Shown here: positions 1 to 64,000 of the stretch, one piece after another
How positions within the stretch are numbered: the stretch's first letter is position 1
Layout of the letters: every line of letters starts with the position of its first letter
Source: Bryum argenteum
Lineage: Eukaryota > Streptophyta > Bryopsida > Bryales > Bryaceae
Assembly: GCA_037043015.1 (NCBI GenBank)
Contig: CM073323.1
Location: 24,084,758 to 24,148,757 of the forward strand
Direction of reading: 5' to 3'
DNA length: 64,000 nucleotides
Position numbers and translations under genes: made by a program
Notes under the pieces: generated by a model
Told to the model about the DNA's origin: nothing
What the model saw: the letters and a program-made list of their open reading frames with translations, nothing else
Databases searched by the model: none

Positions 1-734
1 TGTTTCAAACATAAGGCATTCATTTGGTTTCAATCAATATCTTTCTTCTTTATTTTCCTTTTGTAATTTAATTGACCATTGGCTTCATGAATCAAACTTT
101 TAACCACATGACCTACAATAGTAACTCTATTCCAATATTGCATGGTTGAGAATGTCAATTGGAGTATCCTAATCTTAATGTAGGACACTTATTTTGGAAC
201 TCATCCTAAAGAGTTATTCATACATCCTAAACCATAAACCACAAATCCTATCCACGAGTGATTTTATCCACTAGATACTCTAAATGAAGAAGAGATGCCT
301 ATTTAAAATTTTATATTTTCAAAACAATCAATCAAGAAAGAGTTATATGACTTATATCGGGAATTACTAGAAATTGTGAAGATTATTTTTGTAATCTTTC
401 AACAATACCCTTTGTGAAATAGACAAACATTTTGACTTGGGTCACTTTGGAATCAAGTAGTAAATTGTTCATGAACATATTTCCAAAAAAGAATTTCAAA
501 CAAAGACTAAATTTAACTGCCCTTAATGGACTTCAAACGTAAAAATTATAGATGTACGTTGTAAATTTGGAATTTGGATATGCAAATTTTACCACATGCA
601 CTTTGCGGTGTAAGGACCACCTAGTCAAAATTTAATAAAAATTATTACTTTTGACCTCTTCATATAAGTCACCAAATAGGAAACCTCCACTTTGGTGTCC
701 ATGGATCTTTAGGGGTTAAGAAGGAATAATTTAA
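1..734. other. AT-rich sequence, no gene seen
   Basis: The sequence is AT-rich with frequent stops in all frames. I see no splice-bounded coding stretch, RNA gene or clear repeat. It leads into the direct repeat that starts near 735. Confidence 0.6.
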
Positions 735-1260
735 CAAAAATAAATTAAGGTGTACAATCAAAAGCATGGTCTTTAACTAATAATAAGAATTGACCCCTTT
801 GCCTTTGCTTTCCTTAAAAACAAGGGCATGAACTCTCAATGCCTTCACAAATGAGAAAATTGACCACACTATATTGATTGTTAAATGTTTACTTCGATTC
901 GAGCCAATTGGGCTCAACAACTCAAAAAGTGAGTGTATTGGCGTGAAGATTTGCTCGCCTTAACTCCCCTTCAAGAAAGTCCATTACTATGGATATATTT
1001 AAAGCCAAGAGTATCTTTGTCATAAAACATTCTCGCGTGGGACAAAAAGATATTCCCGACATTCTCTTGTCAGAAAATTCCCTGTCCATATTTAGACGCC
1101 ACGTGGAGCATAAAGACTAAATATAGTAGTTTTGAAAATGCAGGTATGCAAGGCGAGGAAGTGATCGAAGTTGTGCAAACGGGGAGTTTGGGGAGAGGCA
1201 AGAGGAGGAGGGGGAAGGGGGGACGCGGAAGGACCCACCGACCGGTCGCCCGGGGGACGT
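735..1260 (+). repeat. Dispersed direct repeat, copy 1
   Basis: About 500 bp that recurs with moderate divergence at 3360-3890. Shared landmarks are the AATAAGAATTG block, TATCTTTGTCATAAAACATTC, a GCCACGTGG G-box near 1098, and GCAAGGCGAGGAAGTG. Both copies run straight into GC-rich GACCGG-type sequence. In copy 2 that GC-rich block is followed by a TATA box and a decayed gene, so the repeat looks like the upstream region of a transposon-borne gene family. Copy 1 has no recognisable gene after it. Confidence 0.7.
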
Positions 1261-1385
1261 GGTCGGTCCCCACGCCGGTCGGCGGTCGTCGGGCCGGTCG
1301 CCAGGCCGGTCGCCGGGCCGGTCGCCGGACGCCGCCGGCCGTCGGCCGCGGGCCGGGTCGCACGCCCGCCAGATGGCGGCCAAAT
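1228..1385. repeat. GC-rich GGCCGGTCGC block
   Basis: An abrupt, very GC-rich stretch in AT-rich surroundings, with three near-tandem copies of GGCCGGTCGCC. Related blocks lie at 3862-4140 and 7866-8080, where they sit just upstream of TATA boxes. The long open frames across it follow from the composition and are not treated as genes. Confidence 0.6.
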
Positions 1386-3359
1386 CAAATGGGGCCAAAG
1401 TATGCTTTTTTTTTTCATTTTTTTTTTAAAAAATTCCTTAAATACATAACTAAAAAAGATAAAATTGCATAGGATCCTTTTTTTATTTCTCAAAGATTTC
1501 TCATTACTCGATTTTCGTAAATTACTACACAATGAAAAAGGAATCCTATGTTGATTTCGAAATGCTAAGTATTCTTTTTCACGGATACATTTGAACTTTA
1601 AATTTTAAGTTCATAACCATTTCGAGTGAGCTCCATAAAAGTATAGATCTTCACGAATTCAAAAATGTTTCGTACAAACACTACTTGATCTTTCATACGT
1701 TATGATCTATGAGGTCAGATGAATTAAACTCTAAGCCACATGACCTACAATAGTAACTCTATTCCAATTTTGGTTTAAAATAGGCTATGAGATTGAAGAC
1801 TCGGAATCATAATTCGTATGTTGATGTTTAATATAGTACCTATATATTCTTTGCAATAAATTTGTGATTTATTCCATGTCAATAACATCTTCAATCAAAA
1901 ATGATAAATACAAAATAGATTATTTTGCACACATTAACTATGCGATGTAGAGAAGTGCAACTTGTATCCATGTAAAATATAATTGAGAACTACACCATAC
2001 ATACAATAATCCATTATTTTACATCCACACACGCTTGTGTTTGCAAAGCTTTGCAACACAAAAACTAGGATTAAAATGAAATGTACCCCAAATCCTCAAG
2101 ACCAAAACCCTAAACCCTAAACCCTAAACCCTATACCCTAAACCCTATACCCTAGAGGCCTACATAGTAATTCATACATCTTTAACCAAGAACTTAAAGT
2201 TTATCCTCAAGAGAATGTATCCATTACATACAAGAAATGAAGAAGTGATGGCTCTTCAAAATATTCTATTCCTAAATCAATCAATCATAGTATACGAATA
2301 ATCAATTTCATATAACATCTAATCCTAGTACTAATGTACTATACTTGTACAATATCAAATATGCTTAAAAATTTAGGAGTTGATGCCATTATTGCCATAT
2401 GTTAAACACTTAGAGGGTGGGATATTTTTTAAAATTTATTGGTCTCCTATTTATTTCTCTTATTTTATGATTGCAAAAATAGTAACAATGAAAACTTATT
2501 TCAATTACCTTGGTAAGAGGGAAATAAGTAACTATTCAAATCCATACAATAAGAATAATGCTACAATTAATCATATGTACTAGATTATATATATTCTCCT
2601 AGGTTAGTTGAAGGTTGTCAAACAAAAATAGCGAATAATAGAATTAATTGTTTATGCACCATATTTTTTATAATAAGTATTACTAATTAGAATACACAAC
2701 GACGGAGTAATTTCCAAATACCCATCAATTAATATAGACCATACAATGTGGAAATGTTAAGGCCCAAATAGAATGTCTAAATATTGACAAACTCAAGAAG
2801 ACCAAAGTTATGAAAAGTAAATGCTCACACATGATCACCTACATTTCATATATACTTGGATCTCTCCAATGTGAGACATCAATATATTCTCACCAAGGAC
2901 TAGGTAAAATTTTTGGAATGTAATTAGAGGGGATTTAGGGCCACCTCAGGGTACACAGTACGGGGCAAGTCATGAATGGGGGCCAAGACATGACAAAATC
3001 TCCTAGTGAGAATGGATAAATTTTTCTATTTCCTATCCGTGAAAAATAGTAACCCACTCCTTTCTCACACCAAGTATATAGATTCCCTCAATTTTCCTTA
3101 AGTGTACGAGAATAGGTTGTTTCACTACATAGGGGCTATGTCCAATATTTTTGGATATACTTTATAATTTCAACCATAGGATCTTGAGTAAACTACCATA
3201 TGTAGTAGTGTGAAATCTTCAACCGTTGGATCATCACTACATGCGAGATCATTACATTTGAAATTGAATATGAAACATTTTTTGGCCGTGACGATAAAAG
3301 ACGAAATGGTGGCCATGATTGTAAAGATGTTAGGGAAGAATAATTCCAAAAAACAAAAA
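1386..3359. other. AT-rich sequence with interstitial telomere-like repeat at 2105-2154
   Basis: No gene is visible. At 2105-2154 there are about seven tandem AAACCCT or AACCCTAT units, which are the plant telomere repeat on the C-rich strand with slight decay. The rest is AT-rich intergenic sequence. The short open frames near 2380 and 3170-3400 have no coding character. Confidence 0.65.
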
Positions 3360-3890
3360 ATAAAAAATAAATGTGTACCAAAAAAGAACATGGACTTTAG
3401 TTAATAATAAGAATTGGCCCCATGGCCTTGGCTCTCTTTCTAGACATGGGCTTCAACTCCAAAGGACTTCATGACTCGGAAAATTGGCCCCACTAAATTG
3501 GTTGTTAAATGTATTGTTCAATTAAAGCTAATTGGACAACATAACTCAAAAAGTGCGTGAATTGGCTTGGAGATTTGTTGGCCTTCCCTCCTCTTGCAAA
3601 GAGTCCCTTATAATAGGTTTATTTAAAGCCGATAGTATCTTTGTCATAAAACATTCCCGTTTATGACGAAAAGACATTCCCGACATTCCCTTGTCAGAAC
3701 ATTCCCTGTCCTTATTTAGACGCCACGTGGACCAAAGAGGCTAAATATAGAAAATTTGAAAATGCAAGTATGCAAGGCGAGGAAGTGTTCGAAGTTGTGC
3801 AAACAAGGAGTTTTTGGGTGAGGGAAGAGGAGGAGGGGGAAGGGGAGACGCGAAGGATCGACCGACCGGTCGCCCGGTCGGGGGTCGGGT
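3360..3890 (+). repeat. Dispersed direct repeat, copy 2
   Basis: Second copy of the ~500 bp repeat at 735-1260, with the same order of landmarks including the CACGTG G-box near 3726. It is followed by a GC-rich block, a TATA box and a decayed gene, so it probably forms the distal promoter of that gene. Confidence 0.7.
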
Positions 3891-4157
3891 CGCCGCCGCC
3901 GGCCGGCCGGTCGGGTGGCGGATGCCGGCGCCAGATCGGCCGACCGACCGGCCGCCGGTCGGCCGGGATCGGGCGGCCCGATCGACCGATCGGCCGCGCC
4001 ATCGACGGGCCCGATCGACCGATCGGAAGTGCGACGACCGATCGATCGGTCGTACCGGCCGGTCGCCGCCGCCGGATCGCCGATTTGATGGCCCCGATCG
4101 GGATCGGACGGCCAAGGCTACCGGCCAATGGCGTCCGATCCTTGGCGGGCATAAATA
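3862..4157 (+). promoter_or_regulatory. GC-rich promoter block with TATA box
   Basis: A GC-rich stretch of repeated GACCGG, CGGTCG and CGATCG motifs ends at ATAAATA (4151-4157). That is a TATA-like element about 130 bases upstream of the first plausible ATG at 4289. The kinase-like pseudogene at 6205-7766 has the same arrangement on the opposite strand. Confidence 0.5.
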
Positions 4158-4288
4158 GAAGGGGAGGGGCTCATTGTCCTCACTCGCGAACGAGCTGTGC
4201 GCTGCGGCTTTTTTTAAAGCCGCATCGATCGCGTTACTCGTAGTCCGCGTGGGTCACCCACGCCTCACCGCGCATACTTGTCGCCGAA

Positions 4289-5500
4289 ATGGCGCCCAAG
4301 TTTTCACGTTCGAGGGGCGAGGCCAAGTCTCCACGACCAAAGGGCGACCCTCCAAAAATGGATTGGGAAGCATGGAGTGACCCAAATCGTGTTGCGAGCC
4401 GGGTTGGCGTGAGAGAGGGCGGACATTTGGAATTGCACCATGTGCAAGAAGTACGTGAAGATGTACCACATCATGAAGTTATGGCCGCGGCACGGCGCGT
4501 AGAAATATGGTCCTCGTCGTGAAGGCCCAGTGAAGAGTTGCAAGAGCGACCATTTTGCGCACGATATCACGAAGTCACAATTGCGCTTGGAATCAAGAAC
4601 ACAAGGCCGAATTGATGTTGTATTCTACCATGGCCATGGTGTGGTGAAATAGTACTCGCACAAGGACATTGACTGGACCACCGTGATAGGTTTGAACGTG
4701 CATTTATTGGATCGCAAAGAACCGATTCATTCCCACAAATTGGATGGGACCAAGCGATTGTTATACTACGTATTCGAACGTTCACCGATATGGATGCCCA
4801 ACTTCAACAACATGGAACTCCAAGGGCATATGGGGGCACTCGTGAAGACTCAAACCATGACGATCGTCAAGCACCGTGATCCTTTGGCACAGGAAGTGAG
4901 GGGTATTACCATGGAAACCACCAATTCGGGTACTCCGGTGAGTTATATGCCACTCATCAAAGAAACACGTGCGGAGCCGAACGCGAGTACGGTAGAGGTG
5001 GATCTAGTTCAAACTACCCATCTCCAATGTATACGGAGGTACACATGGTTTAGGAGGTGAGCGGGGTAGCGGATCCAATGCTCAATGCAACTCAAGCCCA
5101 ACTCATCCTATAAACCCATACAATCGTGGGAACCAATACGGTACAACATTCGGAAGTCCCGAGTACCGTAGGCCATCACACCAAGGAAAACATACGAGTA
5201 TGGAGGTCAATATGATAGAAGATCAGACATTGTTGGCTACACAAATTATGGATATGGTCAGAATGCATACGGAAGTAACGACATGCCTTCAGCACCTTAT
5301 CTATCTCCGGAGGACGAAGAGGCGAGGTACCAATAAGATCTGCAACAAGCCACACTTCTAAGTCAGCAGGAATACATTGAACAGCTCGAGGCCGAAAGAA
5401 ACTTTAGGCAAACGTACTTGTTTGGAGAATCTTCTCGAGGACCACCTTCTTACGGCGCTGGGCCAAGTCGTAAAGACGATGATGAAGAATCGGATTAAGA
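4289..5500 (+). pseudogene. Decayed transposon-type gene with CxxC motif
   Basis: Coding character runs from ATG 4289 but is spread over frames and broken by stops. A basic N-terminus (MAPKFSRSRGEAKSPRPKGD) reads from 4289. In another frame, near 4432, follows WNCTMCKKYVKMYHIM, a CxxC..H arrangement like a BED-type zinc finger. That frame continues through internal TAG codons near 4500 and 4650 to a long stretch (4683-5060) lacking stops. The last part ends in an acidic tail (KDDDEESD, stop near 5498) after another in-frame TAA near 5335. BED fingers are typical of hAT-like transposases, but no catalytic domain is left, so family assignment is a guess. It is preceded by the GC-rich promoter block and is convergent with the kinase-like pseudogene. 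Confidence 0.45.
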
Positions 5501-6204
5501 ATGACAAATCATTAGACATAGTGTCATTGTAGTGAAGGTTATGTAGTTTTTGGCAGCGGATAATGTCTACACCATTCTCGCCTTGCTAGGGGCCAATTTT
5601 GAGGATACAGAAATCCATATTTTGTTTATGAATGGATTATCCAATATCGGACTATATCGTTCTATTTTAATATACTATGTAATTTGTTATTTCAAGGATT
5701 TTATGGCAATTTCTTTGTATTTTATACTATAAGTTCACTTGGTGGTAATAATTTCTTCTGTTTGGCTTTAAGCCTTTTTTCACAGTCTCACACTCTCACC
5801 TAACATATAATATGTTCATCAATTCATTCAAAAAAAGCATATGTAAGAAAAGTCATATTATGCTTGAGCTGACTTCGGACAAACCATTAATATCGCAACT
5901 ACGCAAGGTTGATGTAATGAAGAAGTTCCACAATTCATTATACATTCTCAAATATTGTTCATGAAGATTTGGAGATATTTCTATTGAAGGTAAGAAGTAA
6001 TAAAATAAAATAACAAACAATGGAGAAGAAGTCATTGGTGCAAGGTATATATAAACAAGAATGTACTTGAAGCCGATACATATAGAAAGCATGTAATACA
6101 CTTTACTACAAAAAATTTGCCTACATCTACATCAGAACTTCAATGAAGAATCTAAAAATCTAATAAAGCCGGAAGAACTAAAAGAAATGCGCATAACTAA
6201 TTTG
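5501..6204. other. Spacer between convergent pseudogenes
   Basis: AT-rich, no gene seen. It separates the 3' ends of the two decayed convergent genes and probably holds their 3' flanks. Confidence 0.5.
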
Positions 6205-7766
6205 CTAATCATACTTGGTGCGATAATGATCATTTGGCACCGGCCAATGGAATGATTCCATGAAGCGGTTGACAACGTGGGTCAACGTATACTTTGCATC
6301 AGCCACCATCTCCAAGTATTGGTCAAAAGCATTTGCCAAGTCTTGATTGCACCACCGGTCAGGCCCCGTTGTACTTTGGCAATTCTCGTAGGCCTTCGAC
6401 ATGCTCTTCTTGAGGATGCGTTGTGCTATTCGTGCCGTAGCAAACTCCTCCGATGCGCAATCAAGAACGGGAATAATGTGAATGTCATCACTCCGTTTGT
6501 ACAAGTACGCCACCCGAGGATCTACCCAATATCGTGCTTGTAGAGTATCAATTCGCTCTTGGGGTTTTGTAAACGTATACAAGGACCTCATTTTATCATC
6601 CATGCTCGTACTTAGCCCCAATCACATACTCCAATATACACCCGTGATTCATCTTGAGGAAAGTGAAGAAGTATGTTCTCTGGAGACACATCGTTGTGGA
6701 GGTAGTTCAACCGGTGGACTTCACACATGATATGCACTAAAGCCCAAGCAAGCTCTGTTCGTTTTTTGCGAAACGACCAACCGCCAAGCTCGAATAAGCT
6801 CATCATCAGAATGAGGTGAGAGTCCGATCTCTCCATGAACATCATCTCCATATCTTGCATCAAGAGCCAACATCGATCGAATCGTGCCGCCATTCCACCA
6901 ATACGTATAGCCTTGGAATTTATTTGCATGAATGGCTATAAAACGAATAACACCGAGATGTTGTATCCTCACAGCAAGCGCCTCATTCTGATGCTCCATC
7001 TTGGCCAAGTCCGGTCGTGTCAAAGATGGATGGGAGTCTTTGCAGCAAATTCCCAAAACTCTTCAATACCCGCAACCCCTCTTATGTGAACTTTGGAAAT
7101 TGCGCCGTATCCTCCCCTTAGAGTCTTCTTCTCAAGCTCGATGATACGGGCCGTCATAGGAATTACCACCAAATTATTCGTACGAACCAGCTCCATTAAC
7201 CTTCCTTGTTCCGTGCGCCACCATCCTATGGAACCAACCCGGTTTGCATTATTGGAATACGGCCTCATCGCTTCTTGAAAAGCCTCCGCCTCAATACCAC
7301 ATCCCCGAACTCCTCATCACCCGCTCGAGTGGTTCTCTCATACCTATTCAATATGGCGACAAAGATTCCGGATAGCATCAATTAATCTATCCTCCATCCA
7401 AATCCGTAAAACCACGCTTATCGCCTCCGTTCTCCACACCGGATCTTGGAGCGCTTCCATCATGAGGTCCATCATGTCGTCCTTGAATTTGGCCACAGCT
7501 TCCTTTTTGTATCTCACGTATTTGCTAAACAAACGTGGAAGACTGTTAGCCTCATAAAATCGCACGATTACATTCTCCCGAAGAAAGTTCTTGCACTTAT
7601 TGGATGGGTGCTCCCACTTCTCCAAATGTCTAACAACCCTTGGTCTCCGGCCTCGATTCCCCCCACTACCCCCAGCCCCATGTTTGGGCATCTTTGTGAA
7701 AAAAAAAGCAAAATCTCCCCCCTTACAAACGAAAAGACTTCTTTCCTCCGCGAGATAATGAGCCAT
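6205..7766 (-). pseudogene. Protein-kinase-like pseudogene
   Basis: Reads leftward from ATG 7766. The N-terminal part (7344-7766) is basic, with a glycine-rich stretch (GAGGSGGNRGRRPRVV), and ends at a stop near 7344. The kinase fold follows in pieces: a glycine loop (RGGYGAISKVHI, about 7085-7120), the catalytic loop YLHNDVSPENILLHF (about 6655-6700) and VCDWG in place of DFG (about 6610). HxDVSPEN and DWG replace the usual HRDLKPEN and DFG, which marks a divergent family. Frame changes occur near 7035, near 6810 and at the DWG codons, where a run of four G would need five to continue into LST. The gene is therefore inactive unless the assembly is wrong. TATATAAGG upstream (about 7852-7860) and a GC-rich block make a promoter. 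Its pairing with a decayed transposon-type gene suggests it was carried by the same element. Confidence 0.6.
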
Positions 7767-7851
7767 GGATGAAAATTAAAAATTTCAAACCTACGACTAC
7801 TCCGCACACGATAACGAAGGAAAGAAGTGAGGAGAGTGGAGGCCGGGCGGC

Positions 7852-8080
7852 CTTATATAGGCCGCGGTCGCATGGCCGACCGGCGACCTAAATCGGACGG
7901 CCGATGGCCGACCGGCCCGACCGATCTGACGGCCGGCGCCGACCGGCGACCTAAATCGGACGGCCGATGGCCGACCGGCCCGACCGATCTGACGGCCGGC
8001 GCCGACCGGCCCGACCGATCCGACGGCGTCGACCGGTCGGTCGGCAAGGCCAATCGGACGGTCCAGGGCCGCCCGATTCA
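7852..8080 (-). promoter_or_regulatory. TATA box plus duplicated GC-rich block for the kinase-like gene
   Basis: On the minus strand CCTATATAAGG (about 7852-7860) lies some 90 bases upstream of ATG 7766. Further upstream (7866-8080) is GC-rich DNA with a near-exact tandem duplication of about 67 bp (about 7878-7944 and 7945-8011) made of GGCCGACCGG, GATCTGACGG and CCTAAATCGGACGG motifs. It mirrors the block at 3862-4157. Confidence 0.55.
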
Positions 8081-8187
8081 ATCCAACGGTAATCACCTAC
8101 CCTCACAACACTATTTGAACGGCTACGATACGATTTTCAATACGATCTGACGGTTAAAAAATTTACTACATGCATAGTAATTCCGAT

Positions 8188-10479
8188 TTACCCCCCGGAC
8201 GGACGTCCGGACGGACGGACGTCCGTCCGTCCAAAAAAACCCAAAAGACGTCCGGATTGACATCCCTGATTTGAGGATGACCACCACGCTCTGATTGCCA
8301 AATACCGGGTCTCAGCTTCATCGGATGAACAAGCATCCTTATATTGCTTACAGAGAACCCTATGTTGGTCTTGCAATTCGTGGACGATGTACTTCTTGGT
8401 ATGAGTCTCTAATGATTGCGTCCAATGAAAGTAACAAGTACGTTCTTGGTCTTCCATCGGAATTGAAGGGTCTCCAGAGCCGTAAACAATGCGCACTGCG
8501 TTCCAGTTGGCTTGAGCACTGTCAGCCATAAATCCTTGGAACTTAGGCTTGGGTACTCCGTGCCTAGCCATGACGTGGTTGAGATTCCTCCAGAAGACGA
8601 GTTGAGCTTGAGTATCTTCAGATTGAAAATCTGAACATGCAATGGTTAGAATGCGCTGGTAATTAGGGTCGTACACATGGCACGCCATGGTAGTCCATGG
8701 CTTCACCCGTTTGACATGGTCAAACATCATCCATGCATTGGAGAGGTCGCCTCCAGGCTGCATCCGGCGGACAAGGTCGACACCACTACCGGGTCCAACT
8801 TCTGACATCTTAAAAATAAAGACTTTGTCAGAATCGTCTCCTTGGCCCGGGAACATGTTGCGTTGCACATACGCCCAGTTGCTGAGTCCTCTAAGCTTTG
8901 TGATGCCATCAAGGATGCCAAATCTGTGCATGTACTTGAAAGAGTAGATACGATTCCGCAAGCTTGGAGAGTTCAGGAGTTTACATCGATCAAAGACTGG
9001 CTCAAGTTCTTCAAGAGTTAGGTGGCTGGATTTGGGGTCATCTTCGTCGCGTAGAAGAATGTTACCCACTACGTCCTTGCTAGTCTCCAAGACAATTTTC
9101 GAAATTGTTGCTTGGGGGTTGCGGTCAACATGCTGTTCGATTAACTCATCTATCATTTGACGTGCACATCTATAGTCTCCGACTTTGACAGGGTGCTTGT
9201 GGGTACCGATATGCACACAAGCACGCTCTTGAATATCATCTCCAAAGACGTAGAAGATTTTGGCAGGACACAAAGCAACGCAGACTGGAGGTTCTCTGCA
9301 AATCTTACAGACTAGGGTGGACGATGAGGGAGGCGGTTCACTTACTGAGAAAGGTTCTTTGGTGATACCTTCAAACTCCACCTCATTGACTCCCGTTGCA
9401 CGACCCGGGCGTTCCAAATATGGGCACTTGTCATTGTGGCATTGGAGATGACCTGCGCAATTAGAATACCGAAATGACAAGCCCAGGGTGTTGCTGGTAT
9501 TTGTTGTCATCGTCCTAGTCCACACATGTCCGTCATACCGTTTGTCCATCCCTTCCATTGATTTTGCATTCTTGAGAACTGCAGAAGGAAGTATCGGGGG
9601 GAGGACATATAGGGCATCTCCGTTGAAAGATGGAGGCAGAAAGGATACTGTCTGAGTAGGGATGGAATTGAAATCTAGTTTCTTGAGAATATTCTTGCTA
9701 CCGGGCATGCTACCAAGTTTGCGTAGACATGGGAGAATGTTTTTGGGTTTTCCTGTTTGAGAAGATGGTGAGGGAGAGGCTAAGGAATAGGGCGTTGATA
9801 GAGAAGAGTTCTGAGAAATAGAGGAGACGGGTGGATGTTTGGCAGATGAACGACGGGGTGGAACGGATGGCTTTCGTTCGTCATCGGATGAATCTGATAT
9901 ATCGATACTGACACGCTTGCCTGGTTCGATCTTGACACGAGCAAAGAGGGGACCGACGTTAGAGATTGTGGAGGAGCTACGAGGTGTTAGAAGTTGAGTG
10001 GAGGCGTTCATAACTGACTCTGTCAAACCATATAGGCGATACTTTCCTGACTTCAGCTTCCACATTGTAGCGTTATTATGTAAGACGACAGGTTCTACAA
10101 CCGTGGAGTACAAGACATGAGAAGTATGTGGATCAAGAACGTCGGTCTCTAACCACAAACTGGAGACATCATAGCCAAAGCGGATTGCAAGCCAGGAAGA
10201 GGTGACTTCAGCCACACCATCAGGGCCAGGAGGAAGACAGAGAGGGACATCAGAGGCTACTGACTTAATCTCGATCAATTCCGGAGAAGGAGGCTCAGAG
10301 GTGGAAGCTATGACTTCAGCCACACTATCAGGGCGAGGAGGAAGACAGACAGGGACATCAGAGGCAATTGACTTAATCTCAATCAAATCCGGACAAGGTC
10401 GCTCAGAGGAGGAAGCCATGACAGAACCTAATGCAAGAGAATGGATATAAGAGCGGTACGAAAGAGATAATGAGTTCAT
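8188..10479 (-). CDS. Mutator-like (MULE) transposase, 3' truncated
   Basis: A single 763-codon ORF from ATG 10479; a second ATG at residue 21 (MASSSERP) is also a good start. The N-terminus holds two tandem copies of a ~36-residue unit (ELIEIKS.ASDVP.CLPP) followed by a Ser/Pro-rich linker. Around residues 315-400 is a Cys-rich region (CAGHLQCHNDKCPY, then CKICREPPVC). The C-terminal third looks like a MULE RNase-H fold: WTTMACHVYDP, GFMADSAQANWNA with a likely catalytic Asp, and CYFHWTQSL with the C..H pair typical of these transposases. The end (GRTDVRPSGRPSGG) is translation of a GGAC/GTCC palindromic repeat, so the native C-terminus including any SWIM finger is lost. Such transposases cut and reinsert Mutator-type elements. 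It diverges from the gene at 11070. Family assignment is moderately sure; activity is unlikely. Confidence 0.65.
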   Translation of the reverse strand: MNSLSLSYRSYIHSLALGSVMASSSERPCPDLIEIKSIASDVPVCLPPRPDSVAEVIASTSEPPSPELIEIKSVASDVPLCLPPGPDGVAEVTSSWLAIRFGYDVSSLWLETDVLDPHTSHVLYSTVVEPVVLHNNATMWKLKSGKYRLYGLTESVMNASTQLLTPRSSSTISNVGPLFARVKIEPGKRVSIDISDSSDDERKPSVPPRRSSAKHPPVSSISQNSSLSTPYSLASPSPSSQTGKPKNILPCLRKLGSMPGSKNILKKLDFNSIPTQTVSFLPPSFNGDALYVLPPILPSAVLKNAKSMEGMDKRYDGHVWTRTMTTNTSNTLGLSFRYSNCAGHLQCHNDKCPYLERPGRATGVNEVEFEGITKEPFSVSEPPPSSSTLVCKICREPPVCVALCPAKIFYVFGDDIQERACVHIGTHKHPVKVGDYRCARQMIDELIEQHVDRNPQATISKIVLETSKDVVGNILLRDEDDPKSSHLTLEELEPVFDRCKLLNSPSLRNRIYSFKYMHRFGILDGITKLRGLSNWAYVQRNMFPGQGDDSDKVFIFKMSEVGPGSGVDLVRRMQPGGDLSNAWMMFDHVKRVKPWTTMACHVYDPNYQRILTIACSDFQSEDTQAQLVFWRNLNHVMARHGVPKPKFQGFMADSAQANWNAVRIVYGSGDPSIPMEDQERTCYFHWTQSLETHTKKYIVHELQDQHRVLCKQYKDACSSDEAETRYLAIRAWWSSSNQGCQSGRLLGFFGRTDVRPSGRPSGG
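8197..8232. repeat. GGAC/GTCC palindrome
   Basis: The core 8209-8232 is a perfect 24 bp palindrome of the form (GGAC)3(GTCC)3, preceded by another GGACGGACGTCC. It lies where homology to the MULE transposase stops, so it may be a junction or hairpin end. Confidence 0.8.
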
Positions 10480-11069
10480 GTGGCGATGTTTATATACTGA
10501 AATAATGTTCTAATGTAATTAGTAAAAGTAAAAAAATAGTTGCAAACTTATTTTGATGATGTTTACGAAACAGAGTGACCGTGGGGGTAAAGATGGAAGT
10601 ACAATCTCCTAGATGTATACGTATGTAAAACGTATTATGTAACCACATTCTTTTAATATTGAGTACTCGCATTAAGTAAGCAGAAATGTAAAGAGGGGGA
10701 AACTAAATAAGGAATTGAGACTTGAATTTGTGACGGCGGCCGCCTCTGTCAGATAATTTGAGTGCAAAATAGGCGGCATGAAAATAGATTAGTATATATT
10801 GTCAGACACGGAATCAAAGTAAAAGATTTTGTACTGTTTCCAGATGCTGAAGTGGCAATGAGTGTTATTATGATACGCGTTTAGAGTAGTTAGGGTTTAA
10901 AGAACGGCGCAATCAAAGAGTATAAAGCTATAGGATGAGAAGAGATAATCCTCTATGTTTCTACAGATGTTAGTATGTTGAGGTTGGGTTGTATGATGTC
11001 GTTGTATTCTTGGAGTCACGCATTTTAGAAAATCGTGTCTTAAGCGGTAGGAGTTTGTAATTGTTCGCA
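10480..11069. other. Divergent intergenic region
   Basis: About 590 bases between the MULE ORF (leftward) and the two-exon gene (rightward). It presumably holds both promoters. No convincing TATA box or repeat is recognised. Confidence 0.45.
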
Positions 11070-11872
11070 ATGGAGGGTGATAGTAGTCAAGTAGAGAGAG
11101 GGAAGGATGGAGGACGCGGGAAGAAGAAGAGAAGAGGTGGCATAAAGTTTTCTGGATCTAAAGCTTTGCGACGGAGTGCGATGCGGAAGAAAGATGCGCT
11201 GGATGTGTCTGATGACGATCATATGCAAGATATAGAGGAAACGATTGATGAGTTCCTCCCAGGGAGGTTTAGAAGGAATGTAAAGATTCGGACGTTGTAC
11301 TTGGACGTTGTTACTGAGAATGCTGGGAGTGAAGACGATGGAGAACGGCTTAATTGGAACGAAGGAGTGGAGGAGCTTGAGTGTAGTAAGCAATCGCAGA
11401 GCAAGAGTGGATCTCAAGAATTTGAACCTGATAGCGCGGATAAAGAGTTCGAAAAAGTAGTAAGTTTAAATGGGAGTCTGGGTTTGCACTATGCGTTAAA
11501 CTTGATGTGATATACAGTCTTAAATGTTTTAATGGGTTTGTTCAGTGGGATGATATGGAGACATTCGTTGATGACATCTTTGGTGTTCATCCTCAGCAAA
11601 TTGAAGCCGGAGCACAAGGACCAACACAAGATTGTCAAGTGGAAGAAGAAAATGCTGTGGATGGCCATGAAGAAAAGGGCGAAGTGGAATTAGGACCGGA
11701 GCGTTTACCGGTACAAATCCCAAACCTTGGACACGAGGTAGATCCAGGATGTCGTCATGAGTTTATGATTTACGAACACCCTAATGGATTCATTCAATGC
11801 TGGTTGATAGATAATAATGAGTTTCCTTGGGCCGACAGTGAGGACCTGGACGAAGGAGGTGCTGATAGTTAA
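11070..11872 (+). CDS. Two-exon basic/acidic protein, unknown function
   Basis: Exon 1 runs 11070-11459 (ATG, 130 codons) and ends at GTA followed by the consensus donor gtaagt. Exon 2 runs 11546-11872 after a T-rich ttgttcag acceptor. The reading frame is kept across the 86-base intron, giving 238 residues. The N-terminus is strongly basic (GKKKRRGG), like a nuclear localisation signal. The middle and C-terminus are acidic, and near the end is a compact HEFMIYEHPNGFIQCWLID segment. I recognise no domain. It lies head to head with a transposase ORF, so it could be a second gene of the same element rather than a host gene. Confidence 0.6.
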
Positions 11873-12617
11873 CGTGCCACTAGGATGTAGACCCATTCAA
11901 GCCATTATTTCTACGTGTATTAGAACAGAAACTGGATATATTGTGAGAAAAGTCCAATTTTTGTGAGGTGGTCGCCCAAAAATAGAGACCATTGCCAGGC
12001 GCATTCTTAGTTCACATTCTTAGTAAACAAAATTCTAAGCGCATTTTTGGTGCTATTATAAAAAAAAAAAAGAAAAATTAGAGGAATCTTATCTATTATG
12101 TAATGGACGTTACCGAAACCACTCATGCCTTTTTTGGCCGATTAAGCCGAGTCTTCGTAGACGGCACCAGTGACATTCGACCCTCCCGATCAGACAGCCT
12201 CATGCACATGGCTATCCGGGTTGCCAGCACGAAGGCGCACCTGCCACCCCATAAGCGGAGTCATATTTAGCAGTCATCTTCAGATATTCCATTGCGCGCC
12301 ATCTGCTACAGGGCAGCTGTCATCCTCCTTTTCACTTTTGTCGATAATAGCTTCAGTTACGGGATGCCATCGTTTGTCTTTTTCGATAGTACCGAGGGTA
12401 CCATATTCACGCTGACGCCTTTTGAGATGCGAGAAAGGGTGTCGTGAATCCTCGGCTCGCTGTGCGGTCCACGATCGAAGGCATACAACAACAAAAATAA
12501 AAAATGCCGATTACGTTTGATCTGATTGGATTTGGAGAGGGAGGTGTACAGATTGAAGCACTAAGAGGTATACGGTCTTTTGAACTTTGTTTCTTTCGTT
12601 CGCAGAGAGAATCAGTG
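11873..12617. other. Intergenic sequence
   Basis: No gene recognised. It includes a short A-run near 12060 and ordinary mixed sequence leading to the exon at 12618. Confidence 0.4.
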
Positions 12618-12797
12618 ATGGCGAGTCGCGGAGCGGAGGAAACTGCAATGCGCGAGTCTGGCAGCAGCGTTGATGTAAGCGCCCTCTCCACGTTCTTGAT
12701 CTCTGGGTGGAGAAGGATGCATTGGAAAACGACAGGGAGGTTGGAGGTTACAGAAGAGGACATATTCGCAACAAAGGACTTTCGCATTCCTCAGGAG
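12618..12797 (+). CDS. Candidate first exon, unknown protein
   Basis: From ATG 12618 a 60-codon open stretch (MASRGAEETAMRES ... DFRIPQE) ends at GAG followed by a possible donor gtttgt, phase 0. The frame extends upstream without stop to 12504. A T-rich stretch ending in cgcag at 12606 could also be an acceptor. The next phase-0 exon I can find is at 24158. If the two are joined, the whole repeat array and its insertions would lie in one ~11.4 kb intron. Function unknown; exon status is uncertain. Confidence 0.35.
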
Positions 12798-15533
12798 GTT
12801 TGTGTTTGATCTCATCTCACAATGAATGTATTCATTTTGAATCTATGTTCGGAATCGTCGTTTCGGATCCTCTTGGGACCCTGTCGTTGATCAGCTGATA
12901 TAGGAGCAATTCAGCAGCCACCAAGATTATGAGAATCCGAGTGGTGTGTTCGAATGCACAGTCCGATCCTCCGAGAGGGAAACCGACCCTTACCAGCCAC
13001 TAGCTGAAGATTGATTTTCGACGTTTGGATGCGCGTTTGGTTATTCTAGTATGCGCTGCCGAAAATCTTCAAGGTTGATCAGTTTATCTAGGACCCCGAA
13101 TTACGCGATTAACAGTCACCAAGATTAGCAGTAACCAAATTTCGCGATTCCGCTCTGAACCCGCCAGTGCATGATAAGGTCGGCCGTTTTTCAGTATTCG
13201 CTGCCAAAAATCCTTGAGCTCTTCGAGCTTGATCACTTTATCTAGGACCCCGAATTCAGCAGTCAGAAAGATTTTGAGATTCCGCTCGCTCAGAACCCGC
13301 CAGTGCATGAGAAGGTAGGCCGGTTTCGTCAACGAAACTACGTTGTGGTTAGCAAGTGTTCGAGCTGTTGACATCCTGGAACCGTAATACTAGATTCAAA
13401 GTGGTGAGTTTGAATGCACAACCCAGTCCACAAAGGGGGGATCAAACCCTCACCAGCTCTTCTCGCTGTCAGGGCAGATCGTGGTATCGATTCCGGTATC
13501 ATGGCGAAGGCGTTTGCTACCTGGGAGAGTGTCCGTGTTTGGTGTTATCATTTTTGTGAATGAACTTTTTTTGTTGGGGATGTTTGTTTCACAGCCGAAA
13601 ATCCTTGAGCTTTTCGAGCTTGATCACTTTATCTAGGACCCCGAATTCAGCAGTCACAAATATTTTGAGATTCCGCTCGTTCAGAACCCGCCAGTGCATG
13701 AGAAGGTAGGCCGGTTTCGTCAACGAAACTACGTTGTCGTTAGTAACTGTTCTATCTGTTGACATTCTGGAACCGTAATACTAGATTCAGAGTGGTGAGT
13801 TTGAATGCACAACCCGGTCCAAAAAGGATGGATCGGACCCTTACCAGCTCCTCTCGCTGTCAGGGCAGATCGTGGTATCGATTCCGGTATCATGGCGAAG
13901 GCGTTTGGTATCCGTTAGAGTGTCCGTGTTTGGTGTTATCATTTTTGTGAATGAACTTTTTTCGTTGGGGATGCTTGTTTCACAGCCGAAAATCCTTGAG
14001 CTCTCCGAGCTTAATCATGTCATCTAGGACCCAGGATCCAGCAACCACCAAGATTATGAGATTCCGCTCGCTCAGAACCCGCCAGTGCATGAGAAGGTAG
14101 GCCGGTTTCGTCAACGAAACTACGTTGTCGTTAGTAACTGTTCTATCTGTTGACATCCTGGAACCGTAATACTAGATTCAGAGTGGTGAGTTTGAATGCA
14201 CAACCCGGTCCAAAAAGGATGGATCGGACCCTTACCAGCTCCTCTCGCTGTCAGGGCAGATCGTGGTATCGATTCCGGTATCATGGCGAAGGCGTTTGGT
14301 ATCCGTTAGAGTGTCCGTGTTTGGTGTTATCATTTTTGTGAATGAACTTTTTTCGTTGGGGATGCTTGTTTCACAGCCGAAAATCCTTGAGCTCTCCGAG
14401 CTTAATCATGTCATCTAGGACCCAGGATCCAGCAACCACCAAGATTATGAGATTCCGCTCGCTCAGAACCCGCCAGTGCATGAGAAGGTAGGCCGGTTTC
14501 GTCAACGAAACTACGTTGTCGTTAGTAACTGTTCTATCTGTTGACATCCTGGAACCGTAATACTAGATTCAGAGTGGTGAGTTTGAATGCACAACCCGGT
14601 CCAAAAAGGATGGATCGGACCCTTACCAGCTCCTCTCGCTGTCAGGGCAGATCGTGGTATCGATTCCGGTATCATGGCGAAGGCGTTTGGTATCCGTTAG
14701 AGTGTCCGTGTTTGGTGTTATCATTTTTGTGAATGAACTTTTTTCGTTGGGGATGCTTGTTTCACAGCCGAAAATCCTTGAGCTCTCCGAGCTTAATCAT
14801 GTCATCTAGGACCCAGGATCCAGCAACCACCAAGATTATGAGATTCCGCTCGCTCAGAACCCGCCAGTGCATCAGAAGGTAGGCCGGTTTCGTCAACGAA
14901 ACTGCGTTGTAAATAGTAACTGTTCGATCTGTTGGCATCCTAGAACCGTAATACTGGATTCCGAGTAGTGAGTTTAGATGCACAGCCCGGTCCCTGAGAG
15001 AGGGGATCGGACCCTTACCAGCCCCTCGTTGAAGGTTGCGATGTCAAACTCCTAATTCTTTGGTTTTCTGCATTTAGCTTAAATTTTTCGAATTTTTGTG
15101 AGCATTAGGAATAAAAGGGAACTTTTCTTTTGGTTTCCTTAGTATAGAAAGGCTAGGAATAAATAAAAGTATTTAGCCCCGGTTAAAATGATTTTTGAGG
15201 TTACCGGTTGGGAAGGTCAACCCGGTATGGTAACCCCGGATAGCCGTGTGTCCTGGCCGGGCGCGGGTTGGGGATAATGGGCGGCGGGCCGACCCGCCTC
15301 ATCAACCCTAATCCTTTTCGACGGCGGCCCCCATTTCGCGCCACCGCTTCTCTTCCCCTCTCATACCGCCGCTGCTCCACGTTTTGTCGTGTTGCGGCCC
15401 GGGTGTCGTCATCTTGCGGCGCGGAGTGTGGTGTCGGTAGGCCAGAGATTGCGCACCAGGGGAGTGTACCGCGTTGAGAGAAGGGTGTGAGCTGCCCGGC
15501 GATCGGGGTAGAAGTGCGGGAGCAGGAGAAGCA

Positions 15534-18330
15534 ATGGCGCCCAAGGAGAATGCGGCCAAGGAAAAGCTCGGAAGGAGAAGTCCCCGCCCAAAGCCATCCG
15601 GGAGAGGGGAGTGCACCCGAGATCCCCATCAAGGAAGCTCACCGCATGAGGCAAGGAAGACCTAACGAGGATGGGCTGCGCATCGAGTTTTACAACCGAC
15701 CTTGGAACCCGCAGAGGCCCGCGTTTACAAGGAGGTCCAGACAGGAGAGCGCACCGCCAAATTCCAGGAGGACATGGTGCGGGGGCAGCCTAATGTCTGG
15801 GAGAGGGGGCTTTGGAGGATCACCTACAGCTTTGCTGAATCCGAGGTGGGGTACATCACAGTGCGGGAAGACGAAGAAGTGCAGCGGAGCTTCTCCCAGC
15901 CTGCACATGAGCATGACGGATTCAAGGTGGAGCATTGCCTCGATTCCAGGTTGAAGAGGGTGCTGCAGTTCCTCCTACCCATACTTACCCCGGACAGGCC
16001 TTCGAGCGTTGCCAACAAAAACTCGCCAAGGCTATCCCGGAGTCATACGCGGGGAGGCAGGTAATTGGATGGCACATCATCCTGGAGGACGTAGTAATCC
16101 GGCAAAGTGTCGATAAACAATGGCAAGGGTTGCCCATTAACTCCATTCCTATTCCACCTCTACGACGCCTACAACTGCCTGGATGATGATGAGGCCGCGC
16201 AATACGCCAAGGCCTTGGAGGAGAGGCGAACCAGGATTCCAGGAGAGTTCCCCCCCGAGAAGGAGCGGGACAAGCCGGGACATCAAGGCCGGGCCGATCC
16301 AAAGAAGATCACGGGATACCAACGGAGTCGCGAAGAGGAAGGGACAAAGCAGCTTATTCCACCCCGGGCTCCCACCACAACCTCCCCAGGAGTACAACAG
16401 GAGACTCCCACAAGGGAGTACAACCCCTTCTCCCCCATCAGTCCCGTACAGGGGAGTGGCTCAGGAGAGGAGTCACTGCCCGTCGGCACTGGGGCAATGC
16501 GCCGCAATGCACTGTGCAACGGCAGGGCAGCCCCTCAACCAACACCCCGAGGCCCCATCCACCTAGACGACTCGGATGAGGAGAACCCCGTGCGGGCAGC
16601 AACCCCTCCGAGAGAAGGATCTCCTCACGATCCGGCACTGGGGAAGGAGTTAGAGGATCCGGCCGGAGGGAGAGCCCTGACCAAGGAAGAAGAGGAAGGC
16701 CACTCCGGAAGTGCACCGGAGTTGTCGGCCACCTGGGATGGGATCCCCTTCACCCAAGCTGAAGAAGCCTTCAAAGAGAAGGAAGGTGACCTTTGCATCA
16801 GACCGGGGAGTAGGAGAGACGCAACCTGTCAAGAAGGTGGTACCCCTGGCCAAGGGGAGAGTGAAGAGGAGCATCCCGAAGAGGGGGTACGCGGGTCCGG
16901 GACGGAGAGAGGTGCCCGGGGAAGCGGCGATCGAGGAGAGCAGCGGGTCCGAAACCGAGTCCATGGACATACCCCGGAAGCCTGCAAGACCCCCATCTAA
17001 CGCAGGAGAGTCCAACACCCCCGCTCCAAGGAAGGAGACTGTCCCGGAGAGAAGGAGAGGAGCCATCCCCGGTGCACCTACTCCCCTGTTCAGGATTACG
17101 GAGGAGAATCCCCTGAACCCCATCCAGGAGACCCTGCAAATGTGCATGGAGGAGCACAAGGCGATGTATCGATCGCTCAGGGGAGTAGGGGAAGTCCTGA
17201 AGACGAATACGGTGGAGCGCTACCCCGAGCTGGTGAGAGCCATGCAAGAGCAGCGAGATGCCCTCAACAAGGAGGTGAAGGAGCTGCGGGATCAGGCCAT
17301 GGATTTCTCCCTCAACGTCCTGACCCAGGATAAGGAGATCGAGGTATTGAAGAAGTATGTCTCGACCCAAAATGGGTGGGCGCGGGCTAACCTATTCGCC
17401 TTGCAGAAGACTCTGGTCACGCCAGGGGAGGCTCAGGCCAAGGCGCGGTTATTTGATGCGCACCTGCAGGGTGATGGCGCGGATGCCGCGGTGCGTATGG
17501 CTGCCTTCTTGAAGAAGTATACGGCGCGGATAGAAGGTGCCCTGGAGGAGATGCGGATCCTCCTCAAGGAGATGTATGAGCGGTTCCCAGGAGAGGCAGC
17601 AGCAGCCGAGGTAACAGCAACAGAGGCGGAGACAACCTGGGTTGTTACGGTGCGAACAGGGGGAACAGGAGGACCAGGGTGGGACTCCTTCGGTGTCTGC
17701 CCCCTTAGCCGAAGCTGATTTCGGGGAACAGATGGTGGAAGAAGCCCAGCCCGATGTTGAGATGGCATGGGAGGAGGAAGGCGATCCAGGAGTAATGGAT
17801 GAGGCCCAGCTCGTGCCCAGGGTAGCGACGGAGGTGCCCCCAGAAGAGTCAGAGGCCATGAATGTTGCCCCATCCATTTCTGCAGGGACGCAAGAAGTAC
17901 AGCTAGCAGGAATGCCAGCCACCGAAGCTCAACCCGAACCCAGGGTAGAGGAAGAGGTTCTCCCTGCACCAGGAGAGGCAAAGGCAGATCCACCCGGGGA
18001 GGAAGTAGTAGAGGCACCCTCACCGAGGGAGGAGAGAGAGCATCCACCCGGACAGGAAGTAGGAGGGGCTGCTTCACCGATGGAGGAGGAGATAGCTGCT
18101 GCCCCACCAACCCTGGAGACAGAGGAGCACGTCGAACCAGGGGAAGGTGTCCCCATGGTGGTCCCACCCGAGTCGGCAATGGATGAACAAGCTCCCCCTG
18201 GAGAGGAAGCCGTTGTGAGTGCTCCATCGGAGTTGGGAGCGAGAGGAGGAGGTGCCACTCCCGGAGGGGGGTGCCACTCACGGGGAGGTAATCGATTGCT
18301 TACCCGGAGCGGGGGGTAGTCTGCGGGGAC
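15534..18330 (+). pseudogene. Degenerate long ORF with coiled coil, inside the insertion
   Basis: GC-rich DNA with protein-like composition that can be followed by switching frames: MAPKENAAKEKL from 15534, PNEDGLRIEFYNR (~15664), an open stretch 15702-15990, another 15935-16186, an acidic Pro-rich stretch 16130-16790, then 16745-17640 and 17642-18318. At least five frame changes are needed. Around 16760 is a basic patch (KKPSKRRKV), like a nuclear localisation signal. Residues from ~17100 to 17580 are rich in heptad-like Glu/Leu/Lys, suggesting a coiled coil. The last part is Glu/Pro/Ala-rich with repeated EEV..PSP units. No known enzyme domain is seen. A gag-like or other structural protein of the element is possible but unproven. 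Confidence 0.5.
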
Positions 18331-19987
18331 TCCACTAGGAGAGGAGGTAATCAAGGAGATCCAAACCGAGCCGGAGTTGCCATCGATCGAGATGCCGGAG
18401 GTGACGAGCCGAGCGGCGGATGGTACTCCGGAGAGGAGTTCGTCGCAGAGGGGAAGTCACTCCCGGGGAAATCAAGGGGCCCACCCATTGAGGAGCCTCG
18501 CCCGGACACTACCCGACCCACCTCTAAGCGAAGTCGAGTCGGGGTACCATTGATACCCGAGACCCCTGTGAGTGGTTCCGAGGAAGTTGTCCTGGATGAG
18601 GTTGATGCCCTCTCCGGGGAACGGAACCCTTGGATGTGGAACCCGAAGGAATCACACCTGGGGAGGACCAGATCTGAAGGAAGGTGCGGGAGGCCATCCG
18701 GAGGAGCGCGAGAACCGGAGGTGACCAAAGATCCTCGCCCAAGTGGACCAGGGAGTGAAGACGGGGGTAGCGGCCAAGAGGGCACCTACCCTGGTTGGGT
18801 TTGATGGCCAACCTCGCATCAAGTTGACCAGGGCTAGATCTATCTAGCGTTAGGTTAGAAGATAGGCATTTAGTAGTAGAAGGATAGAGGTGTGTTCACA
18901 CCATTTTGGACTTGTAGTAGTTTTTGTGTGGTTGACTTATAGGCGGTCCAGGAGAGGCCACGTGGGCCTTATCCTGTCCGGGTATTTCGTGATCCACTAA
19001 AAGCGGATCTGGAGCATGAAACCCGGAGTAGCATGGAAGTACTTAGCCAAGGAATGTTCTCATTCTTTGGGTCTTTGTTTGTATCATCATCATTCTCGAA
19101 GTATCTAGGGTTGCGGCCGCCTTTCCAAGTCTAAACCGTCTTCCTTGTTGTTTTGTGTGTGTGTGGTGGTGCAACTAAGTCCCTTGCATTGTTTGCTTGA
19201 AGATCTGGAGGGAAGGTTAGTGTTGGTGAGATCTGTACTAGTGTCCAGGGTAAGGAGTTTTGGCAGTTAGGCGTCACTACGAGTCAGTACTTTAGGTGAA
19301 CAGGGGTTCCCTAATATTCCCCGGGGACAGTGGTCTAGCGCGGGGAAGTTGGTCACTGTTGCGGAGAGTGGGTCTTAGTCCTCCTACTATCCTGGATCTG
19401 TATCCAAAGTTGTCCCTTTCTACCTTCTATCCTGGTCTGGGAGTTAACGTGTGAGTAGCCATACCAACAGGGAAACATTGGCACCCTTATAGTGACCTGT
19501 ACCGGGGTTAACAATCCTGGTATTGAAGGGGGCCGAGTCTAACCCTGGGCGAATTCGACCTAAGAGAAAAGAGCGTTGTGGGTGTGTTTATGTGTTGTGT
19601 TGAGTAGTGAGAGAATCGAGGAGAGAGGAAGTCAAGTGCCCTAAATCCAGCACTCTAAACTAAGGGAGAACCCTCTGATGGACAAACTGAGGTAAAACTA
19701 AACCAGCTTGGAGATATATTGGTTGACCAGGGTAGGAGGAGTTAAACTCCCCTGGAAGGAAACCAGGACAGGAGAAGCAGAATTGCTAACCAGGAGATCA
19801 GCACCATCCTGGTTAAAGGAGAAGTAAGACAGGACAGTGATAGAAGCACTGTCCTGGGAAGGTTATCCTAGTCACTTTGGAGCTCAGTGAATCCCTGCGG
19901 ATCGATTAATCCGGATATCACCTCTGAGAGTGTTCTTAACACTTAAAAGAACACTAAAGGGGAATATCGCTATCACGAATTACGACA
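18331..19987. other. Non-coding right part of the insertion
   Basis: No stable open frame after ~18800. It holds GT-rich transcribed-looking sequence, the hairpins noted for the element, and its right terminus ACGACA. Confidence 0.4.
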
Positions 19988-21730
19988 TGCGATATCAGGG
20001 CAGATCGTGGTATCGATTCCGGTATCATGCCGTAGGCGTTTGGTATCCGCTAGAGTGTCCGCGCTTGGTATTATTGTTGATGGGTTGAAAGTTTTTGATT
20101 GGGATCCCCGTTTTTACTTGGTGTGTTATAAACATTCGTCGACGAAACTGTCTAGGCTCTCTGAGATTGAACAACCGATGTAGTACCCCGAATTCAGCAG
20201 CCTCCTGGACATTGAGAATCCACTGTGAACCCGCCAGAACACGAGGTGAATCTCGCTCGGTTTCGTCAACGAAACTGCTGTGTGGCTAGTATCTGATCGA
20301 TTGTGGTAGTATCAGGCTCCCGGGATCCTAGTTACTGATTGGCGAGGTCGAATGCATAGCCCGGTCTACAGAGCGGGAATCGGACCCTCAGCAGCCTCGC
20401 TGTAGCCTAGGTGCCGACCGCTTGCGTGTTGGTGGCCACTGCTTTGTGTGCTCAGCCCAGTACTTGGGTCGGTTTCGTCAACGAAACTGAGTTCTATGAG
20501 ATCCGATATCGACATTCATTAGGATGGTGCTTGCTTGAAATCTCGGGAGTGTTTGCGTTTGGGATATTGTTTGTTAAGTATGGACATTATGCGTTTGGGA
20601 TACTCGTTTTTGCTTGTGGTGTTATGAATATTCGTCGACGAAACTCCTCGAGCTCTTCCAGCTTGAACAGCTAATGTGCGACCCCAAATTCTGTAGCCAT
20701 CTAGATATTGATAATCCGCTGCTCAGAACCACACAGTGCACGAGGAGAAGATTGGCCGGTTTCGTCAACGAAACTGCCTTGTGTATAGTGTGTTATCGTG
20801 TTTTGTTACTGAGTGGCGATTATATACGTAGCCCGGTCCACAGGGCAGAGACCGGACTCTAACAGCCTTGCTGAAGCCTCGGTGTCGAACGCTTGCGCCA
20901 GCTCAGCCCTTACTTGATCGATCACCAGATCACTCGGTCGGTTTCGTCAACGAAACTGAGTTCTATGAGCTCCGAAATTCTCAGGAGTGTTCTCCGGAGT
21001 GTTTGCGTTTGGTCTCTTTTTTGTTTAGTATCGAAATTATGCGTTCAGGAACTCGTTTTTGCTCGTGGTTTGAGTGACATTCGTCGACGAAACAGCTTGA
21101 CCTCTTCGAGATTGAAAGCTACTGTAGGACCTCGAATTCATTAGCCATTGATAAACCCCCTCAGAACCCGGTCGTGCACGAGGAGATCCCCCCCTTGTTT
21201 CGTCAACGAAACTGCCTTCTGGCTGAGTTCCAACAGATAGCCCGGTCTGCAGCGGGGAGCAAACCCATGCCACCCCCCCCCCGCTAAAGCTTGCGCTCTT
21301 AGCCAGATTCTGGTATCAATTCCAGTATCACCAAATTTTCGTTTGGTATCTGACTGAGTGTCCGCGTTCCGTTTCTTTATCTTTCAGTAAGAATATTTGT
21401 CGTTGGGGATGCTCGTTTTTACTTGTGGTGACATCAACATTCGTCGACGAACCAGCTTGAGCACATCCACATTCAACAGCGGTTGGAGGACCCAAAACTC
21501 AGCAGCCTTTACGATTGTGAGCATCCGTATAGAACCCGGTCGTGCACGAGGAGAAGCCCCGCCAGTTTCGTCAACGAAACTGCCTTCTGGCGCCGAATCT
21601 TATCGGTTTTGTTGAATGCCGACTCCAGGAATCCCAGCTACTCAGTGGCGAGTTCGAATGCATCGTCCGGTCCACAGCGGGAATCTAATCCTTGCCAGCC
21701 CCTCGCCGAAGCTTGTGCTCTCAGCCAGAT

Positions 21731-23023
21731 TGTCGCGCACCTCTCCTTGAGGAGTGCCCGCAACACCAAGGGCCCAAGGGGGACACCGGAGTGACACCCG
21801 GGCCTTGGGGTGCCAAGGTGAAGGGAACCTAAGTGGGCCTAGTGTGGGAGAGGACCCCGGGCGTTGGAGACGCCTCTCACCCACGGAGACTAGGAGCCAC
21901 GAGGGAATGGACATGAGATTATGGAAGCTCATGTTGCCACGATTCCGGGATGCTAAGGAGCACCTCATTTGGAGGTGTGAGCTAAAAGTTATGGGAGTTG
22001 GAAGATTGTGGGACTAAAGGGAGTGCTGTCCAGGGACAGTGCTGGACTGGGAAGCTGGCCCGGGACTCCCGAATCTTCAGAGGGGCATAACTCCCTCAAT
22101 ACTTGTCGGAATGATGCAAGTAAGGTGTCTATCGGCATCTACTTGACGAGTAGATGTCGATAGAGTGGTCGCTCGTCGCGTTTGGATGCGGGACGAGGTA
22201 GATACGAGCCCTGGAAGGTTCGGGAAGTCTCCCGGGCCTTCCAGCGGCTAAGGCATTGGGAGATTGGGTGGTCTTCCAAAACTAAGAGGTGTGAGGGTCC
22301 AGCCCTTCACCTAGGACCAGGGGGCTGCCGAATCCCACAGAGTATACTATGGGGAGGGCTGGTCTCCTCCCCACTCCCATGGTGCCTTGGTGGTGACCAA
22401 GGTGGGAGTCCCGAGTGGTGTGGCTAGTGTTGGGGCCTCACCATGGGGACTCCCAAGCCAAGGTGAGTCCCAATGGGTGGAGCTAGTGTTGGGGCTCCAC
22501 CATGGGGACTCAAAGTGCAAAATGAGGCACGGTGGGTGGAGCTAGTGTTGGGGCTTCACCACGGTGGCTCATAAGGACAAGGTGAGTCCCGGTGGGGAGC
22601 TAGTGTTGGGGCTTCACCACGGGGACTCATATAGGCAAAATGAGGACCATGAGTGCTACCGATGTGGGGTGGTGTCTCACCGCCGGCGTTGTGATTACTT
22701 GGTGGCCTTGGGGTCACCATGGTGGTCATGGGCGGTGGTGAGGAGACACCACCAAGTGCGGTTAGGCCGCGTGGTAAGGGAGTGCCACCAAGTTGGGCCT
22801 TGGACATAAGTGGAAGTCCGCACCTAACCATTGGCTACCTACGAAGGGGTTGAGTCCCGGTTGCATGAGTAAGAGGGATTGATAACCAAGCGGTGAGCTC
22901 GGTGGTTGGTATGGAGAGCTAACTTTGTGCATGTGGGGGATGTGCAGAGTTAGCGCTCGTGACACTTGCTAGAGTTGGGAAAAAGTTGGTGTAAGCCAAG
23001 GTGAGCTAGCAAGGGTTGCGACA
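21731..23023 (+). mobile_element. Solo-LTR-like insertion, 1293 bp, 5 bp target duplication
   Basis: It starts TGTCGCGCACC and ends GGTTGCGACA, so the termini are TGTCGC..GCGACA. The flanks are CAGAT on both sides (21726-21730 and 23024-23028). The array sequence CAGCCAGAT..CGTGGTATCGATTCC is restored if the insert and one CAGAT are removed. It has no coding capacity. Inside (about 22380-22640) are four tandem ~60 bp units with GGAGCTAGTGTTGGGGCTTC. These traits fit a solo LTR left by recombination of an LTR retrotransposon. It shares the TGTC..GACA ends and 5 bp duplication with the element at 15042-19987, but not the sequence. Confidence 0.8.
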
Positions 23024-24157
23024 CAGATCGTGGTATCGATTCCGTTATTACCACACAAGCGTTTGGTATCTGTTGAGTGTCCGCGTTTGGTTTTTTTAAT
23101 TTTTAGTCTGACATTGGGAAAACGTTGGGAATGCTCGTTTTTACTTGTGGTGTTATCAAGCTGATGGTGGACCAAGAATTCAGCAGCTTCTTAGGGTGAG
23201 AATCCGCTCAGATCCCGCCCGTGCAGGAGGAGATGGTCGGTCGGTTTTGTCAAGGAAACCGCCTTTACGTTAGAAACTGATCGATATGATGACATCTGGC
23301 TCCCGTAATTCTTGATTCCGAGTGGTATTTGCACTGCTTAGCCCGGTCCACAGAGCGGGGATCGAACCCTTACTAGCCCCTCGCTAAACCTTGCGCTGTC
23401 AGGGCAGATCTTGGAATCGATTCCGGTATCATGGCGTAGGGGCTGGTATCATATTCGCCGCCGAGAAACCTTGAGCTCTTCGAGCTTGACCAGCTGATCT
23501 GCGACCCAGGATTCCGCAACCATCAAGATTAGGAGATTCCGCTCAGTGCCGCTAGTGCATGAGGAGAACGTCGCCCGGTTTCGTCAACGAAACTGCCTTG
23601 TGCTCCGAATATGATCTGATCTGCTGAATGCCGGCTCCCGTTATTCCGAGTTCAGCAGCCTTCAAGATTTTGATAATCCGCTCATAACCCGCCAGTGCAG
23701 GAGTATAAGCCCGGCCAGTTTCGTCAACGAAACTACCTAGTGGCTCCGAATGTGATCGGTTTTCTTAAATGAATTTGTTGAATGCCGGTTCCCGGGATCC
23801 CAACTTCTGGTGGCGAGTTCGAATGCATAGTCCAGTCCACAGCCTCGCTGAAGCTGAAGCTCGAGCTCTCGGAGCAGATGGTGGATTCGGTTCTGGAATC
23901 ATGGCGTTGAATCTGGTTTCAATGAGCTCCGAAAATGATATTCAATTCGATGCTGCCTTCTTGAAAGTGCTGATGGACAGTCCGCGTTTCGTACCTTCTT
24001 ATTTGGTGTCATATTGATACCAAGGATGTTCTATAGGAGAATCTGGGTTGTTTTATTTCTATACGTTCCGTCCTTTTAATATTATCACCAAATTATCTTC
24101 TCGGATTTGATAATTTTGTACTAACTCTCTACTTTTTCTTTGTGTTTGCTGATGTAG

Positions 24158-24472
24158 GAATCGATTGACTTCGAGCCAGAGGACTCCTACCTGGAGTCTG
24201 AAAGTGATGGCGAATTGTCTAGTATGCAACCTAGAGTCTTAGACGTAGAGTGTAATCGCACATTGGGTTGTGCACTTCCAGCTGTTACTTCAGATTCTAA
24301 CACGGACTTTGCTCAATCAACATTGACGGCTCCAGTGACCGTTTTTGAAGATCACCGTGCTACTTACATGAGGTGTTGGAGGGCTCGTAATAAGCAATTG
24401 CGCTTAGAAGCACAAGCTCGAGCTAGACGTTGCCCACGACGATCTAAGAGGATAGCGGCAAAGTCTAGCTAG
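24158..24472 (+). CDS. Terminal exon of an unknown protein gene
   Basis: A phase-0 exon of 105 codons begins after a T-rich tract and gctgatgtag, and ends at TAG 24470-24472. It reads ESIDFEPEDSYLESESDGEL, an acidic start, and closes with a basic tail (RWRARNKQ-like Arg-rich stretch, then RRSKRIAAKSS). The 5' partner is unclear. A short open stretch at about 23911-24017 (MSSENDIQFDAAFLKVL) is one candidate, the exon at 12618-12797 another. It sits 180 bases upstream of the ParB/methyltransferase gene, and its stop shows that the two are separate genes. No domain recognised. Confidence 0.5.
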   Translation, partial: ESIDFEPEDSYLESESDGELSSMQPRVLDVECNRTLGCALPAVTSDSNTDFAQSTLTAPVTVFEDHRATYMRCWRARNKQLRLEAQARARRCPRRSKRIAAKSS

Positions 24473-24651
24473 AATAATACATTCTTCTATAATGACAATA
24501 TTCTCACATGATGCTTAATCAGTCCACATGAAACAGTTCATGTGGACTTCATTTATCTTTTTTCGTACAATTCTATTTCTATATGATTATTCCTTATTGA
24601 TTACTAAATTCCATCGGTACTCTTGCGCAGATCCCACAATTGAATGCCTCG

Positions 24652-27600
24652 ATGTTGTCTGAGAGCGATCGTATCGACATGGCCACCACTGAAGGACGTG
24701 ATGGGAGACAGCAGTCAGGACCGCCATCGATTACTGCACCAAGCCCCCAACTCACCTCCCAATCTCCCATTGTCGAAGACGACGATGACGACATTCAAGA
24801 GATAATTCCGGGAACACAGCCTTCGCGCGACAGTGATGAAGTTGACGATGGGAAGACATTTACGGTAGCAGCGTCGCCAACTGTAAGATCTGCGAGGGAA
24901 TCTCCTTCTCTCCTAGATACTTTGGAGGTTGGGGTTGTTGAAATGCCAAGTCATTTGGCAGAGATGGATCCTATGTGGAGCGCCGACGAGTTACGCGCTC
25001 AACAAAAGGGAAACTCAATCAACACTATATCGAGATTGCGAATCAAACCAGTCGAGAAATCTCGACTTCGAATTCCCCTCTGTCGCCTCTCATGTTACCC
25101 CAAGGTACGTCCTATCATAGAAACAGATGTTTGCAAGTTGGCAAACGAGTTTGTCAAAGGTTATAGAGAGGGCGATCGTGTTCTATATGTTTCCCCCTAC
25201 AGCAAGAACGGTAAGCAACGGTTGGTGAAGGACGATGATGCTGTTTGGAATAACCCTCATTGGAAAGCTGCCAATGATCGGTTTGAATCCTTATTGCAAG
25301 CCGATCCGGACCTTTGCCAATTCAGTGGCAAATACTTCTATGTCTATGAGGGGAATCATCGCGTCACTGCTTGGATGCGGTACATCGAGCAAATGCGCAG
25401 AGATGATCCGGATTGGTATTTCTTTGTCGACTGCATTGTCCTTGACGGACGTGCGGAATACAAAGTACTAATCGACGCTATGAATGACATCAACTGGTGA
25501 GTTCAATTTCATATCATTTTCATTATCTGTAATCTTTTGTACAAAAACTGTATTTCTTTACTAACTCACTTTCTGAACAGGTCCACTGAGCATGACCATG
25601 TAGAAGATAGTCTGCCATCGAGGTTGCAACGCATGCGCAAGTTTGGCAAGATGCCACTTGAAGAATGGAAACCCCTGATCTCTCCTGAGGACTGGAAGTA
25701 TTGTTACACTGCCAAAGATAAGCTGAGACCAACTTGGTACTTTGTGACAAAGGACGTCTTCATCAAGTTTCTATACGCGGTGCGTCTTTTATCATAGCTT
25801 CAGTTCGAATTATTTTCAACTAGCCAATTTACATTCTCTAACCTGCGTTCTTTGATCGTCCAGAGGCAATGTGCTAAGGTTGCCGACGAAGCCCAAGCCC
25901 AGTACTATGAAGATACTCCCGTAAACGAGTGGACAGCGCAAGGAGTTTGGACGGCCATGGACGATGCTCTTAAGGCTGAGATCAAACGAATCCGAGAAAA
26001 GGATTTCGACAAAATGCTTGCCATTGCTAATCCAGAGTTAGGAAAAGCATTTGAGCAAGAGGTATGAACTCAATCGACCAAACTTCGTGTCTTCTCTCGA
26101 TCCCTTGTCCATCCCTCTATTAAAATTCATAATCTCTTTGTTCTGTATCGATGCAGATTAATCTCCATTATAGCCGTCAGAAGGATCCCGAGATGTCTTT
26201 GGAGCGCCTTCAGAAGGTTGCCACCACCAACGTTTCGAAGGAAGTGAAAACAATGTGGCTTCGTTGGTCGAACAACACTCCGACATTCCGACGTAGTGTT
26301 CGCTTTCCGGACCCGGTCGAGATGAAAGACAGGGTGTTGGAGGCATGGCTTGCTCGTGCAGCATTGTGGTCCCAAGTACTTCATATCCAATCAATCACAT
26401 GCCTTACAACATTTTGCCCATACCATTATCTGATGTAGTTTACTAACTTAAATCGTTGACCACAGTTAGCGGCGTATCTGAAGGAGGAGGTGGACAAGTT
26501 CTTCAAACAAGAGATTCCCCAAATCCCGAACCTTGACGCAATTATGATGCCCGAAGAGTACGTCGAAAAATGGCGACTTCTTTTATGGGATAAGGCTTTT
26601 CATGCTTATGTAGGACCCAAAGCCAGCCCTAAGTTCCTTAAAGGCTCTCATATCGACAAGATTGGCGGGGGTGCTCAAACTAAGAAGCGATTGATGTTCA
26701 GGTTCGAGCACGCCGTTTCGTATTGTCTTATTTCTTATCATCAAATTCTTCCTAATGATTCTAATTGGTTATACTTTTGTAGGTATATCAAACAAGAGCT
26801 CGTTGCTAAGGGTGGTCTTGCTCCACTGGGCATTCCCTCTAAGTTTCAAGTCTCCTACTTGAAGAAAAAACCGATGTCGATTTTCTCCAATGACCAGAGG
26901 CAGCGGTTCAAGATGGCTTTACTGTTGACTGGTAGTTGGTTCCTAGAGTCCCAAACCCACCATGTTCATAAGGAAGAGATGCATCTTCTGCAGTTATCGG
27001 AATCGGGCGACGCCGCTCCTGTGCAACTACAGGATGATGATGATGACGATGACTTCTACATGCTTCCGGGTGCTCCACCACCACCCCCCCCCCAGCTGCA
27101 CTTAAAGGTAGAGGAGATGCAGGTGGTAGCCGAAAACGACGCAAGAAAGAGCCTACCCCTGAGCCAGAGGAGGAGGAAGGAGAAGAGGAAGAGGAGGAGC
27201 ACGAAGAGAATGACGAAGACGACGACGAGGAGCATGGAGATGTTCCCATTCCCGATGAGCTTGCAGGTGGTGAAGATTCAAATGTATGTAAGTTACTTTT
27301 TTTAATGTACGTTGTTCTTTATGTAACATATACACTTCTGTTCATTGCAGTTCAAAGAGAAGTTGATATGACACAAGCTTCCCAAGGGACTGTTGTCAAC
27401 AACAGTGGGCAAGGTGTAAGAGGTCCAACTGCCTCAGAGAGGCAGCCAGTTCTGCCACAAAGGCAGGGTCGAGGGTGGACCCAAGCATCTCAGGGTGGGG
27501 TTTCGAATGTGGGATCTACTCCTCCATCGTCGTCAGCCCCTCGTGAATCCCCTCTGTCACATGGACCGACCCAATCTCATGGACCCATGCGTCCCATAGT

Positions 27601-29139
27601 CATTCCCAAAAATGTGGGTAGTACTTCATCTTCTCCTACGAATGTGACGCTCCCTATGTTCCTAGAGAAAGGAGACACGGCCACCTTGGTACAGCAGTCT
27701 ACGAAGGGTGCAGGCTGGGTAGACGCTATTCAGGCTATGGTACAACACATTAAGAAGGTGAATCCCTCGCTAACAAATCATTGCTTTCTTAGAGTAGTTA
27801 CTCTATAGTGCTCTTTGGGTACTAATTACTTTGTGTCTAATCCACAGATTGGAAAGGGTAGGGACTACCCTTGCGAGAAGATGGAATACAAGCCCAATCA
27901 CCCCGGGATTGACCTTATCTTTGCAGACGTCCCGGAGAACTTGCCTGTGCTTGGTGTCTCGCCGGACGCAGTTCCCGACTGGAACAAACGACCGTCGTTT
28001 TACTTCGAGTCTGTGTTTGTCTTCGCCTCATACCATTTGACTGACCTTGGGACTATCCTTATTATGCACCCAAAGGACCTCAAAATTGACCGCATCCTAC
28101 ACGATCGTGCTAGTACTTACAATTTCCGGCTTGTACGAGAGTGGTGGGCCTATAACCCACTTCCTTTGGTTAGACCTGGCGCTGCCGCAAAAGAGGTAAA
28201 CTTCAATTATTGCACTTGATTTTATCAATGTCTAAATTCAGCATTACATTTACTTATTTTGAATTGGTTATTGCAGACCCATAACTTTACCATCAAGGTC
28301 TATGCTCGTAAGGACTTCGTGAAGTTGTTCAATATACGGCAGGTGGCGCAAGCATACGCAGGAGTCGCGATCATACCTGACGAGGATGACATGGTCAGTA
28401 ACTTTGCTGATGCGACTTCCATTACCTACCGCACTAACGGGAAGCCGTGGCGTGGTGCACGTGAGAAGGATCCGTCGTTTTTGCAGTGCTTCGTGGATTG
28501 CCTCACGGACGATGGAGGAATCGTGTTTGACTTCAGCGCTAGTACAGGTAAAAATTTAAGTTTTCATTTATAACAAGTTTGAAAATTGATATTTTCAATA
28601 CTCATGTGGATTTCCAAATGTGCAGGTGCTTCTATCATCGCATGTGCACGCTCCAATCGACACCTTGTTGCTTTCGAAGCAGATGAGGAGATTTTTGATG
28701 GGCTCTTGGCCACCTTCAAACACCCTAAACCGATGGAAGAAGAAAGCGGAGAATCAACATCTGGCGACGATTACGACTCCGATGAACCGTATCTGAAGAA
28801 GCCTCGCACTTATATTGGTGTGTACTCAATTAAATTCAATGACTTTTTGTGATTTCGGAGTTTTTACTACTTTCAGCTGCCATTGACTGGTTACAATTAT
28901 TTAGATATGCAGGCATCTCAAGAGAATTGACCCGGAAAGCTCATCTCATCAATAGCCCACCTCCCACACTTGTTCTACCCTCTTATGCGGAGCATGTTGC
29001 TCGGGCTTTCGTCGCTGCTCCAACTCCTCCTGTACCGAATTCTTCACGCCGACGCTTTAGAGCTGGTGTGCTTAGGTACATTGACTTAGAGGCAGATCAG
29101 TGTGACCATCATTTTAATGGTGCCTCACCTTCATCGTAG
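24652..29139 (+). CDS. ParB-like / DNA amino-methyltransferase-like fusion protein
   Basis: Ten exons with GT..AG borders and matching phases: 24652-25496, 25581-25779, 25864-26061, 26157-26375, 26466-27287, 27351-27757, 27848-28195, 28277-28547, 28626-28817, 28877-29139. They total 1254 residues if one C is restored in the C10 run near 27080. A disordered acidic N-terminus is followed (residues ~141-270) by a ParB-like domain: IPLCRL, RPIIETDVCKLANEF, then VYEGNHRVTAW (E233-R237). A helical middle leads to a Pro run, a basic patch (RKRRKK, ~710) and an acidic tract. From ~898 is a class-beta amino-methyltransferase layout: motif IV IDLIFADVPEN (D924), hydrophobic strand GTILIMHP, motif X-like NGKPWRGAREKD, motif I VFDFSASTG (D1098), then FEAD (E1121). 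DPPY is replaced by DVPE and the FAGSGT loop is altered, so catalysis is doubtful. ParB/methylase fusions are known from phages and mobile elements. The intron structure shows a settled eukaryotic gene, probably a nuclear DNA-binding protein. Confidence 0.75.
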
Positions 29140-30360
29140 TGTGTGTTTTTTTTTTTTCCTATGTCGGAGATGACTTTCCAGGGCCAACTGTAATGAGTTG
29201 CCTTACCCTACAAGTCATTACTTTCATATGTTTTACATATTTTTACATGTATGTGTGTTTGCCGTTAACCGTATTGAACAGTTTCAATGTCCAAATCTGT
29301 ACTCAATCTATTTGTTGGATTCACTTGTTACACCCCACAATTTCAAATGACATTTAAAATTCTAAAATGTATACAAGGTCTTGAACGTCACTGCTACCCT
29401 ATATTTGTCAATGTCTATAGGAGCTTCTGTTTTTTTCCTATTAGCTCAGGATAGCTGCCTCGTGCATAACGCGATGCTCAAACGAGCCCGATGGGGATCG
29501 AACCCGGACCTCCGCTATGCCATCGTTATGTCTAAACCGTCCACTACATTAGATTAAACGATGAGACGATTTCTATTACTGCAATTTGAATTATATAATT
29601 ATTTGACATTTATATTCTTTACTTTATCAGTATTATGTCACAACATGCGCAGTATTCTTTGCCGAGATCATGTGAGAGGCAACTATCCAAGGACGTAATA
29701 TATATCTCTGGGGTTCTTTGTATTTTAATGATGACGTCAGCCCTAATTTATCCCTAAACCATAAACCCAACTACGACTTTCACAATTACCTAATACATAT
29801 ACTCAATTTAACCTTTCGATAGTCATGCCTCCGATTCACACGTTCATCAATATGATGACATCAGCCATACTTTCAATATATTAACATAATATTTTCAAGA
29901 CATTACTAACGAAATATTCTTGCGGGGTGGGACCCACATTAAAAGAAGACCCAACACCACGGAAATAGGGACCCGAACCCCTAAAAATAGACATTTCAAA
30001 ATAGTTGATTACAAATTTCAGTGGTAATAGGGTACTTATCTTTTCAAAAAAACTCTTATAAAATAGTCAAATTTGTCCCGTCACTGCTCTACGCTCACCG
30101 CTCACCGCTCTACGCTCTACGCTCACGCCTCTACGTTCCCCGTAGAAGGCCCGGGCCCATTTTTTTCAGTCTGACCGATTGAAGGTATTAAAGCGATGCA
30201 TTGTCTTTAACAAAGCTGTTTTTATTGGAGAAGCCGAAACAAATTGCATACAAAGTTTTATGCTAAGTCTGGCTAATCCGAAAGTCGGTTGACTGCTGCG
30301 CAACGAACTATACAAACTGCCTGCAATTCATACTACTTGTAACCTACAATATACTACATA
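29140..30360. other. Intergenic region between convergent genes
   Basis: No gene seen. It contains a SINE-like fragment (29430-29560) and a short tandem of CTCACCGCTCTACG units (about 30087-30138). It separates the 3' ends of the ParB/methyltransferase gene and the SET gene. Confidence 0.5.
29430..29560 (-). mobile_element. tRNA-derived SINE-like fragment
   Basis: On the minus strand GTAGTGGACGGTTTAGA resembles a Pol III A box. About 35 bases on, GGGTTCGATCCCC is a perfect B box. The sequence between does not fold into a full tRNA cloverleaf, and a non-tRNA tail follows, ending near a TTAGCTCAGG/T-rich stretch. This is the head structure of a tRNA-derived SINE or a decayed tRNA gene. Confidence 0.5.
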
Positions 30361-33300
30361 CTACTTGTAACTTCGCCGCGCTTTCAAAATCTGGTCCAGT
30401 GTTGCCTTATTGCCTGTCTTCGATCGACAAAGTGAACTGCCGCAGGCATAGGGCCATCGGCCCATCTGGTCCCACTCAGTTCCATAATTCTGCAACCCAA
30501 TTGAGAATCAAGTAGTCAATACTTTGATAATACATTAAGCCAACTTCAAGCAAGGTACGATCAAGCAAGTTCAGTGTGCGAACCCATGTGAGCTCTTCGC
30601 CGGCCTTTATGTCCCTGCTTGCAAAAAAAGCCACATGATAAACATGGGGGTCTGCCCTATGAATCCGCACTGGAAAATCCAACATGTTAGCATCCTCACA
30701 CCTATGGTTTACAAACCGAGCTACCGACCCGTACTCAAACCCGTCAATGCTTAATGCTGTGGTATCATCTGACCCTGCTTCAACCTGCCAATCACCATTA
30801 AGGTCAACAGTGTACCACCCGAAGCATGGGCTGTTGGCATGTCTCTCCGAAAGCTCAGCTACCGTGCACAGTTTACCAAAATACTCAAAAACAAAAGTTC
30901 CCCGCTGTATCGGTTCTGCCGTCCTAACTCCCCACCCTTTCTCTCCTGCCCAAAATATGCTAACTGTCACTTGCATCCCTCTCTGCATTACCCTATTCCC
31001 ACAGCTCATGTGACACCCACAATTCATACTACATTCATATATGAATCTACGAGGCACGTGTCCCCGACACGTTAGTCGTGCATCTTCAGTGTCGCATTCC
31101 GAGTCCACCAATTTGATCAAGCAACCCTCGCCTGGATCACAATACGCTATTTCCGGCGCTTCCTGCTCAAGCAATTCGCAAAGTGTTGGAGCAAATCTAC
31201 AAGAAACAGTATTTAAGACCGCTCTTAGTACTACTTCTGTGCATTCTGAGTACTGTATGAACATAACACCCCATTCTTGTACTACTAAGTACCATCGTGT
31301 ACTACTGTCTTACCTCAGAAAGCATGTCATCTGTTAAACGGCCTTCTTCCGTGTAAGCAAAGCACCCCCCATTTCTTACTGCACACCCACAGTCTTGGGA
31401 CCCTGCCAAGCAATCATGTTTCTTACATCTGCAAGCCGTCTCTAATTCCGCATCAAGCACCACATTCTCTGAAACAATGCTACTTGTCACGTAAGTGAAA
31501 GGCATCATGGGGCAAGGGCCGTCCACGAGAACCTCCACTTTCACAGGGTGTCGTTCCTTTCCCTTAGAAATGTCTGATGCATCAAACCATGTTACCTGCC
31601 CATCACACTGCAACCATATACATGAACAAACATACATGAAACCTAAATCCTGTTTCTTATTACTCGACAAAAAAGCTGATAAGCTTGACACTTATCTAGC
31701 ATACATAATATCAAAATTGGCCCCAACTATCACAGCCTATATCATCGCTTTGCCCCTTTCTTCTTGCCCGTGTACTTGCTAACTACAGCCTGTTCGCGAG
31801 GAAAAGAAGTAACTTGCTTCATTTTCTTCTTCGTTCCCGATCTGCCGGCTGCTTTGTCACTTGGACCGTCCATGGCCTCCACTGCATCTCTTGGGTGAAC
31901 CACAGCTCGCCGGGCTGGTCGCTTTGCCGGGCTCACAGATGGTGACCAAGTATCCTCGCGACTGCGTCTGCGTGATCTCGTCTTAATCCCGCTCGAAACT
32001 ACGGTCACCTCTGCGCTGTTGTTGGCTCCGTCTGCCTGCCCTTCACTCTCAAGCTCCTGCGAATCTGGCGTTCTCTCTACACCCTCCTCCATTGCAGGCT
32101 CCTGCACCTGCACATCATCGATAGGTTCTTCTTCCATTTGAAGATCCTCCTCAACGTTCTTCTCCTGAACGATGGTTTGCGTTGCTTCTGCGACTTCATG
32201 CAGAGGACTCTCTCCTTCCTTTGCAGCTTCTTGGTCTTCTGCCCGCTCCATAGCCGTTGAGGCGTCCTCATCCATCACTGCCGTATCCTCCCATCGAGGC
32301 TGCTCGGGCGACTGGCGCAAATCTCGATCGGGCGAGTTGGGAATAGCAGCCACTAAACCTGCATACGTAACCGACACACAGGAGCATCAATTTCAGAATT
32401 GCGCCACACAAATTGCATCGCAAACAACTAAGCAAACACTAGCTCTTACCACTGATGGAAACAGGGGGTTCGGCAGGGGAAGCCGAACCCGGAGTTGGGG
32501 TCGTAGGGAGATCAACAACGTCTGCAGGAGGATGCTCTACAATTTGCAGCTTCTTCCTCTCCTTACTCTTAGAGGGACCTCCTGGACGCTTGGCCGGGGT
32601 CACCGGGCGTGGCGCTAAGAATTGCCCGGCTTGTTGCTGACGCCGCGCCATGAACACCGACTGGGGCTTAGGCGACTGTACAACAGGACTCACCGTCGGA
32701 AGTTTCCTCATGGCAGCATGAGGAGTTGAAGTTTGCTTCCCTTGTGGCGCCCGTGCTCCCATTGTCTGTGTGCTCCCAGCAGGTCGCTGGCTTGACAAGG
32801 GTTCAGCAGAGGGAGATGGCAAGGGCGCGGCTGCTGGGCCATCCGCAACCTTCTTCCCAGCACGGACATCTTCGCGCGATGGAGCATCCTCTCTAACCTC
32901 ATCGCCCCGTTCATTATTTGTGGCAACACCGACTGGTGCTATGTCGCCTTGGTGTCCTGAGAGCTGCCTGGGAATTTGACCACGCCTTTCGGTTTGCGCA
33001 GCCAAATGCGCCAAACGTGCCGAGTCCTTGCTCACCCCTCCGACTGCTGCGGGCGTCCCTGAAGGACCTGCAAACAAAAAAGAACACCACAGGCTAACAT
33101 TTCATCAACCAGAAAACCTGCTAACGTATCAGCTGAACGCATTATTTTGTAATTGTGGGTCAGTATTTGTGAACCCCACAGACTATTATTATCCGCTTAC
33201 GTGCCAAAAGTACTATAAAGTATCACGCAAATGACAAGTTGATACTAAGTGTACCATTGTCGAAGTACTCAGTGTGCCTTCCCATATACCAAAGTTGGTA

Positions 33301-34768
33301 TCAATATGTACCTATAGATACAGTAAAGTATGCAATACCACATTAGTACTCACGTGCATGTACACAGTCAGTACTTTTTTGTACCAAGTAAGGAAGTTAG
33401 GGGCACCAACAATACCCTTATGCACCCCTAAAATACTTAAGTTGGTCAGTGAGTACATATTGTGGTCACTTCGCACCTACTGATACTATGATGCTACTAC
33501 TGTAATACCAAAACCAACAACTACACCCACAAATAAACACATAGAAAGTACATGGACTACCAACTACAGAGCAACACTGCACTCCTGTACTCACAGTTGA
33601 TTACGTATAATGGTCACAACGCTGACTACTGCATAACAATACTCAGATCTTGTCACACGCAACTACAGTAGCTCATGAAACGAAGTACTTGAAGATACTG
33701 AAAGAGAACACTCACTGTACAAGGACGAACTAATGTTACATACAATCACGAAAGAGAACACTTAATATGCTTCACAGTTGGTGTTAAAGCGGGCAATTGG
33801 TATAACAAAAACAAGAATTGAGAGCAAAACTTACCGGCAACATAATCGATGATGTGCAGTGGTGAGGCAATCGGCCGACTAGAGACCCCCTCCCCCTCCC
33901 TCGGTGTCGTTCCATCGAGACGAGAAGCCCAACCGAAGCTCTTCTGTCAGTCAGAATTTGCTACAGCTTCACATCCTCCCCGCATACAATTAGCTTGTTT
34001 TCCGAAAACCATCATGGCACACCACGGGTGATACAAGTGAAGGCAACTAGCAACACAAATATCATAATTTGGGAAAGGCCGTTCGCAGAACGTGCACATT
34101 CCAATTGGAATCTGCAGCAGCTCTGTATCACTGGATGCCTTCCCCTTAGGGTACAGAACAGGCTAAGGCTGGAGTAAACTCGGGCGGCTGCCATTCTTGA
34201 GCTGTTCACGCTCCTCTGTAAAAACTTGGACTTGCCGTTGCATGAGCTGAAGGCTCTCCTCCAATTCCTCAAGCTCCTTCGCTCGCAAGTCTGCTACTTC
34301 AACAAAGCCGGAAAACCGCTCCTCCTTCTTGGCTCTCATGGATTTCAGCAGTGCCAACTGAACCTCGAAAGCATCATCAGTTGGATCGAGGGCCTCCACT
34401 TGGCTGTCCATCTCTTGCAAGAAAATGTTGAAGGCCTTCGACTGCTCCCTTGCATCGTGACGTAACTGTCTTGCGAGGGTGAGGTTGCTCTTGCCCTCAC
34501 GAAGCTCGTCTGCTAACGCCTGCAGCAGCTCTTCCAAACGTGCCACCTGCTCGGTGACCTTGTTGTCGAAATCCTCCTCCATGCGAGTGGGGATTCTCGA
34601 GGCACACACCTCTGATTCCTGCTTCACTTCCAAACAAAGCCCACACTAAATCACAATTTTGTATCTAAAAAATCAGTAGGTCTACAATTCTGTAAACACA
34701 AGGCAGTGGCTCGGAACACTTACCCGCTTTGAGGATCCCGCTCGCCCGAAATCGCCTTTCGCGTTCAT
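30361..34768 (-). CDS. SUVR-type SET-domain histone methyltransferase
   Basis: Minus-strand exons with matching phases: 33943-33835, 33067-32450, 32358-31787, 31607-31314, 31252-30584, 30489-30361 (stop TAG). Upstream, 34768-34724 (MNAKGDFGRAGSSKR) and a coiled-coil exon from ~34621 (RLEELLQALADELREG) very likely supply the start. That exon's donor (near 34231 or 34225) is unsure, and read through it stops at 34163. A long Pro/Ser/Glu-rich region with basic patches precedes pre-SET cysteines (CRCKKHDC, CGCAVRNGGC, CSMNCGCHMSCGNR). The SET core has GWGVRTAEPIQRG, FEYFGK, RFVNHRCEDANM and GEELTW|NYG across an intron. The post-SET is ACGSSLCR, where the usual CxC appears as YxC. Plant SUVR proteins methylate histone H3 lysine 9 at transposons. 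Catalytic motifs look intact; the lost post-SET cysteine is odd. Confidence 0.75.
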
Positions 34769-34774
34769 CTTCAG

Positions 34775-35383
34775 TTATTTGAACTGTTGCTTCGTGTATC
34801 GCATTCCAGTAGCATTGGCGTACAGAAGTCGAGCTCTGTTTCTGGCAGCCGTGTTCCTCTGCTTCTTGCTCGTTTCCTGGCCGAATGCAGGCCAGTCAAT
34901 CTTGTCAGCTCCAAGCTGCGCCTCGAGCACGATGCCGTATGCGAATTGCAGCTTCACGTGGCTAGGCATGTGATCCACCGGGTGGGAGTAGAGGATCGGA
35001 TGCAGTTTGCGGACCCTGGCTAGTATGTCCTTCTGCCGAATCTCCTGCCACTTGTATCCAGCACGGCTGCAGCGCTTGCCGAAAATGGCTGTGATCTGCT
35101 CCTCAGGCACGTCCCCGGCCTTCAGTCGGTGAGGGTTCGTGCCGTTGTTACCATCGAGCTTGTGTATTTTGACGAAGTCATCGTACATCAGCACCGGTGG
35201 CGGATCCTTCAACTTCCGCAAAGCTTCGTCGATGTCCATGTACTCCTCGTCGTCATCCTCTTCCTCCTCCTCGTCATCACCCTCATCTTCCCGCATTTCG
35301 ACAACCTCCCGCTGCCGAGCTGCTGCCTGTACGCGCAAGACCTCTGATTCACCACCCCGGCCGACCTTCATCCCGCGAGCCAT
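34775..35383 (-). CDS. Unknown acidic/basic protein, or first exon of the SET gene
   Basis: A 202-codon ORF from ATG 35383 (MARGMKVGRGGESEV). It has an acidic run of Asp and Glu around residue 40-55, then a well-structured part (VLMYDDFVKIHKLDGNN ... KLQFAYGIVLEAQLGADKID) and a basic end (SKKQRNTAARNRARLL). I recognise no named domain. It stops at TAA 34777-34775, only six bases before the in-frame ATG at 34768 that begins the SET gene's leading exon. The same frame stays open on both sides of that TAA up to a consensus donor (34723). Either the two are separate overlapping transcripts, or the TAA is a nonsense change within one long first exon. Confidence 0.55.
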   Translation of the reverse strand: MARGMKVGRGGESEVLRVQAAARQREVVEMREDEGDDEEEEEDDDEEYMDIDEALRKLKDPPPVLMYDDFVKIHKLDGNNGTNPHRLKAGDVPEEQITAIFGKRCSRAGYKWQEIRQKDILARVRKLHPILYSHPVDHMPSHVKLQFAYGIVLEAQLGADKIDWPAFGQETSKKQRNTAARNRARLLYANATGMRYTKQQFK

Positions 35384-36204
35384 GCCGCTGCCGTTGCCCA
35401 ATTAAAACCCTGCAAGCAGAAACCCCTCAAGCTCCAACGTTCAACTAAGCGAACCCAACGCCGAGGTAATCTTCTAAACCTAGCGCTCGCGAAATTTGTG
35501 AAGAAAGCGAAAAACTGGATGGGGATTGAACAATAACGATAAACTCCTGGCGGAAGAAAGCACTGGCGGCTATGGAAGACTGAAACCCCAGCTCGAGAAA
35601 TGGCGACGAACTAGTTCAAAAAACCGCCATCAAATACTGAGTTACTCACAACAACCGCCATGAATACATTCACTCAAAATTTCAAAATTCAAACTCCCTT
35701 ACACCAACCCCGCTCGCGTGAGAAGAAAGGTGGCGGCTTCACCTCGCTTTACCCTCAAATCTTGGAAATTATGGACACTCAAGCGCAAATCCCCCCCAAT
35801 CATTCAGAATCATAATTCATTATCTCTCACACCTCACTTGCATTGAGCACAAATGGTGGTGCACATTGCACACTCCTACCCATCTAATCAACCACGAATG
35901 AATAACGCTACTATTCTCTTCCTCATTCTACAGTAGAATCGCAAAAGCTGGGGTGCTCTCTGCTAATCGAGAATCCTTGGACACTGTCGATTGTACACTA
36001 CATTGACGACGCACCAACGATCCCTACAATTTCGAACTACCAACCCAGATTGCAAGACATCTCCACGACATAGCTACGATGCTACTCGAAAATTCCATGA
36101 TTCCTACAACCCGCTAGAGCGAAACGGCCAGGGCTTCGCCGAGCAAGCAGACACGGAGAATGAGGAAGAAAGCGCTGGCAGCTGAGGTGCGAGACGAAGT
36201 GATC

Positions 36205-36251
36205 ACCGGTGATCACCGGTCATATGACCGCGATTACCGGTGATCACCGGT
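36205..36251. repeat. Two perfect 16 bp palindromes ACCGGTGATCACCGGT
   Basis: Copies at 36205-36220 and 36236-36251 are separated by 15 bases containing CATATG. Each copy is its own reverse complement. They could form a cruciform or bind a dimeric factor; no function is shown. Confidence 0.9.
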
Positions 36252-37759
36252 TTATGCCATGATTAGTTGGTGGGCCATAAAGTGAGTTACTTTAGCCGCG
36301 GGTTATGCGTACTCCGCGCCACTCCCAGGCTGTCCAGGTCAGTAGATTAGTACTAATTATAGCACTGAGTACTCATAATACGTATCCCCATTTCCCACAA
36401 ACTTGAGCTTTGACTTTAGGTACTTTTTCGGTATTCTAGGTTGGCCGAAAGTGTAGCCACCGTAGTGTGCTACCACCCTACTAAGCCATGTTATGACTCT
36501 TTGGAATTTTGGCACAAAAATCTTTTATTCGCGCTTCCTATTTATGAAAATTTTCCTTTTGTGTTTAAATTGTAGTACATTCTTTTCTCCTAAGTATCCC
36601 AAGTCCTACTGGGTCAAAGCATGCTAAGGTGGAGCACTTAATACGTCACGAGTAGGAATTTCAGGGGTCTCGAACTTCAATGGCCGGAATATTAGTGCTC
36701 TCAATGCAAAAGTATCAATTTTTGGCAATGATGTTGACAATACTTATGATTATTATAAATCCACTGTACTTCACTCCAAAAAAGTTTGGGAACACATAAA
36801 TAAATATACTTCTATTCCTTCTAAAAAGTACATCACTGCTCCCAAAACAACACAAAAGTACAAAGTTTATGTTTCATAAGGGGTGATAGTACAAATTCAC
36901 ACATCAATTATGTAAATAGATATATAAAGTCTTCAAATGCACATTAATAATGTTGATGAAATTCTATCGGTCATAGAGATATTTACGGTCAAAGTGCTGA
37001 AATTGCTTTTGGGTAGAATTCACTTAAAAATGACCCAAACTTGGTTCTTTTTTGCTCATGACCCCTTCTCAAGAATGCATTTAGCATGTGGGTAGAGAGC
37101 CAATTTGGTCAAAATTATTGTAATTTTATCACTTATTATATTTCAGGGAAGTACAAATTGGTACAAATTGAGATATTTGTGGAGGAGGCGAGGATATCTC
37201 AAATCTAAGCACATAACTAGATTAACGATATCTTTGCACAACGTTGGTATTAACGTGGAAAATTCCCTTTTTCTTCCAATATTCTAGATTTCCCAAAATG
37301 ACTTTCTCATATACAGCAAATTACTGAAACTCAGAAAAAGCTAGAAATAAATGATCATGACTAGAACGTAAAGTAAGTAATCCTTCGATACTTTGTAATA
37401 AGTGGGTATTAATCACAAGAGTTCTATCATGTGAAACTCGGTATCGTCCAATTATTATAACTTGTAAAAGAGCCTACCGTACAAACTCAATTATACGCCT
37501 CTCGGCAATCTGAAGTTTCATTCCGCTCATTTGCAGCCGGTTCTTCTCGTAAATTGCATCGCATGCATTAAATTGACATCCAAATGGCTACAAGGCCGAT
37601 CTACATAGACCACCACGTTGCACAGAGCCATGTGATACTGTAAATGCACTTTGCATCTGCCAATTTAAAAGGTTATACGTTGACATTTAAAGAGATCAAT
37701 AGTGTTCAGACACATATAGAAAAGAATAAGCTCAGATATCTATGAGCCTATCGTAGCTC

Positions 37760-38110
37760 GCCTGAGGAAGTCAAACCCGCTCGTGTGCTGACATGTGTGA
37801 AGCTAGAGTAGGAAGTGTAGAAGTCAGACATGCAGATGAAGGTCCGCTACAAGCAGGGAGTGTGTTATATATGACGAGCGACGCTTTCGCCGGTGTTGGT
37901 ACATGGATCACCTCAGTACATGAAACTAGTTTGAGTAGTGACCGCATGCAGTGTATGAGAGGCTTCGACCGGATGCCAACGACGCTACAATCTTCAACGA
38001 TTCTGACGTGTACCATATTTTACCACGCCAGACGGCCATAACTGAGACTATTTATCATCGTTTCAGTAACAGCATACGATGCTTCATAACGAAAATGGCA
38101 GTGAAGCAAA
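37760..38110 (+). repeat. Dispersed repeat R1, copy 1
   Basis: Shares GTGACATCTGTGA/GTGCTGACATGTGTGAAGCTAGAGTA, GTCAGACATGCA, GACGAGCGACG, CATGGATCACCT and ACCATATTTTACCACGCCAGACGG with 49565-49905 and 58925-59240. Open frames on it are not conserved between copies, so it is treated as non-coding. Confidence 0.65.
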
Positions 38111-39006
38111 GAAGTACATGAGAAACTCTCGAGTACATAGTGAAGGAAAATTTCATTTGTTTACGGCATCCTGAAGTGCAAGGGAATGGATGAAGAGTGG
38201 AACCAATTAGTACTCAACCTCACTGGCTCCATTATTTTCTTACCTCAAAAGTCTACACTTATCTTCCGAATCCTAGACAACTGCGGATGAATTTGAGAGT
38301 TAGGTCAATCGGAAGTTTTCAATTGATACGCTTGTGAGTTTCAAACTTCGATAGCTTCCACTGGTGGAAGCAAGTTCCGATAATGCTAGTCTAGTCAATC
38401 GTAATTATGATCGGACCTTCTCAGGGTTCCTGACATGCTTTCCCCCGAACTCCAGAAAAATCCATGTTAGAGAAAGAAAGGAGCAGGTTGACTGCTGTAG
38501 AAGCTGCACCAAACCTTGTAGCTCGTGAAAGCTAACTTTACACTCTCCTGTCTCTTGGACATGCTCACTTTAGCAAGCTGGAGCTCCCGGCCATCACCTG
38601 AGCGTTGCATCGATCGTGTGAGACACAAATTAAAGCATGCTGAAATTACGTGATGGTCCATCATCGACGGTGATCGGCCCACTTGTTTCAAATGCATGGC
38701 ACATTCCTAGTACCCTTTCATCCCAAGCCACGGGAAAAAGGAGGAATTTGTCATCGCCAAGCCGCCCGACCCAAAATTACAAGGCATGTCTCTAGAGAGT
38801 AGAGACGGCGAAGACAACGACGGAAACGAGTGCATTCTGCATGCCGGTGGAGATTTTGTCGTGTCCATGGATACATCTATTGACTCCCAGTTTACTCATC
38901 CGGTGAATTATGCTTGTACACCGGGCATGGATTGAATCTAATCACTGCGTTCACTTGACCTTTTTTCCAATTGGACGAAGCCCTTCGATTGTCACCAACC
39001 AGCAAG

Positions 39007-39012
39007 TATAAA
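39007..39012 (+). promoter_or_regulatory. TATA box, secreted protein gene copy 1
   Basis: TATAAA is followed by GCCAGCTGCATCCCTCA. The same block precedes copies 2-5 (TATAAA at 44426, 51954, 58350 on the minus strand, and 61813), about 110-130 bases before each ATG. Conservation in even the most diverged copy supports it as the core promoter. Confidence 0.85.
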
Positions 39013-39115
39013 GCCAGCTGCATCCCTCAAGTCGAATCATCTTCTCTCTCACTCTTTGCCTTCCTGTACGAGCAGTCTCCTCAAGTTACAATAACTTGCA
39101 AGTCATTCGGGAGTC

Positions 39116-39604
39116 ATGGCGGCCTCGATGAGAACTCTGGTTCTGTTGGGTCTGGTGATGGCCGCGTTCTGCGTGGCTGCTCAGGCTACATCCGTGGAGC
39201 CCATGGGCACCGAGAGGTTGAACTTGGATGTGGGATTGAAGCTGAACGTGAAGGTGGCTGTGCACCTCAACCTCAAGCAATGCTACCACGATGTGAGGGT
39301 GTTGGTGGGCGTGAAGGCCAAGGCCGCCGTTTGTCCTGCCGGGGCACTGACAGTGCTGAAGCCAGTGGTGGCGAAATTGGTGGTGGGTGACTTGGTGTAC
39401 ATTGACTTGGAGATTCTGGGGATCAAGGTGGCGAAGGTACGCGTGGCGATCGACTTGAAGAAGGCGAAGCTGGTGGGCAAGGTTCACGAGATCGTGCTGG
39501 ATTGCGTGGAAGACAAGGACACGAAGGAGCTGACGGTGCTGTTCTTGGGCGTGAAACTGGTGGTCCTCGATCTATTGAAGCTGGGCGTCCTCGTCATCGT
39601 GTAA
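39116..39604 (+). CDS. Secreted valine-rich protein, copy 1 (diverged)
   Basis: Intronless, 162 residues, ATG in GAGTCATGGCGGC as in the other copies. A typical signal peptide (MAASMRTLVLLGLVMAAFCV, cleavage probably after the AQA or ATS region) is followed by a ~135-residue mature chain. The chain is dominated by alternating Val/Leu/Lys, which suggests a beta-rich fold (LDVGLKLNVKVAVHLNL, KVAKVRVAIDL, VLFLGVKLVVLDL). Three cysteines (QCYHD, VCPAG, LDCVED) are shared with all copies. It differs from copies 2-5 by four extra residues (EPMGTERL region) and many substitutions, so it is the oldest paralogue here. Function is unknown; an apoplastic or wall protein is a reasonable guess. Confidence 0.85.
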   Translation: MAASMRTLVLLGLVMAAFCVAAQATSVEPMGTERLNLDVGLKLNVKVAVHLNLKQCYHDVRVLVGVKAKAAVCPAGALTVLKPVVAKLVVGDLVYIDLEILGIKVAKVRVAIDLKKAKLVGKVHEIVLDCVEDKDTKELTVLFLGVKLVVLDLLKLGVLVIV

Positions 39605-42600
39605 ATCTGTGCAAGGGAAAAACGACCATGGTGTCTAGTTTACGGTTCTGTATGGCAGTGCGCTGCATTGGTGTGGCAGCAGTTTGAAGTGGCCAGTGTC
39701 GATACCAGCTACAGACTTGGGAATTGCGTGATTTGCTTCGCAGTGCAGATACGTTAGCGCATATCTTGTGATAGTGAGTTCGAATGTGGAATTCGAATGT
39801 ATTATTCGAATTGCAGATTTACATCTATGTAGATTTGTCTGTATATGAAGCCCGTACACTCAGCTTCTGACTGTACTTTGATGAAAAATTGGTCGTACTC
39901 CAAGCTTCTGTTCATTGTCAGTGGAATCTCCAGTAGTTGAAGACATGTTCAGAGGTTAGATACTACAGCGTGTTGGCTGGCGAATGTTGTATGCACTATG
40001 CAGGCGAACGAAAAAAGAAAATCTCCTCTGATTCATCCCTGATAGGCCATGGTTTCCGGTCTCCAATCTTCACATGCAAGTTTCATCGAAAGGTCCATCC
40101 TGTTTTCACACATTTATGTGGCCAGGCAACATTGTTGGAAATAACAATGAAGCCTGTCATGGCTATCATACATGAGAATGATGAGATGACATGTTACATA
40201 CAAGTCATGAGTCTCTCACTCGGCCTAGTATTAAGTTGGTAATATCAGTACTGTTGAATATTTTGCGGCAATCTGACGATGGAACCATGATGCGCCAAGT
40301 ATTTGCAGTGCAGTACGAAAATTACAATCATGAAGTTGAGCGTAACTGATTGCAAGAGTAGTCGTTGTCCTTGTAAGTCTCTTTCCGGGGTTTTGTGAGA
40401 CTAGACGTGCTCCTTCGAAATGTAAGTGGTAAATCTACAGTATGCAAGTCTGTAAAAGTCGAAGCGCTCGGAGAAACGGAGTCTACCAGCCGTTGAAGTA
40501 TACTGAAGTTCGAGAGTTTACGACTTGCATAATAAGTGCATGGCAGGCAATGACTAGTACGAGTGAGCTATTCAGCATCCACTTTGATAATAATTCCTAA
40601 GATAGATACATGGCTAGTGAGCAACTGCAGTAAGCTATATGTTACAGTTATTATTCAGGTCGAAGCACTTCCCACCTCCAAGTTGAATTATAATTTAACG
40701 TTGACAATTCTCAAGTTTGATACAGCTAACATGCAGTGCTAGAATTGACATTTGATTGAGCACATGGACAGGGCCCCAAAATAGTCATGAAATCCTGCAG
40801 TTACAGGCTTGTGGCAACCATAACAAGTCAAACGAGCTGGCGTACCGACATCTGTTTCGCTAGCATAGGGAGCTAAGAGTGCATGCAATTACAGTCTACT
40901 CTATACAGTATGTGAGTCCAAAAAAGGTCAGTGTACAGTAGCACCCGATGAATGATTCCGATCTTAGAGCGCTCTCTTCGAGATGATTGAAATAAAGAAG
41001 CAGTACATCGCTCAGGGGATGAATGATTCTAAATGATTCCAGTAGATACTAAATTGGACATGGGGACATGACTAATTCCAGAAGAAATGGGCATATAATG
41101 GGACACGACTGACTCCCATATATAATAAACAAAGACATGGGTATTGGGACATGACTGACTCCAAAATTATGGTAAGGTGTCCTATAATGGCGCAATTTTC
41201 AGCACAGAAAATCTAGAGGAATGTTGCCAGTGCAAGCAATTTTTGTGCATGTGGAAAATTAGTAGAAAACTAGAGCAAGTGGAATCATCATTTTTCGACT
41301 CTTCTACAGTAAGTAATGAATTTCTAAAGATGGAAATATAGGTGTTCCTAAAATGGTGCCCTAAAGTGACGCCCTATAATCTTTGCAGTGTGTACATGGT
41401 ACTGTTGTATGGAGAAGCTATTATGTACGTGGCAGTGAAGATTACTAGGGCTCCATTTTCGGCACTGCGCCATTTTGGGCTGCTCAACCATAGATGTGGA
41501 TCCAATTCAGCGTGAATCACATGAACTGGATTACATTTAATGGATCCAATCATGTCTTATCTTCTTGAGATTGTCTGGAAGAATATTAGGAGAATTAACC
41601 CTTAAACGTCATATGCTGTCCTGATACCACACCCAAAATCTCTTTTAAAACTCCACTTTTAGCATTATTCTATTTTTAATTTGCGTGAGCTCTATTCTAA
41701 GAAAGTATAGATCTCTTTAAGGTGCTCAGTTTGGAATTTTAAAAATTCCATTTGGTATAATGGAGTGTAAGTTATGACCAGGATTCTCTCAAAAAAAAAC
41801 CCAACCCCTCGGGCTGGGTCTGACGTTTAAGGGTTAACTTCTAGGAGAAAGCATGGGACGGTAAAATAATTCTGGATTGAGGAAAATGTTTGTGGAAAGG
41901 GGAATGAAATTATCATTTTGATTTATTTGACATCAGTTGGCAACGACTCTAAACTGCATTGACTGGATTTTTTTGACATGATTGATTGCAAAATAATGTA
42001 AAGCCAAGCTCTAGGGTAAAAACACACTAAGGTGGATGCACTTTCGCCCTGAAAAAGGTATCAAAAAAGTACCTAACACCAAGGTTTTAGACCATTAATT
42101 GACTAAAAATCAATTTATATGAATTTTTTATGCAATTTGACCATTCGGCCCTTATGATTTAGTTCTTAATATATCTTAATCACAGAATGAAGTTGAAATA
42201 AAACATTTATTGGACTAACTTATGGTATACATATCAAAGATCTAGTACTTTGATGACAAAATTCATAAAATTCATTATCACTTTTCAATGTAACAATGCA
42301 GATTCTAGAGGCATTTCGGATGCTCTTGAACACTTACTATCTTCGGTTCGTACTATTTTTCATTATTTGACATGATTTTTGTACTTATGTGGATTTTGGT
42401 ATTTCTGACACTACTTTCTAAATTGTCAAAAAGTACTTTTTACACATGGTTCCTTATATAATTATATTTTTGAAAAAGAAGGACAGGTGATTTATTGATT
42501 ATGAAAGTAAATTAGATTTTTCACTCTAAACTTCAATAAAACTAGTACTTTACTATAGTGTCCTCATAAACCCACTCTTGAAAAATATGACTTACTACAA

Positions 42601-44225
42601 AAAGAAAATGTGGCGTACTATTTGATCCACCCTACTACCCTAGTGTCCTCTGACCTTACATTGGAGTATCACTAGTAGGAATAGCGTCCAAAAATGATGT
42701 CCGGAATAACTTGTTTCAAATCGCATAAGAAAGGCCATATTTGTTATATTGAGAGAATATTCACACTTTGAGACTGTGAGGATAAATTAGGTCTACTAGT
42801 TTTATTCCCAGGTCGGGGATAAAACTTGAATGCAACCTTTAGGTAATAAATATTTTCATGTATACTAATATGTGAAAGCCTTGAATCATCAAAAAGATTC
42901 AATATTGAACATGTTGAATGGTGTCCTTTGGGCAAAGGATAAAATATGAGATTCCAAATCGTCTCAATGTAATGAATATAGCCATAAGAGTTTACGTCTA
43001 GAATGACATAAAAATCTATCATTATAGATATGATTATGCATATAATGACGTAGGTTTGTGTCATTCAAGACATTTTTTTTTTTTTTTTTTCTATCATTTT
43101 GAACATGTTACAATAAACAACATTCTTGACGGAATTCCTACTAGTAAATTTTCACATCCATAGGTAAATGTTTCCTTGTGAGCCCCCCTTTGCAAATGTT
43201 TTGCAATTCACATGTCTAGAAATCTTTCGGCGATGCGTTCCAATATATGAATTTTTTACTTAAAGTATATTAAACCCATCATCATTACATACTACAAATT
43301 GCATCATCTTCAAGCTAACCATGATGAAGATAATCCCTGAATCCAGGCTTGGTATACTTTGAACGTTTTTCTTACCATGAGAAGTAATACTCCTAACAAA
43401 GACAGATGTTTAATTTTTTTGTTAAAATTGCTCCAACTAGCATAAACTAACTCCTAAACGTAGGGGCCATGAAAGCAGCTTCTAGAATTTCCTTCAAGCT
43501 CAAAAAGAACATGCACATAGGATCAATGCTGCATGTCCTTTGAAACTCATTACTGAATACACGATGGTTCTTTTAACCCCTAAAGTTTTAGGAGGGCACG
43601 ATATGGCCGTTTCCAATTTGGTTAGCCTCTAACTTACTATATTAGACTTGTCTAAAGTTCAAACTTGTTGCAAATCCTAGACTATTCTCATACCTTTCCA
43701 AGCGCCAGACCAATCATGCATGCAAATTCCCTGTAGTTCAGGAGATGTTCAATCTCAAAGTTTGAGAATACAATTAGGATCTACTTAAATCAGCCCGAAA
43801 GTCGTGTATCCTCATAGATATTCCCAAAATTCTGCCCAAAAACGATTAGATCGCAATAACTTCAAAAATTCATTAAAATTTATAATTTTACTTCTTATTA
43901 TAATTCTATTAATTGTATGAGTATGGCTAGTCCCAACCAAGCAATGATTGCACCATCATAATTTTGTATGTAAAAAGTCTTCACATGCAACACGTATTTT
44001 TATATAATAAGAACAATCATTTATTCTAGGAAAATAAAGTTTAGTTCAAGTCGAACTAAATGAGTACCTACATATTTGGTAATTCACAAAAAAAAACAAA
44101 ACAATCAATCATCCATATTATCAAATGCTCATACCTTACTCAAAAATTTCCCGAAATAATCCAACATATGTGGTGTTTTTTGACATCTACTATTTCCGTA
44201 GATGTTCAAAAACTCCTCATATGTT
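39605..44225. other. Intergenic region with MITE and dispersed repeat
   Basis: No gene found. The 40740-41580 stretch shares blocks (GTTGACATTTGATTGA, GGGGACATGACTGACTCC) with 50050-50880 and 59820-60640. A piggyBac-like MITE lies at 41599-41833. A T-run lies at 43072-43090. The remainder is AT-rich. Confidence 0.5.
41599..41833. mobile_element. piggyBac-like MITE, 235 bp
   Basis: Perfect 13 bp terminal inverted repeats, CCCTTAAACGTCA at 41599-41611 and TGACGTTTAAGGG at 41821-41833, are flanked on both sides by TTAA (41595-41598 and 41834-41837). A TTAA target duplication with ends beginning CCC is characteristic of piggyBac transposons. There is no coding capacity, and a small hairpin (CCCAACC..GGCTGGG) lies near the right end. 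Confidence 0.85.
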
Positions 44226-44545
44226 GAGTCGGCCACCACATTGACTACAGATGGGTTCCCACAACTTGCTGATCAATTGTTTATCGTGCCCATGCACCCA
44301 TTGATTCATGGATCGATGGACACGACATCTTCCGCTTATTGTTGCTGCGAGTAGCGAGTAGCAACGTGAGAGCTTCTCTGCTTCCGTGACGGTTTCTAAA
44401 CAGGCAGAATAGTTGCTCCAGCGAGTATAAAGCCAGCTGCATCCCTCAGCTCGAATCATCTTCTCTCTCGTTCTCCCGCTTCCTGCTTGCACCACTCTTC
44501 TCAGCTCGATCAGTCTTTGATCAGTCTGCAAAGCGCTCCTGAGTC

Positions 44546-45022
44546 ATGGCGGCTTCAATGAAAACACTGGCTCTGCTGGGTCTGGTGATGGCCGCGTTCT
44601 GCGTGGCTGCGGAGGCCACAGCCGTCCAGGGCTCCAAGAAGCTGGACTTGGGTGTGGGCCTGAAAGTGAAGCTGGCTGTCAAGGTCAACCTCAATCTATG
44701 CTACCACGACATCAGGGTGTATGTTGGGCTCGGTGCCACGGGCCAGCTGTGCCCTGCCAAGACGATCACAGTGCTGAAGCCCGTGACAACGACATTGGTG
44801 GTGGCCAACTTGGTGTACGTGGACCTGGAGATCCTCGGAGTGAAGGTGGCCAAGGTACGCGTGGTGATCGACTTGACGAAGGCGACGCTGATCGGCGACG
44901 TGTACCAGATCGTGCTGGATTGTGTGGAAGATGTGAAGACGAAGCAGCTGACGGTGCTGTTCTTGGGCGTGAAACTGACGGTCCTGGATCTGGTGAAGCT
45001 GGGCGTCGTCGTGATCGTGTAA
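44546..45022 (+). CDS. Secreted valine-rich protein, copy 2
   Basis: Intronless, 158 residues. The signal peptide MAASMKTLALLGLVMAAFCV ends around AEA. The mature chain is Val/Leu/Lys-rich with three cysteines (LCYHD, LCPAK, LDCVED) and ends VKLGVVVIV. It differs from copies 3 and 4 only at Lys versus Arg near residues 6 and 31. TATAAA at 44426-44431; AATAAA at 45294-45299. The 5' leader has two GATCAGTCT units, whereas copies 3-5 have three. Similarity to the other copies begins abruptly near 44226. Function unknown. Confidence 0.9.
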   Translation: MAASMKTLALLGLVMAAFCVAAEATAVQGSKKLDLGVGLKVKLAVKVNLNLCYHDIRVYVGLGATGQLCPAKTITVLKPVTTTLVVANLVYVDLEILGVKVAKVRVVIDLTKATLIGDVYQIVLDCVEDVKTKQLTVLFLGVKLTVLDLVKLGVVVIV

Positions 45023-45319
45023 ACAGAGTGTCTAGTTGATCGTTCTGATGCCACTCTTGCTACATTTCAGTGCACGTACGTACATTGAGGTGGCTGGCGG
45101 ATGTGTTGGCAGTGTCGGTAGCTAGATTGTGTGTGTGTGTTTGTGGAAGTGCGAGGGGGGTTGAATGGGCGGACTGCATGTAAATTGCATTGGCATGCTA
45201 CTTTTCAATGGTAGTCCTCCTTATGTAGATTGTAAAGGCAGTCCATGTAGTACAGATTGAGGTGTCTGTAAATCCACGAATCTGTATAACATCAATAAAA
45301 CAATTGGGGTTGTATACAC

Positions 45320-46161
45320 TGTTCAAATGATGGTGATGAGCCATCTTCATTAATCTGTTGGCTTTTTGTACGTGTGTTGAGAATCCTCCTCTTGAAGTGA
45401 GATGATATTTTACATGGGAGTCATGAATATCTCACTTGGCTAAATCTTGGGTTTGTAGACTTGAGGTATCAGTAAAGTGGAACTCAAGTACTCAACGGGG
45501 TGGTCTTACGTACAGTATCGAGAACCTAACGATTAAAATCCCTTCCTATCTCATGACATTTTTTCAAGGTGGAACATTTTCAGAATATCGTTGACAAATC
45601 GTGAGCTGCTGCATAGAGGATGGTGAAAGTGTAAAATTCCTCTTTTTAACATAGTCCAAATATATACAAGCAACTGAAGCAAGTTCAAGTTTATAAGCAC
45701 CTCATCTCAAAAGATGCATTGCCGCTTGGGATGCAGGCAAAGCTGCAAAAGAGCTTCTACATTTCTTCCGGAAGAGAATTCTAAACAAATGCGATAGGAG
45801 CACGAGTCTGTATGTACAAGATTATAGTAAACTCTAATGTGGATGTGTCTAGTGGATGATTGAATCACTAATATCATAATACCATGTCCTCATTATTATT
45901 TTTTTTTTTTTAATTTTTTAATTTTTTAAAAACTTTTTTTTGTATTTTTTGGATCTTTCAGTTTGGTATGTTTACCATTGACATTCTAAAGAGATCATTA
46001 GTGCATGGACACACCTAAAATAGATTTAGGGCATCCCTTACAGGAACCGCCCGAGCACCTGCCAAGTCGCCAACAAAACGAAGGGGGAGGTAGGGCGGGC
46101 TGGGCAGCTAGGCCCACAAATCCACATTGCTTCTTCCTTCCTCCCTCTACAACTTGAACTA
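45320..46161. other. Intergenic region left of the CACTA element
   Basis: No gene. The stretch 45870-46016, with T-rich runs and GATCATTA.TGCATGG, matches 58610-58725, marking one edge of the segmental duplication. Confidence 0.5.
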
Positions 46162-46900
46162 CACTACTAGAATGCTCCACTGCAAACTACGGCCCGGAAG
46201 CTACGTTTGAGACTCTGGCCTCGTTTTTGCGGATTTTTGCTACGTTTATGACGGGCTAGATTTTCGGACCGGCGCTGCTACGTTATCTCGGGGTTCATAC
46301 AGATGGAACTACGCTACCTTGGGAACGCGCAGTTCCCCTATGTAATCGCTGTTATCCTGGTAGGGCGTAAATTGCGGCCTCGGGGGTTTAACCGAGTATG
46401 CTATTATGGGATTTTGGCAGTACGACTGGGTAAAGCGGATAATGGATTGTACATAAGGTAAGTATGACATGGCATTGCTATGAGTAGATTTGCGTGGGTT
46501 CTTGCATTCCCCAAAATACTAGTAAAAATAGCTGACTTATTGAAACCGCAAATTCTCGTATCGAATTCCTGAACCATGAGGTGAAAATATAACTAATCGG
46601 TGAAAATCCTAGACGATAAAACTCTATCTACAATCCAAAGTAATATTTTGCTTGGCTTACCCTTGTGTACTTCAGAACCGAGTTTTGGATCTAATTATAA
46701 ATAATTAGAATTTGACAGTAATGAAAAAGTTTCCAATATTACCTAGTGAATGAAGTTCAATGGGAAGGGAGTTCCAAAATAAGTGGTATATAAATTATTT
46801 TTAATTTTAAATCTGGTGATAATCTCTGTCATGGATATTTATTCAATATACATATAAGTGTGGGTATCAACAAATATCTTGAGGATTGTATGAAACTCAC

Positions 46901-47185
46901 CTGATACTTAGCGGACATGTTATACCGTTCGATATGTTTATCAACAATTGATAGGAACCGCATGCTTGGCTTCCCTTTCTTTGCACATCTACGACATGGA
47001 CAATACACCTTGAATTCAGGTTGGTGAAATTGATCGTCACTTACCGTATCCATCCCCCATCTTCTTTTTCTAGCACTTGTAACAAGCGGAGGTGGTGATT
47101 GCATCGAGGTCGGGACGTTGGGTACATCTATGGAGTTCCTAGGAGTGCAATCTGCGACATTCACAGCCTTGTGTGTACGAGGCAT
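46901..47185 (-). pseudogene. Fragment of CACTA transposase-associated domain
   Basis: One exon of 95 codons from ATG 47185 to CAG followed by the donor gtgagt. It reads MPRTHKAVNVADCTP, a basic stretch (ARKRRWGMD), then FKVYCPCRRCAKKGKPSMRF, FLSIVDKHIERYNM and AKYQ. The CPC..C cysteines plus a following H pattern match the zinc-binding transposase-associated domain at the front of En/Spm-type transposases. No continuation into a catalytic domain was found in the element. Confidence 0.6.
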
Positions 47186-48083
47186 GGTGCAATTCCTATA
47201 CAAATTCAAGTATACAATGCATAAGAACTTAGTACAACAGTATAGGACTAAATTTTAGAGCAAATCAATGAACAGGAACACTTCTTCACACAAGTATGGT
47301 TAAACTAGAATTCCCTTATTTAAAATATCGAATACGTAATCCACAAAATCATATGCTGGGAAATTAAAAATATTAAGAAATGGAAGAGACCAAATAAAAT
47401 TAAAAACAAACTATTTTCTCTGAACTCACGAGTGATAATGAAAAATCCGGGCAATTAAGTTATGTGGTTTTAAAGTGGCCACGTCAAGTACAGTACAGAA
47501 ATCCAAAATCAATAAACCATATCCATGATTAGGATTTCCTATTATTACTAATGAGGACGATGGCGAGTTAAAGTTCTGGTAACACTCGAGCGTTTTCCGT
47601 GTTACCGAGCGTTACGTGATTATGCCTACTCTATGGCATGATTCACCTACCACCATCCTCTGAGAGGGGTCTGGGTCTGGCGAAGCAGCTCATTCTTGGG
47701 TTTCTTTCACTTTCTCTCACCTGAAGTTGTGTGTGTGAGCTCTGAGTTTCTGTTCGTTGAGTTAGTTTTTTCGCTTACATTCTGTTATTTCGTCACCTGC
47801 GCAGAGTGCATCGCGTCGTAGTGAGCGAGCGCAATCCGAGAAGCGCGTCAGTTGTCGAAGTTTTCCGAGCTACTTTTGTTTGCAGGACCCGCTCGATAAT
47901 CTTAGTTCAGACTCTTGTGATTGTGAAAACTGAAGCCCATAGTGTTCTTGAGGGCTTGTTCATGTCGATGAGCGCGACTCAAGGCCACGAGGGGCTTCAG
48001 TTTATCACTTAGTGCTTTCCGGGGTTTAGTGTCGTCTATTTTGCTCGATTAGCTTGACATTTCTGAGTCAATAGCGAGGATAG

Positions 48084-48341
48084 AAGAGGAACCTGGTCGC
48101 ATCTTCCGAGTGCAGTGAGGAAGAAAGTGCGCGTACATCTTCCGACGAGGAGAACGAGGATGAAACGTCGAAACCAGCTTCAAGCTCTGATGACTCTGCG
48201 GACACGAGCAAGGCTGACAGCGGCGATAGTGACGAAGGAGAGGATTCAAAGAAGGTGCAAACCGAAGACGAGAACAATGAGAATGAGATTGAAGGTGACG
48301 AGAACTCCTCAGATGCTGCGACTTCGGATCACGCTGAGTAA
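48084..48341 (+). CDS. Acidic Ser/Glu/Asp-rich terminal exon inside the CACTA element
   Basis: After cgaggatag an 86-codon open stretch reads KRNLVASSECSEEE and then an almost purely acidic, Ser-rich sequence (EENEDETSKP, DSGDSDEGEDSKK) to TAA 48339-48341. The composition is like the tail of a nuclear chaperone or splicing-related protein. The upstream DNA (47600-48080) has promoter- and leader-like sequence but no clear ATG exon. It may be a captured host gene fragment (Pack-CACTA) or part of the element's own second protein. Confidence 0.4.
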   Translation, partial: KRNLVASSECSEEESARTSSDEENEDETSKPASSSDDSADTSKADSGDSDEGEDSKKVQTEDENNENEIEGDENSSDAATSDHAE

Positions 48342-49288
48342 AGCATTTCTCAGCTGTATATTAGGGGAGGGAGTCGAATGTAAAGAGTAATGTTATATTT
48401 ACATTTTCATGTGCATCGGATTTATGTATGTAGATACTGCATATGTTTCTTTCTACTAGGCTGTCTAACTTCATCATCTGCTCTCCTCGACTATATTAAA
48501 TGCTACAAATAAATCAGAACTTTCTCAAGACTAGTTCAGTACTTCTCTATAGTATGATTTCTGTTGTTGCTTGTATTTGACGCATTCTAAGTTATAACAT
48601 AGAAAATGGTGCCATCATCTCTCAGTGATGCATATTTTGTACAAATGAAACGTAAAATTTCTGTTGTAATAAGGGCTGAATTGAATATAAGTAGGTAGGG
48701 GGCCAAAATGAGGATTGCACTCCGAACAGTAAGGAAAACCACATATCCAATGGCTGCGCAGCACGAATTAAAATTTTGAGGTCATGACATGGCAAGTTAC
48801 TATTCGCCGGAGAAAATTCTAATCTCGGAATCATGTGACGTCAAAAGAGCTACACGTGCCACTTATCTTCGAACTACCCTCCAATAGACTGTTTTATCTA
48901 AGGTAAAGTTCCAGGGTAATAAATCAAAACTAAAATTACTGTAGTCATAACTTAAAAGTGAAAATGGAAATTACTATCAAGGGTGAACTCCGAAAATAGA
49001 ATTACATGTTCAGTCGACTTAATGTATGGTAAGAATAATTTCTTTACGACCCCGGGACTACCGCAACAGTAACGTTAAAACAACACTCCATGGGAACGCG
49101 CTGATCAAGGGAACATAACGTTCCCAATCCAAATACCGTCCGTAGCTCCACCTACACCCCAAGGTAGTGAAATTTTTAATTACGTCTACCTACAACTTCG
49201 CCTACGTTTTCGGGACGCCGTCTGCGATTTTTTACAGACCAAATAGCTACGATTCTGGCGTAGTTCGCACTGCAACATTCTAGTAGTG

Positions 49289-51953
49289 TCACATTACTTG
49301 AGGCCCGACCTTGGCAAGGTGACCTTCTTGGAGGGGAGCAATTTGCTCATGTTGACAAACTCAAGAGAAATTCAAGGGATCTTTTGGGAGTGAATAAATA
49401 AGGAAGACGAATCACACATGACCATGTAACATTGCAAACCGGGTTGCAATGGGCGCATGAGATTCTTTCTTCTCCCCGTAGCAACTGAGGTGGCCCGGGA
49501 AGCCTCCTTGCAGGGCAAAGGTAGAGGAAACGATAACGGATGCCCTAATTTCGATGAGCTTGTCGCAGCGTGAGGAAGTCGAACCTCCTCCTGTGGTGAC
49601 ATCTGTGATTCTAGAGTAGGAGCGGTACAAGTCAGACATGCAATTGCAGGTCAGCATGATGAAGCAGTGTGGTAAATGTGACGAGCGACGATCTAGCCGT
49701 CGCGAATACATGGATCACCTTAGGACATGAACCTTATTTGAGTGGTAACCTCATGCAGCTCACAGGAAGCTGTGTACCGTATTTTACCACGCCAGACGGC
49801 CATTTCACTGAGGGTATTTATCATCGTTTCACTAACAGAATACGATGCTTCAATACGAAAAATGGCACAGTCAATTTCAGCATTCTGGAAAACTACGGGT
49901 AAGTTTTGAAAGCTAGTTCAGATGATACGCTTGAAAGTCACGGTTTCATGCCTGGCTCGGGAGATTCCACTGATAAAAGCACATTCCAATTCTGCTAGAC
50001 CAATCAATCGTATCGTTGACATTTCACAATTTCAAAACTTTCAACATACAGTGCTGGAGTTGACATTTGATTGAATCGATGACCAGTGCATGGAAGCACA
50101 TGCACGGTGTCCAAAACTGGTCCTCAGCTCAAATGATTAATACATTGACTTTTTGAAAAAATCAATAATAATAATAATAATCCAAAAGTGGTCCTCAGTT
50201 CCCGCCGTCTCGGGCTTATAGCAACCATAGCATGTCGAGAGAGCTGGTGTGGTGACATTTGTGAAGCTAGCATAGGGAGCTTCGAGGGTATGCCATCATA
50301 TGTGAGCTCCAAAAACGGTCGGTTCAACACACGGTGAATGATTCTAAATTCAAATCTACGGTCGTTTCTGAATTGGACCTGGGGTCATGACTAAATCCAA
50401 AAATAAAAACTAAATATGGATACGGGGACATGACAAGCGTATGGGAACATGACTGACCCCAAAAACAAAAGGTCATACGGCTGTACCTCTCCCTCTACAG
50501 CCAAGGGCCCAAAGGTGTGATTCAGTCGCCTGTGACATTTTCTCTTTGATTGATTTCTGCCACGGAAAAAAAATGAAGTTTACTCCAAAAAATACAACTG
50601 TAAGGACATGGGAACTCACATGATATTTTTATCTTCGTTGGAATCTCACGGAACCGAGGACATGACATCCATAGGATGCAGGTGATGTCCATTTACTGGC
50701 GTGGTTGCTGGGGTCCTTCTTCCACATTCAACAGATTAGGTACAATCTGAGTCGCAATTCAGCGTGATTCACGACCTTACCTATCTCAGGATGGACCTTC
50801 AGAGTACATTTCAGGATTCTTTGCCTTATCTTCTTGACATTGTCTTCCTGAAATTGTCTGAAGTAAACAAATTAGAATTCTCCTAGAGGGAAACGCATGG
50901 GTAAACTATAATTATATAGGGTCAAATAAAGGTTTGCAAAAAGGGGTCCAAAGAAATCATCATTTTATATAACTTTATCTCAACAGATAGCCACTATGAA
51001 CTGCACAGCAAATGTTCCTTTTGTCTTGATTGCTTGCCAAAAAAAAACAAGCTCCATAATTATGCGTATTCTCCCACCCATGGAATAGATGATTCCATCC
51101 CACTCTGCACATCTTTTGCAATCATTCTCATGACTGAGACTATATTCACCCGTGCGATCCCATTTATGATGATTGTCCTTGGCTTCAGATCATTAACCTG
51201 ACATCATAGCAGACTACAGATTGCATCATCCGCGAGCTAATCATGAGAGAATCAAAAATGAGAAAGTGTCAGCCTCACCAAACCGACCTCCCACTCTGAA
51301 ACCACGAATGAGAGTTTTACATTATCCATCACTCGTAACTCGTAACCCACTCACTAACTGTAGAAGCCACTGAGTAGCGCCCGCGTCCTTTCTGGGTGCG
51401 AACGATTCCTTCCTCGATTGTGCATCAACCGAAACCCAAACAAGCCACAAATCGCAGGTAGACGATCTTTCTGTACCAGAATTTTCATTTCGGGTAGGAT
51501 ACATATACAACATTCTTACCTCCTGGAGATCATGTCTAACAACAGTTGACCGCTGCTTGATCACATCCTGGTTGTTGCATCCCAAGTTAATCCGTGTAGA
51601 ACCCGTGTTCCAAGGTAATCAAGCACACTTGTTTCAATTGCATTGCACCGTCGATTCCCGTTCCGATTCATGAAAAGCCACAGAATCTTGGCAGGAATTG
51701 TGACCCCTCCGAGGCGCGCCCTACTCATACATTGCCAGTCTGTTCATTGCTTAGAGTCGGCCACCACATTGACTACAGATGGGTTCCCACAACTTGCTGA
51801 TCAATTGTTTATCGTGCCCATGCACCCATTGATTCATGGATCGATGGACACGACATCTTCCGCTTATTGTTGCTGCTAGTAGCGAGTAGCAACGTGAGAG
51901 CTTCTCTGCTTCCCTGACGATTTTCAAATAGGCAGAATAGTTGCTCCAGCGAG
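49289..51953. repeat. Left part of segmental duplication block B
   Basis: Collinear with 58740-61812: GGGTTGCAATGGGCGCATGAG (49441 and 58786), R1 (49565-49905 and 58925-59240), GGGGACATGACAAGCGTATGGGAACATG (about 50420 and 60185), and the block 51240-51740 (61080-61600). The two copies are highly similar apart from ~500 bp of extra sequence in the right copy. Short ORFs here recur between copies but lack coding character. No gene is called. Confidence 0.7.
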
Positions 51954-52084
51954 TATAAAGCCAGCTGCATCCCTCAGGTCGAATCATCTTCTCACTCGCT
52001 CTCCCGCTTCCTGCTTGCACCACTCTTCTCAGCTCGATCAGTCTTCGATCAGTCTTCGATCAGTCTGCAAAGCGCTCCTGAGTC

Positions 52085-52561
52085 ATGGCGGCTTCGATGA
52101 GAACTCTGGCTCTGCTGGGTCTGGTGATGGCCGCGTTCTGCGTGGCTGCGGAGGCCACAGCCGTCCAGGGCTCCCGGAAGCTGGACTTGGGTGTGGGCCT
52201 GAAAGTGAAGCTGGCTGTCAAGGTCAACCTCAATCTATGCTACCACGACATCAGGGTGTATGTTGGGCTCGGTGCCACGGGCCAGCTGTGCCCTGCCAAG
52301 ACGATCACAGTGCTGAAGCCCGTGACAACGACATTGGTGGTGGCCAACTTGGTGTACGTGGACCTGGAGATCCTCGGAGTGAAGGTGGCCAAGGTACGCG
52401 TGGTGATCGACTTGACGAAGGCGACGCTGATCGGCGACGTGTACCAGATCGTGCTGGATTGTGTGGAAGATGTGAAGACGAAGCAGCTGACGGTGCTGTT
52501 CTTGGGCGTGAAACTGACGGTCCTGGATCTGGTGAAGCTGGGCGTCGTCGTGATCGTGTAA
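52085..52561 (+). CDS. Secreted valine-rich protein, copy 3
   Basis: Intronless, 158 residues, identical in protein to copy 4. Signal peptide MAASMRTLALLGLVMAAFCV, then a beta-rich mature chain with three conserved cysteines. TATAAA at 51954-51959, three GATCAGTCT-type leader units, AATAAA at 52831-52836. The stop context (GTGTAAACAGAGTG) matches copy 2 and differs from copies 4 and 5. It forms the right end of duplication block B. Confidence 0.9.
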   Translation: MAASMRTLALLGLVMAAFCVAAEATAVQGSRKLDLGVGLKVKLAVKVNLNLCYHDIRVYVGLGATGQLCPAKTITVLKPVTTTLVVANLVYVDLEILGVKVAKVRVVIDLTKATLIGDVYQIVLDCVEDVKTKQLTVLFLGVKLTVLDLVKLGVVVIV

Positions 52562-52839
52562 ACAGAGTGTCTAGTTGATCGTTCTGATGCCACTCTTGCT
52601 ACATTTCAGTGCACGTACGTACATTGAGGTGGCTGGCGGATGTGTTGGCAGTGTCGGTAGCTAGATTGTGTGTGTGTTTGTGGAAGTGCGAGGGGGGTTG
52701 AATGGGCGGACTGCATGTAAATTGCATTGGCATGCTACTTTGCAATGGTAGTCCTCCTTATGTAGATTGTAAAGGCAGTCCATGTAGTACAGATTGAGGT
52801 GTCTGTAAATCCACGAATCTGTATAACATCAATAAAACA

Positions 52840-54534
52840 ATTGGGGTTGTATACACTGTTCAAATGATGGTGATGAGCCATCTTCATTGATCTGTTTGCT
52901 TTTTGATACGTGTCTGTTGGGAATCCTCCTCTTGAAGAGATGATATTTTACATGGGCGTCATGACTATCTCACTCGAGCGGGTAAATCTTGAGTTGTAGG
53001 TATGAGTAAAGTGGAACTCAAGTACTCAAAGGGGTTATCTAATTCAAATCTGTAATCCACTCGATAGAGCAAGGTATAGTTACTAGTTACTATCACTATC
53101 AATGTAATACATCCTAAACATTCTTGGTTTGAATTAATTTTTGTCGAAAGTGAGCACGAGGTAGGGTAGGGTACTTCAGGTCTTCATCGCATGGTTAACA
53201 TTGTACAAAGAATATTTTGTATCCATTCAACCCCAATTCCGTTAAAATGGCATTATTCTGGTAAGATGGCACACCTCAACATTCTGAACTGTAGTTCAAG
53301 AACCATGTGATATAACAGAATTTTAAAGTGATATTAGGGAATATGAGTGACAATGAATATAAAGAAGTGATATTACAAAAAAAATTGTGATATTACAGAA
53401 TATACCATTTTATATGAGCACAAATGTAAGATCTAGTGTGACAAAATGGCACATGGCATAGTGCCATTTTAACGGAATTGGGGTTATTCCCGGAATCTTT
53501 CACGCACATACAAATGTTTCCTACTTCTATGATAAGTAGTTACAAGTACAAATAATTATCTAACCATTAAATTTAACGAGAAATACAGAGCCAATATTTG
53601 AAAATACAGGGACACCCGTGTGTCGTCGAAAGAACCTTGCTTGCTTCTAAGGGGAACTTCAATGGATGCCCTGTTCAAAGGGCCGCCAACGGCATATCGC
53701 AGGCGGGGCAGGCAATGTGGAGGTGCCCTCAATGGTGTGCCTGGCAGCTGCGCTCGCCATTGCTTTGGCTCGCCACTTGGCACCAGTTGTGTCATTTGCG
53801 GAGGCGTCAAGATTTGGAACAATTGGTAAATGAGTAGATGTTCCATTGTGGCCCTTTGACTCCTCTTGGCTTGAGTACTGCGTCTCCTTGCAAAGCCGGA
53901 AAATATGCTGAGAGCTGGAGCTCCAATAGCGGACTCGTCAGGGTGAAGAGAGCTGAAGCGTGACCGTTGGGTCGACTTTTTGGTGAACTCACGGTTAGAG
54001 CCGTTGGCGGGACCCATTACCGAGTCCATTGAGGATGCTCTAAGTACATTCACATTTCACCAGAAGTTTGACTTTTCTTCTGTGCTTGCAAGTGTCATGA
54101 GAGCAATCAAGATTACTAACTCACAGTACATGCACATGAACAAAGTGTCATGTCAAAGTTGTTTGGATTTGGGTTGACTCTGAGGAGGGATTAAAGTCAA
54201 CCACACTCAAACTTGAACAAAGGTCATCTAATACATGCGATGCTCGACACAGTTTCAGACACAGCTATTTTCAAAACAAATGTTCAAATCAATCTTTGTT
54301 CGACCTGTTTAAGAAAGCATCATAAAAGTCGAAAAAGACAGAACATATATCCATCGATGTGCACCAAGATTTCAAACTAGAGTATTTATTCGCATACTGA
54401 ATTCCAGTAGTTTCAGCTTCCAACATGTACATTCATTCTCGCAGAAAGCCAGATTCTTCTAACCAAAGCTTCTCAACCAGGGGTATACATATGCATGAAC
54501 ATACGATAGAATTTTACTCATGCAGCTGCCATTT
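52840..54534. other. Intergenic region with MITEs
   Basis: No gene called. It contains the MITE at 53229-53485 and a possible smaller inverted-repeat element at 53918-54040. The 165-codon minus ORF at 53556-54053 overlaps that element and has no recognisable domain. Confidence 0.45.
53229..53485. mobile_element. MITE with 24 bp perfect terminal inverted repeats
   Basis: The ends start AACCCCAATTCCGTTAAAAT.. and pair perfectly over 24 bases (53229-53252 with 53462-53485). ATTC flanks both sides (53225-53228 and 53486-53489), a probable 4 bp target duplication. Inside, an ATGGCACA motif is also inverted. There is no coding capacity. The superfamily is not assigned. Confidence 0.8.
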
Positions 54535-55002
54535 CTAGTACGTTCCATAACGCTCACCTTTCATCAAGCAAATAGGGACAGTGTTAACTAGAGCCTGGAT
54601 GCCCAGCTTGTCCTTCCCACAAGTCTGTTTCGTGATCACAATGATGGCGTTGATGTTAATCTTCGCAAGATCAGCTTTGGCGACCACATAAGCGACCGCG
54701 TTGATCTCGACAGTCACATACTGAAGAGGAAAGAGTTCCTTCGCAACTGATATCGTCACCTTGATCTTGCTCTTCACCGTCACACCGGGCACGAGGTTGC
54801 AGATCGCCGGACAGACACAGTCAGGCTGCGGACATGGCGCTCTAATGCAATAGATCGTCGGGCACGTACAAGGCTGGCAGATAGGCGGGACGAAGACGAC
54901 GATGTCGGTGCTCAGCTCGTTGACGACCACCAGAGCATTGGTCGTTGATAGCAGAGTCACGAGAAGCGCTCCCAGAACCAGAAAACTGAAGCCTTTCGCC
55001 AT
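54535..55002 (-). CDS. Cysteine-rich secreted protein
   Basis: Intronless, 155 residues from ATG 55002; the frame is open upstream but has no earlier ATG. The signal peptide MAKGFSFLVLGALLVTLLST ends near TNA. A cysteine-rich block follows (CQPCTCPTIYC, CPQPDCVCPAIC; nine Cys within ~30 residues). Then comes a Val/Ile/Lys-rich part (KSKIKVTISVAKELF, NINAIIVITKQTC) resembling the beta-rich body of the valine-rich family, ending in MKGERYGTY. The leader repeats CTTCGATCAGT, like the leaders of that family. It is probably a distant relative with an added Cys-rich head. Possible roles are wall or defence protein; function is unknown. Confidence 0.75.
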   Translation of the reverse strand: MAKGFSFLVLGALLVTLLSTTNALVVVNELSTDIVVFVPPICQPCTCPTIYCIRAPCPQPDCVCPAICNLVPGVTVKSKIKVTISVAKELFPLQYVTVEINAVAYVVAKADLAKININAIIVITKQTCGKDKLGIQALVNTVPICLMKGERYGTY

Positions 55003-57089
55003 TGCGAATGCACTGATCGAAGCGGGCAATGTACTGTACTGATCGAAGTTGGCAATGAGCAGGTCGAAGCTGGTGATGGAATCAGCTACTTACATACTAC
55101 CAGTCTATCGCCTCGGTCCTCGAAATACTGGTGTCAGAGTGTACGTGCCGCAACGAGGAGAACTGAATTTTGAAGCGGTTGCATGGGTGCCCACTTGCTT
55201 CAACAGTGGATTGTTTCTACGTAACACCTCGTTACTGTTGTGGTTGAGCCTTTCATGTACCCCGCAGGTGGTATTGTCCTGAAGACCTAGCTTGGACGAT
55301 CGAATTTCGCCCCTACAAGCTGGCCCAGCCAGTGAGAATACTGAAGTAAAATGGGGCCGGAGGCTCCATCGCTGAATTAAAGTAATGAAGATATAGTCTA
55401 CTCTTCGGAATTTTGAATCTACACATTACAAATTAAAGCAGGGGAGTCTGTACCCCTCCCGTGCTCCAAGAAAAGCCTGTTAGTAGGAGTATGTTACACT
55501 GATCCATCTAGCTTCTAAATCGGTTGCATAGATTAGTAACCACTTACCTCAGCAGTAGACTATTCGTACGTACGTAGGTTCATCATAGCTTGACCCTTTC
55601 TTGTACCTTGCAGGTGGAGATCAACTTACTTGGCGGGGCCCGGCTGTTACCAATCCCAGCACCTCACCTTAACGCCTATCACTTCCTACACTACGTAGGT
55701 ACCGCAGTCGTAGATTTGATATAATGACGCCCTACTGTAGTGCTACACAGTAAGTGGTTAACCTGGCGGCAATGTTCCGGGAGAATCGGGGTTTAGTGCA
55801 ATGAAGGCCGCTTGATTTTCAGAAAAACCGTTCGAAGTGTCTAGGTGCCGGCCAAATACAGGCCTGTTGAAAAACAAAATAGAAATTTGTTCACAAATAT
55901 TGCAGAAAGACCGGTCATAACGATTCAACACCGGTTAAGAATTTGTGACAGCGTATAATGGCTGGTTCGTCTGAATTTCTCCCAGAACCCTGCATGGCGG
56001 CGCAGGACTGGGCTGGGCTGCACTTCGAAACAGTAGCACTTGTATCCACGACGATTCATTTGATTCCATTGATCCAATACGACCAACAGATGCTCCAAGA
56101 GTCTCGATACCAGCATTCCACGTAGAAACAGCTGGAGTGGTAATGAATGAAGCCAGATCATCCAAAGATTTTTGTGAATCCATACACGACGATGTTCTGC
56201 TCATTCATATGAAATCATGAACACTGTAAATGATAGACTGAGAAAGTTTGAGATCAAATGCTCTAAATCTTGTGTGCATTTTGAAAAGTAATCAAAATTA
56301 CTGTATCATACAATCTATAATGCTTACGCTATTATTTGAGTAGGACTATGCTCGCACAATTTCATACTCCTGGAATTTTCTCGTTACGGTGTTAGGAACA
56401 TTCTTGTTAAACTTTACACTCTGTCGGAATCTATCGAGGCCCAAAAAGTCTTCCGGGTACATGAAATATCTGGTACAAAAAGTCTCCACGACATTTTACC
56501 CGGAAGTCATTCTGGGTACATGAAATATCTAGTACTGTTCTGGGTACATGAGATATCTGATACTATTCTGGGGACATGAGAAAAGTCGTGAATTGTAGAA
56601 TTGACACCTCACTAAGGGTTCCTTGTCACTTGGACGAAGAGCAAAGAAAATTAAAATCATTTTCATGGTCATGGCTCTTGGCCAAGAGCCGTGACCACGA
56701 TGAATTAATTATGGAACTTTGAGTGGTCACTCTTGTAGTATAAAGTGAATTTAGACTAGGACATGTTTAAAATCAATATTTTAATATAAATCCTCATTAT
56801 ACTCGTTCTTACCCTCCCCTTTTTCCTCCTTACTTTTTAAATAATTAAACTCTAACTAATCAATGATTTTTGAGCCTCATGATCTCCATGATTGTAGTTG
56901 AGTTGTGGTATTTGCTTCGATTCAACTATAATCAAGGAGACCATGAAATCATTATCCGCTATGCAAAATTTAGCATAGTTTGGGGACATCAAAGTTAGTG
57001 GTCATTCCCTTTTTTCAAATTAGTGAATCGCGAATGGGACCAAGAGCACTTTACTCTCGAATCACAAATTTTATACGACCATGGTCATT
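55003..57089. other. Intergenic region with hairpins and short tandem repeats
   Basis: No gene found. Around 56450-56580 are four imperfect copies of CTGGGTACATGAAATATCT. A near-perfect 30 bp inverted repeat spans 56667-56696, and a 24-bp-arm hairpin spans 56878-56945. Confidence 0.5.
56878..56945. repeat. Hairpin with 24-base arms
   Basis: Arm 1 (56878-56901, CATGATCTCC...GTTGA) pairs with arm 2 (56922-56945) at 22 of 24 positions counting one G-U pair, with a 20-base loop. The size suits a microRNA-like precursor or a foldback remnant. Expression is unknown. Confidence 0.6.
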
Positions 57090-58560
57090 CTTCAGTGACT
57101 GCTCAGTTGCACCTGTTTGCTACGATCTATCTCACAAAAAACTTGTTGCATTTGTCATGTACGTGCAACGTTTCTGAAAATGTTCCACTTTGGAAGAATG
57201 TCATGAGATGGGAAGAGATTCTCAGCGTTACGTTTCGATACTCCACATTAGATTACATCGTTCGATTCCACATTAATGATAAAACCAACTCAAGATTTAG
57301 CCGATTGAGATAGTCACGACTCGCATGCCAAATGTCATCTCACTCGAAGAAAACTTGGATTCTCAACAGACACGTATCAAAAAGCAAACAGATTAATTAA
57401 GATAGCTCATCACCATCATTTGAACAGTGTATACAACCTCAACTGTTTTATTGATGTTATACAGATTCGTGCATTTACAGACACCTCAATCTGTACTACA
57501 TGGACTGCCTTTACAATCTACGTGAAGAGGACTACCATTTGCAAAAGAGCATGCCAATGTAATTTACATGGAGTCCTCCCATTCAACCGCCCTCGGACTT
57601 CCACAAACACACACACAATCTAGCTACCGACACTGCCAACACATCCGCCAGCCACCTCAATGTACGTACGTGCACTCAAGTGTAGCAAGAGTGGTATCAG
57701 AACGATCAACTAGACACTCTGTATCTAACACTCTGCACCATGCACATTTAGACGATCACGACGACGCCCAGCTTCACCAGATCCAGGACCGTCAGTTTCA
57801 CGCCCAAGAACAGCACCGTCAGCTGCTTCGTCTTCACATCTTCCACGCAATCCAGCACGATCTGGTACACGTCGCCGATCAGCGTCGCCTTCGTCAAGTC
57901 GATCACCACGCGTACCTTGGCCACCTTCACTCCGAGGATCTCCAGGTCCACGTACACCAAGTTGGCCACCACCAATGTCGTTGTCACGGGCTTCAGCACT
58001 GTGATCGTCTTGGCAGGGCACAGCTGGCCCGTGGCACCGAGCCCAACATACACCCTGATGTCGTGGTAGCATAGATTGAGGTTGACCTTGACAGCCAGCT
58101 TCACTTTCAGGCCCACACCCAAGTCCAGCTTCCGGGAGCCCTGGACGGCTGTGGCCTCCGCAGCCACGCAGAACGCGGCCATCACCAGACCCAGCAGAGC
58201 CAGTGTTCTCATCGAAGCCGCCATGACTCAGGAGCGCTTTGCAGACTGATCGAAGACTGATCGAAGACTGATCGAGCTGAGAAGAGTGGTGCAAGCAGGA
58301 AGCGGGAGAGCGAGTGAGAAGATGAATCGAGCTGAGGGATGCAGCTGGCTTTATACTCGCTGGAGCAACTATTCTGCCTGTTTAGAAATCGTCACGGACG
58401 CAGAGGAGCTCTCACGTCGCTACTCGCTACTCGCAGCAACAATAAGCGGAGGATGTCGTGTCCATCGATCCATGAATCAATGGGTGCATGGGCACGATAA
58501 ACAATTGATCGATCAGCAAGTTGTGGGAACCCATCTGTAGTCAGTGTGGACGTCAGTAAA
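57090..58560 (-). repeat. Left arm of a large inverted duplication
   Basis: The reverse complement of this stretch matches 61630-63240, including the gene copy, its promoter, its 3' end and sequence beyond it (TCTCAGCGTTACGTTTCGATACTCCACATTAGAT-type block near 57220, pairing with 62905-62955). The arms of ~1.5 kb are separated by ~3 kb. Confidence 0.8.
57748..58224 (-). CDS. Secreted valine-rich protein, copy 4 (inverted)
   Basis: Minus strand, 158 residues, protein identical to copy 3. TATAAA on the minus strand at 58350-58355; AATAAA at 57447-57452. After the stop it carries an extra ~22 bases (TGTGCATGGTGCAGAGTGTTA) shared only with copy 5, so copies 4 and 5 are sisters formed by inverted duplication. 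Signal peptide and three cysteines intact. Confidence 0.9.
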   Translation of the reverse strand: MAASMRTLALLGLVMAAFCVAAEATAVQGSRKLDLGVGLKVKLAVKVNLNLCYHDIRVYVGLGATGQLCPAKTITVLKPVTTTLVVANLVYVDLEILGVKVAKVRVVIDLTKATLIGDVYQIVLDCVEDVKTKQLTVLFLGVKLTVLDLVKLGVVVIV

Positions 58561-58605
58561 TGTAAATCACCTGCAATCAATAGATGTGTGTAGTTGCCGA
58601 TTGAA

Positions 58606-61600
58606 TCAAAATTTTAATAATGTCATGTCCCCATGTCTTTTTTTTTTTTTTGTATTTTTTGTAGTTTTCGATTTGGTGTGTTTCACGTTGACATTCCAAA
58701 AAGAGATCATTATTTAGTGCATGGTTTGAGGATCAAGGGATTTTTTGGGAGAGAAAAAGCACCCGGCCACCCACCATTAAAAACCGGGTTGCAATGGGCG
58801 CATGAGATTCTTTCATCTCCCCGCAGCAAATGAGGTGGCCTAGCAAGCCGCCTTGCTCTTCGCGTTTGCAGGGCCCAGGCAGCGGAAACGATAACGGACG
58901 CTCTAATCTCAGATTTCGATGAGCTTGTCGCAGCGGGAGGAAGTCGAACCTCCTCGTGTGGTGACATCTGTGATTCTAGAGTATGAACGGTACAAGTCAG
59001 ACATGCAATTGCAGGTCAGCATAATGAGGCAGTGTGTTTCATGTGACGAGCGACGATTTAGCCGTCGCGGATACATGGATCACCTCAGTACATGAACCTT
59101 ACTTGAGTGGTAACCTCAATCATACAGCTCAGAAGAAGCTGTGTACCATATTTTACCACGCTGGCCAGACGGTCTTAACTGAGGGATCTATCATCGTTTC
59201 ACTAACAGCATACGATGCTTCAATACGAAAATGGCAGTAACTAAAGAGATGTATGAGAAATTTTCGAGTGCATGGTGTAGGGTAATATCTTTCATTCACG
59301 CATTCTGAAGTGCACGTGAATGAATGAAGCACGTGAATGAATTAAGAGTGGAACCAACTAATACTCAACCTGGCTCCATGTAAAAATGGCATATCCATTT
59401 TCAGCATTCTGGAAAACTGCGGGTAAGTTTGAAAGTTAGGTCAAGATGATAAGCTTTCAAGAAGTTACTCACGGTTTCATGCTTCGGGAGCTTTCACTTT
59501 TAGAAGCACATTTCGATTCTGCTAGTCTTATCAGTCGTATCAGGGTTCGGGAAAAACCGACGGTTAGTTCATTATCGGCCGATGAATTTAGCACATTGGC
59601 CCGTCCATTCATTCATGTAACCACCGTCTAAATACGGATGAAAATTACAAATAAGTTTCTAATCTCAGTATAAAATAAGGCAACTGCCGGAAGAAATCTG
59701 TGAAAAACCGACTGGGTGGGGGATTGCCGGTCATTAGCCAGTAAAAGTCAAAGAACTTCCCGAATCTTGAATCGTACCGTTCACTTGACATTTCTCAATC
59801 TTAAAACATTTAAAATAAAGTGCTGAAGTTGACATTTGATTGAATCGATGGTACATGGAGGCACATGCACGGTGTCCAAAACTGGTCCTCAGCAGATTAA
59901 TTCATTGACTCTTTTATTTATTTTTTAAATTATAATAAAATGATCCAAAAGTGGTCCTCAGTTCCCGCCGTCTCGGGCTTACAGCAGCCATAGCATGTCG
60001 AGAGAGCTGGTGTGGTGACATTTGTGACGCTAGCATAGGGAGCTTCGAGGGTATGTCATCATATGTGAGCTCCAAAAACGGTCGGTACAACACACGATAA
60101 ATGATTCTAAATCGAATCTACGGTCGTTTCTGAATTGGACCTGGGGTCATGACTAAGTCCGAAAATAAAAACTAAATATGGATACGGGGACATGACAAGC
60201 GTATGGGAACATGACTGACCCCAAAAACAAAAGGTCATACGGCTGTACCTCTCCCTCTACAGCCAAGGGCCCAGAGGTGTGATTCAGTCGCCTGTAAAAT
60301 TTTCTCTGTAATTTATTTCTGCCACTGACGGAGAAAAAATGAAGTTTACTCCAAAAAATACAACTGTAAGGACATGGGAACTCACATGAAATTTTTATCT
60401 TCGTTGGAATCTCACGGAACCGGGGACATGACATCCATAGGATGCAGGTGATGTCCATTTACTGGCGTGGTTGCTGGGGTCCTTCTTCCACATTCAACAG
60501 ATTGGGTACAATCTGAGTAGCAATTCAGCGTGATTCACGACCTTACCTATCTCAGAATGAACCTTGAGTTTACATTTCAGGAATTTTTGGAAAGAGTAAA
60601 AGAAAACCTCACGTGTCTTATCTTCTTTAAAATTGTCTTCCTGAAACTGTGTAGCATAAACAAAGGAGAATTCTCCTAGAGGAGAACGCATGGGTAAAAT
60701 ACATATAGGGTCAAATAAAGGTATGCAAAAAGGGGTCCAAAGAAATCATCATTTTATTTTACTTCATCTCAGTTGACACATAGCCACCGTGAACTGCACA
60801 GCAAATGTTCCTTTTGTCTTGATTGCTTGCCAAAAAAAAACAAGCTCCATAATTATGCGTATTCTCCCACCCATGGAATAGATGATTCCATCCCACTCTG
60901 CACATCTTTTGCGATCATTCTCATGACTGAGACTATATTCACCCGTGCGATCCCATTTATGACGATTGTCCTTGGCTTCAGTACATTAACCTGATATCAT
61001 AACAGACTACAGATTGCATCGTCATCGAGCTAATCATGATCCAACCAAAAATGAGAAAGTGTCAGCCTCACCAAACCGACTAACACTCTGAAACTCGTCA
61101 CGGATGAGAATTGAGTAATCAATTTGTTTCAAAAAAAAAAAAAAAAAACTGGTCACGGATGAGAGTTTTACATTATCCATCACTCGTAACTCGTAACCCA
61201 CTCACTAACAGTAGAAGCCATTGAGTAGCGCCCGCGACCTTTCTGGGTGCGAACGATTTCTTCCTCGATTGTGCATCAACCGAAACCCAAACAATCCACA
61301 AACTGCAGGTAGACAATCTTTCTGTACCAGAATTTTCATTTCGGGTAGGATACATATACAACATTCTTACCTCCTGGAGATCATGTCTAACAACAGTTGA
61401 CCGCTGCTTGATCACATCCTGGTTGTTGCATCCCAAGTTAATCCGTGTAGAACCCGTGTTCCAAGGTAATCAAGCACACTTGTTTCAATTGCATTGCACC
61501 GTCGATTCCCGTTCCGATTCATGAAAAGCCACAGAATCTTGGCAGGAATTGTGACCCCTCCGAGGCGCGCCCTACTCATACATTGCCAGTCTGTTCATTT

Positions 61601-61812
61601 CTTAGAGTCGGCCACCACATTGACTAGTTACAGATGGGTTCCCACAACTTGCTGATCGATCAATTGTTTATCGTGCCCATGCACCCATTGATTCATGGAT
61701 CGATGGACACGACATCTTCCGCTTATTGTTCCTGCGAGTAGCGAGTAGCAACGTGAGAGCTCCTCTGCGTCCGTGACGATTTCTAAACAGGCAGAATAGT
61801 TGCTCCAGCGAG
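58606..61812. repeat. Left part of segmental duplication block C
   Basis: Right-hand copy of block B. It starts with the T-rich sequence matching 45870-46016, then jumps to sequence matching 49340 onward, i.e. without the CACTA element. It continues to the promoter of copy 5. An A-run lies at 61130-61148. No gene is called within it. Confidence 0.7.
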
Positions 61813-61947
61813 TATAAAGCCACTCAGCTGCATCCCTCAGCTCGATTCATCTTCTCACTCGCTCTCCCGCTTCCTGCTTGCACCACTCTTCTCAGCTCGA
61901 TCAGTCTTCGATCAGTCTTCGATCAGTCTGCAAAGCGCTCCTGAGTC

Positions 61948-62424
61948 ATGGCGGCTTCGATGAGAACTCTGGCTCTGCTGGGTCTGGTGATGGCCGCGTT
62001 CTGCGTGGCTGCGGAGGCCACAGCCGTCCAGGGCTCCCGGAAGCTGGACTTGGGTGTGGGCCTGAAAGTGAAGCTGGCTGTCAAGGTCAACCTCAATCTA
62101 TGCTACCACGACATCAGGGTGTATGTTGGGCTCGGTGCCACGGGCCAGCTGTGCCCTGCCAAGACGATCACAGTGCTGAAGCCCGTGACAACGACATTGG
62201 TGGTGGCCAACTTGGTGTACGTGGACCTGGAGATCCTCGGAGTGAAGGTGGCCAAGGTACGCGTGGTGATCGACTTGACGAAGGCGACGCTGATCGGCGA
62301 CGTGTACCAGATCGTGCTGGATTGCGTGGAAGATGTGAAGACGAAGCAGCTGACGGTGCTGTTCTTGGGCGGGAAACTGACGGTCCTGGATCTGGTGAAG
62401 CTGGGCGTCGTCGTGATCGTCTAA
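61948..62424 (+). CDS. Secreted valine-rich protein, copy 5
   Basis: 158 residues, differing from copies 3 and 4 by one change near the C-terminus (FLGGKL instead of FLGVKL). TATAAA at 61813-61818 with a five-base insertion just after it (GCCACTCAGCTGC). Three leader repeats; AATAAA at 62715-62720. Shares the 3' extra segment with copy 4. Signal peptide and cysteines intact, so it is probably functional. Confidence 0.9.
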   Translation: MAASMRTLALLGLVMAAFCVAAEATAVQGSRKLDLGVGLKVKLAVKVNLNLCYHDIRVYVGLGATGQLCPAKTITVLKPVTTTLVVANLVYVDLEILGVKVAKVRVVIDLTKATLIGDVYQIVLDCVEDVKTKQLTVLFLGGKLTVLDLVKLGVVVIV

Positions 62425-62720
62425 ATGTGCATGGTGCAGAGTGTTAGATACAGAGTGTCTAGTTGATCGTTCTGATGCCACTCTTGCTACACTTGAGTGC
62501 AAGTACATTGAGGTGGCTGGCGGATGTGTTGGCAGTGTCGGTAGCTAGATTGTGTGTGTGTTTGTGGAAGTCTGAGGGGGGTTGAATGGGAGGACTGCAT
62601 GTAAATTGCATTGGCATGCTACGTTGCAATGGTAGTCCTCTTTATGTAGATTGTAAAGGCAGTCCATGTAGTACAGATTGAGGTGTCTGTAAATGCACGA
62701 ATCTGTATAACATCAATAAA

Positions 62721-64000
62721 ACAGTTGAGGTTGTGTACACTGTTCAAATGATGGTGATGAGCTATCTTCATTAATCTGTTTGCTTTTTGGTACGTGTCTG
62801 TTGAGAATCCTCCTCTTGAAGTGACACGACATTTTATGTTCGAGTCATGACTATCTCACTCGGCTTAATCGTTGAGGTGGTGGTATGAGTAGGGTGGATT
62901 CAAGGCGATAATCTAATGTGGAGTATCGAAACGTAACGCTGAGAATCTCTTCCAATCTCATGACATTTATTAAAGTGGAACATTCTCAGAATATTTCATA
63001 TTGCAATATAATCGTTGATAGCTGCACAGCAGCACAGGGGATGTTGAAAGTGTAATATCCCTCTTCTCGTGAGAATCAAAATATATAGAAGCAAGTCCTG
63101 AGTCGAAACTATTGTTAGTAATTGATGTAACATCGCCAGCAATCAGGGACTCATAGGGCTGGGAAAGGTTGGGCATACCCAACACAGGCAACATGTATTT
63201 GGTGAGATAGATTCTAGCAAATGGGTGCAACAGAGCATTGGTTGTGTGGCACGCTCCTTTCCCCATGAATATCTCCGCAGTGACTAAACAACGCACGAGT
63301 ATAGGAGTCCTTATGCATCATCGTCGCAAATTTTCATGAAGCTCTCTTTATTTCATCGTTGTTGAAGTCGCTTGAAGACATCAAATGTCATGCTGTGCGA
63401 AACCAAAGTGCGCCGTTTGTAGTCGTGGTGCGGGAGCCGGCCGGATCCAGGCAGTCACAATACTCTGCCATTGATTGGAATCACTGTGGAGCATTCTTCT
63501 ATACCCGACAAAACCCTAACATAGACTTCAGTCACTTTTGTGAAAGGTCATCATTATGGTAATTATGAGCAGCCAGGTGGTACCAGTCGTTGAGCAGGAA
63601 CATGGTCATGCTCGCCTCATGTGCTTGAGTAAGTGATGACCAGGAAAAGAAACCCTAATCAGGACGGCCTCCAATATTTTGACAGCCCAGAATGAGGATT
63701 TCTTTGGGATGAAATGAGCCTTAACAGTTGGCATTGGGTCTTGCTGGATACTGCCTTGATAATTGATGTAACAATGTCAGCCAAGCAGAAGGGTGCAGTT
63801 GAGCAGTGGTTGTGTGGCATGAGCCTTTCGCCTTGATTATTTCCGCACTCACCATACTGGTAGAATGTGTTACTGGTAACCTCTAGCAATGAGCGGTGAT
63901 TTCAAGGAAAATAGGATTTGGGAGGTCTTTTTTGAGGCCTTGCTTGAGGCTACTAGTCAAGTCTGCATGGTAGCGTACCACCACCTTCATTAGGACTTAC
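62721..64000. other. Right flank of the inverted duplication and intergenic sequence
   Basis: To ~63240 this is the outer part of the inverted arm. Blocks at 63119-63290 and 63757-63870 resemble each other (ATTGATGTAACA, GGTTGTGTGGCA, TCCGCA.TGAC/CTCAC), indicating an older tandem duplication. No gene called. Confidence 0.45.

Follow-up and report, generated by a model that had tools for sequence, protein, structure and literature searches.

In the 64,000-nucleotide stretch of Bryum argenteum DNA analyzed here (the window), a gene that appears to join a ParB-like domain to a DNA amino-methyltransferase-like domain raises the question of what such a gene is doing in a moss. The original prediction was of a single domesticated plant gene, acquired by an ancient transfer from a virus or mobile element. 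The gene, called gene 2 below, is instead one of two divergent genes in a multicopy DNA transposon and is neither single-copy nor domesticated. Coordinates are collected in Table 1.

Table 1. Features of the element in the window
Feature	Position	Strand	Remarks
Gene 1 block	8270..12129	-	Probable transposase ORF and conserved upstream part up to 12129
Non-coding region between the genes	12128..24100	.	Repeat arrays, foreign insertions
17 TTCGNNNNCGAA palindromes	13325-14889, 20135-21567, 23580-23720		Within 12128..24100; 13 inside GTTTCGTNNACGAAAC
Gene 2 exon 1	24652..25496	+	Acidic N-terminus, then ParB-like core with YVYEGNHRVTAW
Gene 2 exons 2-5	25581-25779, 25864-26061, 26157-26375, 26466-26701 (span 25581..26701)	+	Conserved middle region
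Gene 2 exon 6	26783..27287	+	Ten-C run (27084-27093), then basic and acidic tracts
Gene 2 exon 7	27351..27757	+	Linker evolving faster
Gene 2 exons 8-10	27848-28195, 28277-28547, 28626-28817 (span 27848..28817)	+	Methyltransferase-like domain
Gene 2 exon 11	28913..29139	+	C-terminus and stop
Element right end	30120..30141	+	Terminal inverted repeat finishing CGCCTCTACGTTCCCC; modal homology end

A two-gene transposon in many copies

Exon-level matches to gene 2 number at least 307 (150 of 2073 candidates scored), and those to gene 1 at least 150 (150 of 1053 scored). Gene 1 homologues are present in loci L033, L034 and L049-L051, where, as in the window, they are paired divergently with gene 2. 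The two ends of the element are inverted repeats, identical in 41 of 52 aligned columns, and one copy with both ends is 15.1 kb long. On the left, 31 of the 40 copies scored show homology from query base 2 or 3 onward; on the right, the modal stop is shared by 19 of 40. In the single copy read at both ends, the flanking 10-mers GTCCCTAAAG and GTCTCTAAAG are alike at 9 of 10 bases and represent a probable 10-bp target duplication, as judged from one copy with one mismatch and with the right end set at the modal place, 2 bases short of that copy's own match end. Mutator-like elements are recognized by target-site duplications of 9-11 bp, and the candidate found here is 10 bp long (9 of 10 bases, in one copy, at inferred ends). 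We provisionally describe the element as a MULE-like DNA transposon of roughly 15 kb. A first reading had given an 8-bp target duplication, CTAAAGGG, which was superseded by the overlapping 10-bp one, with the ends located from other copies; an apparent end at window position 29676 turned out to be an internal indel.

Starting near 10.5 kb and running opposite to gene 2, the ORF of gene 1 (8188-10509) is cut by an insertion at 8270. It probably encodes the transposase. Gene 1 ORFs matched no Pfam profile, that of the MULE transposase included; the SWIM profile reached only 9.2 bits, in the C1 copy, against a cut-off of 19.6, and PDB searches with gene 1 returned chance-level matches or none.

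The introns and the conservation of gene 2 would suit a domesticated host gene acquired long ago from a virus or mobile element, but that history, which we consider extremely improbable, is contradicted by hundreds of dispersed matches, by ends common to the copies, by linkage to a transposase-like gene and by sister copies that have decayed; at this locus, which sits inside a repeated element, it is refuted. Copy number and element structure likewise rule out a single-copy domesticated gene. The predicted viral origin was not borne out in IMG/VR, where 13 stretches fitting the pattern of alignment A2 and 5 fitting that of A3 included none that tblastn confirmed as a relative; a distant one may still exist.

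The gene 2 protein

The peptides, coordinates and motif order originally reported for gene 2 are all present as described. The predicted exons are also real, but they number 11, not ten, and their phase is not consistent throughout, since the reading frame is broken by the ten-C run within exon 6. The 10 introns are 63-95 nt long, and all are GT-AG; for the last of them, alternative in-frame choices exist. The exons are independently supported because all or some of them have homologues in 37 other copies (29 near ones and 8 of a clade of about 60% identity) and because gene 2 is under purifying selection, with a dN/dS of 0.05-0.10 in the ParB-like core. Conservation in the protein is highest in the N-terminal part. 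The two sides of the C tract were searched apart, and the sequence was left unmended. Among the 28 distinct copies with a match on both sides, the window counted and other copies left out, the two sides share a frame in 11 and do not in 17; further indels may contribute to these differences. Either slippage at the tract is frequent, or an unrecognized splice occurs there.

Profile searches, which the original prediction had proposed as a check, supported the methyltransferase part and not the ParB part. Sequence comparison places the C-terminal domain among relatives of class-beta DNA methyltransferases and shows its catalytic motif to be degenerate. The predicted class-beta order (IV-X-I) holds, with the IV-like IDLIFADVPEN followed by the X/I-like REKDPSFLQ...VFDFSASTG. 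An hhalign comparison with class-beta enzymes gave 95% (E 3.7e-8, 200 columns) versus 0.3% for the reversed control, and three phage methyltransferase families match the domain at E 3.3e-5 to 9.3e-5. Single-profile and structural searches returned lower scores: 19.2 bits for Pfam PF01555, under its cut-off of 26.7; methyltransferase entries of NCBIfam at E 0.045 and 0.093; and two methyltransferase chains in the PDB at E 0.59 and 0.74, with no methyltransferase chain in a PDB profile search with the same piece. The match to the N6/N4 enzymes of PF01555 is fold-wide, and the catalytic and SAM motifs are replaced. In place of the catalytic (D/N/S)PP(Y/F/W), e.g., DPPY, gene 2 has D-x-P-E-N, invariant in 7 of 7 sequences of alignment A2, and in place of the SAM motif DPFxGxG it has D[FW]S[AP]STG; the catalytic motif of distant relatives is altered as well (DAPSN, DAPED, DLPEG). 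Even with its catalytic motifs altered, this methyltransferase-related domain is being kept by purifying selection.

Marchantia DN4MT1 is a bacterial-type methyltransferase in a eukaryote and is like the gene 2 domain by description only. DN4MT1 and the bdelloid N4CMT are host genes and are not known to be transposon accessory genes. N4CMT, as portrayed in the cited passage, is likewise a bacterial-type methyltransferase in a eukaryote whose likeness to the gene 2 domain is one of description only (PMC8885841). One reading of the whole-domain relation to beta-class enzymes, together with the purifying selection, would be that the gene 2 product is an active methyltransferase, acting on N4-cytosine or N6-adenine, which binds the transposon it comes from and modifies it; the authors of a study of the brown alga Ectocarpus suggest in the passage cited that comparable proteins can bind to the element that encodes them and alter it epigenetically (PMC12477816). 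The replacement of both motifs, together with the altered catalytic motif of the distant relatives, argues against an active enzyme and leaves it, in our opinion, distinctly unlikely.

The ParB label of the N-terminal part is weak: it is based on the GNHR motif, which is at least 90% invariant across the 43 rows of the N-terminal family, and the profile tests tell against it. The original call of a ParB-like domain has in its favor this motif and weak matches of 7 of 8 family members to the ParB-like phage family phrog_1033 (best E 0.0055); it fails in Pfam and in profile-profile comparison with ParB. Pfam ParB_N (PF02195) matched none of 8 members and none of 43, and hhalign against 91 Bacillota ParB sequences gave 0.1%, the same as the reversed control. 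Comparison with the GHHR subgroup gave 1.1%, while a mismatched comparison, of the N-terminal family with the methyltransferase reference, reached 5.3%; hhalign does pair GNHR with GERR/GHHR, at noise level. For the ParB-like exon NCBIfam gave no match, and the PDB gave chance-level matches or none. Used whole as a protein query, the N-terminal piece gave no match at E 0.001 among the 8000 candidates scored; the domain alignment of the family retrieved 108 proteins, of which the nearest named relative is a moss protein. The profile-profile values would be expected if this were an unrelated new DNA-binding or protein-interaction domain, with GNHR resembling ParB by chance. Against that explanation, which is possible though on balance doubtful, stand the phrog_1033 matches and the pairing of ParB with a methyltransferase reported, in the passage cited, for algal transposons (PMC12477816).

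Palindrome arrays between the two genes

The palindrome arrays between gene 1 and gene 2 are a new observation here. The palindrome TTTCGTNNACGAAA, which contains a CpG, has 464 sites genome-wide versus 32 for the reversed pattern; another count gave 98 versus 1 for the control. In 41 repeat units picked by their flanks alone, conservation is 0.93-1.0 in the palindrome core columns and 0.50-0.55 in the flanks. Of 8 intergenic regions, 7 contain the palindrome, and none of 4 control segments does; L050, one of the eight arrays, is a large tandem array without it. A related element has 8 copies of another palindrome, CTTCGGTGCCGAAG, constructed in the same way. When palindrome type is set beside the ParB-like core in these few arrays, L049 differs, L051 does not, and L050 has none.

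Among the first 50 listed sites, 35 have a listed gene copy no more than 20 kb away, compared with 5.8 on average, and at most 14, in 2000 random draws, the sites being clustered and the draws unclustered; 15 are far from every listed copy. Of these 50 sites, 20 have a listed gene-2 copy within 20 kb, and all 20 are upstream of gene 2. Ten of them also have gene 1 within 20 kb; 7 of the ten fall between the two genes and the other 3 level with or beyond the match to gene 1, so the palindromes are as near gene 1 as gene 2. This proximity is what would be seen if the palindromes served the transposase (gene 1) or a host factor while gene 2 did otherwise, e.g., helped transposition complexes to form. 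Nothing decisive speaks against that arrangement, which we nevertheless regard as rather unlikely.

Proposed self-recognition and its precedents

The original prediction knew of no plant protein with this pairing, but ParB/methylase accessory genes are already in print for algal transposons (PMC12477816). According to the cited passage, Sola1-1_Ec32 of Ectocarpus is a 21.5-kb DNA transposon that encodes a 1104-aa ParB-like and DNA methyltransferase accessory protein on the strand opposite the transposase, and similar proteins occur in transposons of green and red algae (PMC12477816, citing Iyer 2011; Petroll 2025). The Bryum element is like it in the claimed domain pairing, similar protein size, opposite strand and large DNA transposon; it differs in that Sola1-1_Ec32 belongs to a brown alga and to the Sola1 family, whereas the Bryum element has a probable transposase without a Pfam match and a probable 10-bp target duplication. 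For the algal proteins generally, the architecture agrees with gene 2 by description only, the ParB assignment of gene 2 being motif-based. The passage on this protein class mentions neither a palindrome array nor a lost catalytic motif and contains no candidate binding site (PMC12477816). Gene 2 would extend a little-known class of transposon accessory proteins from algae to a moss genome.

The gene 2 protein may be a self-recognizing accessory protein, probably with an anti-silencing role. In its full form, this reading holds that the protein recognizes the palindromes of its own element and prevents silencing, the methyltransferase-like domain being non-enzymatic, and we give it somewhat less than an even chance. 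Either the ParB-like core or the middle region would make the contact; the bound protein would spread or cluster across the array and protect the promoters of the two genes from silencing by the host, with the methyltransferase-like domain serving as a DNA/SAM-binding or reading module. The overall effect would be like that of VANC of VANDAL transposons, achieved from different parts. VANC, taken here as a precedent and as presented in the cited passages, is an anti-silencing protein that binds motif arrays in non-coding tandem repeats (PMC5735166, PMC10398659). The Arabidopsis VANDAL elements are Mutator-like, and their VANC is likewise an accessory protein, with fast-changing arrays of short motifs in non-coding tandem repeats and different motifs in related elements; the Bryum element, too, has an accessory gene and motif arrays in its non-coding repeats. 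The VANC21 motif, YAGTATTAY, is non-palindromic, unlike the TTCGNNNNCGAA-type site (PMC5735166, PMC10398659). Counting against self-recognition are the failed ParB profile tests, the palindrome-less L050, the 15 remote sites among 50 and the frame breaks in 17 of the 28 copies compared; it may also be the gene 1 product that binds the palindrome.

If the model is true, retention of a methyltransferase domain by selection after loss of its catalytic motif would be an unusual route to anti-silencing. Bacterial parS is a palindromic site in several copies, as are the palindromes of the gene 2 element, and gene 2 has a GxxR-type motif in common with bacterial ParB, with no significant profile match. 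We tentatively suggest, as a bolder and less probable extension of the self-recognition model, that this moss transposon may have a parS-like address system, in which conserved CpG-palindrome arrays are read by a self-encoded protein whose methyltransferase is now a non-catalytic reader or blocker of host DNA methylation; related elements would use different palindromes, each protecting its own kind. TTTCGTCAACGAAA is a candidate binding site, conserved and repeated in arrays within the element, and with it the idea of self-recognition can be put directly to the test.

A repeated two-gene element

Gene 2, originally predicted to fuse a ParB-like domain to a methyltransferase-like domain, is part of a repeated element. 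The genome searched was the 258.8-Mb assembly of 25 contigs, with the window lying within contig C3. The methyltransferase-like piece has at least 307 matches, from the best 150 of 2073 candidates scored; among the matches listed, contigs C1 to C11 are represented and identity outside the window reaches 95%. The exon pattern, whole or partial, is common to 37 copies besides the window, 29 of them near copies and eight from a clade with roughly 60% identity. In four near copies, the sequence upstream of gene 2 aligns with the window as far as the gene 1 block; for two of these, L033 and L034, it extends far enough to reveal the coding part of this second gene, divergent from gene 2. Three other-clade members have the same divergent arrangement.

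In the window, gene 1 is a 773-aa ORF truncated by an insertion at 8270. Inspected by eye, it would resemble a transposase of the Mutator type bearing a zinc knuckle at its N-terminus, and the C-terminal CxC...CxH of the C1 copy looks SWIM-like; gene-1 ORFs matched no Pfam family, SWIM scoring 9.2 bits in the C1 copy, under the cut-off of 19.6.

The element's ends were searched with 411 and 427 bases, scoring 40 copies, the query copy included. Left homology starts at query positions 1–3 in 33 of the 40 (at 2 or 3 in 31 of these), and the commonest right endpoint, window position 30141, is shared by 19. One copy, C1:43805597-43820741, has both ends, with 15,145 bp between; the two are imperfect inverted repeats of each other, identical at 41 of 52 aligned columns. 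Its flanks, GTCCCTAAAG and GTCTCTAAAG, are probably a 10-bp target duplication, seen in this single copy with the right end set at the modal place, 2 bases before its own match stops. A left end detected at C3:24074252, 10.5 kb ahead of the window, likely belongs to the window copy, whose length, nested insertions included, would be about 40.6 kb.

All the peptides quoted in the original prediction were found in gene 2. Its exons with GT-AG introns (63–95 nt) stood as well; the exons number 11 rather than ten, and they are not all phase-consistent, the frame of exon 6 being broken by a run of ten Cs. The two sides of the run share one frame in 11 of the 28 distinct copies with a match on both sides, all three frame relations are represented, and run length varies from no run of five or more Cs up to 14. 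The break may reflect decay, a slippage hotspot, frameshifting, or a missed splice or intron whose acceptor is rich in C.

Features of the window
Feature	Position	Strand	Remark
Insertion with GGACGGACGTCC-type repeats	8180-8270		Interrupts transposase-like ORF of gene 1
Gene 1 block	8270-12129	-	Probable transposase
Unmatched segment	15050-19985		Splits palindrome region
ORFs in unmatched segment	16098-18804		Gag-like look
Gene 2	24652-29139	+	11 exons
Ten-C run	27084-27093		Within exon 6
SET-domain ORF	30476-31309	-	Pfam SET, E 2.9e-19; just beyond element's right end
Local dispersed repeat family, four closely similar ORFs	44521-45039
	51898-52578
	57725-58381	-
	61818-62447

The two domains of gene 2

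The predicted methyltransferase-like domain held up in profile comparison. Single sequences score 18–19 bits against the Pfam methyltransferase profile (cut-off 26.7), and a match of any strength was obtained for two of the seven members of the family alignment, A2; the window's piece matches three phage methyltransferase families with E values of 3.3e-5 to 9.3e-5. As judged by alignment, the relation is real, because hhalign of the family against 13 bacterial and phage methyltransferases gave 95% probability (E 3.7e-8, 200 columns), compared with 0.3% for the reversed family. The same alignment pairs IDLIFADVPEN with the DPPY motif and VFDFSAST with the DPFxGxG motif. Thus aligned, both signatures, catalytic and SAM-binding, are replaced in the gene-2 domain. 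DxPEN is identical in all seven rows of A2; at the catalytic-motif position, the near copy L021 has DVPKN, and distant relatives have DAPSN, DAPED, DLPEG and DVPEN.

For the N-terminal domain, ParB is a weak label on present sequence comparisons. In its favor, GNHR is at least 90% invariant in the family and seven of eight members match phrog_1033 (best E 0.0055); against it, family members have no Pfam ParB match, and hhalign gave 0.1% against 91 Bacillota ParB sequences, the same as the reversed control, and 1.1% against six GHHR-type sequences (reversed, 0.02%), values at noise level because a mismatched comparison scored 5.3%. The domain has 108 relatives in a protein database, including KC19_VG030900 of the moss Ceratodon purpureus. 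It is also the most conserved part of gene 2: its median dN/dS is 0.08 for six pairs of near copies, 0.05 for 11 pairs within the other clade and 0.10 for the one pair spanning the clades. The methylase part gives 0.20, 0.09 and 0.11 for these groups, and the N-terminus and linker 0.2–0.4. The pairs are non-independent, and dS is saturated (>1.3) in the other-clade and across-clade groups.

Palindrome arrays and a proposed role for gene 2

The non-coding stretch separating the genes holds repeats carrying a palindrome. Genome-wide, GTTTCGTNNACGAAAC has 98 sites (reversed pattern, 1) and TTTCGTNNACGAAA has 464 (reversed, 32). The first 50 of these 464 all fall in the first 22.4 Mb of C1, and 35 of them have a gene copy, among the matches listed, no more than 20 kb away (random mean 5.8, maximum 14 in 2000 draws), the sites being clustered and the draws unclustered. 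TTCGNNNNCGAA occurs in seven of eight intergenic regions and in none of four control segments. The exact core is kept in 34 of 41 repeat units picked by flanks alone, with conservation of 0.93–1.0 in core columns versus 0.50–0.55 in flanks, under a mild selection bias since the flank model derives from exact-core sites; at a lower flank threshold, 44 of 72 units retain the palindrome.

In L049, of the other clade, CTTCGGTGCCGAAG occurs instead, in eight copies set in repeats with a 117-bp period. CTTCGGNNCCGAAG has 25 sites genome-wide (reversed, 8), 12 of which form two clusters: one is L049, and a gene-2 match lies no more than 5 kb from the second. A 329-bp tandem array at the equivalent position of L050, also of that clade (6.7 copies, L050:4397-6589), lacks such a palindrome and may house another recognition motif. 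Every palindrome type seen has a CpG inside each half-site (TTCG or CGAA). Palindromes also lie 5–12 kb from gene-1 copies at C1:2827337 and C1:11626597, with no gene 2 there among the matches listed; these loci perhaps carry a third, more divergent gene-2 type.

VANDAL elements with VANC share this anatomy of an accessory gene together with non-coding tandem repeats rich in a short motif, here gene 2 and the palindrome arrays. In both systems the motif differs among related elements, as excerpts of PMC5735166 and PMC10398659 state for VANDAL. From this likeness we judge it most likely that the gene-2 protein would recognise the palindromes of its own element and counter the element's silencing, the former methyltransferase domain serving as a module that binds or reads. 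Binding itself, its partner and the silencing effect are all inferred.

Published relatives and neighboring features

Among the listed titles and abstract openings on ParB in transposons or on N4-methylcytosine, only PMC12477816, on an Ectocarpus transposon encoding a ParB-like and DNA methyltransferase accessory protein, addresses the pairing. There the protein has 1104 aa and is encoded opposite to the transposase in the 21.5-kb element Sola1-1_Ec32. According to the paper, which cites Iyer 2011 and Petroll 2025, transposons of green and red algae encode proteins of this sort too, and its authors suggest that such proteins could bind their own element and modify it epigenetically. On that basis, such a transposon protein is of a known kind, in a host group that may be new, the moss match pointing tentatively to a bryophyte; the candidate binding site and the catalytic-motif loss are not known to have been described.

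The segment splitting the window's palindrome region is unmatched in four compared copies, and one of its gag-like ORFs had no Pfam match. The SET-domain ORF may be a host gene or a piece of another element.
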